A model generated the notes under the pieces. It saw only the letters and a list, made by a program, of their open reading frames with translations. It did not search any database and had not been told where the DNA came from. Source: Lachnospiraceae bacterium (GTDB lineage: Bacteria; Bacillota; Clostridia; Lachnospirales; Lachnospiraceae). Taken from it: a stretch of DNA of 64,000 nt. This document shows positions 1 to 64,000 of this stretch, one piece after another. Location of the stretch: contig JAGBHK010000041.1 in assembly GCA_017935565.1 (NCBI GenBank), forward strand, positions 1 through 64,000. The letters run 5' to 3'. The position numbers and the translations under genes are program-made. Position 1 is the first letter of the stretch. Each line of letters begins with the position of its first letter.

Positions 1-766
1 CAAGTCCTCTAAAATTAGGAAGACATTTCACATAAGAATAAACAAAATCATCGGTGTTATCATGTTCATCTATGCCCGGATAATATCTCCAATCATGACA
101 ATCAGAACCTGTGATAAAACGAATATTATCGACCATATTATTCGCATTCAAAAAACTTTTATTAAATACCTCATTCTTTTTGTTTTTAAACTCGAATGCT
201 TCAAAATAATCTGTATAAACAAATTCACTAAACCGTGCCTCTCCAACACTTTTCGCATCATTCTTATATGGTCTAGTTGTTGAAAGAGTGCTTTTCTGAT
301 GTGCGATTAACACAGTATCCAAATCAAGCTTACGCAATAATGACAGAAATTTTTCTTCTGAAAATGCTTGTTCTCGATCATAAACGACTTCATTTTTTTC
401 ATTAAGCAAATAACTTGATATTTTTCTAATCTTTTCATCATCAGTATCATCAAAAACAGCAATTACATGTACTACTTTAGTGCCTGAGTCTCCTTGAAAC
501 TCAACTGAAAATTCAACCCCCGGAAAAACTTTAACAATAGATGATGTTGCTAGTGTTTCATATTTTTTCAATGCACTATACATATCATAATCAAATATAT
601 CATGGTCTGTAATAGCACATATCTGAACTCCGTTTTCATTTAATTTCCCTGCCAAAACAGAAATATTCTCCACGGTATTAAATGCCACTTTTCCTTTATC
701 CTTTCCGCGTGAACATATGGAATGGATATGTAAATCAATTTTATACCCTGAATCTACTACTTTCAT
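1..766 (-). CDS. PHP-domain phosphoesterase, 3' end outside the window
   Basis: This open frame starts at an ATG at 764-766 and is still open at the window edge, so at least 255 residues are present and the C-terminus is missing. It shows the full set of PHP metal-binding motifs in order: DLHIHS near residue 11, ITDHD, PGVEFS, HVIAVF, LIAHQKS and GSDCHD. PHP domains bind two or three metal ions and hydrolyse phosphoesters; in defence islands they often precede an SMC/AAA-type ATPase (TrlF-like proteins). That ATPase part, if present, would lie outside. It follows the 842-residue nuclease fusion by about 106 bases in the same direction, so it may belong to the same restriction-modification island. 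A 9 bp stem with loop gcg lies in the gap. The domain call is firm; the role is inference. Confidence 0.72.
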   Translation of the reverse strand, partial: MKVVDSGYKIDLHIHSICSRGKDKGKVAFNTVENISVLAGKLNENGVQICAITDHDIFDYDMYSALKKYETLATSSIVKVFPGVEFSVEFQGDSGTKVVHVIAVFDDTDDEKIRKISSYLLNEKNEVVYDREQAFSEEKFLSLLRKLDLDTVLIAHQKSTLSTTRPYKNDAKSVGEARFSEFVYTDYFEAFEFKNKKNEVFNKSFLNANNMVDNIRFITGSDCHDWRYYPGIDEHDNTDDFVYSYVKCLPNFRGL

Positions 767-872
767 CAAAATCTCTTACACCTCGTATTCTCTTCTGTCA
801 ATTCTATATACATATAATATCCTTTTGAATTTGTTACGCTAACAAATTGTTTGCATTTTGAAATTCCCCCGT

Positions 873-3401
873 TTACTCTACAAAAGAATCCAACATCCTC
901 TTCATAAGTTTTTCAACATCTACAACTAAAGCAAAACATTGCTCAGCGTCAACTCTTCTAAGCTCATTCGTGTGTGCTGATGGATTGCGATAATCGTTCT
1001 TTACTTCTTCAACAGATTCTGCATAGTCATTCAAGAGTTCAAATATTTCATCATCTGTTTTTCCTACAAACAATTTCTCACGAACATACTCTACCAATTT
1101 CTCTTTATTATTTTGTGATTGTTCTTCCGTGATATCATTGGCTTCCAAATAACACAGGACATAAGCTACCGTTCCTAAAGTAAAATGCTTTGGCTTAATT
1201 GGTTTACCATATCTATCTAGCAATGATGTTGGAAATTTTACAAAATTTGATTTTCCCGGATATTTAGTCTTTAAATATGCAAGGAAATTCTTGCAAAATC
1301 GCTTACCCATTTCTACTTCAAGTGCCTTTGTTACCAATAAGCACACACCAGAATAATCAACTATATCCTGTAATCCAATTAAATTGTTAAATATAACTTT
1401 TGATGAAACCAAAAATGTTCTTGACGATTCTTCCATTTTGTTCCACGCTTCTTCTCCAAATGACAGAATCAATTTTTGAAGTTCTGTATTATATTCGCGA
1501 TTCGTACCTCTTGTGTCAATTTCTCCAATAATACGTTCAGCGCATTCCTCCGAAAATGCATGTATAATACGCTCCTCTTCTTCAGGTGAAATTGCCAGTT
1601 CTAACTGCTTATCAACCAACGACTGATATCCTGAAATCTGTTTAGACAACATCTCTATTTTTTCTACAATGTCATCAACTTTACCCTCAATCCTATTGAG
1701 AGTCGTAATAATTTCTTCCCCTCTAGTCACAAGTTCCATCAACATTCTATCGGTCAGTGATGTTTCCTCTATCGTTCCCTTTTCAATTTGCAAAACACTT
1801 CCACTAGTCTCATGTGCTTGTATCTCTTTCTTTGTAGGTGTTTTGTGTTTTTTAGGGCGTGGCAATTCCGCTAACTGCTCTAACTTTCCTTCTGGAAATT
1901 CATATATTTCATCATCTACGAAAAGGAAAACACTTGCCCCCTTCAAGTTCTCTTTGTAATGCGCTAGTTGTCTAGCCATCATCTGATTATTTCTAATTTT
2001 ATCAGATGAATAAGCTTTTACTTCTATAACTCCTTTTAACTGGTTATTAAAGAACAGAGCAATATCATATTCAAATCTATCTTCTTTATAACTTTCTTTT
2101 ACCTCCCAACCCAAGTCTCTAAATAATGTGGCTACTTTCGCCTCTATGTCTATTCCTTTACGAACATTATCTGCAATTTTCATCACCTTAATGTCAGGAA
2201 CTGCCATGTCCACCAATCCCCTAACAGATATATGATTAAAAACCCCACAATGACTAAAGAATTTTAATTGAGATTCTAAATATTCAATACCAGTATTTGT
2301 ATTAAAGAAAAGCTTTAACCACTCTTCTGATTCTTCTTTTCCTCGAATAATAGCAACATTTTGATTAGCAACAGCAAAGTCATCGTCTCCAGTATATATG
2401 GCCCAATTGATTTTACCAACTGTGCTTATTAAAACATCACCCTTTTTTAGTATGCATTTTTCTCCTCGTCGCTCTTTCTCTATTAATTCTCTTGAACAAA
2501 ATACTTTTCTCTGATTTCCTAAATGTACTTTGCCATCATAGATATACTGTGGCTTAATAATCAGATAATCTCCACTCTCTTTTCTTTCTTGAGCAGTAAT
2601 CATAATTCCTGAAAATACATCAGCCAAATTCCCCATTTTTACTGTGTCTCTATTTTGTACAAGATTTCTAATTTTCTTGTATTTAGGGTCAAAATAATTA
2701 GCATCAAAACGGTCATATACCTCTGTTGAATCTACGTAAAATCCTTCCAAACCTTTCCGATAATGTTCATATGTCATTTCTGCATTAGGGCAATTTGATG
2801 TCATGTATATCTTTTGCACTTGAATTCTATTTTCAATAACAAGTATAGAACACTCCATAGACATCGCTCTGCTGATTCGTTTAATATCAAATACTGCATT
2901 CAATGAATAATTACACAAAATCTTTTCTCGCAAATTTTTGAATGCAGGTGCAGTGAGAATGTTTTTAGGCACTAACGCAACTAAACGACCACCTTTTTCG
3001 AGGGATAACAAACTTTTCTCAATATATGCACTTTCACTTCTTCCGTAGTTGGTGCGAATTCCTAATGGTGGAAATAGAAGTATTGACTGATACTTTTCTT
3101 CAACATGGCATTCCAAAAAGTCCTCCCAAACGACATGCAGTTGCGTTCTTTGTTTTTCTAATATAGGCTCTATTTCTTTTGATATAGAATATCCTACACA
3201 ATTATCTGTACATAAAGCCAATTCTCCCATAGAAAGATTAGGAATCAATGTCTTAACATTATCCTTATCATCAATACATAATAAAGATAATAACCTTACT
3301 GTTTCACTATTCAGCAGAAATGCCCCTGTATTCCTGTCAAACATAGTATTAATATTTTCTTCTATTTGAGCATATTCGTGCTTGAAAACATCTACATCCA
3401 T
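873..3401 (-). CDS. Dead methyltransferase / TRD / PD-(D/E)XK / HEPN-like fusion protein linked to type I R-M
   Basis: The 842 residues read as four parts. Residues 1-215 resemble an N6-adenine methyltransferase, but the SAM motif is degenerate and motif IV, normally (N/D)PP(Y/F), reads FPPLG at 110-114, so methylation is unlikely. Residues 235-405 resemble an HsdS target-recognition domain (GDYLIIKPQYIYDG). Residues 415-530 look like a PD-(D/E)XK nuclease with D446 and EVK at 460-462. A linker and coiled coil follow. The C-terminus holds RNPSAH at 805-810, the Rx4H pattern of HEPN ribonucleases. The gene starts 22 bases after hsdS and is probably cotranscribed with it. Domain borders are my reading by eye. 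It could be an added effector of the type I system or a separate abortive-infection protein. Confidence 0.7.
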   Translation of the reverse strand: MDVDVFKHEYAQIEENINTMFDRNTGAFLLNSETVRLLSLLCIDDKDNVKTLIPNLSMGELALCTDNCVGYSISKEIEPILEKQRTQLHVVWEDFLECHVEEKYQSILLFPPLGIRTNYGRSESAYIEKSLLSLEKGGRLVALVPKNILTAPAFKNLREKILCNYSLNAVFDIKRISRAMSMECSILVIENRIQVQKIYMTSNCPNAEMTYEHYRKGLEGFYVDSTEVYDRFDANYFDPKYKKIRNLVQNRDTVKMGNLADVFSGIMITAQERKESGDYLIIKPQYIYDGKVHLGNQRKVFCSRELIEKERRGEKCILKKGDVLISTVGKINWAIYTGDDDFAVANQNVAIIRGKEESEEWLKLFFNTNTGIEYLESQLKFFSHCGVFNHISVRGLVDMAVPDIKVMKIADNVRKGIDIEAKVATLFRDLGWEVKESYKEDRFEYDIALFFNNQLKGVIEVKAYSSDKIRNNQMMARQLAHYKENLKGASVFLFVDDEIYEFPEGKLEQLAELPRPKKHKTPTKKEIQAHETSGSVLQIEKGTIEETSLTDRMLMELVTRGEEIITTLNRIEGKVDDIVEKIEMLSKQISGYQSLVDKQLELAISPEEEERIIHAFSEECAERIIGEIDTRGTNREYNTELQKLILSFGEEAWNKMEESSRTFLVSSKVIFNNLIGLQDIVDYSGVCLLVTKALEVEMGKRFCKNFLAYLKTKYPGKSNFVKFPTSLLDRYGKPIKPKHFTLGTVAYVLCYLEANDITEEQSQNNKEKLVEYVREKLFVGKTDDEIFELLNDYAESVEEVKNDYRNPSAHTNELRRVDAEQCFALVVDVEKLMKRMLDSFVE

Positions 3402-3423
3402 AATCTTCCTCCTCTTTATGTAC

Positions 3424-9006
<5,583 letters not shown>

Positions 9007-9062
9007 AGTCTTTTCCTTTCTGGATTTCACTATCCCATCTATAACCTATCAAATATGTAGTC

Positions 9063-9284
9063 CTATTTTACGGACTCTATCTGTACAATATCATCTAATC
9101 CGCACTCTAATTCCGCACATATACGCACTAAAACATCCAGCGAAACTTGCTGGTCGTTATTCATTTTCGTAAATGTACTTGGTGCAATTTGTGTTTTCTT
9201 TCTCAAATCTGTTTTACTCATTTCACGGTCAATTAATAATTTCCATAATGGTTTGTATGATATTTTAACCTGTTTATCTGACAT
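9063..9284 (-). CDS. Small XRE-family regulator upstream of the R-M operon
   Basis: This 73-residue protein is one helix-turn-helix domain of the Cro/C1 or YozG type: SKTDLRKKTQIAPSTFTKMN covers the helix-turn-helix, followed by the conserved VLVRICAELECGLDDIV. It precedes hsdR by 56 bases in the same direction and is served by the promoter at 9335-9363. A control protein that delays restriction until methylation is complete is a common role for such genes, but that is inference here. It is a distant paralogue of the XRE protein at 18014-18226; both share ISYKP near the start and the same fold length. Confidence 0.85.
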   Translation of the reverse strand: MSDKQVKISYKPLWKLLIDREMSKTDLRKKTQIAPSTFTKMNNDQQVSLDVLVRICAELECGLDDIVQIESVK

Positions 9285-9334
9285 GTTATTTCCCTCCGAT
9301 TTTCATACCAAATCTGCCATTTATACTGAATACT

Positions 9335-9363
9335 ATTATATAACACTTCTTATCAAATCACAA
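9335..9363 (-). promoter_or_regulatory. Sigma-A type promoter of the XRE-hsdRMS operon
   Basis: On the minus strand a -35 box TTGTGA (9358-9363) lies exactly 17 bases from a -10 box TATAAT (9335-9340). The regulator start codon is about 50 bases downstream, after the ribosome site GGAGGG. This is the only strong promoter I see ahead of the restriction genes. Confidence 0.7.
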
Positions 9364-9488
9364 TATTATCTTTTGACTTCTCGAAATATTTATCGCAAAC
9401 AAAACACCACCTCATGCCATTTCCAAACAGCACAAGATGGTGTTTTTTCTCATCTACCTACTCTTCACTTACATCCCTTCTCATAGAA

Positions 9489-10172
9489 ATGTTAGTCCAA
9501 GAAGAACTTATTCGCAGGCGAGCCGTAAAGGTCGATTCCTCTGGCAAACGCCATACCTACAGTTGCAACCATGTCTTCTCACAAATATTATACTGCGGTT
9601 GCTGTGGCAACCTATTCCGTCGCATCCATTGGAATAACAGAGGTTGCAAATCCATCGTTTGGAGATGCGTCAGCCGCCTTGAACCATCAAGTGCAACAGA
9701 AGCCTGTAAAGCCAGAACTGTAAACGAGAAAGTTCTACAATCCGTCGTTGTTAAGGCTATTAACAAAATGCTCTCCGACCAACAAAATTACCTTAGTATT
9801 TTGCAGGAGAATATCGCAACCGTCATCAAAGCAAGCAATGCTGCCTCCGAAGAAGCTATTGACCAAAGGCTTATGGAACTTCAAAAAGAGATTATCTCCA
9901 AAGCCAACAACAAAGAAGCCTGCGATACCATTGCCGATGAAATCTTCCGACTTCGTGAATTAAAACACCAATCTGAAATCGAAGGAGTTACCCGAGATGA
10001 ACACATCAAACGAATCTCCGAATTGCATGATTTCATTACGCAAAATCCACAGACTGAACTCACCGAATTTGATGAGGCACTTGTAAGACGGTTACTACAA
10101 AAAATCACCATTTATGATGACCATTATACGGTGGCATTTAAATCCGGAGTGAGTGTGGATATTGAAGAATAA
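9489..10172 (+). pseudogene. Remnant of a large serine recombinase (zinc ribbon and C-terminal coiled coil only)
   Basis: The frame from about 9489 encodes LVQEELIRRR, then a recombinase zinc-ribbon region (YCGCCGNLFRRIHWNNRGCK, later Cys) and a long coiled coil ending in the usual EFDEALVRRLLQKITIYDD segment. This is the C-terminal third of a TnpX/TndX-type large serine recombinase. The catalytic resolvase domain with its active serine is missing; sequence upstream of 9489 reads as unrelated or spurious. It is therefore a dead fragment of an older mobile element, and it lies between the R-M operon and other mobile-element genes. A stem-loop follows the stop codon directly. Confidence 0.85.
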
Positions 10173-10182
10173 CATGCTAATA

Positions 10183-10213
10183 TCCTGCTAACCATAATGG
10201 TCGGCAGGGTATT
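10183..10213 (+). terminator. Stem-loop after the recombinase remnant
   Basis: CCTGC and ACCAT pair with ATGGT and GCAGG around a short loop, followed by a weak T-rich stretch (TATTTTAAC). It fits a factor-independent terminator for the remnant. It lies 5 bases before the convergent gene on the other strand. Confidence 0.6.
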
Positions 10214-10217
10214 TTAA

Positions 10218-10856
10218 CTAAAAACTATATCTATTCAAATATTTTTTTAACCTCTTCCATTCCTTATTATCCCATTTTCTTACACCATTTACTTTTTTAC
10301 AAAGAACAAATGACTCAAATTGTAATTCAGATATATTAAACTCCTTAAGATATTCATTTATCGCCTTTTCTTCTGCAATATTTTTGGAGGCCTTACAATA
10401 TTTTTCATATGAAAGAGTCTGTTTCTCATTTATCTTCTCTTCACTTACTTTCCATGTATTTCTATAAAAACGCCATTCAAATCCATTGGTATAAATAACT
10501 TTATCAAACCATAGCAAGTGTCCTACAAACTGCAACTTATCATCATTACTCTCTAAAATAGGCTGACCTACAACCTTTGCCTCAATAATTCCGTAAATCA
10601 ATGACTTATCTATACTTTTTTCAATAGGCTCATATTGTTTATCAAATATAACAAAATCTGGAAAACCTCTTAATCCCCATAATACCTTCTCCTTTGCTCC
10701 TTGTGTCCTTCTTCGCTTCCCAACAAAACGCAAAGAAATATCCTTAAATGATTTTCGTTCTTTAATGACATTTGCAACAACAGTGTATAAGTCATATTCA
10801 TCGTTATTTTGTTTTTCTATTAGCTCTATTTCAGATATGTACTCTTCCCACTTCAT
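10218..10856 (-). CDS. Uncharacterised PD-(D/E)XK nuclease-like protein
   Basis: I do not recognise a named family. I chose the ATG at 10854-10856 because GAGGAGG lies 8 bases before it; a TTG and an ATG further upstream lack this. The 212-residue product shows a PD-(D/E)XK-like core: FPDFVIFD near residues 65-72 and GIIEAK near 89-94, separated by about 25 residues. That pattern is shared with type I HsdR N-terminal domains and many defence nucleases. There is no helicase or partner gene next to it; its neighbours are a recombinase remnant and an intact serine recombinase, so it may be cargo of that element. Confidence 0.6.
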   Translation of the reverse strand: MKWEEYISEIELIEKQNNDEYDLYTVVANVIKERKSFKDISLRFVGKRRRTQGAKEKVLWGLRGFPDFVIFDKQYEPIEKSIDKSLIYGIIEAKVVGQPILESNDDKLQFVGHLLWFDKVIYTNGFEWRFYRNTWKVSEEKINEKQTLSYEKYCKASKNIAEEKAINEYLKEFNISELQFESFVLCKKVNGVRKWDNKEWKRLKKYLNRYSF

Positions 10857-11029
10857 ATCCAGCACCTCCTCTTTTGACAACATTTTAAGCAACTCAATTC
10901 ACTGACAACAAAGCAAGCAACCCAACCTGCTACCTCTTTATCTCATACTAACTGGTGATATTTTTCCTCGAAGTTTTCAACCAATCAAATTACTATTCTG
11001 ACACTTATCCCCAGAAATACATCAACTTC

Positions 11030-11057
11030 GAAAAAAGCCCATAAACTGGGCTTTTTC
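11030..11057 (-). terminator. Terminator of the large serine recombinase
   Basis: GAAAAAGCCCA pairs with TGGGCTTTTTTC around a 5-base loop on the minus strand, ending in a T-run. It lies about 10 bases after the stop codon of the gene at 11068-12768. Confidence 0.85.
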
Positions 11058-11067
11058 GTAACTATAT

Positions 11068-12768
11068 TTATTTCACCTTTGACATCAAAACTACCGTCTC
11101 AACTGTTGTCAAATTTTCCCTCATAGTATCTAAAAGCTCCATATCTACCGGAAATGTATATTTTATATCCTTTATCGGATTCTTTCCTTCTTCCCAAGTA
11201 TCTTTTGGGTGAAGATGCACTTCCGATATAAGACTTTCTATTACTCTCCGTCTCTCTTCTCCATTCATTTTATCAAATATCTTATCAAATACCAATAATA
11301 ATTTATATATTTTTTCTTTTGTCAGTATATTTTTATTTGCCGCATCTTTTTTTAGTTCACAATCTGCAATACGGTCTTCAATATCATAAATTTCATCATA
11401 GATTTTATTAAGACGAACATTCATATCTTTTCGTTTGCGTTCTGCGTTCCTATCTTCATCCAATATTCCATCTATGTCTCTTTCAAGATTACTCTTGTTG
11501 TTTTCCAACCTATTAAGTTGCTTCTTATAATTTTCAATCTCAACATCAATCTCAGATACATCAACCTTCTGCCCTATTTGCTTTTGAATATCTTTTGCAA
11601 ATTTAGGATTTCTAATAAGTAACTTTGTGTATTCAATTACTTCTGTTTCCACCCAAGCAGCTGTAATGGCATTTTTCTTACATTGACCAAACTTTGATTT
11701 TGCATAATGCCCACATTGATATTTAAATACACTCTTTTTCACTCCATCTTTATTTGTCCATTGAACACATTCAGCATACATAGATGAATTACACATTGGA
11801 CACTTTAAAATTCCTGACAATAAGTGTTTTGTCATTCTACCAACTTTAGGCTTTCTTGTATTTGAAGTTTCGTTCCGTTTCACCTTGGCTTTTTCAAATA
11901 ATTCTTCGTCAATAATAGGTGTATGAACTACATTTTCACTTATAATATAATTTTCAGATTTTTTTCGCCTATACTCATTATCTGTTCCCGTTATTTTTTC
12001 TAATCTTGTCCTGCCAAAAGCTATCCTACCTGTATATATCGGATTATCTAAAATTCTTTTTACTTGATATGTATTCCAATCTGTAAATGCCCTGCCATGA
12101 GAATTTTTTGACGGCATCCTTGCAACTCCTTGTCGATTAAGATAGCCTGCTATAGTCGAATAACCCATTCCACCATTTACAAATTTGTCAAATATAAGTT
12201 TAACAATCAATGCTTCTTCATCCTTTATTAACAGCTTACTATCGACCAATTCATATCCATATGGTGCAAAACCACCATTCCATCCACCCTGCTTAGCTTT
12301 CTCTTCCCTTCCAAGCATTGTTTGCGCCAAAATATTCTCTCTCTCCATTTCTGCAACCGCACCAAGTATGGTAATCATCATTCTTCCCATAGCTGTACTA
12401 GAATCAAGACCATCTTCCTTACAAATTAAATTTACACCATAATTCTGTATATATGTAAGCGAATTTAATATATCTTTTGCATTTCGTCCAAATCTTGATA
12501 ACTTGAATACAACAACAAAGTCCGTTTTTATTCGCCCTGTCGAAATATCTTCAAGCATTTTTTGAAATACATCTCTTCCTGATATTGATTTGCCACTCTT
12601 TCCCGGTTCAACATATATTTCCGAGACGCACATCCCCTCAAATTCAGCCCATTCTTTCAAATATCTTTTCTGTCCTTCCAAGCTATATCCTTGTACCTGT
12701 CTTTCAGAACTTACACGAATATAAATAACACACTTTTTGCCTTTTCTGTTTCCATATAAATCTTCCAT
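11068..12768 (-). CDS. Large serine recombinase (integrase/transposase type)
   Basis: At 566 residues this is an intact large serine recombinase. The resolvase domain (about 1-160) has the active-site context YIRVSSERQ with catalytic Ser20 and the KLSRFGRNAKD helix. A recombinase domain (about 170-290) follows, then a zinc ribbon with CPMCNS and further Cys residues near 330-390, and a coiled coil (about 400-480). Such enzymes integrate and excise mobile elements by a 2-bp staggered cut. The start has GGAGG 6-7 bases upstream. Two small genes lie just upstream in the same direction. It is probably the mobilising enzyme of a local element, but I could not identify attachment sites. Confidence 0.92.
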   Translation of the reverse strand: MEDLYGNRKGKKCVIYIRVSSERQVQGYSLEGQKRYLKEWAEFEGMCVSEIYVEPGKSGKSISGRDVFQKMLEDISTGRIKTDFVVVFKLSRFGRNAKDILNSLTYIQNYGVNLICKEDGLDSSTAMGRMMITILGAVAEMERENILAQTMLGREEKAKQGGWNGGFAPYGYELVDSKLLIKDEEALIVKLIFDKFVNGGMGYSTIAGYLNRQGVARMPSKNSHGRAFTDWNTYQVKRILDNPIYTGRIAFGRTRLEKITGTDNEYRRKKSENYIISENVVHTPIIDEELFEKAKVKRNETSNTRKPKVGRMTKHLLSGILKCPMCNSSMYAECVQWTNKDGVKKSVFKYQCGHYAKSKFGQCKKNAITAAWVETEVIEYTKLLIRNPKFAKDIQKQIGQKVDVSEIDVEIENYKKQLNRLENNKSNLERDIDGILDEDRNAERKRKDMNVRLNKIYDEIYDIEDRIADCELKKDAANKNILTKEKIYKLLLVFDKIFDKMNGEERRRVIESLISEVHLHPKDTWEEGKNPIKDIKYTFPVDMELLDTMRENLTTVETVVLMSKVK

Positions 12769-12779
12769 AGTCCCCTCCG

Positions 12780-13049
12780 TTAGTCATTTAGTTCATCCGC
12801 ATACTTTGTTAACATTTCAGCCATTGTATTTATAAACAACTCATAATTCATTTCATATGATTGACTTTCCCTATAATTCTGTGTTTTTCCAGGAAATTTC
12901 ATCAATGTCACTTCAAAACTTCTCTTACATCCAAATGTAACCGTTTCTATACATTTGACTATTTTACTTTTAAAAGCTACAACTATATCTGTATGACTTA
13001 CATCTTTCAAATTAATATCTTTTCCACCTAAACAAATTAAATTTTCCAT
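12780..13049 (-). CDS. Hypothetical small protein next to the serine recombinase
   Basis: This 89-residue protein is not recognised. It ends 11 bases before the recombinase start and probably shares its transcript. GGAGG lies 8-10 bases before the ATG. The sequence is a mix of beta-type and helical segments (VKCIETVTFGCKRSFEVTLM, then a helix near the end) with no signal peptide or membrane segment. Small genes in this position in serine-recombinase elements can be directionality factors, but nothing in the sequence proves that. Confidence 0.55.
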   Translation of the reverse strand: MENLICLGGKDINLKDVSHTDIVVAFKSKIVKCIETVTFGCKRSFEVTLMKFPGKTQNYRESQSYEMNYELFINTMAEMLTKYADELND

Positions 13050-13124
13050 TAGAAACCACCTCCATTTTTATTCCTCATTACCTCCGAGCGTATAAACGCA
13101 GCAGATATTTTCATCATATTTGTT

Positions 13125-13382
13125 TTATACCTTCCGCAATTTTTCTTTTATAAATTCATACTTATCCATATCTTTTAATGAGTTGTATTCTTCTGCCCAT
13201 TCAACCAGATATTCTCTGTTTCTTTCAAAGTCAGTTGTTGGAGCTTCCAAAATAGATGGTATACCATCTATGGTACTCATTGTCGCCCATATGGTAGCCA
13301 GTTCGATTACAGTATCAAGTAACATATTCATATCGCTCATCCTTTCATATAGTAGTCTTTGGTGTTTACCCGACTTTATCAT
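13125..13382 (-). CDS. Hypothetical small protein
   Basis: This 85-residue protein is not recognised. The minus frame is preferred over the overlapping plus frame because it has a charged, soluble composition (FERNREYLVEWAEEYNSLKD, KYEFIKEKLRKV), while the opposite frame reads like a shadow. A start at MSDMNML (13337) with GGATGAGCG upstream is also possible, which would shorten it to about 70 residues. It is the first gene of the small-gene and recombinase group and lies just downstream of a nested palindrome at 13409-13491. Confidence 0.45.
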   Translation of the reverse strand: MIKSGKHQRLLYERMSDMNMLLDTVIELATIWATMSTIDGIPSILEAPTTDFERNREYLVEWAEEYNSLKDMDKYEFIKEKLRKV

Positions 13383-13408
13383 AATAACTACAATGAATTA
13401 AATACAAA

Positions 13409-13491
13409 AAAGCCTATAACTCTTACCCATTGAATTCCTGCAGCAGCAAAACATACTTTTGCATTAATTCAATGTGTAATTGTTATAGGCT
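13409..13491. repeat. Nested palindrome upstream of the small-gene/recombinase operon
   Basis: An 11-base arm AAGCCTATAAC pairs with GTTATAGGCTT; inside it CATTGAATT pairs with AATTCAATG; inside that GCAAAA pairs with TTTTGC. The whole forms a three-level hairpin. It could be an operator, an RNA structure, or the end of a small mobile element. Confidence 0.6.
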
Positions 13492-13499
13492 TACCAATC

Positions 13500-14295
13500 T
13501 TTTTCAGCTCACAGAGAGATTAGCATAGGCATTTGCACTTGTCAAGAGTTTTGGAGAAATTTCATTATAAAAAATGTAGCATTTTTCAAAAAAAATCTGC
13601 TACACTCATTTTTTGTAATTCTTCCATAATATCAGTAACCACAATAGTTTGTGCAGCATTTTAAAGTGTAGCATTTTTATTTTCAAATTTGCTACACCTA
13701 TAATGTATACTTATGAAATTATCACAAAATATCATATGTATACATATGCAATCTTTATATAAATTATCCATATGTACAGATGGCCATTTTAAGCCCCAAT
13801 AATGACCACCGGCCACTCTCTGGTCTCTTCGAGGACAAAAAGTGTCCACAAAAAGACCACTAGGTTTTTGTATGAAATCAGTTGATTTACAAAAATCAAG
13901 AATAAAACTTATAAAAAGTTCCAATTTTGATGTTTTTTTCATAAAATGTAGCATTTTCATTTAAAAAAATGCTACACCAAAAAACTCAATATTACTAAGC
14001 ATTTGATAACCATTTACAGTAATTTTTTTATTATCTGTAGCATTTTCTAAAAAAACATGCTACAGGTAAAAACTCAGTATTTATAATGCTTTGAAGTACT
14101 TTGTAGCATTTGTAGCATTTTATATTAAAATAAATGCGTAATTATAAATAAAGAACAAATAATTATTTTGTAAAATATTTTACACATTCTTATTAACTAA
14201 AAAACACGCACTATATATAGCTTTAAAAAAAATATGCTACAAATGCTACATCTACTTTTCTTACCATTATTTTCATAAATAATTCTTTAAATTAT
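13500..14295. repeat. Gene-free region with repeated GTAGCATTTT palindromes
   Basis: No convincing gene lies here. The motif TGTAGCATTTT recurs as imperfect inverted pairs at 13575-13604, 13666-13698, 13947-13978 and 14035-14065. A tandem double copy at 14101-14120 is matched by an inverted double copy at 14233-14252. The spacing is irregular. Such arrays act as iterons at replication origins or as operators. A separate long inverted pair (13833-13860 and 14758-14784, core GGTCTTTT and GTGGACACTTTTT) flanks most of this region. Confidence 0.65.
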
Positions 14296-14296
14296 A

Positions 14297-14404
14297 AGGA
14301 CTTCGACCCCATCCGAACGGTGTCGAAGTAGCTGCGTAGCAGACATGACTGTCGGCTATGCCGACCACGCCTAACGAAGCAGGCGTGTCAGTCATCCTTA
14401 TGCC
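14297..14404. repeat. Cloverleaf-like palindromic element
   Basis: ATAAGGA pairs with TCCTTAT at the ends. Inside are hairpins built on CTTCGAC/GTCGAAG, GTCGGCTATGCCGAC and CACGCCT/AGGCGTG, with ATGACTG pairing to CAGTCAT. It shares TAGCTGCGTAGCA with a similar element at 45560-45733 (TAGTTGCGTAGCA). It has no coding potential. A small dispersed palindromic element is likely. Confidence 0.6.
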
Positions 14405-14835
14405 CTTGAGCATAATTGAGCTGTTTTTGTCGTTTTTATATAACAGCACAATTATTTTGCATCATCATTCTAGAATAAGCTAGAATTGATGCGTGTTTCT
14501 GTGGATTTTCGGTTCACCGAAGCTATTATAATTTTCTCCTGATTTCTTTCATAAACAATTATAATTTTACATAAAAATTATAATTTGAATAAAAAATCTC
14601 TCATTTATCAATGGTTTTATGAGTACCAAATTATAATATTTTTTAGTAGCAATGACACGCATTATAATTGATATGACACACTCCGTAGTAAGCTAAATTT
14701 TCACTTTTGAAATTGATTTGAAACTGATTTTAGAACGAATTATCATATAATAATGCTGGTCTTTTGGTGGACACTTTTTTGACCACATTGATACCAATTT
14801 GAGACCAATAGAAGACCAGTTACATTTCAAAAAAT

Positions 14836-14868
14836 AAGAGCCCGAGACAAAAATATTCTCAAGCTCTT
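14836..14868 (-). terminator. Terminator after the lipoprotein at 14876
   Basis: On the minus strand AAGAGCTTGAGA pairs with TCTCGGGCTCTT (two G-T pairs) and is followed by ATTTTTTG. It starts 8 bases after the stop codon. Confidence 0.8.
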
Positions 14869-14875
14869 TCACATA

Positions 14876-15928
14876 TTAATTTAAGTATCCTTCCCAATCC
14901 TCACATATACATTTACCAAACATTCCATCATCATATGCGACACAGTCATATTTTATAGCACCTGGTAAAGCTTCAGCTTGGTCACGACCAAGGCATTCAT
15001 TCAAACCACATTTTGTACAATAATCATATACTATATGATATGTTGAATTTTCAGTCTCAATTGTAATCGTGGTTGAATTATTTGATGCAAAGACTGTTTG
15101 CACATTATCTATACCACAAGTGTATGCAACCCTTTCTTGGAATGTTCCGTCAGAACTAAGACCGTATATGAATTCTTCGTATGAATATCCATTACTTTCA
15201 TAATCCATTAATTCATAAAAAGCTTCTAAACCCTTTATATCAACACCTTTTAAAGTTTTTGTATTTTTATTTATGGTTTTAAATTGACCTACTTCATTGT
15301 CTAATATTGTATATCCATCAAACATTACATTCTCATAAAAATCACTATCTTGTCTTATTCCTTCATATGCTAATGTAGCCACTGTCACTTCGACATAATA
15401 AGGTGAAGCTTTGCATATGTCACAACTACATTCTCTTATTCCCCAATCCCAATACACAGGCACTTCACCTGATATTGTCACAGGAATTGGTTCGTCATAA
15501 GCATAATTTCCGCATTTTTTAGCCCAATTATGATTACATTCTGTAGCAGTTTCAGTTGTTATCTGTTCTGTATGTTGTGTAGCTGTTGTTTGCTCTGTTG
15601 CACCAGGTTTAACAGATGTCGTTGGCTGTATTGTAGGTGTTTTTGTATCACTTTCCGTTGCATCTGATGTAGCATCAACTTTAGATGTTGTTTCGTTTTC
15701 TGTATTTACTGTTGTATCTTTCTCATTAACAGATGTTTCGACATCTGCTACTACTTTTGTAGATTCAGATTCCTTATCTTTTTTTGAAGTAGTTTCTTTA
15801 TTATCATTAGATGCTTCTATTGTTTGCTTTGTTTCCTTGTTATTTTCGCTTTTTACTTCTTCTTCAGAACAAGCTGTTATACTACATAACATGGCAATTG
15901 TCAATAATAATGCTATTACCTTCTTCAT
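14876..15928 (-). CDS. Lipoprotein with Thr/Ser-rich linker and Cys-rich C-terminal domain
   Basis: The 350 residues begin with a lipoprotein signal peptide ending in the lipobox SITAC (Cys20). A Thr/Ser/Glu/Lys-rich linker (about 21-130) acts as a spacer from the membrane. The C-terminal domain starts at CNHNWAKKC and holds CSCDICKASPYY and YDYCTKCGLNECLG, cysteine pairs that could bind metal or form disulfides. The domain family is not recognised. It is a paralogue of the next gene at 16051-16977, which has CLCDVCVNSPYY at the same place. Each gene has its own terminator, so they are probably separate transcripts. The product should be anchored on the outer face of the membrane. Confidence 0.75.
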   Translation of the reverse strand: MKKVIALLLTIAMLCSITACSEEEVKSENNKETKQTIEASNDNKETTSKKDKESESTKVVADVETSVNEKDTTVNTENETTSKVDATSDATESDTKTPTIQPTTSVKPGATEQTTATQHTEQITTETATECNHNWAKKCGNYAYDEPIPVTISGEVPVYWDWGIRECSCDICKASPYYVEVTVATLAYEGIRQDSDFYENVMFDGYTILDNEVGQFKTINKNTKTLKGVDIKGLEAFYELMDYESNGYSYEEFIYGLSSDGTFQERVAYTCGIDNVQTVFASNNSTTITIETENSTYHIVYDYCTKCGLNECLGRDQAEALPGAIKYDCVAYDDGMFGKCICEDWEGYLN

Positions 15929-16018
15929 TAGCTTTTACCTCGATTCTATAAATTCATACTTATATTTGTTTTTCAATAATCTTTCCAAATACAGACCTCA
16001 ACATTTGTTAAAAATTAA

Positions 16019-16045
16019 GGACTTGAGAGCATTTCTCTCAAGCCC
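16019..16045 (-). terminator. Terminator after the lipoprotein at 16051
   Basis: GGGCTTGAGAG pairs with CTCTCAAGTCC around a short loop on the minus strand, just after the stop codon, followed by TTAATTTTT. Confidence 0.8.
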
Positions 16046-16050
16046 TATGA

Positions 16051-16977
16051 TTACTTATCACCCTCTTTGGTAGCTCCACAGCTATTATCAGCACAATAGT
16101 AATAATCTATGTACATTTCAGTTACTGCATCGTGTTGAATGTAACTAACCAACTGTTCTGTTTCACCATAATATGCATACATCGTTACGAATGCTGTATT
16201 GCATGCATATCCATTGGTTCCTACCTCTGTTCCAAAGTCATGCCAACTTCCATCACCATAGCAACCAACACCATCTTCAGCTAACCAAGCATTATAAGCC
16301 GCCGTAAGGTCTACGCCATTCCCTATAAATTCAGCTTCAACTATAGTAGGTAAACCGTTTTCATCATACTTCAAAGAAGGCGTATTATACATTTTGGTAT
16401 AGTACGGCGAATTAACACAAACATCACACAGGCATTTGTGTCCAAATATCCATTCGTACCATGCTCGTACTGCATAAACCGGTTCACTCCATGCTTCGCT
16501 TACTATTATTGTTTTATATACAGGTTGCCAGCTATGAGTATGTGTACAGGTATTACCACAAGCTGTATGGGCACATTGCTTTATAGGTTCTGTTGGTGCG
16601 ACTGTTGAAGGTTGTACTGGTTTACTTGTTGTGGTAGGTTCTGTAGCAGGTTCAGTTGCAACAGGTTTCATAGTTTGCGTAATATCTGTATCATCCACAA
16701 CCATCTCTGTAGTCATTTCATCCGTACTATCTTTTTCCTGCTGTATTATGTTACTACTTTCTTTATTATCATTAATGTTTGAATTTACAGTTGTTGTAGA
16801 TTCATTATCATCAAATTCTGTATATTTATTATCAAAAGACTCTTCCATTGCTTTTTTTACATTACTTACCGATGTATCTTCATACTTTTTTTCTTTTGTC
16901 CCACAGGCAGTCATTGAAATTGCTAAAAGTAAAATTAATACGAGAAATTTCACTTTTTTCAAATATATCACATCCAT
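16051..16977 (-). CDS. Paralogous Cys-rich lipoprotein with Thr/Pro linker
   Basis: This 308-residue protein has a lipoprotein signal peptide with lipobox SMTAC (Cys25), a Thr/Ser/Pro linker (about 30-130), and a C-terminal domain with CAHTACGNTCTHTHSW, GHKCLCDVCVNSPYY and a final CADNSC. It matches the layout of the protein at 14876-15928. The cysteine and histidine clusters suggest metal binding or disulfides. A TTG start at 16962 would give a shorter, more usual signal peptide. The function is unknown; an extracytoplasmic location is clear. Confidence 0.75.
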   Translation of the reverse strand: MDVIYLKKVKFLVLILLLAISMTACGTKEKKYEDTSVSNVKKAMEESFDNKYTEFDDNESTTTVNSNINDNKESSNIIQQEKDSTDEMTTEMVVDDTDITQTMKPVATEPATEPTTTSKPVQPSTVAPTEPIKQCAHTACGNTCTHTHSWQPVYKTIIVSEAWSEPVYAVRAWYEWIFGHKCLCDVCVNSPYYTKMYNTPSLKYDENGLPTIVEAEFIGNGVDLTAAYNAWLAEDGVGCYGDGSWHDFGTEVGTNGYACNTAFVTMYAYYGETEQLVSYIQHDAVTEMYIDYYYCADNSCGATKEGDK

Positions 16978-17042
16978 TCATTTGCTCTATATATATCTTT
17001 TTATCTATTACACAACATTCCTATATCCAATATTATGTATAT

Positions 17043-17879
17043 TTAGTTTCGCATTTGAAAAACTTTTCTACCATTCTCTTCATACTCATCTTCTGGGTCA
17101 GTCAACACATTTTCTGAATTCACTTCATCCATTTTTATTAATCCTTCATCGTAACGAATCCAGAGTTTTTCGGTTAATATGCCATCATTACCTTTGTCTT
17201 CTGCATATAATTTATCAAATTTAGAGTCATAAACTATTGCCCCATCATTAGTACAATAACTAATTCTAGTCAAAAAACAATCATATAACAAATCTGTCTT
17301 TGGATTTTTAGCATAAATACATTCATATTCCGTATTATTCCCTGTCGAATCTGAATATACCGCAACACTATATTCCGAACCAGAATATGACATATTTAAC
17401 TTATCTACCCAAGTTCCCAGCTCACCTTGACTCATATTATATGTTTCGATATATGTTTTTATTTCTTCATCAGTCATTTTGTTTATGTCTGAATATGATA
17501 GTGCATCACCATTTAAATACCACTCTGTAGCAACTGGATAAGTATTTGCATATAATGAAATCTTTCCATTTTCAATAATATATATCCAATTTGGACTACC
17601 ATCTTTTGTCGGTTTTTTACTGTCTAAATACATAATCTTTACACCATCCTGTGCTAACCACTCACTTAATGTCAAATCTTTTTTCACAGGCTCTTGTTCT
17701 TCTGTTTCATTTGTATCAGACTCTTCGTTAACATTTGAGTTATCAGTTTCGTTCTTACTAGAATTTTCTGTATTTGTTTTGTTATCATCCTTTTCTTCCT
17801 TACCGCATGCTACCACAGATAACAACATACACATAGCCATTATCACAAGTGCGATTTTCTTAATTGTACTTTTTCTCAT
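17043..17879 (-). CDS. Lipoprotein of unknown function
   Basis: I chose the ATG at 17877-17879, which has GGAG 9 bases upstream, giving 278 residues. The signal peptide ends in the lipobox SVVAC. An Asn/Glu/Thr-rich acidic linker follows, then a domain starting at LTLSEWLAQDGVKIMYLD. That domain has no motif I recognise; it reads as alternating beta strands with several YSD/SDS turns. Unlike its two downstream neighbours it lacks the cysteine clusters. A probable third member of a local group of secreted lipoproteins. Confidence 0.72.
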   Translation of the reverse strand: MRKSTIKKIALVIMAMCMLLSVVACGKEEKDDNKTNTENSSKNETDNSNVNEESDTNETEEQEPVKKDLTLSEWLAQDGVKIMYLDSKKPTKDGSPNWIYIIENGKISLYANTYPVATEWYLNGDALSYSDINKMTDEEIKTYIETYNMSQGELGTWVDKLNMSYSGSEYSVAVYSDSTGNNTEYECIYAKNPKTDLLYDCFLTRISYCTNDGAIVYDSKFDKLYAEDKGNDGILTEKLWIRYDEGLIKMDEVNSENVLTDPEDEYEENGRKVFQMRN

Positions 17880-18013
17880 AATTTCATTCTCCTTTTGCAT
17901 TATTTTCTTATATTATTGTTACGATATTAGTAACCTTAAATTTATACTTAATTTGTTAAGCATATTCAAATAATTAAGTATGTTATTCTATAGGTATCAA
18001 GCGAAAAAACGAG

Positions 18014-18226
18014 GTGTTTACTTTGATTTCCTATAAGCCATTTTATGATACACTTTTCAAAAAAAGTGTTACTGAATATGAATTAATATTTAAGCACGGA
18101 ATATCCGCCAATACTCTTCACCGTATGAAAAAGGGTGAAGCTATTACTACCAAAACATTGGATACATTGTGCTTTATTTTGGATTGCTCCGTTTCTGATA
18201 TTATTGAATATAACAAGCCTAAATAA
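18014..18226 (+). CDS. Small XRE-family regulator
   Basis: This 70-residue single-domain helix-turn-helix protein (YozG/Cro type) has the recognition region ISANTLHRMKKGEAITTKTL and the conserved tail LCFILDCSVSDIIEY. GAGGTG precedes the start by about 9 bases. It stands alone on the plus strand and converges with the membrane protein gene at 18228, whose stop is 2 bases away. It is divergent from the lipoprotein at 17043, so it may regulate that gene; this is inference. It is a paralogue of the R-M regulator at 9063-9284. Confidence 0.82.
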   Translation: MFTLISYKPFYDTLFKKSVTEYELIFKHGISANTLHRMKKGEAITTKTLDTLCFILDCSVSDIIEYNKPK

Positions 18227-18227
18227 T

Positions 18228-19196
18228 TTACCTCAATTTACTATTCATTTGAGCCATTGAGCTTGCAGTTGATGCTGCACTACTCTGTATATTCGTAAGT
18301 TTAGCATTGTTACTTATATTTACCGCTAAATTAGCCGAATTAATCATATTTCCTAATATCTGCTGTCTTACAAGTTCCTCTTGTTGACTAATCATTATTC
18401 GCTGATTATTAATCATTATCGTTTGATTTGCTTTTATTGCTTTTAATTCTCCTGTTACTTCAGCTCGATACATATATGTTAAATATTTTTCTACGGCATC
18501 TTGAATATTTGTAACCATATGGTTTTCTACAAGATTTATAAAATAATTTACTGCTGATAAATAACCATAATCTTTTGGAAACCAAGTAAGCGCATTTTTC
18601 CTATACTCATTTGCAATTTCACATTTCTGTTTACGAATTTCTTCAATTTGAACTTTACATTCTTCTTTATAAAGAATTATACCTTTGTTTTCCTCTGCAA
18701 TTCTTTGATTGTCTTTCTCTATTGCAGCATTTGCCAAATTAAACTCTTCAATCCTCTTGTTCTCTTTTTTGTTTATCTTTCTTGCAATGACAATAACGAT
18801 TATTGCTAATATTATAGCTATTGGAAGCATAGCCACCATAGCTTTAACCAAAGCTGTTCCGTAGTTAGTGGTCAATTCTCCATCATATCCTGGATAAGGC
18901 TCGTCATGTGTCATAACCCAATATGCTTTATCATCGACCATATCATATTCCAAAGCTCTCTTTTGGTCTTCATATAATGTGAAACTCAAATCAAATGTCT
19001 GCGTAATGATAATTAACAGATACACAACTATTAGTATTATTATTTTTGACTTTTCTTTTTTCACTTTATGTAATGGTCTTTGTGCAATCAATGGTCTTTG
19101 CATTTGTTGTACAACTTTTGCCTCTTCTTCATTAAGACTTTGCATTTTTAGTAACAAAGACCTAATGTATATTAATCCATCATATAATCCATTCAT
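18228..19196 (-). CDS. Two-pass membrane protein with coiled coil
   Basis: The family is not recognised in this 322-residue protein. Two hydrophobic segments lie near residues 50-68 (IIILIVVYLLIIITQ) and 115-138 (AMVAMLPIAIILAIIVIVIA), with about 45 residues between them that should be outside. The cytoplasmic part holds a charged helix rich in Lys, Glu and Gln (about 140-200) and a C-terminal Gln/Asn/Ser-rich tail. GGAG lies before the start. A sensor or scaffold role is possible but not shown. Confidence 0.65.
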   Translation of the reverse strand: MNGLYDGLIYIRSLLLKMQSLNEEEAKVVQQMQRPLIAQRPLHKVKKEKSKIIILIVVYLLIIITQTFDLSFTLYEDQKRALEYDMVDDKAYWVMTHDEPYPGYDGELTTNYGTALVKAMVAMLPIAIILAIIVIVIARKINKKENKRIEEFNLANAAIEKDNQRIAEENKGIILYKEECKVQIEEIRKQKCEIANEYRKNALTWFPKDYGYLSAVNYFINLVENHMVTNIQDAVEKYLTYMYRAEVTGELKAIKANQTIMINNQRIMISQQEELVRQQILGNMINSANLAVNISNNAKLTNIQSSAASTASSMAQMNSKLR

Positions 19197-19316
19197 GACT
19201 TTATCTCCTTGTCAGTATTTAGGATATATTATACTCATTCTTTTAAGTATAGTCAATATTTTAAGTATGTAAATTTCCTCATAAACAAGCAAAAAATACA
19301 TTCAAAAGCCATACAA

Positions 19317-19352
19317 AAGGTTGCCATTATATCCCTTTGTGATACAATGACA
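19317..19352 (-). terminator. Terminator after the DUF5688 gene
   Basis: AGGTTGTCATT pairs with AATGGCAACCT around a loop of about 18 bases on the minus strand, followed by TTTTG. It lies 16 bases after the stop. Confidence 0.7.
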
Positions 19353-19367
19353 ACCTCTCTTTATTAA

Positions 19368-20312
19368 TTATGAAATCATCTTTACATAGTTTGTATGTCT
19401 ATAATAACGATATATGTTATTTGAAAGTACATCCTCATCATCAACTTCTGTTTCGTTAATCTCTCGAACCATCTGCAACAATTCTCTTTCACACTTGTCT
19501 GTTATGCATGGAACAAGTATCGTTTCGTGGATGCTTGCCGGAAGAATGTAAAAATCATCATCTATTATCTCTGCAAATTTTTCCATCAAATTCCTATATA
19601 ATAGCACTCCTGCACCATTTACTTTTTGGGTATTAGTTGCCACATACATCATTTCACCTCTGTCACAGTTTACAAAACCTGTTCGATTTGAATTATTTTC
19701 CTCCATTCCATTCATTTTATTATATATTTCCTCAACCACCTCTGACACTGGCATTACCACGCTTTTAAGAATGCCGGGTGTATTTCTCATTGAATCTTCG
19801 AACAGCTGACTTTCGCTGACATTCCACATTTTCATCATATTGGTTGTAATATTTATGTTTCCTAGCTGATTTATTTCCTCACCAGCCATAATATAATATG
19901 AAACAGCCATATCCATAAACCGTCTGTGTGGTCTGTTCTGCAAGCTTACCTTGTTTTTGTCTGCATTAATAAGTTTAAAACAAACCTTATGTCTTACATT
20001 TTCATAATTTGACAGTTTTGCAGTGTCACAGCTCACATCCACCTTGTTTTTCTCATAAATTCTCACAACACTTGTAACCACTTCCTGTATATCCATTCCA
20101 TTTACATACATCTCATAATAATCATCTATGTAAATGTTTGGCGCTAAATTACTATTTTTCCCTTTTATTGTAAGTCCTGTCTTAAAATTGTCATTATTCT
20201 TTATGACTTCATTTATTGTTATTACGCAGTCAATAAGCCTGTCACCGACCATATCCCTTATCATTTCTGCAAATTTCTTCTTTGTAATGTTTTTTGTGCT
20301 TATTTCAACCAT
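19368..20312 (-). CDS. DUF5688 family protein
   Basis: The 314 residues match the DUF5688 pattern, which is common in Lachnospiraceae plasmids and integrative elements: an N-terminal part ending near YYEMYVNGMDIQEVV, the segment NVRHKVCFKLINADKN, the conserved NRPHRRFMDMAVSYYI, and a C-terminal part with FYILPASIHETILVP. The function is unknown. It follows the VirD4-like gene by 14 bases and ends the coupling-protein gene group, which fits a mobile-element accessory role. Confidence 0.75.
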   Translation of the reverse strand: MVEISTKNITKKKFAEMIRDMVGDRLIDCVITINEVIKNNDNFKTGLTIKGKNSNLAPNIYIDDYYEMYVNGMDIQEVVTSVVRIYEKNKVDVSCDTAKLSNYENVRHKVCFKLINADKNKVSLQNRPHRRFMDMAVSYYIMAGEEINQLGNINITTNMMKMWNVSESQLFEDSMRNTPGILKSVVMPVSEVVEEIYNKMNGMEENNSNRTGFVNCDRGEMMYVATNTQKVNGAGVLLYRNLMEKFAEIIDDDFYILPASIHETILVPCITDKCERELLQMVREINETEVDDEDVLSNNIYRYYRHTNYVKMIS

Positions 20313-20326
20313 AGATTTTTTCTCCT

Positions 20327-21598
20327 TTAACTAACTTTTGCCTTATATTCAGGCAATTCCTTGTATTTTTTATGTGTCTTCAAATCAAATTTATTTACCA
20401 TTCTTGGCTCTTTACCTCGTGTGAACAGCCAGCAGCTTTCCAATGGCATTGTAAGAACAGAGTTCATCGTCCTGTTTGCCTTGGTGCTTACATATCGTGC
20501 AGTTTCCACATCCTGCCCGCCAAGATATAGACAGTTATCGCAGTTATTTAATATAGTCCTTGCTTTTGCTTCTCCATACATATCATCAAGCTGTGAAATG
20601 CTCTGTAATATAATGCTCACATATATTTCTCGTGAACGGATTACCGATATTATCTTATCAAAATCCGGTATATAAACATTTGACGCAAAATCATCAAGTA
20701 TCGTTCTCACAGGAACTTTTAGCCTGTTATCCTCGTAATCCTTGTCTGCACTGTTACAAAGTACCATTAATGCCTGTGTATAAAATAAATTTACTATACG
20801 ATCAAGCGACCTGTCGGTGTCGCTTATCGTAAGAAACACAGCTGTCTTTTCCCTTCCAAGACTTGCAAAGTCAATCTTATTTGGATTGCAGAACAATACC
20901 CTTGCTCCATCAAATGCCATACTCGACAGTCTTTCTGCAATCATTGCCCTAATGCTTTCATACATTTTTTCAGCATTTTTCGTACCTCTATACATCTTGT
21001 ATCGTGCGACTGCAAAACTCTCAGGATTAAGCTCGCAAAGTTCCATAAACAGTCTGTCAAATCTGCCTGTGGGCATCTCATTAAACAGTGTTACCACGCT
21101 GCCCAGCGTATGTTCTTCTTGCGGTAAACATTCAAGTACATACGCAATTATGCTTTCCAAATACATTCGTGCTGACAAGTCCCATACAGGCTCCTTCGTG
21201 TTCTCTAACGGAATTATACAAGCAGACACAGTCATTATGTCCTGTTCCCTGTATTTTCCGTTTTCCTCATCATAACGAACATAATCAAGGGGATTGTAAC
21301 CATATGACGAAAAACAGTCCGTAAAGTCAATATTAATTACCTTATAACCTGACTGTTTCAAAACCACCTCAACTTCTTTCTGAATGCTTCCCTTAGTATC
21401 TGCTATAATCATACTTTCATTGCATTGCAGAATGTTAGGCTTAACATAGCTTCTCGTCTTGCCACTTCCACTAGGACCTATGACAATATCATTATTATTA
21501 AGTCCTGTGACCCAGGTATCATTGTTCATCATACAGTTTTCTGCGAGTATTCTGCAATTTTCCTTATTACTACCTCTTATGTTACTATTCGTATTCAT
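20327..21598 (-). CDS. VirD4/TraG-like type IV coupling ATPase
   Basis: This is a hexameric ATPase of the TraG/VirD4 family that links relaxase-bound DNA to a type IV secretion channel. I chose the ATG at 21596-21598 (MNTNSN), with GAGGTGA about 8 bases upstream, giving 423 residues. Walker A is GPSGSGKT near residue 40, Walker B lies at VRTILDDFAS, and ILQSISQLDDMYG is the conserved sensor segment. It lacks the usual N-terminal transmembrane helices, which makes it shorter than classic TraG. The start lies just after the clpP-like gene. No relaxase, VirB4 or VirB6 gene is in the window, so this is a remnant or part of a split element. Confidence 0.88.
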   Translation of the reverse strand: MNTNSNIRGSNKENCRILAENCMMNNDTWVTGLNNNDIVIGPSGSGKTRSYVKPNILQCNESMIIADTKGSIQKEVEVVLKQSGYKVINIDFTDCFSSYGYNPLDYVRYDEENGKYREQDIMTVSACIIPLENTKEPVWDLSARMYLESIIAYVLECLPQEEHTLGSVVTLFNEMPTGRFDRLFMELCELNPESFAVARYKMYRGTKNAEKMYESIRAMIAERLSSMAFDGARVLFCNPNKIDFASLGREKTAVFLTISDTDRSLDRIVNLFYTQALMVLCNSADKDYEDNRLKVPVRTILDDFASNVYIPDFDKIISVIRSREIYVSIILQSISQLDDMYGEAKARTILNNCDNCLYLGGQDVETARYVSTKANRTMNSVLTMPLESCWLFTRGKEPRMVNKFDLKTHKKYKELPEYKAKVS

Positions 21599-21611
21599 TA
21601 TCTTAATCACC

Positions 21612-22202
21612 TCAAATCTTATTAATAATCCTGTCTGCAAGACCAAATGCAACTGCTTCTTCAGCATCAAAATAGCTGTCCTTGGCAGTTTTCTCAAACA
21701 CCTCAGACAGCTCTCTTCCTGTATGCTTTACAAGTATTTTTCCTAATGTTTCCCTCGTTTTCATTAAATTTTTACCAATGTCATCGATTCTTAACGCACT
21801 TCCAGACACTCCATCTGTCATTAATGGGTCGTGTATCATCACCCTTGCATGTGGCAACATTTCCCTTTTCTTTCCTGCTGTAAACAGTACAGCACCCATG
21901 CTTGCAGCCATTCCTACACATACTGTTCTTATTGGACAGCTTACTGCCTGCATAGCATCATATAATGCAAGACCACTTGAAACTTCTCCACCCTTACTGT
22001 TTATGTACATTGTAATCTCTTTTTTAGGTTCTTCCTTCTGTAAGTATCTAAGCTGCATAATCAGGGAGTTTGCAAGCGTTTCATTTATGTCTCCCACGCA
22101 CTCTATTTCCCTATTTTTTAGCATTTCATCCTGAATAGGATGTCTTATGTACCCTGTGCTTGTTTCTTTCAAAATACAGGGAATTATGACTTCATTTATC
22201 AT
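21612..22202 (-). CDS. clpP: ClpP-like serine protease encoded in a mobile-element cluster
   Basis: This 196-residue peptidase S14 protein has the full catalytic triad: Ser101 in GMAASMGAVL, His124 in MIHDPLM and Asp175 in AKDSYFDAEEA. ClpP forms double seven-mer chambers that degrade proteins fed by Clp ATPases. It lies between a coupling ATPase and small unknown genes rather than beside clpX or tig, so it is probably an accessory copy carried by a mobile element. The hydrophobic pockets needed for docking could not be judged by eye. It has lost the propeptide found in some ClpPs. Confidence 0.88.
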   Translation of the reverse strand: MINEVIIPCILKETSTGYIRHPIQDEMLKNREIECVGDINETLANSLIMQLRYLQKEEPKKEITMYINSKGGEVSSGLALYDAMQAVSCPIRTVCVGMAASMGAVLFTAGKKREMLPHARVMIHDPLMTDGVSGSALRIDDIGKNLMKTRETLGKILVKHTGRELSEVFEKTAKDSYFDAEEAVAFGLADRIINKI

Positions 22203-22217
22203 ATTTGCGTTTTCTCC

Positions 22218-22520
22218 TTAATCCTTCATAACCGAAAATGGTTCTATCAATGTTCTGTATAAAAAGTCTGCCTCATCCTTTTTATCCATCCTGTTTGCAA
22301 GTGTTACCAACTCACACAGAAATAACTTTTGATTATTTAATCTTTCCTTTGAAAGTACCTCTGTGTTATACATAGTCCTGTAACACTCATCACCTGTAAT
22401 TTTTGCAATCTCATTGAAATAATCCTCTGCAATCAAGTCAAACACAGTAAGTGTGTTAAACTTATCAGTTCCGATTGCCTCCAGTCGTTCCCTAAGTGAT
22501 ATTTTCCTTATGTCACTCAT
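22218..22520 (-). CDS. Hypothetical protein, coupled to the gene upstream
   Basis: This 100-residue helical protein is not recognised (FDLIAEDYFNEIAKITGDEC, FLCELVTLANRMDKKDEADF). Its start overlaps the stop of the preceding gene by 8 bases, so it is translationally coupled. It lies 15 bases before the clpP-like start. Its position suggests a conserved block of mobile-element genes rather than a stand-alone function. Confidence 0.6.
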   Translation of the reverse strand: MSDIRKISLRERLEAIGTDKFNTLTVFDLIAEDYFNEIAKITGDECYRTMYNTEVLSKERLNNQKLFLCELVTLANRMDKKDEADFLYRTLIEPFSVMKD

Positions 22521-22845
22521 ATATCATTTTCCTTTCCTCATAACATTTGAACAAAGGGAGTGCCATTATCATTATTGCTTCATCCCTCAACTGTCTATGA
22601 ATCGGTCCCAATGGATGCTCCCTTATCTTTACAGCCACATCTCTGTATGACATATACTTCATGTCATACTCCGTCAATCCTAGAATTTTACCTAATCTCT
22701 CTCTTTTGTCTTCAAACGAGCTTAAATACGACCAGATTTTTGTGTTGCCCAATGATTTAATCATGCTTGTGACATACTTCGGGTCGCTGTCATATCCGTT
22801 TTTTAACCTTTGTAAACGAAGCTCAAGAGATATTCTATCTACCAT
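22513..22845 (-). CDS. Hypothetical protein in the coupling-protein gene group
   Basis: The ATG at 22843-22845 (MVDRIS) has AAAGGAG 8 bases upstream, so I prefer it to in-frame starts further upstream. The 110-residue product is helical with many Arg and Lys residues and no known motif. It overlaps the next gene and lies about 70 bases after the JAMM-domain gene. It is probably an accessory gene of the same mobile element. Confidence 0.58.
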   Translation of the reverse strand: MVDRISLELRLQRLKNGYDSDPKYVTSMIKSLGNTKIWSYLSSFEDKRERLGKILGLTEYDMKYMSYRDVAVKIREHPLGPIHRQLRDEAIMIMALPLFKCYEERKMIYE

Positions 22846-22917
22846 ACTCATTGCTCCTTTCCTTTCTTTTGTCATACACTCGGGCATTTTGTATGCCACA
22901 GATATATTCTGCAATTG

Positions 22918-23385
22918 CTACATTAATCCATTATTCCTAAAACTAAAGTAATTGTCTCTGCCAATGATAATACTATCAACAAAATTCATCCCCACAAATT
23001 CTGCACATTTCTTAAGTTTCTCTGTAATATCCTTGTCATTTGATGAAGGATTTGTCTCTCCACTTGGATGATTATGCACAATTACAAACTTACAGGCACC
23101 GTAAAGCAGTAATCTAATCATTATCTCTCTTCGTCTTGCATATGTCGAGTTATGTACTCCGTGGGAAACCTCAAAGAAACTTATAGGCTTATATTGATAT
23201 GTCATTGCTATAATGTATAGGTATTCCTCTGCTTTCCTGTCCATTTCAAACACTTCATTCATTACCTTAACAATCTTGTCTGAATTATCAAGATTATCTA
23301 ATTCTTTATAATTTATTTCACTTTCTTTAACCAATAATGGCTTAAAATCATCATCTAAAATGATATTTGATTTTTGTACTCTCAT
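22918..23385 (-). CDS. JAMM-domain protein, RadC-like without the HhH domain
   Basis: The 155 residues (start at 23383-23385, GGAG 9 bases upstream) form a JAB/JAMM metalloprotease-like fold. The zinc motif H-x-H-x7-S-x2-D is complete at 104-117 (HNHPSG...SSND). Chromosomal RadC has an extra N-terminal helix-hairpin-helix; this short form is typical of plasmid and phage RadC-like proteins, whose role is unknown. It heads the group that contains the clpP-like and VirD4-like genes. Confidence 0.85.
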   Translation of the reverse strand: MRVQKSNIILDDDFKPLLVKESEINYKELDNLDNSDKIVKVMNEVFEMDRKAEEYLYIIAMTYQYKPISFFEVSHGVHNSTYARRREIMIRLLLYGACKFVIVHNHPSGETNPSSNDKDITEKLKKCAEFVGMNFVDSIIIGRDNYFSFRNNGLM

Positions 23386-23419
23386 AATTTTTGCTCCTTT
23401 TGATTGAAAATTGAGTAAC

Positions 23420-23450
23420 AAAAAAGAAGGTATATTTCAACCTTCTTTTA
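23420..23450 (-). terminator. Terminator between the DUF4365-like and JAMM genes
   Basis: AAAAGAAGG pairs with CCTTCTTTTTT on the minus strand, loop about 11 bases, ending in a T-run. It separates the gene at 23620 from the mobile-element group downstream. Confidence 0.75.
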
Positions 23451-23619
23451 AACTGAATATAAACTTATTAATATGCTACAAACCTTGTATTACTATATCG
23501 GGTTCTGCAATACTACACTCGAATAACTTGTTTATTCTCTATAAAACATTACAAGAACACAATAAATCTAATCCATTTTCGTCTATATTGATATTTTATT
23601 CTCCTTTTGTTTTATACTT

Positions 23620-24354
23620 CTACAAATAATAATCCCCCTTAAACATTTTATCATCAGAACTATCACATTCTACAAGATATTTAATATGTTGTTGTTCATA
23701 TCCCATCTTCGCATTTTCATACAAACTATTTGACTTTACCTCATATGGCTTGTTGTTTCTATCAATTATTGTCATAGAGGATACTTCAACATTAATACAT
23801 ATACTATTATATTCTGAATTTTTATATATTAACTTTTCACCTTTTAATCTTTTTAATTGTGCATTATTAAACCAAAAATATTGGCGAGTGTATCCCACAT
23901 AAGGGATTTCTTTTTCTTTTAAAGTATTGAAAGATAAATACTCTTTATCTTTCAATACTTCGCTTTTCCAATTTTCACACATACTAGACATCGGTAAGTA
24001 ACTCTGTTCTCTATAAATTGTTATATCTTCTCTTCCATAAGAAATCTCTGGTTTACATAACACACAAATTAAATATCCGTTTTTATCTTCTAAAAGGCAA
24101 TTAAAATCTTCTTCATCAATAAAAAATCTTGCTAGATTTTCGAAACATACGCATGCTTTAACCTGAATATTATATTGTCGAGATTTCTCTCTCAAGAACT
24201 TCGTTCTAGCACAATTCGTCACAAGCAAATCATAACCAATATCCGGTGATGTCTTCAATGCCTCATATCCCTGTGCATAAAACTCAGATTGTATGTACTT
24301 TTCACTAGCCTCACCAAAATAAAATTTTTCGTAATTTTCATATGTAATCTTCAT
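23620..24354 (-). CDS. DUF4365-like protein with a PD-(D/E)XK-type core
   Basis: The N-terminal half of this 244-residue protein resembles DUF4365: YFGEASEKYIQSEFYAQGYEA, then GYDLLVTN near residue 40 and YNIQVKA near residue 61, the D...QxK layout of a restriction-endonuclease-like fold. The C-terminal half is not recognised. DUF4365 proteins are common in defence islands, sometimes as accessory nucleases. It stands alone with its own terminator and a 207-base upstream gap in which I see no gene. Confidence 0.55.
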   Translation of the reverse strand: MKITYENYEKFYFGEASEKYIQSEFYAQGYEALKTSPDIGYDLLVTNCARTKFLREKSRQYNIQVKACVCFENLARFFIDEEDFNCLLEDKNGYLICVLCKPEISYGREDITIYREQSYLPMSSMCENWKSEVLKDKEYLSFNTLKEKEIPYVGYTRQYFWFNNAQLKRLKGEKLIYKNSEYNSICINVEVSSMTIIDRNNKPYEVKSNSLYENAKMGYEQQHIKYLVECDSSDDKMFKGDYYL

Positions 24355-24561
24355 ATCTTTCTGTAAAAATAGACTATTTATGTTTAGTGTAAAATTATAT
24401 ATTTTTCCATCTACAATAAATATAGTATATTAACCTTTCCGTATAATTATAAATTCCATTCAGACTTTTATCTGACACATTTTTTGAAAATCATTCAACT
24501 TTTTTACATAAAGCAATCTTTTCTCCTAACTATCCATGGGATAAAACAGTAGCGTTACTAT

Positions 24562-25515
24562 TTATTGTAAATTATCGCTAGCAACTCCTACTCGCGGAAT
24601 CTTTTTTCTAATATTTTCAATTTCTTTTTCCATTTTCTCAATACTATCTATTGTATTATCGTATAACAACGCCATATGAGCTCCTTTTGTTTCCTTTTCT
24701 CCAAGTTCTAAAAGCTTATTTATTATACCTTCTCTTATTGAATACAACTTGTTTGCTCCAGTTTTATAAAAAAACACATTAAAACATTTATACAAATACA
24801 TTATTCTTTGTGCTGTCAATGGATGGTCTCTTTCCTTCTCGTCATAATAATTATCCACTTTTTTTATATTATACATTTCATCAGTATTTTGCACTTCCAA
24901 ACTTTTCATAAAATAAAATATTGCCACAAAGCAGTCTATAAGTTCTTTTTGTATATTCTCACCTTCATATTCTTGTAATATTTTCTTTATCATAACATTT
25001 GCAGCTTCTATATCCGCTTCCGCTTCTTGAATTATTTTTTCAGATTTACTTTGTAAACAATGACCACAAAACAGATGCATGTACTCATGCATCACAACAA
25101 ATTGAATTGTATATTCCATTATCTTCTCAATGTATGAATCATTAATATCTTTATTCCTCCTTGAAAATACCTCTTTCAAATGTGCTTTCTGTATAGTCAA
25201 TATTCCTGAATAAATTATAATATAATAACTATTTTCATACTTAAATGATACACCACCAAGTTTTTCCTTATCAACCACATATATTTGAGGAAACGGAATT
25301 GTTAATCCCATTTCTTTATATATAGGTATGACAATACCTTCAAAAAATTCATTGTACTTAGCCATTAAATCTAGTATCTCATAATTATATATTACTTTTT
25401 CTTTTTGTATATCCCAAATTATTTTTTCCGCTTCTTTAAACATTTTTTCCTTTCCATGTATCTCTACTATATCTTTTTTTAACTTCATTGATATATCAAA
25501 CATATTCATAATCAC
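24562..25515 (-). CDS. Zinc metallopeptidase-like protein (HEXXH)
   Basis: The 317-residue protein has a gluzincin-like zinc motif HEYMH at 143-147, followed by QEAEADIEAANVM at 163-175, whose Glu/Asp would be the third ligand. The arrangement resembles the M48, U49 and ImmA-type peptidases. There is no signal peptide; the middle has one short hydrophobic stretch before the zinc site. The C-terminus ends in a charged helix. The flanks are accessory genes, and lone cytoplasmic metallopeptidases in such places often cleave regulators or act in phage defence. The substrate is unknown. Confidence 0.65.
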   Translation of the reverse strand: MIMNMFDISMKLKKDIVEIHGKEKMFKEAEKIIWDIQKEKVIYNYEILDLMAKYNEFFEGIVIPIYKEMGLTIPFPQIYVVDKEKLGGVSFKYENSYYIIIYSGILTIQKAHLKEVFSRRNKDINDSYIEKIMEYTIQFVVMHEYMHLFCGHCLQSKSEKIIQEAEADIEAANVMIKKILQEYEGENIQKELIDCFVAIFYFMKSLEVQNTDEMYNIKKVDNYYDEKERDHPLTAQRIMYLYKCFNVFFYKTGANKLYSIREGIINKLLELGEKETKGAHMALLYDNTIDSIEKMEKEIENIRKKIPRVGVASDNLQ

Positions 25516-25612
25516 TGTCTATTTTTATAAATATGCAAAAATTTCCCACTTACAATTTTGTATGCAGGAAATTTTATAAAATCATATTTTTCACACCAAT
25601 AACTATGTATTT

Positions 25613-26692
25613 TTATAACGCATTCAATTTGTATTGCAAATCTCCAATATGATATGTTTTATGATATATACAATCGCAAGCTTCAACATCAAACAATGCT
25701 ATATTATATGATGTTGAATCAAATGTGCTCATATATTTTACCCCATCATATCCTAAATATTTTGCAAAAGCACTTATATATTGTGTTGGAAGATAATCCA
25801 AATCACTATCATTACTATTCATAGGTTTTGACAAATCTTCTGCAATATTTTTCAAATGAGTCTCATTAATTAAATACTTAACCTTATCCGTATCAGCATA
25901 AAATGGCGAATTGTGCGTTATACTACTTAAATCTAATACTTTTAAATCACGATTTAATCTAAATTTTCCTATGGTAACAAAATCAAATGCACCTGCTCTG
26001 ATTTCTTTTACTGTTGTTTCTCTTTTATCTGCTAAATATAAACAACTTACCCCTTTGGAATTAGCTCTTCCTGCAGTTGCTAAATCTTTAGGTGGCGCTC
26101 CTAACTCCTTCCTCTTAAATCCATCTTTATTTTTAGCCAACCTAGCTCTGTAAAAGGTCATTCCTTTCGGCAATACTGTTTCTGTATCCTTTAAAACCTC
26201 TTCCAACACTTCCAACTGAATATATCTACTATGAAATCTATTCTCATTTCTTAAATATAATTTAAAATTCTCCCAAGAATACTTTCCCATTATAGAATTG
26301 TAAAACAAATAGCCCTCATCATACATTTCGTTGATAGCACAGTTCTCACTTAATAGCCTTTTGTCTAATGTCATTGATTTTAAAACTATATCTTCTACTA
26401 TAGTTCTAACACCTAATAAATCAACATTAAATATATTCCAATCTTTAACCAGATGCTCCTCTATTGGTAATCTTGCTTCTTCAACCACATTAATGCTTAA
26501 CTCTTCCTCAGCTTTATATATTTCAATAATTGAAGACAACAGCTCTTCAAATGATGAGTTCTCAAAATCTTTTTCGCTATCGTAAATCCATGTATGTTTG
26601 CTATGACAAATTGGACAATCACCTTTATGTCCAAGAGACTCTATTGCTGCTTTTACTTCAACATCAAAAAAACAATCTGTACAACAAATCAT
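25613..26692 (-). CDS. RES-domain protein with N-terminal HEPN/RES-N-like region
   Basis: The 359 residues start with a possible zinc finger (CCTDC, CPIC), then a helical region typical of proteins annotated as HEPN/RES N-terminal. The RES domain starts at FYRAR (180-184) and continues through AGRANSKGVSCLYLADKRET (Tyr219, Glu225) and YLPTQYISAFAKYLGYDGVKY. RES proteins are NAD-degrading toxins in known toxin-antitoxin pairs (MbcT-like). The gene overlaps the sce7725-type gene by four bases and is the third of three coupled genes. Toxic activity on NAD is inferred from the fold; no Xre-type antitoxin is adjacent. Confidence 0.8.
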   Translation of the reverse strand: MICCTDCFFDVEVKAAIESLGHKGDCPICHSKHTWIYDSEKDFENSSFEELLSSIIEIYKAEEELSINVVEEARLPIEEHLVKDWNIFNVDLLGVRTIVEDIVLKSMTLDKRLLSENCAINEMYDEGYLFYNSIMGKYSWENFKLYLRNENRFHSRYIQLEVLEEVLKDTETVLPKGMTFYRARLAKNKDGFKRKELGAPPKDLATAGRANSKGVSCLYLADKRETTVKEIRAGAFDFVTIGKFRLNRDLKVLDLSSITHNSPFYADTDKVKYLINETHLKNIAEDLSKPMNSNDSDLDYLPTQYISAFAKYLGYDGVKYMSTFDSTSYNIALFDVEACDCIYHKTYHIGDLQYKLNAL

Positions 26693-27660
26693 CTATCTTC
26701 TCCTAAAAAATATGATATCAATTCCAAATGATGCATAATTGAATATCTCTTTATAACACCTAATCCCGGAAATTTACCATTTACATAATAATTTTCCAAT
26801 TTATTAAGTCCAATCGTCCATCTAACATTTTCATAATTTTCCCAATCTAATAATTTCCCCATCGCCTCTTCAAACTTGCGAGCAGGGTCAGAGATAGAAT
26901 TGTTAGAATCCGATACAAAATGGTGTATTCTAAGTTGTTTCTTTTCATCAAAATAAACGACATGAATAGCTATAGCAACTGGTGCAAAACCACTTTCCTC
27001 AAACTCGTCACCCACTATAGAATAATCAGAAAATCCTTGATAACCTCTCTTTCCATACACCAAATGATATTTGCTAAAGAATTCATCTGCATTTTCTATA
27101 TAGTCTTTATTTCTCCTTGCTTTCTGAAAACAGTTCTCTAGTATAGATACATTACCAATAACTTCATCTTTAAAATCTTCATCTTTTGGTATAAATGTCA
27201 TTCTTGCCTCAAATTTATCACCATTTTCCAAATAAAAATCACAATCGCCTTCTTTTTTGTTTATAATAAAACAATTACTAATGTCAAGATTTCCTTTTAC
27301 AATTTTATCAGCAAGTTCATCATTATTTATAAAAGCTGTAATAATACTCTTATCATTTAAAATTGCTTTATATTCATCCGCTCTTTTTTGCATTGCCTCA
27401 GCTTTAGTTTTATCTTCTTCATTTTGAATATCTTGCAACATCTCCTTATATTCGGAGAAAAACTGTCCCACCTCTGGATTATGAATCAATGCAATATCAT
27501 GTCCAGCCTCGATAAAATCTCTCAAAGTATCAAAAAGCGCCTTGCTACATTTAACAGGTTCTAATATAGGCGTAATATTTTTACTAAGTTTATTAAGTTT
27601 CAACAATTCTCTCAAGCAAAACAATTCATTTTGTCTTGCTCTAAAATATGGATAATACAT
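26689..27660 (-). CDS. sce7725 family protein (beta family)
   Basis: This 323-residue protein begins MYYPYFRARQNEL and continues with NITPILEPVK and DIALIHNPEVG, the typical start of the sce7725 family, whose members lie next to sce7726 proteins. The fold is probably a TIM-like barrel; no catalytic role has been established to my knowledge. It lies between sce7726 (3 bases upstream) and the RES gene (4-base overlap), so the three products are made together. It could be the neutralising or sensing partner. Confidence 0.75.
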   Translation of the reverse strand: MYYPYFRARQNELFCLRELLKLNKLSKNITPILEPVKCSKALFDTLRDFIEAGHDIALIHNPEVGQFFSEYKEMLQDIQNEEDKTKAEAMQKRADEYKAILNDKSIITAFINNDELADKIVKGNLDISNCFIINKKEGDCDFYLENGDKFEARMTFIPKDEDFKDEVIGNVSILENCFQKARRNKDYIENADEFFSKYHLVYGKRGYQGFSDYSIVGDEFEESGFAPVAIAIHVVYFDEKKQLRIHHFVSDSNNSISDPARKFEEAMGKLLDWENYENVRWTIGLNKLENYYVNGKFPGLGVIKRYSIMHHLELISYFLGEDR

Positions 27661-27663
27661 CTT

Positions 27664-28515
27664 TTACACCTCAATTCTCTTTTCCCAAAACTTACCTATT
27701 ACATCACAATCATATCTTTTAGAAAAGTATGAATAAAACTTAAGCTCATATGGAATCTTATTTTCAATAATCAATTTGTTTTCTGAAAACATTCTTTTTT
27801 TCAAACATATAAGCATCTCATTATGTACTGTCTTTTTACTCATATTCTTTATCCAGTTCAAACATTCTCTATAATATAAAAAGCTGTTCACTTCAGGTAA
27901 TTTTTTGTAATGTTTCAATATAATGCTTTCAAATTCTTTCTTTCTTAAAATTTCAAACATAGTCTCATAAGAAAGATTTTTATCATTATATAGCGCTTTC
28001 TTTCTACAAATCAAATTACCTGTATTATACAGAACAAAAATACCTACTGATGTATCACTCAATAATTCTTTCGCTTTTGAATAATTTTTATATCCAACAA
28101 CAACATTAACATACGGAAATGCCTTATAATAATCTTCAATTTGATTTTTCAATCTATTAAAATTATCCAAATCAGTTTTTATTTCATACACTACGCCTTT
28201 GCCATTTATCATAACAAAATCCGCTTTCGAATCTGAAATCGGTAACTCTGTTAATGCTACAGTATCAGTCAAACTATGTTTTTTTAATAGCAATTGATTA
28301 AATATAGCATTCTTATAAAAATATTCATTCCTATACGCACTATCCATATGGTTGTATACTGTACTTATAGCCGTTCCATATGTTTTATCATTCAAATCAA
28401 CAAACGCCTTACTATAATCAAGAAGTAGTTCGGTGTTATTTTCCCAAATCATTTTATCAATGTTTGGAATTGTAAATATTTTATTCAACATATAATCATG
28501 TATTCTTTCCATCAA
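27664..28515 (-). CDS. sce7726 family protein with nuclease-like core
   Basis: The 283-residue protein matches the sce7726 family: SKADFVMINGKGVVYEIKTDLDNFNRLKNQIEDYY contains a PD-(D/E)XK-like core with Asp near 99 and EIK about 12 residues later, followed by the helix with paired Gln and Tyr. It is first in a three-gene operon with sce7725 and a RES protein. GGAG lies before the start. DNA or RNA cleavage is likely by family fold but has not been shown. Confidence 0.75.
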   Translation of the reverse strand: MMERIHDYMLNKIFTIPNIDKMIWENNTELLLDYSKAFVDLNDKTYGTAISTVYNHMDSAYRNEYFYKNAIFNQLLLKKHSLTDTVALTELPISDSKADFVMINGKGVVYEIKTDLDNFNRLKNQIEDYYKAFPYVNVVVGYKNYSKAKELLSDTSVGIFVLYNTGNLICRKKALYNDKNLSYETMFEILRKKEFESIILKHYKKLPEVNSFLYYRECLNWIKNMSKKTVHNEMLICLKKRMFSENKLIIENKIPYELKFYSYFSKRYDCDVIGKFWEKRIEV

Positions 28516-28590
28516 ACCATCTCCTTTCCTATTATTCTAGTATACCATATATAAGTTACTTATTCATAGATTTTTTTAATATTTTATTTT

Positions 28591-29850
28591 TTATTGCAAT
28601 CTTTCCACCAACTGTTCTGCCATTTTAGTATTAATATCCAGACTTCCTAATAATTCCGAATAAATATCATACGATTTTTGAGCATATTCTTTGCATTTGT
28701 CAAAATCACATTGAAGCATATACAAGTCATATGCAACAGAATAATATGACTGTGCCGTAGATGTATGCTTTTCTTGTATTTCTCTTCTTATTTCTAGAGC
28801 CAATGTATCGTATTCCAATGCTTTCTTATAATCTCTAAAATATTCAAAAAACAAATTTGCACAATTTTGATAAAAGAATGTTATTTCCATGCATTCTTTA
28901 CCCTTACATTTTATAGTAGCTTCTTTTACATCTTGCAATATATCATAAGCTTCTTGGTATTTTCGTTCTTCTATCATTAACGCAAACAAATTCAACTGTA
29001 TATCAACTCTATCTTCTTCCTTTACTAATTCAGATTCTACATTATTTGCAGCTTCATATAACATTCTGGCCTTTTTTGTATTTTTTTGCTTTGCAGAAAT
29101 TGTACCATACACAAATAAAATATCATAATAGAGCCTGTCTTTATCACTAGTATGTTCAATTTCTTCAAAAATTGCCAATGCATCCTCACAATACCATTCA
29201 GCTATATTAAGTTTATTTGTTTCATTATGAATTTTCGCCAACCGAAAATAATCTCTTGCTACTACCCATGAACATTGTCCATATTCTAATATATCATTAT
29301 CCATATTCATCTCTGCATATATTTGCGCTTTACTAAACATACAATACTCTAATAAAGAATCAGCCAATACAGAAACTAAAACTTGTACCATTTTATTATT
29401 TCTGTTTGAAAAAAAACAAAGAAATTTTTCTGCTATATTAAATCTTTTTATCATAATGTCTAATGCCGTACCAGGTAACAACCACCAATCAGATATCATA
29501 ACATCTAACAAATACTGAACATCTTCTAATTCTGGCTTCTCTTGTAACAAAATTGCTTCTTTCATAACTGGATGCATTTCATAGTTGTTTTCTTGTTTAT
29601 TAATCCAACCTTTAAGCATCAAGTTTTGATATTCTAAAGCATAATCATCATATTCATCAACAATCCACTTTTTATAATCTGCCGGTAATTGTTCATTAGG
29701 TGAAATCGCAAAATTTTTTAAAATCACTTTTTCTTTATCGCTCATCCCTACAATAGAAAACAAAAATCTAATGTGTTCTACTATAGTATTTTGTGTTTTA
29801 TTATGACTAATTTGAATTTTTTCTTTAATTTCATTGTAACCAGTATGCAA
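28591..29850 (-). pseudogene. C-terminal half of STAND protein: winged helix and TPR sensor, cut off by an in-frame stop
   Basis: This reads from a TTG at 29848-29850 to 28591, 419 residues. It starts with a winged-helix-like region (EKVILKNFAIS, a pattern typical after NB-ARC) and continues as a chain of tetratricopeptide-type helices to the end (for example IEERKYQEAYDILQDVKEA). It is in the same frame as the ATPase half upstream; only a TAA at 29857-29859 and two codons separate them. Without the TAA the two would be one STAND protein of 786 residues. A TTG start without a good ribosome site makes separate translation doubtful. Confidence 0.75.
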
Positions 29851-29856
29851 AAGTTG

Positions 29857-30951
29857 TTAAATAAAAGTTTCTAAATCACTATCACTAAATGCTGCTGCTT
29901 TTGCAAGTAATTCAATCATTAATGTATGGCATTCAACCTTTTTTATCATTTTTCTTACCATACCTTCTGCTTTCTCATTCCTTGTACCATAATATTTCCA
30001 AAATAGTTCTACAGACTCATCATCTTCCATTTCCTCAATTTTGTAACAATAAAAAGTATCTGTCAAATATTCTAATCTAGAAGATACTATAATCTTTACA
30101 CCACCATCAATAAAATCAAAAAGCGAATCTTTCATCAATCTTTCGTCTACATCATCAATGAACATAATTATTTTATACTTATTTGTATATACAAATTGCT
30201 TTATTTTTTCTCTTTTCTGTTGTATAGACAACTTATCTGACATTTGCACTGAAGAAAGTAAATCACTCTCCAAATCACCTGAATAATTTATCCATATAGG
30301 CAACAAATTTTCAAAATTCATATTATGATACAAATATCTAAGTATAGAAGTTTTTCCAACTCCTCCAATTCCCTGTATACATAAATTACTATATTTCTTA
30401 CTAAGCATAATTAAATCGCTTATTTCATCATCTCTAAAAGAAAACTGCACTGGAGGTTGTTTTGCTGTTGTTATAATGGTTACTTCATTAAGTTTTTCTA
30501 ATATTTCTTTATTAATATCTTCACTTACTATTTCTGTCAAATTATCTAATTTAGAAATAGCCATACTTACTTCTCTATGTATTTTTCTCTCTCCAATCGT
30601 CATTTGAGCTTTTACAAATTTATCAACTTCGCTTATTATCTCATCAATATGTTTATATATCTGTTTTCTTTGTTCATAAGTAACATCTATCGGAACTTGA
30701 CTCTTATATCTCTTCTTGCATTCATCCATTTCTGTTTTCGTAAGCTCATATAACTCATCATTCATTGAAATCAATTCAGATTTAACTTTATCTAGTGCTC
30801 TTTGTATTATTGGTTCATTATTTTCGATACAATCAAAATCAATTCGTCTCTTGCTTATTTTATATTTCTTTATTAGTCCAAACCATTCTCGTCCAGTTTC
30901 TTCAATACTGATTACTGATGATATCAAACCTATAATTGCATCTATTTTCAT
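29857..30951 (-). pseudogene. N-terminal half of STAND ATPase (NB-ARC/NACHT type), ended by an in-frame TAA
   Basis: This 364-residue frame has a helical N-terminal region (1-160) of unknown type, then a P-loop GIGGVGKT at 194-201, Walker B IIMFIDDVD at 261-269 and a sensor segment KIIVSSR. It stops at TAA 29857-29859 just after the position where the winged helix would begin. STAND ATPases detect phage proteins and oligomerise; the N-terminal region would be the effector, but I see no known nuclease or membrane domain in it. The stop makes the gene inactive unless it is read through or the two halves cooperate. Confidence 0.75.
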
Positions 30952-31320
30952 TTATAATATTTCTCCCTATATAAATAATCATATTATTTTTACATTATAT
31001 AAAAAATGACATAATATTTAATGCACCTATATACCTCTTATACTAAATATATACTCGCTATTAATATCTATATAAACTTGTTCACAAAATTCTTATATAA
31101 CAAATAATATATGTTATTATATATTATTTTTATTCCAGTATCAATTACATTTAACTATACACTCCCAGTTCTCCATTATTAAAATTGAGCACAAAAAGAG
31201 AAGGCTTTGCGACCTTCTCTCTTGTTACTTATAAATGTACGAAATTACACCGTCAAAACCGTTGTTTTCTCCTCATAGCTTAAACGTTATCACTACTCAC
31301 AAGGTTTAAATAATTCTTAA
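30952..31320. other. Intergenic region with no gene seen
   Basis: Very AT-rich, with a terminator at 31193-31223 and short direct repeats of TATAT type. It marks the border between the accessory genes and the more chromosomal stretch. No reading frame with a ribosome site was seen. Confidence 0.6.
31193..31223 (-). terminator. Terminator downstream of the membrane protein gene
   Basis: AAGAGAGAAGG pairs with CCTTCTCTTTTT around TCGCAAAG on the minus strand, about 100 bases after the stop of the gene at 31322. Confidence 0.8.
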
Positions 31321-31321
31321 T

Positions 31322-32008
31322 TCATTGATTTTCATTATTTCTCTTAAAATATCTATGCTTTTTTACAATATCGTCTAATTGTAATAATATTGTTTTTTGA
31401 GAATTCTTTAATTCTTTTTTATCTCCACACAACAAATACTGAGTGTCCACCCTACGAAACACATACCATTTTTCACCATATATTTCTATAATAATGTTCG
31501 AGACAGCACCTTCTTGATTAAAATACAACAACGCAATTATAGCTATTTCCACTAACGCACATAATATAGTACAATTTAATGTTTTAATTCCAGTTGTTGT
31601 TGAACATACATATGTAATTATAGGAGATAAGAGTAGTATCAAGACTAAACCTATAATATATTTATATCTAAAAAAAACTTGTTCCAATTTACCGAATTTA
31701 TATATAATATACAATACTATATATAATATTATTGCAAGAGCAGACAACATCATACACATAAAAACAGATGTAGCTTCTAAAATAAATGTATAATTTGTTA
31801 TACATACCGCAACAAATAGAATAATATATATCATACTAGTTCTTTTTAATATTTCTTTTTTACCCATTAACAATATTTCTATATTTGTAGCATACAGAGA
31901 ACCTATACAACTCGCCAAGACAACAATCATAAATATGCTAAATATTAATACACTGTATATATTATTAAAATCAAAATTATTAAACCAATCTAACAAACTT
32001 TCTTCCAT
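31322..32008 (-). CDS. Polytopic membrane protein of unknown function
   Basis: The 228-residue protein has about six hydrophobic segments: near 17-37 (YSVLIFSIFMIVVLASCIG), 58-75, 80-105, 118-133, 140-165 and a shorter one. The C-terminal 50 residues are charged and probably cytoplasmic (RRVDTQYLLCGDKKELKNSQ). It is not recognised. GGAGG precedes the start. It lies between rlmD and the broken STAND gene; a link with either is not evident. Confidence 0.6.
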   Translation of the reverse strand: MEESLLDWFNNFDFNNIYSVLIFSIFMIVVLASCIGSLYATNIEILLMGKKEILKRTSMIYIILFVAVCITNYTFILEATSVFMCMMLSALAIILYIVLYIIYKFGKLEQVFFRYKYIIGLVLILLLSPIITYVCSTTTGIKTLNCTILCALVEIAIIALLYFNQEGAVSNIIIEIYGEKWYVFRRVDTQYLLCGDKKELKNSQKTILLQLDDIVKKHRYFKRNNENQ

Positions 32009-32045
32009 TCATTTTCCTCCACACTATATTTCATTTCTATTAGTA

Positions 32046-33725
32046 TTAAATTAAGCAAAAATACCTCAATGCATCCTTAATATACTCCACCTTCTCCTGT
32101 GGACATTGCTTGACCTCTGCATCATCCTTCTTAGATTTATTATAGCATTCACCCATATCTATACCACACATTCTTTTCACCTGTGCGATATAAGATGTAT
32201 GAACATTTACACCATACTTATCCCTTACATACTCCTTAATCTTCCCATAAGTTACACGCTCTTCTTCTGTATAGTTACTTTCAGAATCCACTTCCATTGT
32301 AACCTCTAGCTTAGGTTGATTTGTTTTGAGGGATAATAAGGCAACCGTCTCCACATGTGTCGTTCCAGGGAACATATCCACCGCGCACACCTTTTCCACC
32401 TTATAACCTCTCTCCTGCAACATTACCAAATCCCTTGCAAGACTTGTTGGTTTACAAGAAATGTATACCATTCTATCCACGCCGAAATCGATAATCTTTG
32501 TCAATGCCTTTGGATTGATACCATCGCGTGGGGGGTCAAGTACTATTAAATCAGGTTTATCCGTCAACTCATCAATTACTTTAAGCACATCGCCTGCAAT
32601 GAAACTACAATTATCAAGACCATTTAAAGCCGCATTAATCTTTGCAGCCTCCACCGCTTCCTCGATAATTTCAACACCTGTCACACGTTTCGCCACTGGT
32701 GCAAGCATCTGAGCGATTGTACCTGTGCCGCTATAAAGGTCAAAAATAACTTTATTCTTTGTTTCTCCAACATAACTTCTAGCCTTTTCGTATAGCACTT
32801 CCGCACCCAATGAATTTGTCTGGAAGAATGAGAATGGAGAAATCTTGAAATTAAGTCCCAAAATGCTCTCAATAATGTAATCGCAACCATATAAAATGTC
32901 TGTCTTGTCGCTTTGTACCACATCCGACAAACTATCGTTATATGTATGCAATATTCCTGCAATCTTTCCATTAAGTTCAAGACCAAGCAATTTATCCTTC
33001 AAACCGTCGAGCATGTCGCTTTCAGATAACGTCGCCGCTTGTCCGCACTCATCCCATTTCGATGTTGTTACAAGGTCTATCATTATTTCTTCAGTCTTCT
33101 TTGTCCTTCTTACAAGCAAATGACGAAGATAGCCTGTGTGCTTCATTTTGTGGTAAAATGCCACATCCATATCCTTGAAATATGAAAGCACCGCCTTAAC
33201 AATCACATTGTAATCATCATTTACAATCTTGCAGGCTTTTATTGAAACAATATCATGAAAACTTCCTTTTTTATGAAGTCCCAATGCAAGTGGACCGTCC
33301 TTATATTCATCGCCAAATGAAAATTCCATTTTGTTACGATACTCAAAACTTTCAGGACTTCCTATAATGCCTTCAAATTCGTAATTTTCACATACTTCAT
33401 CAATAATTGTCTTAACCTGTGAAGCCTTTAATTCAAGCTGTTTTTCATATGGAACATCCTGATAAACGCAACCGCCACAGTCTCCAAAATGTGGACATTT
33501 TGCTTCCTGCGACTGCATTTCTGACTTCTCAATCACCTCTAATAATCTTGCCTCACAATTTCCAGAACGCTTTTTGTTAACCTGCGCTTTTACCACTTGC
33601 CCTGGCAATGTTCCTTTTACTGTTACTTTAGTTATTTTTCCATCTTCTTCCTGACAAACTAAAATTCCCTTGTTAGGGAATTTCAGTTCGCAGATTTTTC
33701 CTGTTATAATCTGACCTTTTTTCAT
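32046..33725 (-). CDS. rlmD: 23S rRNA (uracil-C5)-methyltransferase RlmD/RumA family
   Basis: The enzyme methylates uracil C5 in 23S rRNA using SAM. The 559 residues start with a TRAM domain (about 1-60), then the 4Fe-4S cysteine cluster CPHFGDCGGCVYQ (about 77-90), the SAM-binding segment FDLYSGTGTIAQ and LDPPRDGINPKAL. Catalytic cysteine lies in YISCKPTSLARDL. A C-terminal extension of about 90 residues (YGKIKEYVRDKYGVNVHTSYIAQVKR) is beyond the usual length and is found in related clostridial proteins. It lies just after the transglutaminase lipoprotein gene. The exact target base (1939 or another) is not settled by sequence alone. Confidence 0.9.
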   Translation of the reverse strand: MKKGQIITGKICELKFPNKGILVCQEEDGKITKVTVKGTLPGQVVKAQVNKKRSGNCEARLLEVIEKSEMQSQEAKCPHFGDCGGCVYQDVPYEKQLELKASQVKTIIDEVCENYEFEGIIGSPESFEYRNKMEFSFGDEYKDGPLALGLHKKGSFHDIVSIKACKIVNDDYNVIVKAVLSYFKDMDVAFYHKMKHTGYLRHLLVRRTKKTEEIMIDLVTTSKWDECGQAATLSESDMLDGLKDKLLGLELNGKIAGILHTYNDSLSDVVQSDKTDILYGCDYIIESILGLNFKISPFSFFQTNSLGAEVLYEKARSYVGETKNKVIFDLYSGTGTIAQMLAPVAKRVTGVEIIEEAVEAAKINAALNGLDNCSFIAGDVLKVIDELTDKPDLIVLDPPRDGINPKALTKIIDFGVDRMVYISCKPTSLARDLVMLQERGYKVEKVCAVDMFPGTTHVETVALLSLKTNQPKLEVTMEVDSESNYTEEERVTYGKIKEYVRDKYGVNVHTSYIAQVKRMCGIDMGECYNKSKKDDAEVKQCPQEKVEYIKDALRYFCLI

Positions 33726-33745
33726 TTTTAGTTTCCTTTATTCTT

Positions 33746-35155
33746 CTAATAATATTCAACACTACATGTCAAAGTAGTTATTGAGTAACCTCGATCTGTA
33801 GAACTATGGCAATCCACACCATATTTGTATCCAGATGCGCCTGCCGGATGAGTTACTGCTCCAGATTGCAAGTAAGTTCCATATTGTGCCTTAACATTAT
33901 TCATGATAGTTTCATAATTCAAAGAATCCTCCGCATAAATCAATGCAAATTCAGTTATCCCTTGTTTAAAATAGTTCTGTGCAGCAGTATTACCTTCAGC
34001 ATATGATGTTATTTTTGTATATGGAGTATTTCCAATCAATTTCTTAATAGCCCATGTATCTACAGTTGTGTAGAAATCCTTCGATGTACATGAGATAGCG
34101 TCAAAACCATAGTACTCTTCGATAGTATGATCTTTTGTCATATCTGCTGTAGTAATAAGGAAATATTGATAACAAAGGTTTGCACCTTTAGGATCATTTT
34201 GTACACCATTCAATGCTGGGTCATCCCATGTTACGTCTACCTGATACCACTTTCCACCTATCTTTACAATATTCCATTCATGTCCAACAGGGCCTGAACC
34301 ACTACCATTATCTGCATCACCTGTAAGAATTCTAGCATCAATACCTGCTGTCCAACAAAGAAGGAAAAACGCTTCTGAATAACCTTCACATACTACATTT
34401 TTTCCAACCAATGCGCCTTCTGCTGTCAATGCAGACTCGTTTGCTGTACCGCCACCCTGAATATTCGCAGCTGCATCATAATTATAATTAATATTCTTAA
34501 CCATCCAATCATGTATAGCCTTAACTCTCTCAACTTCAGTCATGCTTGTCTTTAAAATGCTATTTAAAACTGTAACTGCAGCACTTTTAGCAGCATCTGA
34601 AATTCCTCTTCTTGAATATTTCTCCAAATTATCTTCTGAAAGAGGATTAATGATTGGACCATAATTAGTTGTTGTTGACGACTGCTGTTTTGTCGTAGTA
34701 GGTGTTGTAGTTGTAGCAGACGGCTTCTTTGTAGTTGTTTCCTGCGTAGTCGTAGCAGCTGGTTTCTTCGTAGTTGTAGGTTCTGTTGTAGTAGCCGGCT
34801 TCTTTGTGGTTGTTTCCGCAGGCTTTGTTGTCGTGTTTTCTTTTGTAGTTTCAATCACACTACCATCAGGCGTCGTTTCTCCTGCAATTGACTCACTACT
34901 CGTAGAATCATTTGATTCAGTTTCTCCACCTGTTGTCTCACTTTCGCCAGACTCTTCCACACTTGATTCATCACCTGATATTTCAGTTTCATCACTGGAG
35001 TCTTTATCATCATTTTCCGTAGTCTTCTTCTCATCCGAAACAGTTTCGTTTTTCTTTGCACTGCTAGATTCACTATCTTCTTTTACACAAGCAGCCATAC
35101 TACTTACTATTAATGCTAATGTTAAAACAAGTACCAACAATTTTTTCATTTTCAT
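33746..35155 (-). CDS. Lipoprotein with transglutaminase-like domain
   Basis: The 469 residues carry a lipoprotein signal peptide (lipobox SMAAC), an acidic Ser/Glu-rich region and a Thr/Lys/Pro linker with repeated TTTKKPA-type units (about 105-165). The transglutaminase-like core has the catalytic triad pattern: Cys in VVCEGYSEAF, His in GHEWNIVKIG and Asp in YQVDVTWDDP. Such secreted proteins act as cysteine peptidases or cross-linking enzymes at the cell surface. The repeats in the linker may vary in number. GGAGG lies before the start. Confidence 0.88.
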   Translation of the reverse strand: MKMKKLLVLVLTLALIVSSMAACVKEDSESSSAKKNETVSDEKKTTENDDKDSSDETEISGDESSVEESGESETTGGETESNDSTSSESIAGETTPDGSVIETTKENTTTKPAETTTKKPATTTEPTTTKKPAATTTQETTTKKPSATTTTPTTTKQQSSTTTNYGPIINPLSEDNLEKYSRRGISDAAKSAAVTVLNSILKTSMTEVERVKAIHDWMVKNINYNYDAAANIQGGGTANESALTAEGALVGKNVVCEGYSEAFFLLCWTAGIDARILTGDADNGSGSGPVGHEWNIVKIGGKWYQVDVTWDDPALNGVQNDPKGANLCYQYFLITTADMTKDHTIEEYYGFDAISCTSKDFYTTVDTWAIKKLIGNTPYTKITSYAEGNTAAQNYFKQGITEFALIYAEDSLNYETIMNNVKAQYGTYLQSGAVTHPAGASGYKYGVDCHSSTDRGYSITTLTCSVEYY

Positions 35156-35196
35156 AGGCGTTCCTCCATTCTGGGCAATTAATACTTCAACTATGT

Positions 35197-35227
35197 AAAA
35201 AGGCGTAATAGTACATAACCTTACGCC
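35197..35227 (-). terminator. Terminator after the small acidic membrane protein
   Basis: GGCGTAA pairs with TTACGCC on the minus strand and is followed by TTTTTT. It lies just after the stop at 35240. Confidence 0.75.
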
Positions 35228-35239
35228 CCATTCCCATCC

Positions 35240-35485
35240 TTATTCTTCAAAAATGTCTTCATCAAAACAATCGTCGAAATCTTCATCATCAAAGCAATCT
35301 TCAAAGTCCTCAAAATTTTCAACTGTACACTTCTTGTACCAAAAATATCCTACTACCGCTGCAACGGCAGCAAAAATAATCAGCATAATCCATACAGCCT
35401 TTTGCTTTCTTTTCTTTGCCAATTTCTTTTTGTTCAAAAGATTTACGAGCTTGTTTGTGTCTAAAAGTTCATCTACTTTATACAT
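35240..35485 (-). CDS. Small single-pass membrane protein with Asp/Glu-rich tail
   Basis: The ATG at 35483-35485 has GGAG 6 bases upstream and gives 81 residues. A basic stretch (KKKLAKKRKQK) precedes one membrane segment (AVWIMLIIFAAVAAVVGYFW), which puts the N-terminus inside. The C-terminal 25 residues are almost all Asp, Glu, Phe and Cys (FEDFEDCFDDEDFDDCF). The family is not known by name, but short proteins of this form are frequent in Lachnospiraceae. Confidence 0.7.
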   Translation of the reverse strand: MYKVDELLDTNKLVNLLNKKKLAKKRKQKAVWIMLIIFAAVAAVVGYFWYKKCTVENFEDFEDCFDDEDFDDCFDEDIFEE

Positions 35486-35588
35486 ACTAATCTCCATTCC
35501 AAAGCAATTCTTCTTTATAATATTCAGTTCTCACGCATATTATATCCATTTATAATAATATTATTATATCAAAAAAACTGTAAAATTA

Positions 35589-37880
35589 CTACAATTTTTT
35601 TAATTTTGCAAAGGACGCAAACATTTTCTTTTGACCAGCATTATCAAAATTTACTAAAACCTCATAATCCCTGCCACCATCAGTAATGCTTAGCACTGTT
35701 CCTTCGCCAAACTTTATGTGACGAACTCTGTCACCTACCGAATACGAGAGACCATTCTCTGCCTTATTTATTGCTCCTACAAGATTTGCATTTCCCGAAT
35801 ATGAAGGAGTTTTTTCTGCAGTTGGCACTGAAAATGGTTTTGCATTAAATGTACTCTTGCTTCCCAAACCGCCAAAACCACCGAAACCACCAAAACTTCC
35901 TGCTCCAGCCGATGTTTTATGATTTCCTGAATCAACTTTATTTGAAAAATTTGAACCAGTATCTAATAATTCCTGCGGAATTTCCTTAATAAATCTTGAT
36001 GGTCTATTGAACTGTGTTTCACCTCGTATCATTCTCGCCTTTGCGCATGAAATGTTGAGATTTTTCATTGCTCTTGTAATGGCAACATAGGCAAGACGTC
36101 GCTCTTCCTCCAAATCTGTTGGGTCATCAGACTGTATCGTCATATAACTTGGGAAAATACCTTCTTCCACACCACTTAAATATACTTTTGGAAACTCAAG
36201 TCCTTTTGCACTATGAATTGTCATGAGAGCAACGTACTGCTCACTATCATTTAATGCATCAATATCTGCTATAAGCGCAACTTCTTCCAAAAATCCTTCA
36301 AGAGTTGGATTTTCATTTTCCTGTTCATAAGTAACTACTTTTGTCAAAAATTCATTGATATTTTCGATTCTGTCCTTTGATTCGTCAGTATTTTCTGCCT
36401 TAAGTTCATCAAGGTATCCTGTTTCTTCAAGAAGAAAATCCACGCCTTCTCTCAAACCCTTTGTATTTAATACATTTTTAATTTTCAATACCACTTCTAC
36501 GAAATCCGATATCTTTCCAGCGGCTTTGCCAATGTTTGGAACTTCCGATGATATATCACAGGCATCAAAAAAACTCATGCCTATGTTTAAAGCATAATTG
36601 TCGATTCTTGCAATGCTTGTGGCTCCAATTCCTCTCTTTGGCACATTTATAATACGCTTTGTAGCAACATCATCCTTACCATTTAATGCAGTCTTTAAAT
36701 AAGCTAAAATGTCCTTAATTTCTTTTCTCTGATAGAAGTTTTGTCCGCCAAAAATCTTGTAAGGAACATTGTATTTTATCAATTTTTCTTCCAATGAACG
36801 CGACTGTGCATTTGTTCTATAAAGACATGCAATATCATTATATGCAAATTCACCATCATCAACACCTTTTTCAATATCTCTGGCAATAAATTCAGCCTCT
36901 TCAAATCCATTTTCAAATATTTTAAATGAAATTAAATCGCCTTCGTTTTTATCTGTCCACAAAGCCTTAGCTTTTCTTCCACGATTATTTTTTATTACAC
37001 CATTGGCTGCATTCAAAATGTTTCCTACTGAACGATAATTTTGTTCAAGTTTAATAACGCAAGCATCTGGAAATACTTCTTCAAAATCCAAAATGTTTCT
37101 GATATTTGCACCTCTAAATTTATAAATAGACTGGTCGTCATCACCTACAACACAAAGGTTTCTGCTTCTTGCTGCAAGTAAGCTTATAAGTCTAAACTGT
37201 ACTGTATTTGTATCCTGATATTCGTCAACCATTATGTATTTGAAACGTTTTTGATATGATTCTAGCACTTCTGGAACCTTTTCAAAAAGTTCTACAGCCT
37301 TCAATAACAAGTCATCAAAATCCAACGCATTATTTTTCTTTAATGTGTCTTCGTACTCCTTGTATGCCTGTCCCATCTTCATCATACCAAAATTTCCCTG
37401 AGCATTTTTTATGAATTTTTCAGGAGTTATCATCTCATTTTTTGCAGATGAAATAGCAGAAAGAATAGTCTTTTCCTTCATATTCTTTGTATCAATTTCA
37501 AGACGCTTACAAACATCTTTCATAACAGATTTTTGATCATCTGTGTCGTATATTGTAAAACTATTGTCATAGCCTATTCTATCAATATATCTTCTCAAAA
37601 ACTTCACACAAGTCGAGTGAAATGTCGAAACCCACACAGAATCAGCACCAAAACCAATGAGGTCATCAACTCTTTCCCTCATCTCGCCTGCTGCCTTATT
37701 TGTAAATGTAATAGCCATGATATTGTATGGATTAACTCCAAGTTCTTCAATAAGATAAGCTATTCTATGTGTAATAACACGTGTCTTACCAGAACCTGCT
37801 CCTGCCAAAATCAAAACTGGTCCTTCTGTTGTAAACACGCCTTTTTGCTGCTGTTCATTCAATGTATCATATATACTCAT
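35589..37880 (-). CDS. pcrA: ATP-dependent DNA helicase PcrA/UvrD
   Basis: This 3'-5' superfamily 1 helicase acts in repair and replication restart. I chose the ATG at 37878-37880 (MSIYDTLNEQQ), giving 763 residues, which is typical of PcrA. Motif Ia/Walker A is AGAGSGKTRVI near residue 20; Walker B is VDEYQDTN; motif III GDDDQSIYKFRGA, motif IV QNYRS and motif V/VI TIHSAKGLEF and YVAITRA follow. The C-terminus ends in a Gly/Phe-rich linker and the Tudor-like PcrA tail (VGDRVRHIKFGEGTVLSI), which binds RNA polymerase. All motifs are intact. Confidence 0.96.
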   Translation of the reverse strand: MSIYDTLNEQQQKGVFTTEGPVLILAGAGSGKTRVITHRIAYLIEELGVNPYNIMAITFTNKAAGEMRERVDDLIGFGADSVWVSTFHSTCVKFLRRYIDRIGYDNSFTIYDTDDQKSVMKDVCKRLEIDTKNMKEKTILSAISSAKNEMITPEKFIKNAQGNFGMMKMGQAYKEYEDTLKKNNALDFDDLLLKAVELFEKVPEVLESYQKRFKYIMVDEYQDTNTVQFRLISLLAARSRNLCVVGDDDQSIYKFRGANIRNILDFEEVFPDACVIKLEQNYRSVGNILNAANGVIKNNRGRKAKALWTDKNEGDLISFKIFENGFEEAEFIARDIEKGVDDGEFAYNDIACLYRTNAQSRSLEEKLIKYNVPYKIFGGQNFYQRKEIKDILAYLKTALNGKDDVATKRIINVPKRGIGATSIARIDNYALNIGMSFFDACDISSEVPNIGKAAGKISDFVEVVLKIKNVLNTKGLREGVDFLLEETGYLDELKAENTDESKDRIENINEFLTKVVTYEQENENPTLEGFLEEVALIADIDALNDSEQYVALMTIHSAKGLEFPKVYLSGVEEGIFPSYMTIQSDDPTDLEEERRLAYVAITRAMKNLNISCAKARMIRGETQFNRPSRFIKEIPQELLDTGSNFSNKVDSGNHKTSAGAGSFGGFGGFGGLGSKSTFNAKPFSVPTAEKTPSYSGNANLVGAINKAENGLSYSVGDRVRHIKFGEGTVLSITDGGRDYEVLVNFDNAGQKKMFASFAKLKKL

Positions 37881-37954
37881 AAGAATCTCAATCCTTTCTT
37901 TTCCGTCCTTATAGCATACCACAAAATTAACATATAATAAATAAAAATTTTTTA

Positions 37955-37983
37955 TTGCAACATAGTAATTAACACTATATAAT
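37955..37983 (+). promoter_or_regulatory. Sigma-A type promoter of the DUF1836 gene
   Basis: TTGCAA (37955-37960), 17 bases, then TATAAT (37978-37983), about 60 bases before the start codon at 38044. Confidence 0.75.
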
Positions 37984-38043
37984 ATATCTATGGTTATTAT
38001 GTGGCATCAGCCACCATCACCTTTTGAAATGGAGATTATTACT

Positions 38044-38646
38044 ATGAGAGATATCAAAAAATTTATTGAAGAAACTATTAACGATACCAGTCTTTTAAAA
38101 TCAGACGAGATTCCAAATATTGATTTATACATGGACCAGGTTACAACATTTTTAACCTCACATCTTGCAAATGAAAGTGAAGACGAAGAGCCTGTTTTCA
38201 CGAAAACTATGATTAACAATTACGCAAAATGTCAGTTGCTTCCTGCACCAGAGAAAAAGAAATATACTAAAGACCATATGCTGATGCTCATTAACATATA
38301 TTATTTAAAAAATATTATGTCTATTAACAACATACACAAGTTGTTAAATCCATTGGCAAAAGATTTCTTTCATGTTGAAGACGGTGTAGATTTATCCGAT
38401 GTGTATGACGAAGTTTTCACATCTTTAGAAAATATAAAAAAAGAGACCAACAAAGATATGCTTGATAAATTGAAGTTATCTTCTGCTCTTTTTAAGGATT
38501 TAGACGTAAATGATAAAGATTACCTTCAATTATATTCTTTTATCAGTATGCTCTCATTTGATATTTATATGAAAAAACAGTTAATCGAATCATTAATTGA
38601 CACTTTAGACACACCATCTAAAGAAAAAGATAAGGACAAAGAGTAA
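38044..38646 (+). CDS. DUF1836 domain protein
   Basis: The ATG at 38044 has GGAG 8-9 bases upstream and gives 200 residues. The middle matches DUF1836: FTKTMINNYAKCQLLPAPEKKKYTKDHMLMLINIYYLKNIMSI, a winged-helix MerR-like DNA-binding region in which the tyrosine and lysines contact DNA. The C-terminal half is helical. The role is probably transcriptional regulation. It has its own promoter and a shared terminator with the convergent gene. Confidence 0.88.
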   Translation: MRDIKKFIEETINDTSLLKSDEIPNIDLYMDQVTTFLTSHLANESEDEEPVFTKTMINNYAKCQLLPAPEKKKYTKDHMLMLINIYYLKNIMSINNIHKLLNPLAKDFFHVEDGVDLSDVYDEVFTSLENIKKETNKDMLDKLKLSSALFKDLDVNDKDYLQLYSFISMLSFDIYMKKQLIESLIDTLDTPSKEKDKDKE

Positions 38647-38654
38647 GTTAAAAA

Positions 38655-38702
38655 AAAGGAAGATTCAAAAGTTCGTTAATGACTTTTAATCTTCCTTAAT
38701 TT
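38655..38702. terminator. Bidirectional terminator
   Basis: AAGGAAGATT(C)AAAAGT pairs with ACTTTTAATCTTCCTT, loop of about 9 bases, with A-rich and T-rich flanks. It serves both the DUF1836 gene and the convergent repressor gene. Confidence 0.85.
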
Positions 38703-38703
38703 T

Positions 38704-39000
38704 TTACTTATTCTGTTCTTTAAGTCTTGCAAATACCTTGTCATATCCGTCATTACCATAGTTTAATGCACGGTTAACACGGCTAATTGTTGCTGTAGAA
38801 GCACCTGTCTTCTCTGCAATATCTTTGTATGTTTCTTTTGTTCTAAGCATCTTTGCTACTGCAAATCTCTGAGCAATAGATAATACTTCATTTACTGTAC
38901 ATACGTCTTCGAAGAATTCATAGCATTCCTCAACATCTTCCAATGTAAGCACTGCTTCGAAAAAGTTTTTTACGTCTTCTGTTCTTAATTTTTTTGTCAT
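38704..39000 (-). CDS. YerC/YecD family TrpR-like repressor
   Basis: The 98 residues match the TrpR/YerC family: EVLSIAQRFAVAKMLRTKETYKDIAEKTGASTATISRVNRALNY contains the helix-turn-helix and the conserved SR-x-N/R segment. The TrpR fold dimerises through its helices. YerC proteins occur next to pcrA in many Firmicutes, as here with only the DUF1836 gene between. The ligand is not known. AAAGGAG is found 6-8 bases before the start. Confidence 0.9.
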   Translation of the reverse strand: MTKKLRTEDVKNFFEAVLTLEDVEECYEFFEDVCTVNEVLSIAQRFAVAKMLRTKETYKDIAEKTGASTATISRVNRALNYGNDGYDKVFARLKEQNK

Positions 39001-39029
39001 TTTTTAATCTCCTTTATAATTAATTATTT

Positions 39030-39878
39030 TTAATTTGAAAAAATTGCAACCCACACATATCCCAAACTCTCGGAATAATCAACTCCCACACCCACTCTGG
39101 TGTAATCTGTGCTAAGCACATTATTATAATGCTTTTTGCTAGTTTTCCAACTACCTTCTACACCTGACACTACATCTTTTGCAGTCTCCTGACCTGCTGC
39201 CAAGTTTTCAACTGTTTTAGTAAAACTGATTCCGATATTTTTCATCATATCGTAATACATTACCTCGCCCCCACCATCTACATTTGCCTTGTACGCAGCT
39301 TGGGACGCCATAGCACATGCCACGTAACTAATATTTTTATCAAATATCAATTCTTTCTTTCCAGCAGCACGTCTCTCAGCATTAATACTTTCATATAATT
39401 GCATTATTTTAACATTATACTCAGTATAAAGAGTCTTACCATCAATTAACATATATTCATAAGAAAATCTGTCCAATGGCTTCTGTGTTTCTGGTTCTGA
39501 TGGTTTAGTAGTGGCAACTTCACTTTCAATTTCTTTAGTTGTTTCTTCCTCTACTTTTTCAGTTTCAGAACTTTCTTGGGTTTCTTGAGTTCCCTCTGTT
39601 TCGTCAGTATCCATAATCACTTCCGTTTCCATATCTGCATCGGATTCGGTTTCATCTGAAGAATTTTCTTCAATGGCTTCGCCTGACTCCTCCGTGGCTT
39701 TATCACTCTCATCGTCAACACTTTCATCATCATCTGAATCCTTATATTCTGTTACTTCGACTTCGTCATCATCAGGGTCGTCTTTATCCTTGGAACCATA
39801 TCCAATAAATACAGCAAGAACGCATATTATAACAACAATTATCGCAATGCATAATAATATAATATTTTTCTTTTTCAT
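39030..39878 (-). CDS. Membrane-anchored CAP-domain protein
   Basis: The ATG at 39876-39878 has GGAGG 6 bases upstream, giving 282 residues. One N-terminal membrane segment (IILLCIAIIVVIICVLAVFI) acts as anchor or signal. A long acidic Glu/Asp/Thr/Ser region (about 30-140) leads to a CAP/SCP domain (YEYMLIDGKTL to the end): INAERRAAGKKELIFDKNIS, ENLAAG and GVGVDYSESLGYVWVAIF. CAP proteins of this kind are extracellular; binding of lipid or peptidoglycan has been proposed. The three C-terminal strands lack the cysteines found in eukaryotic members. Confidence 0.85.
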   Translation of the reverse strand: MKKKNIILLCIAIIVVIICVLAVFIGYGSKDKDDPDDDEVEVTEYKDSDDDESVDDESDKATEESGEAIEENSSDETESDADMETEVIMDTDETEGTQETQESSETEKVEEETTKEIESEVATTKPSEPETQKPLDRFSYEYMLIDGKTLYTEYNVKIMQLYESINAERRAAGKKELIFDKNISYVACAMASQAAYKANVDGGGEVMYYDMMKNIGISFTKTVENLAAGQETAKDVVSGVEGSWKTSKKHYNNVLSTDYTRVGVGVDYSESLGYVWVAIFSN

Positions 39879-39934
39879 TCGACCTCCTATTGATTTGCCA
39901 CTTTTATATAATAATATCATAAACAATGAAATAA

Positions 39935-40801
39935 TTAAAGCATCTTTTTAAGTTCTTCAATAGAAAATTCATAATTTGTATTACAAAAATGACAATTTAC
40001 CTCTATAGGCTTGTTATCATTAATCATTTCCATAATATCTTTCTTACCTATGCTGATTATAGCCTTTTTAACTTTCTCTTTACTACAATTACACTTATAA
40101 TATGTATCAGTCTTATCAGTTATTTCCAAATCCATATCACCTAAAATATATTCTAAAATAGCTTCTGGGCTCATTCCTTCATCAAGCATAGTTGTAACAG
40201 AATTAATTGAGTTTATCTTCTGCTCAAGTTTATCAATCACTTCATCATCTGCAAAAGGCATAAGCTGAATTATAAATCCGCCTGCTTGTCTAACTGTATT
40301 TTCTTTGTTCATAAGTACACCCAATCCAACTGATGTAGGTACCTGCTCGCTTGTAGCAAAATAATATGTTAAATCTTCTGCAATCTCACCAGTCATAAGG
40401 CCAACTTGTCCTGAATAAGGCTCCTTTAAACCAATATCCTTAATTACTGTAAGTGTACCATATCCAATAGCGCCACCTACATCAAATTTACCAAAGAAAT
40501 TGGCAGGATTAACAAACGATGGATTATTAACATAACCTTTAACTCCACCTTTTGAATCCGCAGTAACTGTGAGGCCTCCTAAAGGTCCATCGCCCTTAAT
40601 TGAAAGCGTAGTTAAATCCTTCTCGCCCTTCATAGTTACACCCATCATAACACCTGCACACATAAGTCGTCCCAATGCAGCAGTTGCAACAGGACTAGTG
40701 TTGTGAATCTGTCTTGCTTTCTCTGTTAATTCTTTTGTAGTCGCTACAAATGCTCTTATTTGACCGCCTGCAGCCATCGCTCTTACTATATAATCTGACA
40801 T
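39935..40801 (-). CDS. hslO: Redox-regulated chaperone Hsp33
   Basis: This 288-residue chaperone is activated by oxidation. The N-terminal domain begins MSDYIVRAMAAGGQIRAF and has the conserved GDGPLGG and VGLMTGEIAEDL regions. The C-terminal zinc site has four cysteines in CNC and CHFC, which release zinc when oxidised. It lies 11 bases after a methyltransferase gene and probably shares its transcript. The length is typical. Confidence 0.96.
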   Translation of the reverse strand: MSDYIVRAMAAGGQIRAFVATTKELTEKARQIHNTSPVATAALGRLMCAGVMMGVTMKGEKDLTTLSIKGDGPLGGLTVTADSKGGVKGYVNNPSFVNPANFFGKFDVGGAIGYGTLTVIKDIGLKEPYSGQVGLMTGEIAEDLTYYFATSEQVPTSVGLGVLMNKENTVRQAGGFIIQLMPFADDEVIDKLEQKINSINSVTTMLDEGMSPEAILEYILGDMDLEITDKTDTYYKCNCSKEKVKKAIISIGKKDIMEMINDNKPIEVNCHFCNTNYEFSIEELKKML

Positions 40802-40812
40802 ATCCTTACCTC

Positions 40813-41565
40813 TTACTTTCCATTTTCTCTTGCAATAATATATATTCTATCATTTTCCTCATTGGCATCTTCTCTTGTAAATGCATTATATGCACAAACA
40901 AATTCCATACCCGCTTCTTCTATCAATGCTTTAATCTCATCAATTCCATATGCCTTTTGTTGATGAAATTCTTCAATTCTCTCATACATCTCATCTTCTC
41001 TTTTAGTATATATTGTCAAAATGTATTCATTAATCTTTTCATCATCATAATAGGTATTTTCCCAAATAAAACTGCTTTCGTCTCTGTTTTCTGCGATAGT
41101 TTTATCACCCAATTTTTTGTAATATGTATCAGTTTTTAAATCGAAAATAAATACACCCTTTGGATCAAGATAATTATTTACATGTTTCAATACTGATATC
41201 ATATCATCTCTATCCAATATATAATTCATACAATCACAAACAGAAACCACTGCTCTAACTGTTCCATATAGTTCAAATTCTCGCATATCCTGACACAGAT
41301 ATAATATTTCATCTAAACCATTTTCACTTCTTTTTTCCATGGCAACAGATAGCATATCATAAGAATTATCTATCCCTATCATATCATAGCCTTCTTTTGC
41401 TAGAATCTCAGTGATATTTCCAGTTCCACATCCCATATCCAAGACTATTCCATCATTTACGCAATATTCTTTTAACAAAGATATAATATATTTTCCCCAC
41501 ATATCATATTCAATATTGTCCATAAATAAATCATAAACCTCAGAAAAACCTGTGTATGCACTCAT
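40813..41565 (-). CDS. SAM-dependent class I methyltransferase
   Basis: The 250-residue protein has SAM motif I VLDMGCGTGNI (about 41-51) and the acidic loop DNSYDML, then CDCMNYI as motif II and an antiparallel C-terminal strand set. The N-terminal YTGFSEVYDLFMDNIEYDMW is typical of a small-molecule or protein methyltransferase group often next to hslO in Firmicutes. The substrate is unknown. The start has GGAGG upstream. Confidence 0.85.
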   Translation of the reverse strand: MSAYTGFSEVYDLFMDNIEYDMWGKYIISLLKEYCVNDGIVLDMGCGTGNITEILAKEGYDMIGIDNSYDMLSVAMEKRSENGLDEILYLCQDMREFELYGTVRAVVSVCDCMNYILDRDDMISVLKHVNNYLDPKGVFIFDLKTDTYYKKLGDKTIAENRDESSFIWENTYYDDEKINEYILTIYTKREDEMYERIEEFHQQKAYGIDEIKALIEEAGMEFVCAYNAFTREDANEENDRIYIIARENGK

Positions 41566-41625
41566 AGATTAACCTCCATTTTTCTCTGTTAGATATAGTA
41601 TCAGTTTTTTTCTTTAAATGCAACC

Positions 41626-41654
41626 TTGATTATTATGTAAATTTAATTTATACT
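41626..41654 (+). promoter_or_regulatory. Sigma-A type promoter of the gene at 41680
   Basis: TTGATT (41626-41631), 17 bases, TATACT (41649-41654), about 25 bases before the start codon at 41680, which is preceded by GGAGG. Confidence 0.7.
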
Positions 41655-41679
41655 ATCATAAAATATATTGGAGGTCAAA

Positions 41680-42705
41680 ATGAATCAGGGTAAAATAGAT
41701 TTCGAGCAAAACTTAAAACTGGCTATACGATTAACTGGCATAAAAAATGTAATCCCCTCTATTCTCATAGTGATGATTACTATTATTTTGCTATCTAAAA
41801 TACCTTTTAGAAATGTATTTGTTCCAACTGATATTACAGATTTATCTAAATTGTCATTGGAAAATGATGAAGCTACCAAACACTATCATTTATCAACCGA
41901 TGGTTGGAAATACACAGGATACAACACCTATAAAGACAAGACTGTATCAGAGTACATTTTTTATTCACTCCAAGATAACCAATGTTATTTTCTTTTAGTT
42001 AGTCCGAATTTTGTAGATTCCGATACATTGCAAATAACTGAAGAAGTTGTAAATATAACTCTAACTGAACGAACTGATGTGTATAATAGTTTTTTGAATA
42101 ATTTTGCATTAGATATTAATTGGAATTATGAGTCACTTGCAAAAATCTGCTCGCCAATTGTATTGACATCGACTTCATACAATGAAACATTTTACAAAGT
42201 ATTGTTCATTGTTTTAGTAATTATTATTGTGCTAATGACTATCCAAATTATAATTGCTTGCTCACTGATTCTGTTCCCTTTATTGTCAAGGCAGTTTGCA
42301 ACCAAGCATAAACATGCACCTGACGATATTAGAAATCGTAGAGAATTTGCTAGTTATTTACAAACAGAATTAAATGATTATCTTTTTAAGGCAGACAAAT
42401 TATATATAACAAATAACTACATTATTAATTTAAATTGTGGTGAAATTGCGATAATTCCATTGAATCAATTATGTATGATGTTTGAACATGGTAATTTGCA
42501 TAAATTTCTTTGGTTTTATATGAAAGTTACTCATACACTATATTTCTTGTGTAAAAATTCTTTAAAATGTCATTTTAAACACAAGTATCCTGGAAATATA
42601 GATTATATTATAAATATGCTCAAACAAATTTGTCCAGATATAATGATTGGATATTCAGTTGAACATATGGAAAAATACTTAGAAATCACAAAAGGAAAGA
42701 GTTAA
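41680..42705 (+). CDS. Two-pass membrane protein with YcxB-like C-terminal region
   Basis: The ATG at 41680 has GGAGG 8 bases upstream, giving 341 residues. The first membrane segment lies near residues 24-41, an extracellular part of about 130 residues follows, and the second segment (FIVLVIIIVLMTIQIIIACSLILF) lies near 172-198. The C-terminal cytoplasmic part (about 210-341) resembles YcxB (LYITNNYIINLNCGEIAIIPLNQL), though the match is by eye. It has its own promoter and terminator and stands opposite to its neighbours. Function is unknown. Confidence 0.6.
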   Translation: MNQGKIDFEQNLKLAIRLTGIKNVIPSILIVMITIILLSKIPFRNVFVPTDITDLSKLSLENDEATKHYHLSTDGWKYTGYNTYKDKTVSEYIFYSLQDNQCYFLLVSPNFVDSDTLQITEEVVNITLTERTDVYNSFLNNFALDINWNYESLAKICSPIVLTSTSYNETFYKVLFIVLVIIIVLMTIQIIIACSLILFPLLSRQFATKHKHAPDDIRNRREFASYLQTELNDYLFKADKLYITNNYIINLNCGEIAIIPLNQLCMMFEHGNLHKFLWFYMKVTHTLYFLCKNSLKCHFKHKYPGNIDYIINMLKQICPDIMIGYSVEHMEKYLEITKGKS

Positions 42706-42727
42706 AAAACTCTTCCCTTTGTTTTTA
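42691..42727 (+). terminator. Terminator overlapping the end of the gene at 41680
   Basis: AAAGGAAAGAGTT pairs with AACTCTTCCCTTT around AAAA, followed by GTTTTT. The left arm includes the last codons of the gene; it also lies 5 bases from the convergent stop at 42732 and may serve both. Confidence 0.8.
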
Positions 42728-42731
42728 TGCT

Positions 42732-44225
42732 TTATTCTTCATCGTCTTCATACTCGTCGTCTTCGTACTCGTCGTCTTCATATTCATCGTCTTCATACTC
42801 ATCGTCTTCGTACTCGTCGTCTTCGTATTCATCATCATCTTCTTCTTCATACTCATCATCTTCGTATTCATCGTATCCTTGACGCTTCTTAATAACAATA
42901 AATACTACAACGCCTACAACAATAACTACTGCAACAACTACTATAATAATGATTAATAAACCATTGTCTGATTTCTCTTCCGTAACTGCTGCTGTTGTTG
43001 TTTCTTCATTTTTCTTCTTTCCTGAAGCAGAACGTTCAACAATCTCACTGTCTGCTGATGCACCTACATTGTTTACTGCAACAACTTTATATTCATTATT
43101 ATCTGTATCTAATTTTTCAGTTGTAGTATATGTAGTTAATTCAGTCTGTTTAACAACTTTCCATTCACCATCAACCTTATGATATACAAAATAAACCTGC
43201 GCCTTTGAATCAACGCCCCACTGTATTGTAAATACTTTTTCTTTATTTTGTTTTATCTGAATCGATGGAGTATTTGGTTTTGCTGTTGGTAATGCGGCAC
43301 TTGAAAGATTTTTCACAAAATATTCTTCACCTGTTTCTTTCAAGCCTTCAACAATCAATCTAGCCATCTGTACAGCACCATATGTTTGGAAATTCTCCTT
43401 ATCAGCTGCACCATCTTTCATTTCTGTATTGTACTCACCAGGTTCACAGAATAAAAATACTTTTTTAAGTTCTTCTTCTGTCAAAGTAGAATAGAAATCC
43501 AATGATTTCTTCTCCATATCAATAAGAAATGTATCATACTCTGCTGCTAAATCTCTTACGACCTGCGCATAATCTGCATATGTTGAAATAAACTTTCCAC
43601 TTTCATCAGTTTTCCAATCTGCAATCGGTGTAACTAAAATAACTTTAAGTTGTCTTTCAGTTGCTTCGTCCAAAAATTTGATAAGATATGTTCTGTATTC
43701 CTCTAATGTAACATAATTATCCTGTGCATGTGCCTTATCTTCTGCACTCATAGAATCATCAGGTTTCAAGCCATCATCCTGACCAAACTGAACTAATAAA
43801 TAATCTCCTGGTTGAGCTCCTCCAGCTTTATTCAATAATGAATCCAACTTATTTTCAGGAGTAGTCTGTCTACTTGGAAATCCATACAAATACGTCTTTA
43901 CTGAATAATCATCAGCCGCATTGTGGTGAACTCTTAATGCTTGATTATCTGTTACAAACATAGGAAGTCCCTGTAACCAACCTGCTTTAGGATTATATGT
44001 TCCTGTATTGTATGCATCCTTTCCTGTTTCCCAGTCAAACACTGTTGAATCACCAGCTATATACAACTGTCTATAGCCTCTCTCTGTAGCAGGTTTTGTT
44101 TCTTCTTCAACCACTGCACTCTCTGACTCAGTCTCATCTGCAAAAACCAAACCACTAAAAACCGTTGATGACAAAATCACGAACATCATCAACATCGACA
44201 ACAATTTTTTCTTCTTCATAATCAT
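42732..44225 (-). CDS. Secreted SGNH/GDSL hydrolase with Fn3-like domain, membrane anchor and acidic repeat tail
   Basis: I start at ATG 44223-44225 (GGAG just upstream; ATG 44219 is also possible), about 497 residues. A signal peptide is followed by a GDSL-type esterase: IAGDST with the catalytic serine, GAQPGDYLLVQFGQDD, and VTPIADWK near the end of the block. This layout resembles rhamnogalacturonan acetylesterase. A fibronectin-III-like part (IQWGVDSKAQVYFVYHK) comes next. A strong membrane segment (GLLIIIIVVVAVVIVVGVVVFIV) precedes a cytoplasmic tail made of EDDEY repeats, encoded by 15-base tandem DNA repeats at 42737-42860. The esterase would act outside, probably on plant pectin side groups. 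Confidence 0.85.
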   Translation of the reverse strand: MIMKKKKLLSMLMMFVILSSTVFSGLVFADETESESAVVEEETKPATERGYRQLYIAGDSTVFDWETGKDAYNTGTYNPKAGWLQGLPMFVTDNQALRVHHNAADDYSVKTYLYGFPSRQTTPENKLDSLLNKAGGAQPGDYLLVQFGQDDGLKPDDSMSAEDKAHAQDNYVTLEEYRTYLIKFLDEATERQLKVILVTPIADWKTDESGKFISTYADYAQVVRDLAAEYDTFLIDMEKKSLDFYSTLTEEELKKVFLFCEPGEYNTEMKDGAADKENFQTYGAVQMARLIVEGLKETGEEYFVKNLSSAALPTAKPNTPSIQIKQNKEKVFTIQWGVDSKAQVYFVYHKVDGEWKVVKQTELTTYTTTEKLDTDNNEYKVVAVNNVGASADSEIVERSASGKKKNEETTTAAVTEEKSDNGLLIIIIVVVAVVIVVGVVVFIVIKKRQGYDEYEDDEYEEEDDDEYEDDEYEDDEYEDDEYEDDEYEDDEYEDDEE

Positions 44226-44235
44226 CACGCTCCTT

Positions 44236-44895
44236 TTATTCATTAGAAGAATTATTTCCCATTCTGTTCGCCAAGATTCTCTGCTGTTTTTCACCTATAT
44301 ATTTTCCTAAAATAGGGCTAGGTAAATCCAACTTACATCCTAGCAAGATTCTACCATTTCTATCCTCCATTCTTACAATTTTTCCCACTAAATCAAGGAC
44401 TGTCTTCAACTCTTCGTCCTTATGTACAACTCTTATAGGTCCGCCAATCTCATACGGAACATTAGGATCAATAATAACTGCAAACCCACTATAACTAACA
44501 TCTCTAAGTGTCATCTGCAATGCTTCTTTATTTCTTCCGATTCTACCTTTAGCTGCGCCACCAATAGCCAATCTAAAATCGCCACGTCTATTAACTTCTT
44601 TAGCGTCGAATTTGCTACCAATTCTAACCATGACATTATTTTTAGCAACAACCATCTTTATCTCGCAATCAGTCCACATAAGCGGCTTGTCTTGTTCTCG
44701 GTCAATCATCACGCTAACTTTCAATTCACCAGTTTCAAGATTAATAACTTTACCGTCAACACGAACCGCTGCAATCAAGATATCCTTACCTTTAGTTCCA
44801 ACGCAACTCGATTTCAAATTTAAAGTTTTATCACCGAAAAGAATTACTAATGTAACTTCGGTTCCCAATTCCATTTCGTAAATTTTCATCCACAC
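44236..44895 (-). CDS. PilZ-domain c-di-GMP binding protein (YcgR-like)
   Basis: The 219 residues have a YcgR-like N-terminal barrel and a C-terminal PilZ domain. The c-di-GMP motifs are both present: RRGDFR (RxxxR pattern) near residue 104 and DVSYSGF ((D/N)xSxxG) near residue 132. Such proteins slow flagellar motors or regulate surface polysaccharide when c-di-GMP is high. It lies between the SGNH hydrolase and the DUF436 gene in the same direction. The GGDEF gene at 46508 could supply its ligand; that is inference. The true start may be ATG 44889. Confidence 0.88.
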   Translation of the reverse strand: MWMKIYEMELGTEVTLVILFGDKTLNLKSSCVGTKGKDILIAAVRVDGKVINLETGELKVSVMIDREQDKPLMWTDCEIKMVVAKNNVMVRIGSKFDAKEVNRRGDFRLAIGGAAKGRIGRNKEALQMTLRDVSYSGFAVIIDPNVPYEIGGPIRVVHKDEELKTVLDLVGKIVRMEDRNGRILLGCKLDLPSPILGKYIGEKQQRILANRMGNNSSNE

Positions 44896-44905
44896 ACCAA
44901 CTTCT

Positions 44906-45487
44906 TTATATTAATTCAGTATTATAGCAAGCTCTTTCTCCACCTATAAATTTAGCTCTCGTTCTTGCACACACAAGATGGGCCTCCCCAATCTTATTTA
45001 TGCTAATTCGAACAGGCACCGCAACGTCTTTTAAATGCATTCCAATGAGTGTATCTCCAATATCCATCCCTGCGTCCGCTTTTATATGTTCGACAGCCAC
45101 CGGTTCTTTAAAATTTGCATATGCAGTTGTAGCAAATGAACCACCTGCTTTTGGTTGTGGTACAACATTTACAAATGGTATCCTACGCTCTTTTGCTGCT
45201 GCTTTTTCAATGATAATCGCTCTATTTAAATGTTCACAACACTGTGCCGCTAAATACACCTCAGCTTCCTTAGTTGCCTCATATATGCCTGCAAAAACAG
45301 CCTTAGCTGCATCAATACTTGAATCTGTACCAATAGTACTTCCAATAACTTCACTAGTTGAACAGCCAACAACTAAAATATCATCTTTTTGTAATTTCGC
45401 ACACGAAATTAGTTCTTCAGTCGCTTTTTTAGCACTTTCCTTCAAAAATTCCAACGAATTCTCCATATTATTTTCTTCACTTTCCAC
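44906..45487 (-). CDS. DUF436/TIGR01440 (YwlG) family protein
   Basis: The 193 residues match the YwlG/TIGR01440 family: ILVVGCSTSEVIGSTIGTDSS near residue 37, AQCCEHLNRA near 81, and the motifs GGSFATTAYANF and DIGDTLIGMHLK. The family is widespread in Firmicutes; its biochemical role is unknown, though nucleotide or substrate binding has been suggested. A start at ATG for MENSLEF (8 codons in) is an alternative. Confidence 0.88.
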   Translation of the reverse strand: MESEENNMENSLEFLKESAKKATEELISCAKLQKDDILVVGCSTSEVIGSTIGTDSSIDAAKAVFAGIYEATKEAEVYLAAQCCEHLNRAIIIEKAAAKERRIPFVNVVPQPKAGGSFATTAYANFKEPVAVEHIKADAGMDIGDTLIGMHLKDVAVPVRISINKIGEAHLVCARTRAKFIGGERACYNTELI

Positions 45488-45559
45488 TAATACTTCTTAT
45501 ATTATACCAAAAACATAGGTACTTTATCAACTAAAATACCTATTTTTATTTACAATTTT

Positions 45560-45733
45560 TGTAACTATTCAGCCATGTAGTAGTTCATATATGTATTATG
45601 CGTGAGAACTTGCTCGCAAAGCATAATACATATATGAACTACCATATGGCGTTTAGCCATAAGTCCCAGCTAGTTGCGTAGCAACGATAAGCAGTTAACT
45701 GCATGCTGGGACCTTTATGTCTGAATAGTTACA
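45560..45733. repeat. 174-base nested palindromic (MITE-like) element overlapping the plsC stop
   Basis: The outer arms TGTAACTATTCAG and CTGAATAGTTACA are exact inverted repeats. Inside are a long hairpin (GTTCATATATGTATTATGC with its complement), TGGCGTTTAGCCA, TAGTTGCGTAGCAACG and GCAGTTAACTGC within GTCCCAGC/GCTGGGAC. The plsC stop codon (45715-45717) and its last codons lie in the right arm. Confidence 0.75.
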
Positions 45734-46440
45734 CAATTTTTATTCACAACTTCCTGTATCCTATCATGAACCATAACAGATAAGTCAACAGTATTCATAT
45801 CCTTGTATTCATCGTATTTTATCGGTTCTAGATAATGTATCTGTACAGATAATTTCTTGCTTCCTTTTTCATCCAAAACCTTATATGAATCAACAAATGC
45901 CACTGGAACGATAGTACATTTCGATTTAGTTGCACACTTAAAACTTCCACTATGAAATTCCAAAAGATTATTTCCATTTTTACTTCGTGTACCCTCTGGA
46001 AAAATCAAGTAATTTCTTCCTTCTTTTACTTCTTTTGTAACATTAATAATTACCTGCATAGACTGTTTTATATCTTCTCTATCCATAGGTTGTGACTTTG
46101 TACATTGGATTACTTGTTTTAAAAGAGGTATCTTACATAATTCCTTCTTTAATACTGCCGCTAACGGTTTATCACAACTTGCCACAACAGCTATAACATC
46201 AAATAAGCCTTGATGGTTTCCGTATAAAATAAAACCATCCTCTTGTGGTATATTTTCTTTTCCATATACCTGCAAATCAACATTTCCTGATGAAATAACT
46301 TTTTCAAACATGTACTGAATATGGTCATATTTTTCTTCGAAACTATAATCGTCAGTATGTTTTGCATAATGACATAATTTATAATATGCTCCTGGAAATC
46401 TAAATATGTTTTTCAGTATAACTAATGCTATTCTATTCAT
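45715..46440 (-). CDS. plsC: 1-acylglycerol-3-phosphate acyltransferase
   Basis: The 241-residue membrane-bound enzyme adds the second acyl chain in phosphatidic acid synthesis. Its HX4D catalytic motif is NHQGLFD near residue 76 and the glycerol-phosphate motif FPEGTRSKNG near 151. The final residues VTIQT come from the outer arm of a palindromic element (45560-45733), which also supplies the stop codon; the original C-terminus was probably a few residues longer. The catalytic core is not affected. The gene is probably single: the GGDEF gene upstream ends 67 bases away. Confidence 0.9.
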   Translation of the reverse strand: MNRIALVILKNIFRFPGAYYKLCHYAKHTDDYSFEEKYDHIQYMFEKVISSGNVDLQVYGKENIPQEDGFILYGNHQGLFDVIAVVASCDKPLAAVLKKELCKIPLLKQVIQCTKSQPMDREDIKQSMQVIINVTKEVKEGRNYLIFPEGTRSKNGNNLLEFHSGSFKCATKSKCTIVPVAFVDSYKVLDEKGSKKLSVQIHYLEPIKYDEYKDMNTVDLSVMVHDRIQEVVNKNCVTIQT

Positions 46441-46507
46441 TCTTGCCTCCTAAATCTCTCTAGCCATTACTATACCATATTTTTAGAAAAATTGATATAT
46501 TCTCAAA

Positions 46508-48262
46508 TTAATTTCCACCCATTTTATGCAGCATTTTTTCTTCATACATCAATTTATCTGCTACTTCAAAATAATTATTAATATTGCTACCATAATCATC
46601 AGAAGATAGAACAATACCTATGCTTAATTGTATATTAATTTCTTCTGCGGCTTCATTTATATTTTCCTTAACTAACTTAGCGTTTTCACCTGTAGCATCT
46701 GGGAAAAACATAATAAATTCATCGCCGCCGTATCTGCACGCATAACCGCCCCTTGGGCAATTTGAATCAATAATCCTAGCCACTTTTTTCAACACTTCAT
46801 CTCCATACTCATGGCCGTATGTATCATTAATCTGCTTAAATTTATCTACATCAATAAATGCAATCGCACATACTACACCTTTTTCATAATACTTCTTAAA
46901 TTCTGGTGCAATCAATTCAGCATACGCAACTCTATTATAAATTCCTGTAAGCTGATCCTTATTATAAATATCTTTCAGTTTTTTGTTTACAACCGAAAGT
47001 TTAATATGGTCATATAATGATTCCATATCCTTTACAAGTATATTATGGAGATTATAAAAACTTGGATTATCGTATAAAAACTTTGCATTTTTTATTATTG
47101 TGTATCCAATAGTATATTGTCTAAAATGAATCGGTGTAAATAAATATTCATTTCTTGCTCCACTTTCTTCAATGTATGAATTCATTTCATCTACTGAAGA
47201 AAATTTCAAATTAATTCCTTTATCACAGGCAAATACAACTTTCAAGTTTTCTTTATTATATCCTACAGTTTTAAACTTGTTTCTCTTTTCTCCTTCGATA
47301 AATAGTTTATCAATAATTACAAAAAATCCTTCACAATCAAACTCTGAAAAGAATTCATTCATGCAAGCATACAATCCTACAAATTCATTGCATTTAGCCA
47401 TTGCACTTTCAAGTTCACTAATTCTCTCGTCTTGTGTAGCTTGTTTTACACCATAAATGATTTGCTCTTTCATATACTGTCTATAATCTACAGAACCGTT
47501 ATTCTCACATCCACAACTTTCTGCAAATATGCATTTTGTATCGGTGTAATTATATTTTCTAGGTTGCTTGCCTTCCCATATATCAAATAATACTTCCATG
47601 CAACGACCAGATATTTCACCTCTATTATGATGGTCAACAGTAGTTATCTGTGGCGTAAAATATGCCGCCTTATCTAAATTATCAAACCCCGTTACCTTAA
47701 AGTCTCTAGGTACAATATACCCCATTTTTTCCGCTTGAGTACAAATGCCCGCAGCAATATTATCGCATGCGCATACCACTACATCTGGTATAGATTTACC
47801 TGACTGCACATATTCTTTAAAGAATTTTTCTCCTGATGCAAAATCATAATCCAAATAATACACTGGATTATCTTCACGACTTAATCCCATTTTATCTACA
47901 AACTCAATGTAAGCCCCAACTCTACTTTCATTTTCATAATTGTCTTTTGGGCCTCCTGCAAACACAAAACTTCTGCAACTATGAATATCATACATATGAT
48001 TCAATAAATCTTTTATAGGCTTACTATTATCAATGCCTGCATAATAAAAGCCGTCAATATCAATAGAAATACTAACTGCAGGAACATTACTTTTTCTAAT
48101 CAATCCAGTCACATAATTAAAAACTTTTTCATCATTAATATTATTTCCATCAAAAATAATACCATCATATTGGCTTAAATCCGGAAGATTAAAAATATTG
48201 TATTCTCCCTGATTATGAAGTTCGTCACTACTCCAATTGTAAGCTCGCAAAAAAAATGTCAA
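46508..48262 (-). pseudogene. Truncated GGDEF protein with periplasmic-binding-type sensor domain, cut at the prophage border
   Basis: The 584-residue frame begins only with a TTG at 48260-48262 and no ribosome site. The sensor domain (to about residue 240) starts in mid-fold: RAYNWSSDELHNQGEYNIF matches the region after the first beta strand and helix of LacI/PBP1-like domains in GGDEF proteins, so about 40 N-terminal residues are absent. The C-terminal GGDEF domain is intact: RYGGDEFIMF near 527, AFIDVDKFKQIND before it. An in-frame stop lies 6 codons upstream of the TTG. Prophage DNA begins right there, so the missing end is probably at the other prophage border. It may be expressed weakly or not at all. 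Confidence 0.75.
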
Positions 48263-48393
48263 TTTTTCGCACTTAAAATGTCAATTTCAAAAATTTTGAA
48301 ATTAGAAAATAAATTTTAATCAAAAATAAACACTTTTATCTCTCATTAAAATTCATTTTAACATCTTTTTGATTATTTTTAAAGTTTCATTTA
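48263..48393. other. Probable prophage end and attachment region
   Basis: No gene is seen. Just outside the truncated GGDEF frame lie two imperfect direct repeats, TTGACATTTT-x3-TGCGA type, at about 48246-48281. They could be recombination core or arm sites. The opposite prophage end is outside the window, so the attachment core cannot be confirmed. Confidence 0.4.
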
Positions 48394-48410
48394 AATAAAT
48401 AGCAATTTAA
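48394..48410 (+). repeat. Shufflon recombination site A
   Basis: Sequence AATAAATAGCAATTTAA, plus orientation. Translated with the fibre frame it gives INSNL. It leads into silent cassette A. An upstream TAA in frame prevents translation from here. Confidence 0.85.
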
Positions 48411-48736
48411 CTTCAACTGGATTATGGAAAGAATTAACTCTTCTTAATAGTTGGTCAGGCAGTTTAAAAGCAAGGATAGATACTTTTCACAAACAAGTAT
48501 TTGTATGTGGTTATGTATACGCCACAGCATCTGTTACTAATAACTCCTTTTGTAACTTGTCGGGGAATAGTTTGCCAACACCGATAAATAATTCTATTAG
48601 TATTGGTGTTCCTTGTTACAAATCAGGTGGTGTAGTATGTTATGTATACGCGTATAACAACCAGTATTTGACACTTGCAGGAAATGTAAGTAAACCTGCA
48701 TATGTTAATATTGATTTTTCTTATAGGTATGATTAA
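48398..48736 (+). pseudogene. Silent fibre C-terminal cassette A
   Basis: It reads NSNLTSTGLWKELTLLNSWS and continues open for 112 codons to a TAA at 48734-48736. There is no start codon or ribosome site and TAA lies just upstream, so it is only expressed after recombination joins it to the fibre gene. Its sequence (GNVSKPAYVNIDFSYRY at the end) is unrelated to the other tips but has the beta-rich look of a phage receptor-binding tip. It overlaps cassette C tail-to-tail by two bases at the stop codons. Confidence 0.8.
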
Positions 48737-49047
48737 TAACCTATAGCAAGCCATCTTACAGAATAGTTAACGGAAGCGATTCCGCCACTAGGGTCTATGA
48801 CATTAAAATTTGCCTTGGTCGTTGTAACAGTATTTGTTGCTGTATGAAGCCTCGATGTAGTCGAACCATTGTCCGTGTTTACAAGAGAAACAATTGTTGT
48901 AGGTGGATTGGTGTATGTTACAGGAAATGTAACTGCAGCCTGTCGGTAATATCCGTTTAGATTTGTTGTAGAGTTTCTTCCCCAACAAACTTTTAAACCA
49001 CCAGGAAGAACAAATTTACCATCTTCTTTTTGAGTTAAATTGCTATT
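48733..49047 (-). pseudogene. Silent fibre C-terminal cassette C
   Basis: From NSNL it reads TQKEDGKFVLPGGLKVCWGR and ends SVNYSVRWLAIGY with TAA at 48733-48735, 104 codons. The WLAIGY ending is typical of phage tail-fibre tips. No start codon serves it. Together with cassette A it forms an invertible segment bounded by inverted copies of the site (48394-48410 and 49035-49051). Joining to the fibre gene at 50784-50800 would replace the current tip. Confidence 0.85.
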
Positions 49048-49051
49048 TATT
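49035..49051 (-). repeat. Shufflon recombination site C
   Basis: Same 17 bases as site A, minus orientation. It leads into silent cassette C and faces site A, so recombination between A and C inverts the pair. Confidence 0.85.
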
Positions 49052-49107
49052 TAACCTTTTCTTTAATATTTTAAAAATTGTTAAAAATCTTTTAAACACG
49101 CAAATAA

Positions 49108-49127
49108 AGCTCATACAGTTATGAGCT
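49108..49127 (-). terminator. Terminator of the shufflon recombinase
   Basis: AGCTCATA pairs with TATGAGCT around ACTG on the minus strand, then TTATTT. It lies about 28 bases after the recombinase stop. Confidence 0.6.
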
Positions 49128-49154
49128 TCGAACGAGATATTCAATTACCCATAG

Positions 49155-50120
49155 TCAGGCTATATATTTTTTATGCGACATTTGGATATTATTAACATCA
49201 ACATTACAATATATCATTGTTGTTTCTATTTTACTGTGTCCTAATAATGCTTGGACTTCCTGTATTGGCATACCTTTATTTATCCCCCTGGTTGCAACAG
49301 TTCTCCTGAATTTATGAGGATATGCTTTTATATTAATCTTTAAACCTAAATCTTTAATAATTTTTTCAACGCTATTTTTTGTCATTCGTTTATATAATCC
49401 ATCAGTTTTATTATAGTTGATGAATAATGCTTCATTATTATCTTTTCTGGTGCCAAGATACTTATTTACATAATATAACGCTTTATCCGAGAAATACACA
49501 TGTCTTTCCTTGTTTCCTTTTCCACGTATAACTGCAGTTCCTTGCTGTATATCTGATATATTTATATTACAAAGTTCAGATACTCTCACTCCTGTAGTAT
49601 TCAACACCTCAATAATCGCTTTATCTCTAATATTCATTGCTGTTTCTCTCATTTTTTCAACTTCCAATTCACCAAAAGAAGACTTTACAACCTTTAATTC
49701 TCTGACAGGCTTTGTTTTTCTTACTGGATTACATTTAATTATATCCTCAAATTCCAGATAATTGAAAAAGGCTGATATAAAACGCCTCATATTATTAAGA
49801 GTTACATTACTTATTCCATGATATTCCCTATATTCCGCCAAATATCTTTCTATATCCCTTTTATCAATATCTTCCACTCGTTTGTTAATGTGCGCCAAAA
49901 ACTTCTCATTTTCACGCTTATACTGTGCTATCGTTTGTTCTGAACAATTCTCATAAACTTTGCTAGAAATAAAATCATCAAGCAGCTTATTATTGCTTAT
50001 TTTATTCTCTGAATATTGCATTTCAAATTCTTTCAACAAAGTTTCTTCTAAAAGTTTCATTTGTTCACTGTTTAACGAATCTTTCATAGTTTTTAAAACA
50101 TTCTTTAATATTATGTTCAT
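49155..50120 (-). CDS. Tyrosine recombinase of the fibre shufflon (Rci/Xer-like)
   Basis: The ATG at 50118-50120 has GGAGGTGG about 8 bases upstream, giving 321 residues. A SAM-like N-terminal core-binding domain (about 65-160) precedes the catalytic domain. The catalytic residues fit: Arg in NTTGVRVSELCN, Lys in RGKGNKERHVYF, HKFRR as HxxR, LLGHSKIETT for the second His, and Tyr in MIYCNVD. It lies between two pairs of invertible fibre cassettes, so it probably recombines the four 16-17 bp sites. It could also be the phage integrase; its position inside the shufflon favours the former. The start codon lies in a 16-base inverted repeat. Confidence 0.9.
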   Translation of the reverse strand: MNIILKNVLKTMKDSLNSEQMKLLEETLLKEFEMQYSENKISNNKLLDDFISSKVYENCSEQTIAQYKRENEKFLAHINKRVEDIDKRDIERYLAEYREYHGISNVTLNNMRRFISAFFNYLEFEDIIKCNPVRKTKPVRELKVVKSSFGELEVEKMRETAMNIRDKAIIEVLNTTGVRVSELCNINISDIQQGTAVIRGKGNKERHVYFSDKALYYVNKYLGTRKDNNEALFINYNKTDGLYKRMTKNSVEKIIKDLGLKINIKAYPHKFRRTVATRGINKGMPIQEVQALLGHSKIETTMIYCNVDVNNIQMSHKKYIA

Positions 50121-50162
50121 ATAAGCCACCTCCATAAAAAAGAATAGCTTATATGAACATAA
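50111..50162. promoter_or_regulatory. Inverted repeat around the recombinase start
   Basis: Arms 50111-50126 and 50147-50162 are perfect 16-base inverted repeats (core TGTTCATATAAGC). In recombinase mRNA the start ATG would lie in the stem and GGAGG in the loop. The right arm also runs into site B, so the start codon of cassette B mirrors that of the recombinase. Confidence 0.65.
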
Positions 50163-50512
50163 ATAGCAATTTAACTAACTTTAGCATTAACGCTTATTCA
50201 TTAGTTATAAGTGCAAATTTAACTACAAATAATACGACATACACTCTATATGATGAAAGAAAATTTTCAGATTATGATTTTATTACAATAACAATTGGTG
50301 CTTCAACTTCTGATATACGTGCAGAAATGACTTTACCTAGAAGTGTTTTTACATCAGGTAAACAACTATTTTTGGATTGTCATTCTAATAATGGTAATAC
50401 CTGGCATCAAGTTGCAGTTAAATATGCAAGTGATAAAACTATAACGGCGTTTACTTCAACGGGTGCGACTGTTAAATATCTCAATATTTATGGATACAAA
50501 AAAATGTATTAG
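50153..50512 (+). pseudogene. Silent fibre C-terminal cassette B
   Basis: It reads INSNLTNFSINAYSLVISAN and ends KYLNIYGYKKMY with TAG at 50510-50512. It is 119 codons from an ATG that belongs to the inverted repeat at the recombinase start and has no good ribosome site, so independent translation is unlikely. Inversion between sites B and D would exchange it for the present fibre tip. Its stop overlaps the expressed tip's stop tail-to-tail by two bases. The product is beta-rich with many Thr, Ser and Asn, like other fibre tips. Confidence 0.8.
50159..50174 (+). repeat. Shufflon recombination site B
   Basis: ATAAATAGCAATTTAA, plus orientation, 16 of the 17 bases of the other sites. It leads into silent cassette B and faces site D at 50784-50800. 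Confidence 0.85.
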
Positions 50513-53500
50513 GTACCGACCACAATTACGTTGACATTCCCGCTCAATGTAGAACCATAATAATTTTGATAGTTAATAATAATTGTACTCTTGTTCGTAT
50601 CATTCCATCCAACTGGATGAACTACTACCCAGTCGCTATTAGCCGAATGAGTTATTATAAAGAAAGAAGCTGTTGAATAACTTTTTCCAAGTGAAACAGT
50701 TGTTTTGGCGGCTCTACCTAGGGATGCAGTAGATGAAAAATTCATTGCAACGGTGTGAACGCCTAGTACCTTTAGTGAAGTTTTTAAATTGCTATTTATT
50801 GCTTCTATTCCCTCAGTTAACGAATCCAACTCACTTAACAACATCCTACTTCTATAGCCTGAAGATAATGTTTCTTCTTGCAAATTAACAATTTCTATAT
50901 CGCCATTTGTAAGGATAGATAATCCATGATTTGGTGAAAACAGACCACTTCTCTTTTCTTCTGAAGTACTTTGTCCACCATACCAACTTGTGGTTTTTTC
51001 GACACCACCAACATATACACTGTCATCTTCTTCAAATGGTTTTGAGCCAACCTTCAAACCTTCAATTTTATATAATACAGACTGTACATTTCCACTTGAT
51101 TCAGAAGTTGACTCACCCAGAACCATATTTACATCTTCATCTATGCTTGATATGAACTTTGACCCAGTAAATGAACCTTCTTTTAAAGTAACATTTCCCT
51201 TTTCATCCATTTGAAAATTAGTAGATTGAATTATCAACCTATTTGATAATATCTTTATAACATCTGCAGCCGCATTAATTTCAGAAATCAATGTCTCTTT
51301 ATCAACCTTAAGAGATAATTCTGCCTGAATACTATTTGCAACCTCCCACGAAGCATCACATACTGCCGTGGTATATGTTTTTGTACCATCAGAATATGTT
51401 ATTACGCTTCTAGTCCAAACATATTTATCTTTTGACCAAGTAGGAGCTGCAGAACTCCATGAACCTCCTGCCAATGCTGTTTTACTTGTAGATACATAAT
51501 ATTGAGGAACAATACTACTAACAGTTAAACCGTCAGCACCCGCTGCTCCTGTTTCACCCTTGGCTCCTGTTTCGCCATGTGTTCCTATTATTCTTACTGA
51601 TGTATTACTTGTGGTTCCATCCGTATATGTAATCTTTTCATAGTTCCAAAGGTACTTCTTGGTTGTAGTCGTTGTCTGTAGACTTGTTGTCCATCCACTT
51701 GTTGAAGTTGTCACTCCACTTGCTGAGGATGAAGCAAGGTAATAATCCACCATTGATACTATTCCTTTTCCATCACTTCCATTACTTCCATCTTTTCCTG
51801 CCGCCCCAGTTGCTCCTGTTGCTCCTGTTTCACCCTTGGCTCCTGTTTCGCCATGTGTTCCTATTATTCTTACCGATGTATTACTTGTGGTTCCATCCGT
51901 ATATGTAATCTTTTCATAGTTCCAAAGGTATTTCTTGGTCGTAGTCGTTGTCTGAAGACTTGTTGTCCATCCATTTGTCGCAGTTGTTACTCCGCTTGCT
52001 GAGGATGAAGCGAGGTAATAATCCACTATTGATGTTATTCCTTTTCCATCACTTCCATTACTTCCGTCTTCTCCATCTTTGCCATCTTTTCCATTCGCAC
52101 CATCCTCGCCATCTTTTCCATTTCGACCGGGAAGACAAATTGGAACACTTTCCACGGTAGTTTCATCACCGTATGTGGTTATTGTTTTCTGCCACATATA
52201 CATTCCGTCAATCCATGTCGGAGCTTCTACATTCCAGCCATCATCTGGTGCTGTTTCGCAACTATCCGATAATGCATACACAACCTGTATTCCTACTACA
52301 CCAGTATCACCAAGTGTAGCTACCTTTTCGATAAGTACTTTTAATTCGTTGTCTGTCTGTATTATCTCATTGTTAAGATTTTCCTCAAGATTTGTTATAA
52401 GTAATGAAGTAGCTTCCACTGTTCGTTTCAATCTATTCATTTTATTCTTAAGTTTAATTACATCCTCTGCAATACCAAAAGATTCACCTGTAGTCTTTGT
52501 TCCTGAAGACTTGATTACATCTTTTAAACCTTGAGTTCCTGATAAGGTACGTTGAAGTATCAATCCAACAAAACTTTCACCACTGGTAAGCTTATATGAT
52601 ACCTGTTGTCCACATTTTATGTACGGCAATCCAATCTGTTCAGATGTATATGGAATGTATGTTATATCTTTAATAACTTCATATATATTAGCGGCCAATA
52701 CTTCCAACTTTTCTGTACTGCTGCCATATATAAGAAAATTATCCTGTACAATATATGCATTGTCACCCTCGCCTGCAGAACCACCAATATCACCATCTTC
52801 TGTTCTAACATTTACCCTGGTAAATTTATTAACGGTATAATTCTCTGTTTTGAGTGTTTTATAATGCTTAACTTCCAAGTATTCATTCACTACATTTGTA
52901 TCAAGTGTTATAAATTCTATCTTTCCATCAGCTGCTGCCCTGAAAAAACCACCATTTAATTCAGCTATACTCTTAAGCACTGTGATACCCTTTATATCTT
53001 CAGGAGAAATCGTTTTTTCTAATTCAACCTCTCCATTAACAAGCGTTACTTCCGCCAATTCTACACCGATATAATCACACAAGCTTTGCAACATTGCATT
53101 CATTGTAGTAGGAAACTCTAGCATTTCATACCATTCACTAACATTTGTATTGAATAATATAATGTTATCGTATGCAACTATATCTCTATACTTCTTATTC
53201 TCTGTAAGCAAACAACTATCAACATTGTAAACACCTATATCCACACTATTTTCATTGATTATTTGTTTTAAATTAATCTTTTTATCACTAATATCGCCTA
53301 TCTCTGCTACCATCTTAAGTTTCAGCATCGATGCATTACATTCTCCAAACCTAAGCTGCGTATTACTACATAATTTTTCTGTAAGGCTGAATGAGCCAAA
53401 CACTATGTTCTTATTATCATAATCAGTACCATCAATTCCTATTACATAGTTTTTTGATATTGTACTGTCATTTGTCTTCTTATATAATTCCTTTATTTCA

Positions 53501-53514
53501 TCTGATACATTCAT
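50509..53514 (-). CDS. Phage tail-tip/fibre protein with switchable C-terminus
   Basis: The 1001 residues start with a tail-hub or endopeptidase-like domain (about 1-340), then a helix, two collagen-like stretches (G-x-y repeats near 460-490 and 560-582) and two near-identical domains 92 residues apart (each with DYYLASSSASGVTT and YLWNYEKITYTDG). A third Gly-x-y stretch follows near 646-660. The constant part ends near residue 905 at INSNL; the last 90 residues (KTSLKVLGVH to VIVVGT) are the expressed cassette D. The role is host binding at the tail tip. It follows the distal-tail gene by 9 bases and is the last gene of the tail operon. Confidence 0.85.
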   Translation of the reverse strand: MNVSDEIKELYKKTNDSTISKNYVIGIDGTDYDNKNIVFGSFSLTEKLCSNTQLRFGECNASMLKLKMVAEIGDISDKKINLKQIINENSVDIGVYNVDSCLLTENKKYRDIVAYDNIILFNTNVSEWYEMLEFPTTMNAMLQSLCDYIGVELAEVTLVNGEVELEKTISPEDIKGITVLKSIAELNGGFFRAAADGKIEFITLDTNVVNEYLEVKHYKTLKTENYTVNKFTRVNVRTEDGDIGGSAGEGDNAYIVQDNFLIYGSSTEKLEVLAANIYEVIKDITYIPYTSEQIGLPYIKCGQQVSYKLTSGESFVGLILQRTLSGTQGLKDVIKSSGTKTTGESFGIAEDVIKLKNKMNRLKRTVEATSLLITNLEENLNNEIIQTDNELKVLIEKVATLGDTGVVGIQVVYALSDSCETAPDDGWNVEAPTWIDGMYMWQKTITTYGDETTVESVPICLPGRNGKDGEDGANGKDGKDGEDGSNGSDGKGITSIVDYYLASSSASGVTTATNGWTTSLQTTTTTKKYLWNYEKITYTDGTTSNTSVRIIGTHGETGAKGETGATGATGAAGKDGSNGSDGKGIVSMVDYYLASSSASGVTTSTSGWTTSLQTTTTTKKYLWNYEKITYTDGTTSNTSVRIIGTHGETGAKGETGAAGADGLTVSSIVPQYYVSTSKTALAGGSWSSAAPTWSKDKYVWTRSVITYSDGTKTYTTAVCDASWEVANSIQAELSLKVDKETLISEINAAADVIKILSNRLIIQSTNFQMDEKGNVTLKEGSFTGSKFISSIDEDVNMVLGESTSESSGNVQSVLYKIEGLKVGSKPFEEDDSVYVGGVEKTTSWYGGQSTSEEKRSGLFSPNHGLSILTNGDIEIVNLQEETLSSGYRSRMLLSELDSLTEGIEAINSNLKTSLKVLGVHTVAMNFSSTASLGRAAKTTVSLGKSYSTASFFIITHSANSDWVVVHPVGWNDTNKSTIIINYQNYYGSTLSGNVNVIVVGT
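50784..50800 (-). repeat. Shufflon recombination site D (expressed junction)
   Basis: The 17-base site in minus orientation lies inside the fibre gene and encodes INSNL at the junction of constant and variable parts. Confidence 0.85.
51562..52060. repeat. 276-base near-identical tandem repeat in the fibre gene
   Basis: Two copies, offset by 276 bases (92 codons), contain the same Thr-rich domain and adjoining Gly-x-y stretch. The reading frame is kept, so copy number could change without breaking the gene. Confidence 0.75.
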
Positions 53515-53523
53515 AATAGCCTC

Positions 53524-53925
53524 CTAATACTCTATAATCTCTATAGATATAGCGTTGTAAATTATATCTGATTCCGTTCCTGCTTCTACCACTCTGTTAA
53601 TTGGGAATTGCGGGTCAACCATATAAAACTTACCTGTTTCATATGAATTTGTCTCATCATTCCAATATGTAAGTTCTGTATCATCTCTGTTAAAAAACGA
53701 CTGCATCTCTATCTTGTCTGCTAAATGTAATCCTTGTGGTGTTTGAAATGTACATTTAGTTCTCTTATGTGGCAGGATATTTCTCTGCAATTCACCATTT
53801 CCATCCGTGTATGAATCCTGGTCTGTTCTTTGATCAGGAGCTGAGCTCCAAGTTGAAAAAGAAATAAACCTGTTAGGAAATACTTTTTCTCCTACTTTTA
53901 TCATATATCCTTCAAATCCATTCAT
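53524..53925 (-). CDS. Distal tail protein-like
   Basis: The ATG at 53923-53925 has AAAGGAG 8-9 bases upstream, giving 133 residues. The sequence (FISFSTWSSAPDQRTDQDSY, RTKCTFQTPQGLHLADKI, YNAISIEIIEY) fits a small beta-barrel tail protein of the type found between tape measure and tail-tip genes (DUF6711-like). It is probably the distal tail or baseplate ring protein. It lies 9 bases before the fibre gene. Confidence 0.7.
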   Translation of the reverse strand: MNGFEGYMIKVGEKVFPNRFISFSTWSSAPDQRTDQDSYTDGNGELQRNILPHKRTKCTFQTPQGLHLADKIEMQSFFNRDDTELTYWNDETNSYETGKFYMVDPQFPINRVVEAGTESDIIYNAISIEIIEY

Positions 53926-53982
53926 TTTATCCGCTCCTTTTACCAAAATAACCAAGACGGAGTTTCCGCCTTGGTTACTAAT

Positions 53983-56532
53983 CTAATATGCATATCCTGC
54001 TGTCATCTTTTGGTTCTGCAGTCTTCGAAGTTCAACCTTCTCATAAACCACATCCCCATCCATATCTACTTTTACATAGATATTTCCATCACCGATTTTA
54101 TCTGCAAGGTAATAAATAGCCTCACTTAATCTGTCATTGTTTGAATAACTTGCAAACTTCTTAAAGAGAATATCCATCCAGCCTGTATTATTTTCAAGTG
54201 GCAACACAGCTTCCTTTCCTGCCTCACCGATGATAGCAGGTGTCGCACTATTAACAATACCACCTTTAGCCAAATATTCAATCTTTGAGAAACTTACCGG
54301 GTCAATGTCAAATCCAAATGTTTTTCCACCGATTTTAGGTACCCATTCCGGAATATCAAAACTTAACTTATTTATGCCATCCACGACAAAGTTTAACGCG
54401 CTCTCAACACCTGTAATCATAGCATTTATCATACCAATTATTAAGTTTATTGGTATCTTCAAAACACTTACCATTCCATTCCATATTCCTGAGAGTGCTG
54501 TTTTCACTCCTGTCCAAGCTGTTTTCCAGTCACCTGTGAATACGCCTTTTATGAATGTCACTATACCAGTACAAGTCGTTATTATTCCGTTAATTGCATC
54601 AATCATATTTCCAATGATAGGTTCCACCACATTAAATATGCCTTGGAATACACTTTTAAATATCGGACCAAGAGTGCTTGATAACCAACCAACAATAGGA
54701 GCTATAAACTTGTTATAAATCGCTAGTGCTGCATCCACAAACTCACCAACAAAATTAGCGAGATTGCTCAATAACGGTTTCATATGTTCTGACCACACCT
54801 TGTCAATAAGTTTCATAAAACTATCCCAAGTAGGCTTTATCCATGTTTCCCACGCATTAAGAATCACATCTGCAGTTGTTCTGATTGCTTCTCTAAAGCC
54901 CTCAAATATAGTTGCGCCATATTTTTGCCAGGTATCATTCATTATATCAAGAACATCAGACCACACTGTTGTTACCTGATTTAATATTGGAACAATACCT
55001 TCCGTCCATAATACAGAAACTATACCAATTACTTCATCATTCCATACACCTATAGTCGCTGTCATTTCGGTAAGAACCTGTGTAAACATAGGTAAACCTA
55101 CTACGACAAACTTCTCAAATAATGGTAAACCTGCCTGAGTCCATATATCAGAAAAGACGGTAGTATATAGTGATAACATATCTGCCAGATAATTAGCCGA
55201 GACATCAACTACAGTCTTCAAATACTTGGTTACATCAACATTAAACCACGCCATGAGTGGCGATTTTAGTTTCGTCAATGTTTTCCATGTCTTGTCTGCC
55301 ACAGAACTAAGTTTTTTTATACTGTCCTTTCCGGCATTATATACCTTTAGAAATGAACCCGAAAAATTATTTTTAATCCAGTTTGTAAACTTATTTAATG
55401 ACGATTTAATTTTAGTTACTTCCTCGTTAACAACACTTGTAGTGTTTGTTATGCCTGATGTATCTATTGACAACGCCATTGATGATGAAGTGCCCGAATC
55501 TTCACCCTTACTACCCGATGATATGTTATTAAGCTTGTCTATTCCTGACAATGCTCTCTTAACACTTTCAGCCGACGTTGCTGTACTTTCCATATTACTT
55601 GACAATACATCAGAGGATGCTGCAACATCATTTATGGCATCATTACCTCCGCCTGCATCACCAAACAATGAAGTACTAAAATCTCTAAACATATCTGCAA
55701 CAGTCTGTAACTTCGGTATAATTTCATTTATCAATCTCAATACTGGTGTAAGAACATTTATAAGACCCTGACCTACCGAAGCCTTAACAGAATTAAAGCT
55801 TTCCGATAATATCTTTGTCTGGTTTGCCCAAGAATTAGATGTCCTTGCAAAATCTCCTTGTGCATCAGATGTTACTTCCATCAGATAATTATATCTTAAT
55901 AATACCTGTTCTGCCTGCTCCATGTCATTATACGCTTTGGTTATACCTTGGCTTAAAGCATAGGCTTCAAGATTTGCTACCGACATGTTTATACCAAGTT
56001 GTTTAAGTGGCTCCGTCTCACCACTTATACCAGCTCGGAGTTTTGCAAAAGCATCATCTCCGGACAGATTGTAAAATGATGCCATATCTCCTGCCAAGCC
56101 AGTAAGGTTCTTTGACATTACCAACACTTCATCCGATGTGATTCCCATGCTCTTTAGCATAGCACCCATAGTTGAAGTATACTGTTTTGCTGATAATTCA
56201 GATAAACCAAACTGGCTTATTGCACTCTTGGCAAATTCATTTACATTTCCTGACATTGATTCAAAGGTAACATCTACCACGTTCTGCACTTCCTGCAGAT
56301 CGGAACCAAGTTCTATACAACTTTTTGAAAAGGATGCAATAGCTGCTACTGAAAATGCCACAGCTATTCCTTTACCGATTTTGCTTACTAATGATTTAAT
56401 TTTTCCTGTCTGCTTTTCTGTAGTTCCGGCGGTCTGCTTGACGGCTGTATTCACTTTTGACAGCTCATCTCTTATTCCCTTGGTATTTGCATCGATGATA
56501 ACTTGCAACTTTTCAAGGGTAAGCCCTTCCAT
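53983..56532 (-). CDS. Phage tail tape measure protein
   Basis: The 849-residue protein sets tail length. The N-terminal part (VIIDANTKGIRDELSKVNTA, then GSDLQEVQNVVDVTF and ISQFGLSELSAKQYTSTMGAML) is the conserved TP901-type tape measure region. The centre has Ser/Thr linker and repeated Trp-containing helices, and a hydrophobic C-terminal segment (IWNGMVSVLKIPINLIIGMINAMI) that would enter the membrane. AKGGIVNSATPAIIGEAGKEAVLPL near the end is a common closing motif. The gene is intact. Confidence 0.93.
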   Translation of the reverse strand: MEGLTLEKLQVIIDANTKGIRDELSKVNTAVKQTAGTTEKQTGKIKSLVSKIGKGIAVAFSVAAIASFSKSCIELGSDLQEVQNVVDVTFESMSGNVNEFAKSAISQFGLSELSAKQYTSTMGAMLKSMGITSDEVLVMSKNLTGLAGDMASFYNLSGDDAFAKLRAGISGETEPLKQLGINMSVANLEAYALSQGITKAYNDMEQAEQVLLRYNYLMEVTSDAQGDFARTSNSWANQTKILSESFNSVKASVGQGLINVLTPVLRLINEIIPKLQTVADMFRDFSTSLFGDAGGGNDAINDVAASSDVLSSNMESTATSAESVKRALSGIDKLNNISSGSKGEDSGTSSSMALSIDTSGITNTTSVVNEEVTKIKSSLNKFTNWIKNNFSGSFLKVYNAGKDSIKKLSSVADKTWKTLTKLKSPLMAWFNVDVTKYLKTVVDVSANYLADMLSLYTTVFSDIWTQAGLPLFEKFVVVGLPMFTQVLTEMTATIGVWNDEVIGIVSVLWTEGIVPILNQVTTVWSDVLDIMNDTWQKYGATIFEGFREAIRTTADVILNAWETWIKPTWDSFMKLIDKVWSEHMKPLLSNLANFVGEFVDAALAIYNKFIAPIVGWLSSTLGPIFKSVFQGIFNVVEPIIGNMIDAINGIITTCTGIVTFIKGVFTGDWKTAWTGVKTALSGIWNGMVSVLKIPINLIIGMINAMITGVESALNFVVDGINKLSFDIPEWVPKIGGKTFGFDIDPVSFSKIEYLAKGGIVNSATPAIIGEAGKEAVLPLENNTGWMDILFKKFASYSNNDRLSEAIYYLADKIGDGNIYVKVDMDGDVVYEKVELRRLQNQKMTAGYAY

Positions 56533-56536
56533 TTAC

Positions 56537-56953
56537 TCATTCACCACCTTTAAATCTCTGATTGTTCCAGAACATAAATTCTTCCATTCTTGCCTTATTA
56601 AGTTCCAGTTCAGCCTCTTGAACCTTTTTCTTCTCATCTTCATCCATTTCTTTTGTGAGATCAGCAAACCATTGTGGAAAAAAGTTCTGTAACGGAGTCA
56701 AGAACTTTTTCTTATCCTCCGCCTCTCCCGGCAGCAGCATACTTATATATTCCATAATCTGCTGTGCAAGAACTTTATTAAGAATGGCATCATATTTCTT
56801 GCCAATGTCCATATTTTCAGCTTCTTTTTTTTCTTTACGTCTTGAACTATCAAGCATATCTATAATTTCATCAATACTTGAATCCCAAAATAAAGAAGGA
56901 GTATACCCGGCATCCAAAAACACCGGATATACTTCCCATAATCGATCCGTCAC
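56537..56953 (-). CDS. Tail assembly chaperone extension (GT-type), reached by -1 frameshift
   Basis: On its own this frame starts with a GTG at 56951-56953 and gives 138 residues, largely helical and acidic (YDAILNKVLAQQIMEYISML). The frame is open upstream to 57040, where it joins the preceding gene through a T-TTT-TTT slippery site in the -1 frame. This is the layout of lambda gpG and gpGT: the fused product of about 319 residues recruits tail tube to the tape measure. Independent start is weaker, because no clear ribosome site precedes the GTG. Confidence 0.75.
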   Translation of the reverse strand: MTDRLWEVYPVFLDAGYTPSLFWDSSIDEIIDMLDSSRRKEKKEAENMDIGKKYDAILNKVLAQQIMEYISMLLPGEAEDKKKFLTPLQNFFPQWFADLTKEMDEDEKKKVQEAELELNKARMEEFMFWNNQRFKGGE

Positions 56954-56997
56954 AGTCAGTTCCTCTTTTAGTTCTGACTTTTTATTTTGCTTAACAA

Positions 56998-57495
56998 CTA
57001 ATTGCTGGTGTCCGCCATGCTCTCCAGCATCTCCTGAGTAAAAAAACCTGAAGCTTTGTACACCTCAATGAAAACATCTCTCCAGAATGTCATCTGGTCA
57101 TTACCTTCATCTATATATTTATCATACAATGCCTGTATATGTTTAAGCTGCACACCCTTATGCCAAGGTGTCATTGCCATATGTACAACCTCCAGCATGA
57201 TACTTAATGAAGGCATACTATCAAGGAATGACATAAGATTTCTCTTATATTTATTCTCTAACTGCTGAATTCCTGCCGTTTTAAGCTTAAGGCGATATCT
57301 GTTACCACAAACCTCCCAATATGCAAACATTGGTCTTTTTACCACTGGCTTAACCGGATTTTCAAACTTCTCTACAAAAGTTTCTTCCACAGCTACTTCC
57401 TCAACCATATTTTCTGTTACTATTATTGTACTTTCCTCTTCCTGAATTTCCACTCCTTCAGGCATTTCAAAGTTTTCTGTTACATTTGTATCCAT
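56998..57495 (-). CDS. Tail assembly chaperone (gpG-type, DUF6096-like)
   Basis: The 165-residue protein has an acidic N-terminal region, then FAYWEVCGNRYRLKLKTAGIQQLENKYKRNL and a helical part (LEVVHMAMTPWHKGVQLKHIQALYDKYI), typical of siphophage tail assembly chaperones between tail tube and tape measure. At codons 150-152 it reads GGT TTT TTT and ends 14 codons later. A ribosome slipping back one base there continues into the gene at 56537. The free form and the fused form are both expected in tail assembly. Confidence 0.8.
   Translation of the reverse strand: MDTNVTENFEMPEGVEIQEEESTIIVTENMVEEVAVEETFVEKFENPVKPVVKRPMFAYWEVCGNRYRLKLKTAGIQQLENKYKRNLMSFLDSMPSLSIMLEVVHMAMTPWHKGVQLKHIQALYDKYIDEGNDQMTFWRDVFIEVYKASGFFTQEMLESMADTSN
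57040..57046 (-). other. Programmed -1 frameshift site
   Basis: The heptamer T-TTT-TTT is in the zero frame of the upstream gene (GGT TTT TTT ACT). Slipping by -1 gives TAC TCA GGA and an open frame YSGDAGEHGGHQQLVVKQ into the chaperone extension. No downstream hairpin was proved. Confidence 0.7.
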
Positions 57496-57514
57496 CTTTT
57501 ATTTCCTCCTGATT

Positions 57515-57937
57515 TTATTCTGTTGCTGCTGCAGGGTCTGCTGGTACCATTTCACCCTGAATTGCAAGTTTAAGTGTAAACTTAATACCACCATTAACTC
57601 CACCACCGCCAAGTTTAACATTGCACATTGCCGGAAATGTGAACGAAAGTCCGTCTGGATATTCCTGTTTAAATTCAAGAATCTCCTTATCTGCCTGTGC
57701 CTGTCTAAATACTCTGTATGGTGATGTTGATGACTTATTTTCGTAGATGAACTTGTATTCCAGTTCGCCATAATCACCAATACCATACTCATATTCATGG
57801 TTCTTTGAAGCAAGATGAGTCATCTGTACCTTTTCATCTTCACTACCAATATCTGGTATTTCCTCAAGCTTGGTTGCGATTGTCCAATCTTCAGCTCCCA
57901 ATGTTCTATATGAGAGCGTTGTACCATTAGCTAACAT
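57515..57937 (-). CDS. Major tail tube protein
   Basis: The 140-residue protein (MLANGTTLSYRTLGAEDWT, then KVQMTHLASKNHEYEYGIGD, ending in CNVKLGGGGVNGGIKFTLKL) has the size and beta-rich layout of a siphophage tail tube protein. It lies between the DUF2829 gene and the chaperone genes. A separate reading on the same strand at 57499 is a shadow frame. Confidence 0.82.
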   Translation of the reverse strand: MLANGTTLSYRTLGAEDWTIATKLEEIPDIGSEDEKVQMTHLASKNHEYEYGIGDYGELEYKFIYENKSSTSPYRVFRQAQADKEILEFKQEYPDGLSFTFPAMCNVKLGGGGVNGGIKFTLKLAIQGEMVPADPAAATE

Positions 57938-57955
57938 ATCTAGTTTCCTCCTTCC

Positions 57956-58459
57956 TTAATCCACTATCATCCAATCTTCAGCTAACATATCTGTCTGTGA
58001 TGCCAACCAACCCACAACAATGTTATTATCTGCTGTTTTCATTGCCACAACATTTGGCATTGAAAACTTTTCTTCAGACTGCATGAAGTTTGTCATATCT
58101 GCATCTGTTTCAAACTCTGTAACATTAACCAGGAATAAAAACATACCTTTTCCATTCCATCCTGTTCTTGCAACCTTGAGACCTCTCTTAAGATACTTAA
58201 TTGCATCTCCAAATCCCATTGTTGCAACACCACCTAATATTGGTGTGTTTTCTTCTTCAGCAATGAGCCAGTCCTCGGACAGAAGATTGTTAATCGTATA
58301 TTCAACCCTTTCTGTCTCTCTAATATCCAGTGTTTTACCTTCATGAGTATGTATAAGTACCGTTTTCTTATCCTCATCCCAACTCCAGTAACCTCTCCAT
58401 GCTGGTAACTTAACTTTTTTTCCTGCCTTCATTGCTGCCAACGCTTCAATAAACTTCAT
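57956..58459 (-). CDS. Tandem DUF2829 (Tad2-like) protein in the tail operon
   Basis: The 167 residues hold two copies of a DUF2829 domain. The first (about 1-70) has FIEALAAMKAGKKVKLPAW, a Trp-rich strand and LLSEDWLIAEE; the second (about 80-167) repeats FGDAIKYLKRGLKVARTGW and MLAEDWMIVD. DUF2829 is the Thoeris anti-defence 2 fold, which captures signalling nucleotides such as gcADPR variants. The gene lies between tail tube and tail completion genes and is spaced like a structural gene (12 and 18 bases to its neighbours). It may therefore be a virion component, an anti-defence sponge or both. Ligand binding is inferred. Confidence 0.8.
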   Translation of the reverse strand: MKFIEALAAMKAGKKVKLPAWRGYWSWDEDKKTVLIHTHEGKTLDIRETERVEYTINNLLSEDWLIAEEENTPILGGVATMGFGDAIKYLKRGLKVARTGWNGKGMFLFLVNVTEFETDADMTNFMQSEEKFSMPNVVAMKTADNNIVVGWLASQTDMLAEDWMIVD

Positions 58460-58471
58460 TTATCCATCCTC

Positions 58472-58828
58472 CTAACTGTGTGTCACTCTGTCATTCTCCG
58501 GATTGATTATGCCTTCATAACGCATCAATTTATGCTTTTCAGGGCTTTTATCCTCAACGTCAGTGCATTGGATTCTCTTAAGACCCAACTTAGCAATTCT
58601 TTTATCCAGTTCGCAGGCAAGCAACGATGTCGAACCATCATTCCATATATCAAAGCGATATCTAACATAAGATTCATATTCCTTGTTATCAACCCATGAA
58701 TGGACTTTGTTCTCTTCTTCGGTATATTGAATCGCTGGTAATGTACCCTCCTCATCCGGGTAACTGTCACCCACATTTTCCACAAGATCTTTTATGGCTT
58801 CATATACCTCTTCTTTCTTATTTTGCAT
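58472..58828 (-). CDS. Tail terminator/completion protein-like
   Basis: The 118-residue protein reads LKDLVENVGDSYPDEEGTLP-like at the start, WVDNKEYESYVRYRFDIWND in the centre, and ELDKRIAKLGLKRIQCTDVED near the end. The size and its place after the HK97 gp10-like gene match tail terminator proteins. It overlaps that gene by 11 bases. Family assignment is by position more than by motif. Confidence 0.68.
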   Translation of the reverse strand: MQNKKEEVYEAIKDLVENVGDSYPDEEGTLPAIQYTEEENKVHSWVDNKEYESYVRYRFDIWNDGSTSLLACELDKRIAKLGLKRIQCTDVEDKSPEKHKLMRYEGIINPENDRVTHS

Positions 58829-59258
58829 TACCTGTCACCTTCCTTATTTCTTTTCTTATATCTACATTTATACGCTCAAGAACTTGCTTTTCATTATTCT
58901 TAAGCGCAGGATACAAGAATGGTTGCGCCGGTTGCCCAGCCCATTCTTCATTGTAAGTTATGTCCTGATCGCCGTCATAGGTTGCAGCTCCACGACGTCC
59001 GGTACCAAGTTCAACATAAGGTCCATATTCCTTATTTGTATAGACTTTTCCAATAACATGAGAATTCGAAACTTCAACTTTTGTTGATATACTGTTTCTT
59101 AATTCTCCCTTATCCACAGGGCATAACAACTTAGCCTCTGCCTGAACCGTCTTACAGCCACGATGAACCGCTCGTTCCATCGCTCCCGACTTGAATACCT
59201 CTTCTATTACATCCAATTTCTTGAATAAACTATCAAGTCCTTTTATTGTTGATGACAT
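58818..59258 (-). CDS. HK97 gp10-like tail component
   Basis: The 146 residues match the HK97 gp10 family: a helical start (GLDSLFKKLDVIEEVFKSG), CPVDKGELRNSIST, YGPYVELGTGRRG and PAQPFLYPALKNNEK, all conserved in that family of head-tail joining proteins. It overlaps the upstream gene by one base. It is followed by the terminator-like gene. Confidence 0.9.
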   Translation of the reverse strand: MSSTIKGLDSLFKKLDVIEEVFKSGAMERAVHRGCKTVQAEAKLLCPVDKGELRNSISTKVEVSNSHVIGKVYTNKEYGPYVELGTGRRGAATYDGDQDITYNEEWAGQPAQPFLYPALKNNEKQVLERINVDIRKEIRKVTGNAK

Positions 59259-59581
59259 TAGATTTCCTCCAGTTCATAAAACTTAATATCATATGGATAT
59301 GTAGCAACAACCCTATAATCAGGCTTATCCGTAGATTTATAACAGATTCCATCACCTTTTTTTATTTCAATATCACCATCATATAACATATTTAAAATTC
59401 GAGATGATTTAGCTCCATACATGGCAATCAATCTCGCATCTATCTTTTGCCATATCTGCGCTTTTATGGGTATAGCCTTTTCATATGCTGCCGCTCTATG
59501 ACCTTCTCCATCACGAGTGCTATTAAGTTTTTTGCAGTATCCATATTCCTTAAGTCGCTTCTGTGTCATTCTTCTGCTCAT
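59258..59581 (-). CDS. Head-tail stopper-like protein
   Basis: The ATG at 59579-59581 (MSRRMT) has GGTGG about 8 bases upstream, giving 107 residues. Its beta-rich C-terminal part (EIKKGDGICYKSTDKPDYRVVA) fits a head closure or stopper protein. It overlaps the connector gene by 32 bases and its stop overlaps the gp10-like start by one base. Assignment rests on position and size. Confidence 0.65.
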   Translation of the reverse strand: MSRRMTQKRLKEYGYCKKLNSTRDGEGHRAAAYEKAIPIKAQIWQKIDARLIAMYGAKSSRILNMLYDGDIEIKKGDGICYKSTDKPDYRVVATYPYDIKFYELEEI

Positions 59582-59876
59582 AAATATGTCCACCAACCTT
59601 ACCTAATCTTTTACCTTTTATTGCACTTAATATTTCTGTTGGCATATCCGCAAATGCACTTGATATACCTCCCTCACTTCTTGATGTCTCGCCTTCCGTA
59701 CCAAGACGATTGTATGCTATTACAGCCATCTTCAATTGAGTGGTTTCAAGTGATTGTGGAAACTCTTTCCTATTCGTTAATTCAAGGATAGTATCCTTTG
59801 ATAACTCCAACAGGATGGAGAGCAACTCTTCGTCGCTCTCCCCTGTAAGTTTTTTTAACTTTTCAAGTAGTGTCAT
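59550..59876 (-). CDS. Head-tail connector protein (gp6-like)
   Basis: The 108-residue all-helical protein (LLEKLKKLTGESDEELLSIL, TILELTNRKEFPQSLETTQL, VIAYNRLGTEGETSRSEGGI) matches phage gp6-like connectors that bind under the portal. It follows the SAP-like gene by 8 bases. The motif NRxG-x-EG-x-x-SRSEGG is highly typical. Confidence 0.88.
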   Translation of the reverse strand: MTLLEKLKKLTGESDEELLSILLELSKDTILELTNRKEFPQSLETTQLKMAVIAYNRLGTEGETSRSEGGISSAFADMPTEILSAIKGKRLGKVGGHIYEQKNDTEAT

Positions 59877-59884
59877 ATAATCAC

Positions 59885-60307
59885 CTATTTCTTATCTTCA
59901 TCCGAACCTTCTGTAGCATTTTCCGGAACAGATACTTTTTCAGCAACGAGTCTTTCGATTAAATCATCTTTTGAACCGCTTGCTTTTAAGCCCATCTCCT
60001 TTGCTAATTTCTGAAGTTCCTGATATGAATAATCAGCAAATTGTCCAGCATCAAGGTGTCCTTCTAATGTATCATTCGAATTACCACCCTCTTCATCTGC
60101 CGTTTCATCCTGATTATCATTTTTTTCATCCTTCTCATCTTCAGACGTATTGTCCTTTGAACCGGATGAAGTTTCTTCCTTAACTGCTGCCACTTTTGAT
60201 ACAACTTCTTTGTATCCCATTTTCTTAAGTTTTGCCAATGCTTCTTCTGTATCTGCATATCTCTCAACACTTCCTTTTCTAAGTGTTACTCTCTCTTTTA
60301 ACTTCAT
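59885..60307 (-). CDS. Phage protein with HeH/SAP-like C-terminal domain
   Basis: The 140 residues have an N-terminal basic part with a short motif (ERYADTEEALAKLKKMGYKE), a long Asp/Glu/Asn/Ser-rich linker (about 45-85) and a C-terminal HeH/SAP helix-extended-helix (YSYQELQKLAKEMGLKASGS, then DDLIERLVAEK) that may bind DNA. It lies just after the major capsid gene, where such proteins are frequent. Its exact role is unknown; DNA packaging or capsid decoration is possible. Confidence 0.78.
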   Translation of the reverse strand: MKLKERVTLRKGSVERYADTEEALAKLKKMGYKEVVSKVAAVKEETSSGSKDNTSEDEKDEKNDNQDETADEEGGNSNDTLEGHLDAGQFADYSYQELQKLAKEMGLKASGSKDDLIERLVAEKVSVPENATEGSDEDKK

Positions 60308-60320
60308 GTTACCTTACCTC

Positions 60321-61256
60321 CTATGCTGGCTTCGCTGAACTGAATGTAATATGTGTCTGCTTGATTCTCTTTTCAGTCATCCATAAGTCATGATATCTTC
60401 TGTAATCTGCATGCCATGCTGCAGCCTTCTGATATGTCTTAGGATCAAAAATTCTAAACTTATCAAGTTTATTAACTGCCATTGGACCAACCATAGGTGT
60501 TGCGATAAGTTCAATATCCAACGCGCTCTCTGCCTTTTTCCAACCGCCAACCTTCTGGTCTTCAGATGTACCATCAAGTGTTGTGATAGCTGATACCATT
60601 CTGTTAGAAACAGTTTCAAAAATTGGATTACCGTCAATTGCTGGAACCTTAATTGTAATTCCACCTTTAACTACTTCCATAAACTGAAGTTTTGCTGCAA
60701 GTTCAAGCTTCAATTCTAACACAAAATTAGATGAAGCCTGAAGAGCAACAATACCGTCATAGCCCTGGTCTCTAACTGCCTTAATTGCCTCATATGCTTT
60801 TCTAAGTGCTGATGTTCCTGCTGTTCCTGGCACATAACCATACACAGTCATACCTGCCTCACTAGCACCAATTACGTTTGTTGCAATAGTGGAAATACGG
60901 TATGCATCAATTTCTGGTATTACCTTTTCTCTTTGGAATTCTCCCATTACTGAACTGATTTCCAGTGCATAATTGCTCTCATCAACATCCGCTTCATCGA
61001 TAGTAAATCCTCTACCTCTGTCCTGTGTCATAGTTCTTGTCTCGTATTCAAGAGTAACATCTCCCTCTACGAATCCATTAGCACGATCGTAATCAGCCAT
61101 ACCATCCATATCAACTTTAGGTATCTTAATTTCACGACCACCACTGTACTTAACCTTTCCGGCATTCTTATCCATCCAACCTGTACTTAATCCAACTGTT
61201 GAAGCTGTGTCTAAGTTCTTCTGAATGACTGCTGCTGTTTCAATATAATTTGCCAT
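60321..61256 (-). CDS. Major capsid protein
   Basis: The 311-residue protein starts MANYIETAAVIQKNLDTAST and contains REIKIPKVDMDGMADYDRANGF, TRTMTQDRGRGFTIDEADVD and EKVIPEIDAYRISTI, which are conserved in the capsid family of Lachnospiraceae and other Firmicute siphophages with an HK97 fold. It follows the scaffold gene by 18 bases, the usual order. No protease gene is seen next to it. Confidence 0.92.
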   Translation of the reverse strand: MANYIETAAVIQKNLDTASTVGLSTGWMDKNAGKVKYSGGREIKIPKVDMDGMADYDRANGFVEGDVTLEYETRTMTQDRGRGFTIDEADVDESNYALEISSVMGEFQREKVIPEIDAYRISTIATNVIGASEAGMTVYGYVPGTAGTSALRKAYEAIKAVRDQGYDGIVALQASSNFVLELKLELAAKLQFMEVVKGGITIKVPAIDGNPIFETVSNRMVSAITTLDGTSEDQKVGGWKKAESALDIELIATPMVGPMAVNKLDKFRIFDPKTYQKAAAWHADYRRYHDLWMTEKRIKQTHITFSSAKPA

Positions 61257-61274
61257 TGTATATTCCTCCTATTC

Positions 61275-61874
61275 TTAATCTCCGTTGATTGCAGCCATTA
61301 TGGCATCTGAATCAACTGTATCTGTTTCCTCCGGTGCTTTCTTCATAGCAACACCACCTACAAGTTTACTGTCAACGCCTGCCTGAACCGCCTTGTTAAA
61401 CGCTTCAACAACTGTTTTAACAGATGTTTCCATAGTTTCAGCACTTGAATAATCAAGAAGATTGGCAAGTTCCTTTGGAACATTTGCTTCAGTAAGTTTT
61501 TCTGTTGCTGAAACTCTTAATTCTTTTTCAAGAATAGCCTTTTCCCTTGCATCCAAATCTTCTTTACGTTTCTGCTCTTTCTCTTCAGGAGACATAGATG
61601 CAATTCGTTCCTGTTCTGCCTTTTCATCAAGAGCCTTTTTCACCTGTTCATCCACCTTTTTCTGATATGCTTCCGAAAATGCCTTATCCTTCAACAATTC
61701 TTCAAGATTAGGTGTTTCCTTTGTATCAGCTTCCTTATCTGATGAATCATTTTCTGCTGCCTTTGTATCTTCAGGTTCCTTTGGAGAGTCATTTGCTGCT
61801 GTTGGATCAGCTGCAACATTCTCTGATGCAAAAAGCTGAAGATTCATTTTTAATGGTTCTCTTTGTGTCTTCAC
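61275..61874 (-). CDS. Scaffold protein (DUF4355 family)
   Basis: The start is a GTG at 61872-61874, with GGAGG 8 bases upstream, giving 199 residues. The N-terminus (LKMNLQLFAS) is the conserved scaffold leader. An acidic linker and a helical coiled coil (about 60-130, KKVDEQVKKALDEKAEQERI) follow, then the conserved ELRVSATEKLTEANVPKELA and LLDYSSAETMETSV. It guides capsid assembly and leaves the head or is packed inside it. Confidence 0.9.
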   Translation of the reverse strand: MKTQREPLKMNLQLFASENVAADPTAANDSPKEPEDTKAAENDSSDKEADTKETPNLEELLKDKAFSEAYQKKVDEQVKKALDEKAEQERIASMSPEEKEQKRKEDLDAREKAILEKELRVSATEKLTEANVPKELANLLDYSSAETMETSVKTVVEAFNKAVQAGVDSKLVGGVAMKKAPEETDTVDSDAIMAAINGD

Positions 61875-61905
61875 TTTAGTTTCCTCCTTGTTAATTTTTT
61901 GTATT

Positions 61906-61933
61906 AAAAAAACACCCTCGCGGGCGTTTTTTA
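61906..61933. terminator. Terminator between structural gene blocks
   Basis: AAAACGCCC pairs with GGGTGTTTT around GCGA, with T-runs on both sides. It lies between the small gene at 61975 and the scaffold gene and may set different levels of the two blocks. Confidence 0.75.
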
Positions 61934-61974
61934 ACCTTGTTTAAACATAATTTTAAGCAAAATAAAAGCACCTT

Positions 61975-62217
61975 TTAAGATGCTTTATTATCTAATATTA
62001 ACTTTTTTGCCTCTTCTTCGGTTATTTCTTCAATCCTCATGAGCATATCTGTATTTCCAATACCTTCGTTCGGGTCATATCCTATAAATCTGTCATTAAC
62101 AATATTATCATTATCCACTTCCCATTTTCCGTTTCTGTATATATATGATACATAATCTTCCATCTTGGCTACTAGTTTCAAATCATTCAACCAAAAATAT
62201 GTTAATTCCTTAACCAT
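61975..62217 (-). CDS. Small phage protein of unknown function
   Basis: The 80-residue acidic protein reads VKELTYFWLNDLKLVAKMED, FIGYDPNEGIGNTDML and ITEEEAKKLILDN. It overlaps the minor head gene by 8 bases. It has no motif I recognise. Small genes at this place between head genes often encode decoration or connector-associated proteins. Confidence 0.6.
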   Translation of the reverse strand: MVKELTYFWLNDLKLVAKMEDYVSYIYRNGKWEVDNDNIVNDRFIGYDPNEGIGNTDMLMRIEEITEEEAKKLILDNKAS

Positions 62218-63952
62218 AAGATTTCACCCTTTCTATTCCGTTTGGAGTTTCAACAGAATCAAAGATTTTTTTCATCTCTAGTGACAAATCTCTCATCTCT
62301 ATAGATGATAATTCCCCTTTTCTAATCTGCTCATACATTTTATGTGCCTTTTGCTTTGCTTCAAAACTATCAGCTGTATGGTATTGAACTTCAAATTTGT
62401 TACCTTTAGAATCTTGAACAAATGTATTTACACCATTATACGGATTCTTTTTATTAAGCCACAAGTTCTTAACCTGACATACCTTATTTCCATCCTCGCC
62501 AAACTTCTCCATACTTTTTAGCGTTTTTTCAGCAAATTGTTTTGGTTCAGCAATCATAGTGTACCTTACAGTATCCTTAACCTCATAATGATAACCTGGC
62601 TTATATTCTCTGGCTATTTTATCCAAATAGCTGTCTTTGTCTTTTACTCGATATTCCAAACCAATAAGTTTCATACCAGACTGCTCTGCATTCTGTTTTA
62701 CCAGTTTTGTTATCTCGGGTTCTGCAGCCACTGCCTTATCATAATATCCAGTTCCCTTATACTGCGCTTTCATTATCGCATATTTTTCAGGATTTGTATA
62801 CTTAATTTTTTGGAATTCCTCTAAACTACCAGCTGTATACTTCTTTCCAAGTCTTTCTTTATACTTATCAAATTGCTTTGAATCTGCCGTAACATTTTTA
62901 GCACTATTAGCAGCTGCTATTGCTTCCTCATTTCCTTCAACATACTTAGCATACCAATCTTTATATGTCATTCCTGCAGGAACAATCTCATTTTTTCCTG
63001 TAACCGGATTTCTTGCTCTTCGCCTCATCCTCTTAAGAGTATCTTCGTCAAGATATTCTATCGTGGTACTTCTACAGAACGGATGCATTGGTGGCATATT
63101 CACCCCTGGAACTGCATCTTTCACATAATACACTTTTCCATCATGGGATGCACACAATTCAGAAGTTCTTAAGTCAAGTGTCGCTATGAATATATACCTA
63201 TCAATATCACATTCAGCATATGACTGCATTTCCATCTCATTAGCAACATAGCAGCTTTCAGTTCTGACAAGTCTTCTGGCATTGAAAGCACTTGTAGAAA
63301 ACTCATCCATGATAACTTTATACATCTCATCCTGTGTCTTACCAGCCACATATCCCTGTATAATTTCACTCTTGAGCGTTTCTGCAAGTTTATCACCATT
63401 GGCCCATATTCTGGAACTGTAATTTTTTCCACTCCATTTACTGGTTACAAGTTTCTCAAATAGTTTATCATCCCATTCATTGAATGAAAAACCAAGTCCT
63501 GTGTGGCTCTGAACCTCATATATCGACTTGTAATATGTACTTTCTGCTACTTCCTTAAGTGCTTCTGTTGTATGTAATTCTTCTGTTTTTTTCAGAGAAT
63601 CAACTGCATTCTGCACATTTTCAAGTTTTTCAACAAGCCTTTCGAACTTGTATTTTCTTCCTGGTTGTTCAAGATATTCAACCAGTTCTGTCAGACCTTT
63701 ATTTTTTGCCACACGTACAATATCCTGATACGAGGTTACTCCTGCTTCCTTTATTATAGCAAGTACATCTTTATCCGATACCTTAAACTTTTTAGCTGCC
63801 TTTTCAAAATTATTAGACAGCTGATGCTCAATATATTTAGCAACCTTATGATATTCTTTTCCTATAATATTCGAGGCATTTTCGGCTATTTCCATTTGCT
63901 CATACATCATTTGAGCTCTTCGCTCTTGCCAGTATGCATTTTTATCAGCCAT
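62210..63952 (-). CDS. Minor head protein (SPP1 gp7/Mu gpF type) with RelA/SpoT-like C-terminal domain
   Basis: The 580-residue protein has the conserved phage minor head region: LVRTESCYVANEMEMQSYAE, TLDLRTSELCASHDGKVYYV and VNMPPMHPFCRSTTIEYLD (about 225-310). The last 155 residues look like a RelA/SpoT-type nucleotidyltransferase: YRVKDKDSYLDKIA, VKDTVRYTM with Asp and Arg, NPYNGVNTFV and FEVQYHTADSFEAKQKAHK. Such C-terminal toxin-like domains are known on phage head proteins and may enter the host with DNA. The catalytic set appears largely complete, but activity is inferred. GAGGTG lies about 7 bases before the start. Confidence 0.82.
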   Translation of the reverse strand: MADKNAYWQERRAQMMYEQMEIAENASNIIGKEYHKVAKYIEHQLSNNFEKAAKKFKVSDKDVLAIIKEAGVTSYQDIVRVAKNKGLTELVEYLEQPGRKYKFERLVEKLENVQNAVDSLKKTEELHTTEALKEVAESTYYKSIYEVQSHTGLGFSFNEWDDKLFEKLVTSKWSGKNYSSRIWANGDKLAETLKSEIIQGYVAGKTQDEMYKVIMDEFSTSAFNARRLVRTESCYVANEMEMQSYAECDIDRYIFIATLDLRTSELCASHDGKVYYVKDAVPGVNMPPMHPFCRSTTIEYLDEDTLKRMRRRARNPVTGKNEIVPAGMTYKDWYAKYVEGNEEAIAAANSAKNVTADSKQFDKYKERLGKKYTAGSLEEFQKIKYTNPEKYAIMKAQYKGTGYYDKAVAAEPEITKLVKQNAEQSGMKLIGLEYRVKDKDSYLDKIAREYKPGYHYEVKDTVRYTMIAEPKQFAEKTLKSMEKFGEDGNKVCQVKNLWLNKKNPYNGVNTFVQDSKGNKFEVQYHTADSFEAKQKAHKMYEQIRKGELSSIEMRDLSLEMKKIFDSVETPNGIERVKSYG

Positions 63953-63965
63953 TACTCATCACCTC

Positions 63966-64000
63966 TTATATTGCCTGCGGTGGTGCATTAGAAAACAATT
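63966..64000 (-). CDS. C-terminal end of the upstream phage gene, probably the portal protein (partial)
   Basis: A frame ending LFSNAPPQAI and TAA at 63966-63968 enters from the right edge. In this gene order the portal protein is expected before the minor head gene. Only 11 codons are visible, so the identity is positional. Confidence 0.4.
   Translation of the reverse strand, partial: LFSNAPPQAI

Follow-up and report, generated by a model that had tools for sequence, protein, structure and literature searches.

A 64,000-nucleotide stretch of Lachnospiraceae DNA, referred to here as the window, carries a locus that is very probably a four-cassette shufflon, predicted to vary the receptor-binding fibre tip of a Mu-like transposable prophage. 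Four short in-frame sites in both orientations, one expressed and three silent C-termini, and a recombinase encoded alongside are all found, and rearranged states are seen between related phages only. In its core, the initial annotation, which reads the locus as a shufflon of four fibre-tip cassettes that encodes its own tyrosine recombinase, finds support both in the anatomy of the locus and in its relatives. Systems of this kind are already known, as in the Rin shufflon of Bifidobacterium prophages, and the locus described here is a new form.

The four sites share a 16-bp core, ATAAATAGCAATTTAA, and are located at 48395..48410 (site A, plus strand), 49035..49050 (site B, minus), 50159..50174 (site C, plus) and 50784..50799 (site D, minus, within the fibre gene), with their tip-opening ends at 48395, 49050, 50159 and 50799. 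The number, positions and + - + - order of the copies are as initially annotated; of the 16-17 bp site then proposed, the 16-bp core holds throughout, whereas the 17-mer is identical in three copies and differs by one base at site C. Sites A and B are identical over 22 bp. No fifth copy with up to one mismatch occurs in the whole assembly (45 contigs, 2.48 Mb, 81% complete), and a reversed control pattern of the site gives 0 matches in it. Four copies of the 16-mer are observed within 3 kb, against a maximum of two in 100 dinucleotide shuffles (top count of two in 54 shuffles and one in 46). A loose scan of the window only, with up to 3 mismatches, gives 6 matches where 2.33 are expected, a number reached by 4 of 100 shuffles; the weight of the evidence therefore lies in the exactness and clustering of the sites. 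The exact 16-mer is also found in 53 stretches of viral_contigs, 52 of them with a single match and one with two matches in the same orientation, and these are probably for the most part chance occurrences. For the four sites of the locus, chance repetition is ruled out by the shuffles and by their shared reading frame.

All four sites open the same codon phase, which reads INSNL and continues for 113, 105, 117 and 96 codons in A to D, respectively, while the other two phases close after 0-1 codons; the background chance of 95 or more open codons is 0.124 per position. As first proposed, each copy leads in the fibre frame into a distinct C-terminal tip, with D expressed and A, B and C silent. 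Expressed tip D (50509..50799, minus; INSNLKTS...) belongs to a tail fibre gene of 1001 aa (50509..53514, minus) that contains collagen-like repeats and matches tail fibre and host specificity proteins in PHROGs. Silent tips A (48395..48736, plus; INSNLTST...) and B (48733..49050, minus; INSNLTQK...WLAIGY) are arranged tail-to-tail, as are silent tip C (50159..50512, plus; INSNLTNF...) and tip D, and the tails overlap by 4 nt in each pair. The WLAIGY ending, previously assigned to tip C, is in fact that of tip B. The silent tips had been described as having no usable start. This is established for A and B, untranslatable in their present position because a stop codon immediately precedes the site, but it is not established for C, since an ATG in the tip's frame stands at 50153, two codons ahead of its site.

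The cassettes are C-termini of a phage fibre or receptor-binding protein, the fibre being identified by PHROGs and position, and tip B by matches to Gp53-like_C (5.9e-10) and H_lectin (6.9e-6). Tip B is also 34% identical to one tip from a related shufflon, and its best match among solved structures (E 0.29) is uninformative. For tips A, C and D, Pfam and NCBIfam give no match at the cut-offs used, PHROGs give chance-level rows only and the phage collection gives none; a receptor-binding role is proposed for them from their position.

Between the two pairs lies a tyrosine recombinase gene (49155..50120, minus; 321 aa; Phage_integrase 1.2e-38), complete and central as initially annotated, whose start ATG stands behind a GGAGG; counted from the first ATG, at 50135, the protein has 326 aa. 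The locus could be a frozen relic, with enzyme or sites no longer working and tip D the sole tip ever used, and the single assembly seen carries no direct sign of inversion. This is nevertheless unlikely, as both the recombinase and the four tips keep open frames, the site cores are identical over 17 bp in three copies and 16 bp in four, and the catalytic residues are retained, with the family-invariant R, K, H-x-x-R, H and Y positions all kept. The recombinase is predicted to be active in this strain.

A 16-bp perfect inverted repeat with a 20-nt loop (50111..50162, minus) forms a hairpin whose loop contains the ribosome-binding site of the recombinase and whose stem contains its start codon; it folds with z -5.84. 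Leader folding has a median z of -1.24 in fibre-type recombinases (9 of 24 at -2 or lower) and -3.08 in recombinases of the HsdS type (20 of 27), compared with -0.15 in control genes (11 of 107); the one property raised in fibre-type leaders over controls is pairing of the ribosome-binding site, at 0.68 versus 0.40 (p 0.0026, with rows that are not independent). Leader hairpins that cover the start of the recombinase appear to recur across the family and may protect the enzyme from transcriptional read-through; in the window the hairpin is predicted to restrict recombinase translation from read-through transcripts. It is not a fibre-specific trait, a possibility ruled out by the more structured leaders of the HsdS type. 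The promoter and terminator scan gives close to random results (18 promoter-like sites against 14.8 +/- 4.8, and 1 terminator-like site against 1.0). The hairpin, which holds the ribosome-binding site of the window recombinase, agrees with another reading, in which inversions mainly flip the recombinase on or off relative to late transcription and tip choice is secondary; the orientation of the recombinase also agrees with it, as 23 of 27 loci have it pointing the same way as the fibre and 4 have it pointing the opposite way. However, the A-B and C-D inversions leave the recombinase unaffected, and the 102 tips extracted from the loci form 69 clusters, so that a switch of this type is quite improbable as the main function.

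The shufflon reading is further supported by related loci, collected via the recombinase gene. Four alternating sites flanking the recombinase on both sides are flagged in 28 of the 39 loci examined, a count that includes the window itself and two loci with doubtful flags (L268 and L272), and five of the 11 unflagged loci have less than 200 bp on one side. The pair-recombinase-pair layout is kept in about 25 related loci, and some members of the recombinase group (L130, L252 and L270) carry just two of these sites or none. In Lachnospiraceae bacterium COE1 (KE159628.1), two N-gaps lie between the paired sites and may stem from mixed orientations. In 27 of 31 loci a long upstream frame runs into one of the cassette positions, whereas in the other four no such frame reaches 90 aa. 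A search for the signature of four alternating in-frame sites around a recombinase returned many more cases, from one bacterial family and from IMG/VR. A single-protein scan of viral_contigs with the window recombinase found no relative.

The comparison of related prophages proposed in the initial annotation reveals close relatives that differ in the expressed tip, together with a pair that has changed place and direction and a core that has been turned round. Between loci L119 and L121, identity is 99.07% over 2,359 bp on the fibre side and 96.6% over 1,198 bp at the recombinase, and even so the two express different tip families; the family expressed in L121 is silent on the opposite strand in L119 (91.5% nucleotide identity). 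To the left of the site the sequence follows the position, and to the right of it the sequence follows the tip. The right-hand pair of L139 corresponds to the left-hand pair of L142, inverted, over 732 bp at 87%, and the recombinase core of L149 is inverted relative to its flanks when compared with L148. Relative to the fibre, the core is inverted in 4 of 27 loci. The cassettes of L119 and L121 are 80-92% identical against 99% in the flanks, and this greater divergence implies that cassette replacement via ordinary recombination occurs too. It also agrees with an alternative in which the silent tips are a store that feeds homologous recombination or gene conversion in place of site-specific inversion. 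Such a store is very unlikely to explain the locus, as the window's four tips have nothing in common by sequence comparison beyond the short site, which is insufficient for ordinary homologous exchange, and a dedicated recombinase is present in all loci, though the loci were found via that gene. The strand change between L119 and L121 still requires an inversion.

The shufflon is located at one end of the prophage, which occupies 48238..64000 of the window, measures 31,080 bp as a whole and ends at C15:79317. It splits a host Peripla_BP_3-GGDEF gene, with the C-terminal part at 46508..48237 (minus) and the N-terminal part at L090 17079-17300. The prophage encodes a MuA-type DDE transposase (PF02914, PF09299 and PF00665) and a MuB-like ATPase whose Phage-MuB_C match is below its cut-off, has TGT ends and is flanked on both sides by a 5-bp target duplication, CCAAT. 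With this transposase, TG-ended genome and 5-bp duplication, it is a Mu-like transposable phage, which the siphophage label of the initial annotation overlooks. PF09299 is found in 2 of 19 records of related shufflons (the window's own genome and the L148 record), records that may be fragments, and therefore a Mu-like backbone is not general among them. In a phage with a DDE transposase and a 5-bp duplication the tyrosine recombinase is not the integrase and is free for another job. That it is the phage integrase, with repeats that are attachment-like or accidental, is hardly credible despite its family and its position near a prophage end, since integrase identity is ruled out by the transposase, the prophage ends and the target duplication, the MuB-like ATPase also stands against it, and the four sites, all internal to the phage, continue in frame into fibre tips and are placed likewise around the recombinase in related phages.

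In the proposed shufflon, the phage-encoded tyrosine recombinase would exchange DNA inside the 16-bp sites. Their alternating direction makes A-B, B-C, C-D and A-D the invertible pairs, and an inversion ending at site D would change which tip continues the constant part of the fibre in frame. One step (C-D or A-D) would install tip C or A, and tip B would take two. Among the routes given in the initial annotation, A-D stands, but B-D and A-C do not, as B and D have the same direction, like A and C, and exchange between them would delete rather than invert; its statement that any of the four tips can reach the fibre is borne out, with 16 possible cassette orders and every tip reached in at most two inversions. 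One lysogen would thereby give rise to a population with mixed fibres. The tips are predicted to bind different receptors, and their shuffling most likely serves the recognition of different host surfaces by sister virus particles.

Some similarities can be found between this locus and known systems. In phage Mu, the invertible segment sits near one end of the transposable genome. Gin, Cin and Min (of Mu, P1 and p15B) also vary phage tail fibres via inversion, but they are serine recombinases, as stated in PMC6109161, whereas the window enzyme is a tyrosine recombinase. According to the same source, the Rin system shares with this locus a phage tyrosine recombinase, short repeats before alternative receptor-binding protein C-termini and multiple inversions, a likeness of architecture. 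The Rin recombinase is described on one flank of the variable genes and its sites are of 11 bp (TTCCCTAACCC), while here the enzyme lies between two tail-to-tail pairs, the sites are AT-rich and of 16 bp, and the phage is Mu-like; Rin-type sites are absent from 9 genomes of one related genus. The resemblance to Rci of IncI plasmids suggested in the initial annotation is valid as an analogy, both systems shuffling several C-terminal cassettes of an adhesin-like tip by means of a tyrosine recombinase, but not as close kinship: in ColIb-P9, the one IncI1 plasmid tested, the gene for the integrase at the Rci position adjoins the PilV shufflon instead of lying inside it, and its product has no significant BLASTP match to the window recombinase (E 0.19) and a very long branch in the recombinase tree.

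Outside phage-fibre loci, the nearest relatives of the recombinase are enzymes that shuffle HsdS genes, and fibre-type and HsdS-type recombinases fall on opposite sides of one branch in two trees (support 99/94 and 99/100). Going by the trees, PsrA/CreX-type HsdS inversion probably involves the same wider recombinase family, and it acts on a type I restriction specificity subunit instead of a phage fibre tip; PsrA, as described in PMC7096588, uses 15-bp IR1 inverted sites in coding frames, likewise short and in frame. The HsdS loci found in this analysis have sites encoding I-N-[DN]-N-L and cassettes paired around the recombinase, and no HsdM or HsdS match occurs within the 12 kb surrounding the window locus. 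XerC/D-like rows are outside both groups in one tree and among the fibre-type rows in the other, and given this unstable rooting, phage acquisition of the enzyme from HsdS systems is not claimed. A relative at 35%, the recombinase of Terrisporobacter phage TPELB_ph1, adjoins tail genes, and shufflon-like repeats were not found at its locus.

Taken jointly, these results tip the balance slightly toward one tyrosine recombinase lineage with one portable design (two tail-to-tail pairs with the recombinase between them, and sites coding for [I/L]-N-x-[N/K]) that would serve both arms of the phage-bacterium conflict: HsdS specificity in bacteria, and fibre tips in the phages of one bacterial family or more, on at least 10 unrelated fibre stems, here at the position filled in Mu by the Gin segment. 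A single enzyme family and a near-identical DNA architecture would then diversify both a bacterial defence, through restriction specificity, and a phage weapon, through host recognition, and the locus offers a predicted, testable 16-state host-range switch in a Mu-like phage.

The alternative fibre tips open at four copies of a 16-bp core site, ATAAATAGCAATTTAA, which lie where the initial annotation had placed them and alternate in orientation: A at 48395-48410 (+), B at 49035-49050 (-), C at 50159-50174 (+) and D at 50784-50799 (-). The frames opened there run for 113, 105, 117 and 96 codons, respectively, and every core translates as INSNL (ATA AAT AGC AAT TTA). Tips A and B converge, with ends overlapping by 4 nt, as do tips C and D. 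Across 100 dinucleotide-shuffled versions, a 3-kb stretch never held more than two copies of any one 16-mer, and no fifth copy of the site was found at one mismatch or fewer in the whole genome assembly (81% complete). Site D lies inside the 1001-aa fibre gene (50509-53514, -), which expresses tip D. The silent tips had been said to lack a usable start, and this is shown for A and B only, where a TAA stands immediately 5' of the site; the site of C is preceded, two codons off, by an in-frame ATG.

With the sites so arranged, exchanges A-B, B-C, C-D and A-D would cause inversion, while A-C and B-D, originally proposed as inversions, would cause deletion. The claim that any of the four tips can be placed on the fibre holds in simulated inversions, which give 16 orders, four per expressed tip; from the present state, tip C or A would be reached in one step and tip B in two. 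A 16-bp site is plausible because PsrA, a recombinase of the HsdS kind (acting on type I restriction specificity genes), is reported to invert DNA between 15-bp repeats in vitro (PMC7096588).

The fibre gene product has hits in PHROG families of tail-fibre and host-specificity proteins, and contains collagen-like repeats; adjoining these is a 263-nt tandem duplication (51536-51798 and 51812-52074, 93% identical, spacing 276). Matches to Gp53-like_C (5.9e-10) and H_lectin (6.9e-6) cover almost all of tip B, and it is this tip, not tip C as first assigned, that ends in WLAIGY. Tips A, C and D gave at most chance-level rows in Pfam, PHROGs and NCBIfam searches, and a search of the phage collection with an E limit of 0.01 returned none. 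The recombinase contains Phage_integrase (1.2e-38) and SAM-like N-terminal domains, scores 226.5 bits for NCBIfam recomb_XerA_Arch (cut-off, 220 bits) and retains the catalytic residues of the family (R, K, H-x-x-R, H and Y), which are invariant across 15 aligned relatives. Its start is covered by a perfect 16-bp inverted repeat (50111-50126 and 50147-50162) with an RNA fold z of -5.84, and z is -2 or lower in 7 of 15 folded relatives. Among loci with a usable start (27 of 34 HsdS-type and 24 of 32 fibre-type), strongly structured leaders occur in 20 of 27 and 9 of 24, respectively, compared with 11 of 107 control genes. The hairpin may limit recombinase translation from read-through transcripts.

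Related loci are numerous. Of 397 genomes of the bacterial family searched with a profile, 49 matched at 1e-85, a count that takes in HsdS types, and viral_contigs scans with three fibre-type recombinase queries returned 19, 11 and 7 loci in overlapping sets; two further queries returned 14 and 9. Four alternating sites spanning both sides of the recombinase were flagged in 28 of 39 loci examined, including the window itself and two doubtful cases (L268 and L272), and of the 11 without a flag, 5 end within 200 bp on one side. Since several flagged loci are close mutual relatives, they do not represent 25 independent events. One cassette position extends a long upstream frame in 27 of 31 loci, the other four having no such frame of 90 aa. 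The 28 fibre-stem entries, in which one locus appears twice, form 10 BLAST clusters, and the 102 tips extracted by a one-mismatch site rule, which missed some, form 69. A four-site layout with a very different, longer site (TCACAAAATTCTAAGATTGATAG type) and four mutually similar tips is present at L273 650-3400.

Rearranged states can be seen among these relatives. Loci L119 and L121 share 99.07% identity along 2,359 bp of the fibre side and 96.6% along 1,198 bp of the recombinase region, but express tips of different families, and the family expressed in L121 is present in L119 as a silent tip on the opposite strand (91.5% nucleotide identity). Sequence left of AATAGCAA follows position and sequence right of it follows the tip, which places the exchange within the site; cassette identities of 80-92% are compatible with A-B-type and outer inversions alike. 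The right-hand pair of L139 matches the left-hand pair of L142 in inverted form (87% over 732 bp), the recombinase core is reversed relative to its flanks between L148 and L149, and recombinase and fibre have the same orientation in 23 of 27 loci and opposite orientations in 4. The window's core site also occurs in two further genomes (G291 and G399) and in Lachnospiraceae bacterium COE1 (recombinase 48% identical), where two N runs (L183 2282-3891 and 5062-6072) lie between paired sites, with three of four edges exactly at a site and one 16 nt past it. The runs hint at assembly gaps from mixed orientations, N masking in the collection being the alternative.

The recombinase has matches at 1e-20 in 97 of 200 genomes of the same bacterial family, and its named kin include Lachnospiraceae. 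Among 19 regions around strong matches, 13 have adjoining HsdM and HsdS, three have fibre cassettes (L096, L106 and L107) and three have neither. Methylase_S was found in all four HsdS proteins tested against Pfam, and an annotated Ligilactobacillus plasmid has the S-S-recombinase-S order of the HsdS loci. The HsdS-locus site, ATAAA(C/T)(G/A)ATAATTTA, encodes I-N-[DN]-N-L and is strikingly similar to the window site. A single branch (99/94) separates 24 fibre-type from 34 HsdS-type recombinases in a 74-row tree, labelled by the analyst from context with 16 rows unlabelled (one within the fibre side), and a 35-row tree gives the same split (99/100). The window recombinase groups with that of L123 in both (99/97 and 93/94, respectively); the two trees place the XerC/D-like rows differently and are compatible with either use, HsdS or fibre, having arisen first. 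The proposed resemblance to Rci probably does not extend to the enzyme, as BLASTP detected no significant similarity between the window recombinase and the integrase encoded next to PilV on ColIb-P9.

Other settings were also observed. Three faecal-sample contigs deposited as bacteriophage (L111, L112 and L113) carry HsdS with a recombinase of the same family, L112 and L113 with HsdM matches as well. Terrisporobacter phage TPELB_ph1 (L110, CDS0023) encodes a relative (35%) beside tail genes and has a second annotated integrase gene; shufflon-like repeats were looked for there and none were found. Relatives at L093, L094, L098, L157, L174 and L185 have neither HsdS nor fibre cassettes nearby.

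The fibre gene, ascribed to a siphophage in the initial annotation, belongs to a Mu-like transposable prophage, which that description misses. Beyond the window, the contig encodes a MuA-like transposase (PF02914, PF09299, PF00665 and PF09039), as well as a terminase, an SPP1-like portal and an AAA ATPase whose match to Phage-MuB_C falls below the threshold. The 31,080-bp prophage ends at window position 48238 (TGTAAGCTC...) and at C15:79317 in the numbering of the contig (TGTGAATAC...), with CCAAT at either side, and interrupts a host Peripla_BP_3-GGDEF gene, parts of which lie at window 46508-48262 and L090 17079-17300. The transposase and the CCAAT-flanked ends indicate that the phage transposes, which rules out the tyrosine recombinase as its integrase. 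The shufflon occupies the terminal 2.6 kb at one prophage end, the place that corresponds to the invertible G segment near the genome end of Mu.

Milman et al. 2023 reportedly deal with gene-altering inversions and may include some of the related loci already. A published description of this recombinase or shufflon group was not found in full-text searches of mainly open-access literature. Two reports describe the Rin shufflon of Bifidobacterium prophages, according to its authors the first reported phage tyrosine-recombinase shufflon (PMC6109161), and prophage tail-fibre inversions observed in four Proteobacteria species (PMC5903667). The fibre-tip shufflon with its own tyrosine recombinase is real and very likely functional. 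Its kind is already known; what is new here is the HsdS-related recombinase, the layout with the recombinase in the middle and the Mu-like host phage.
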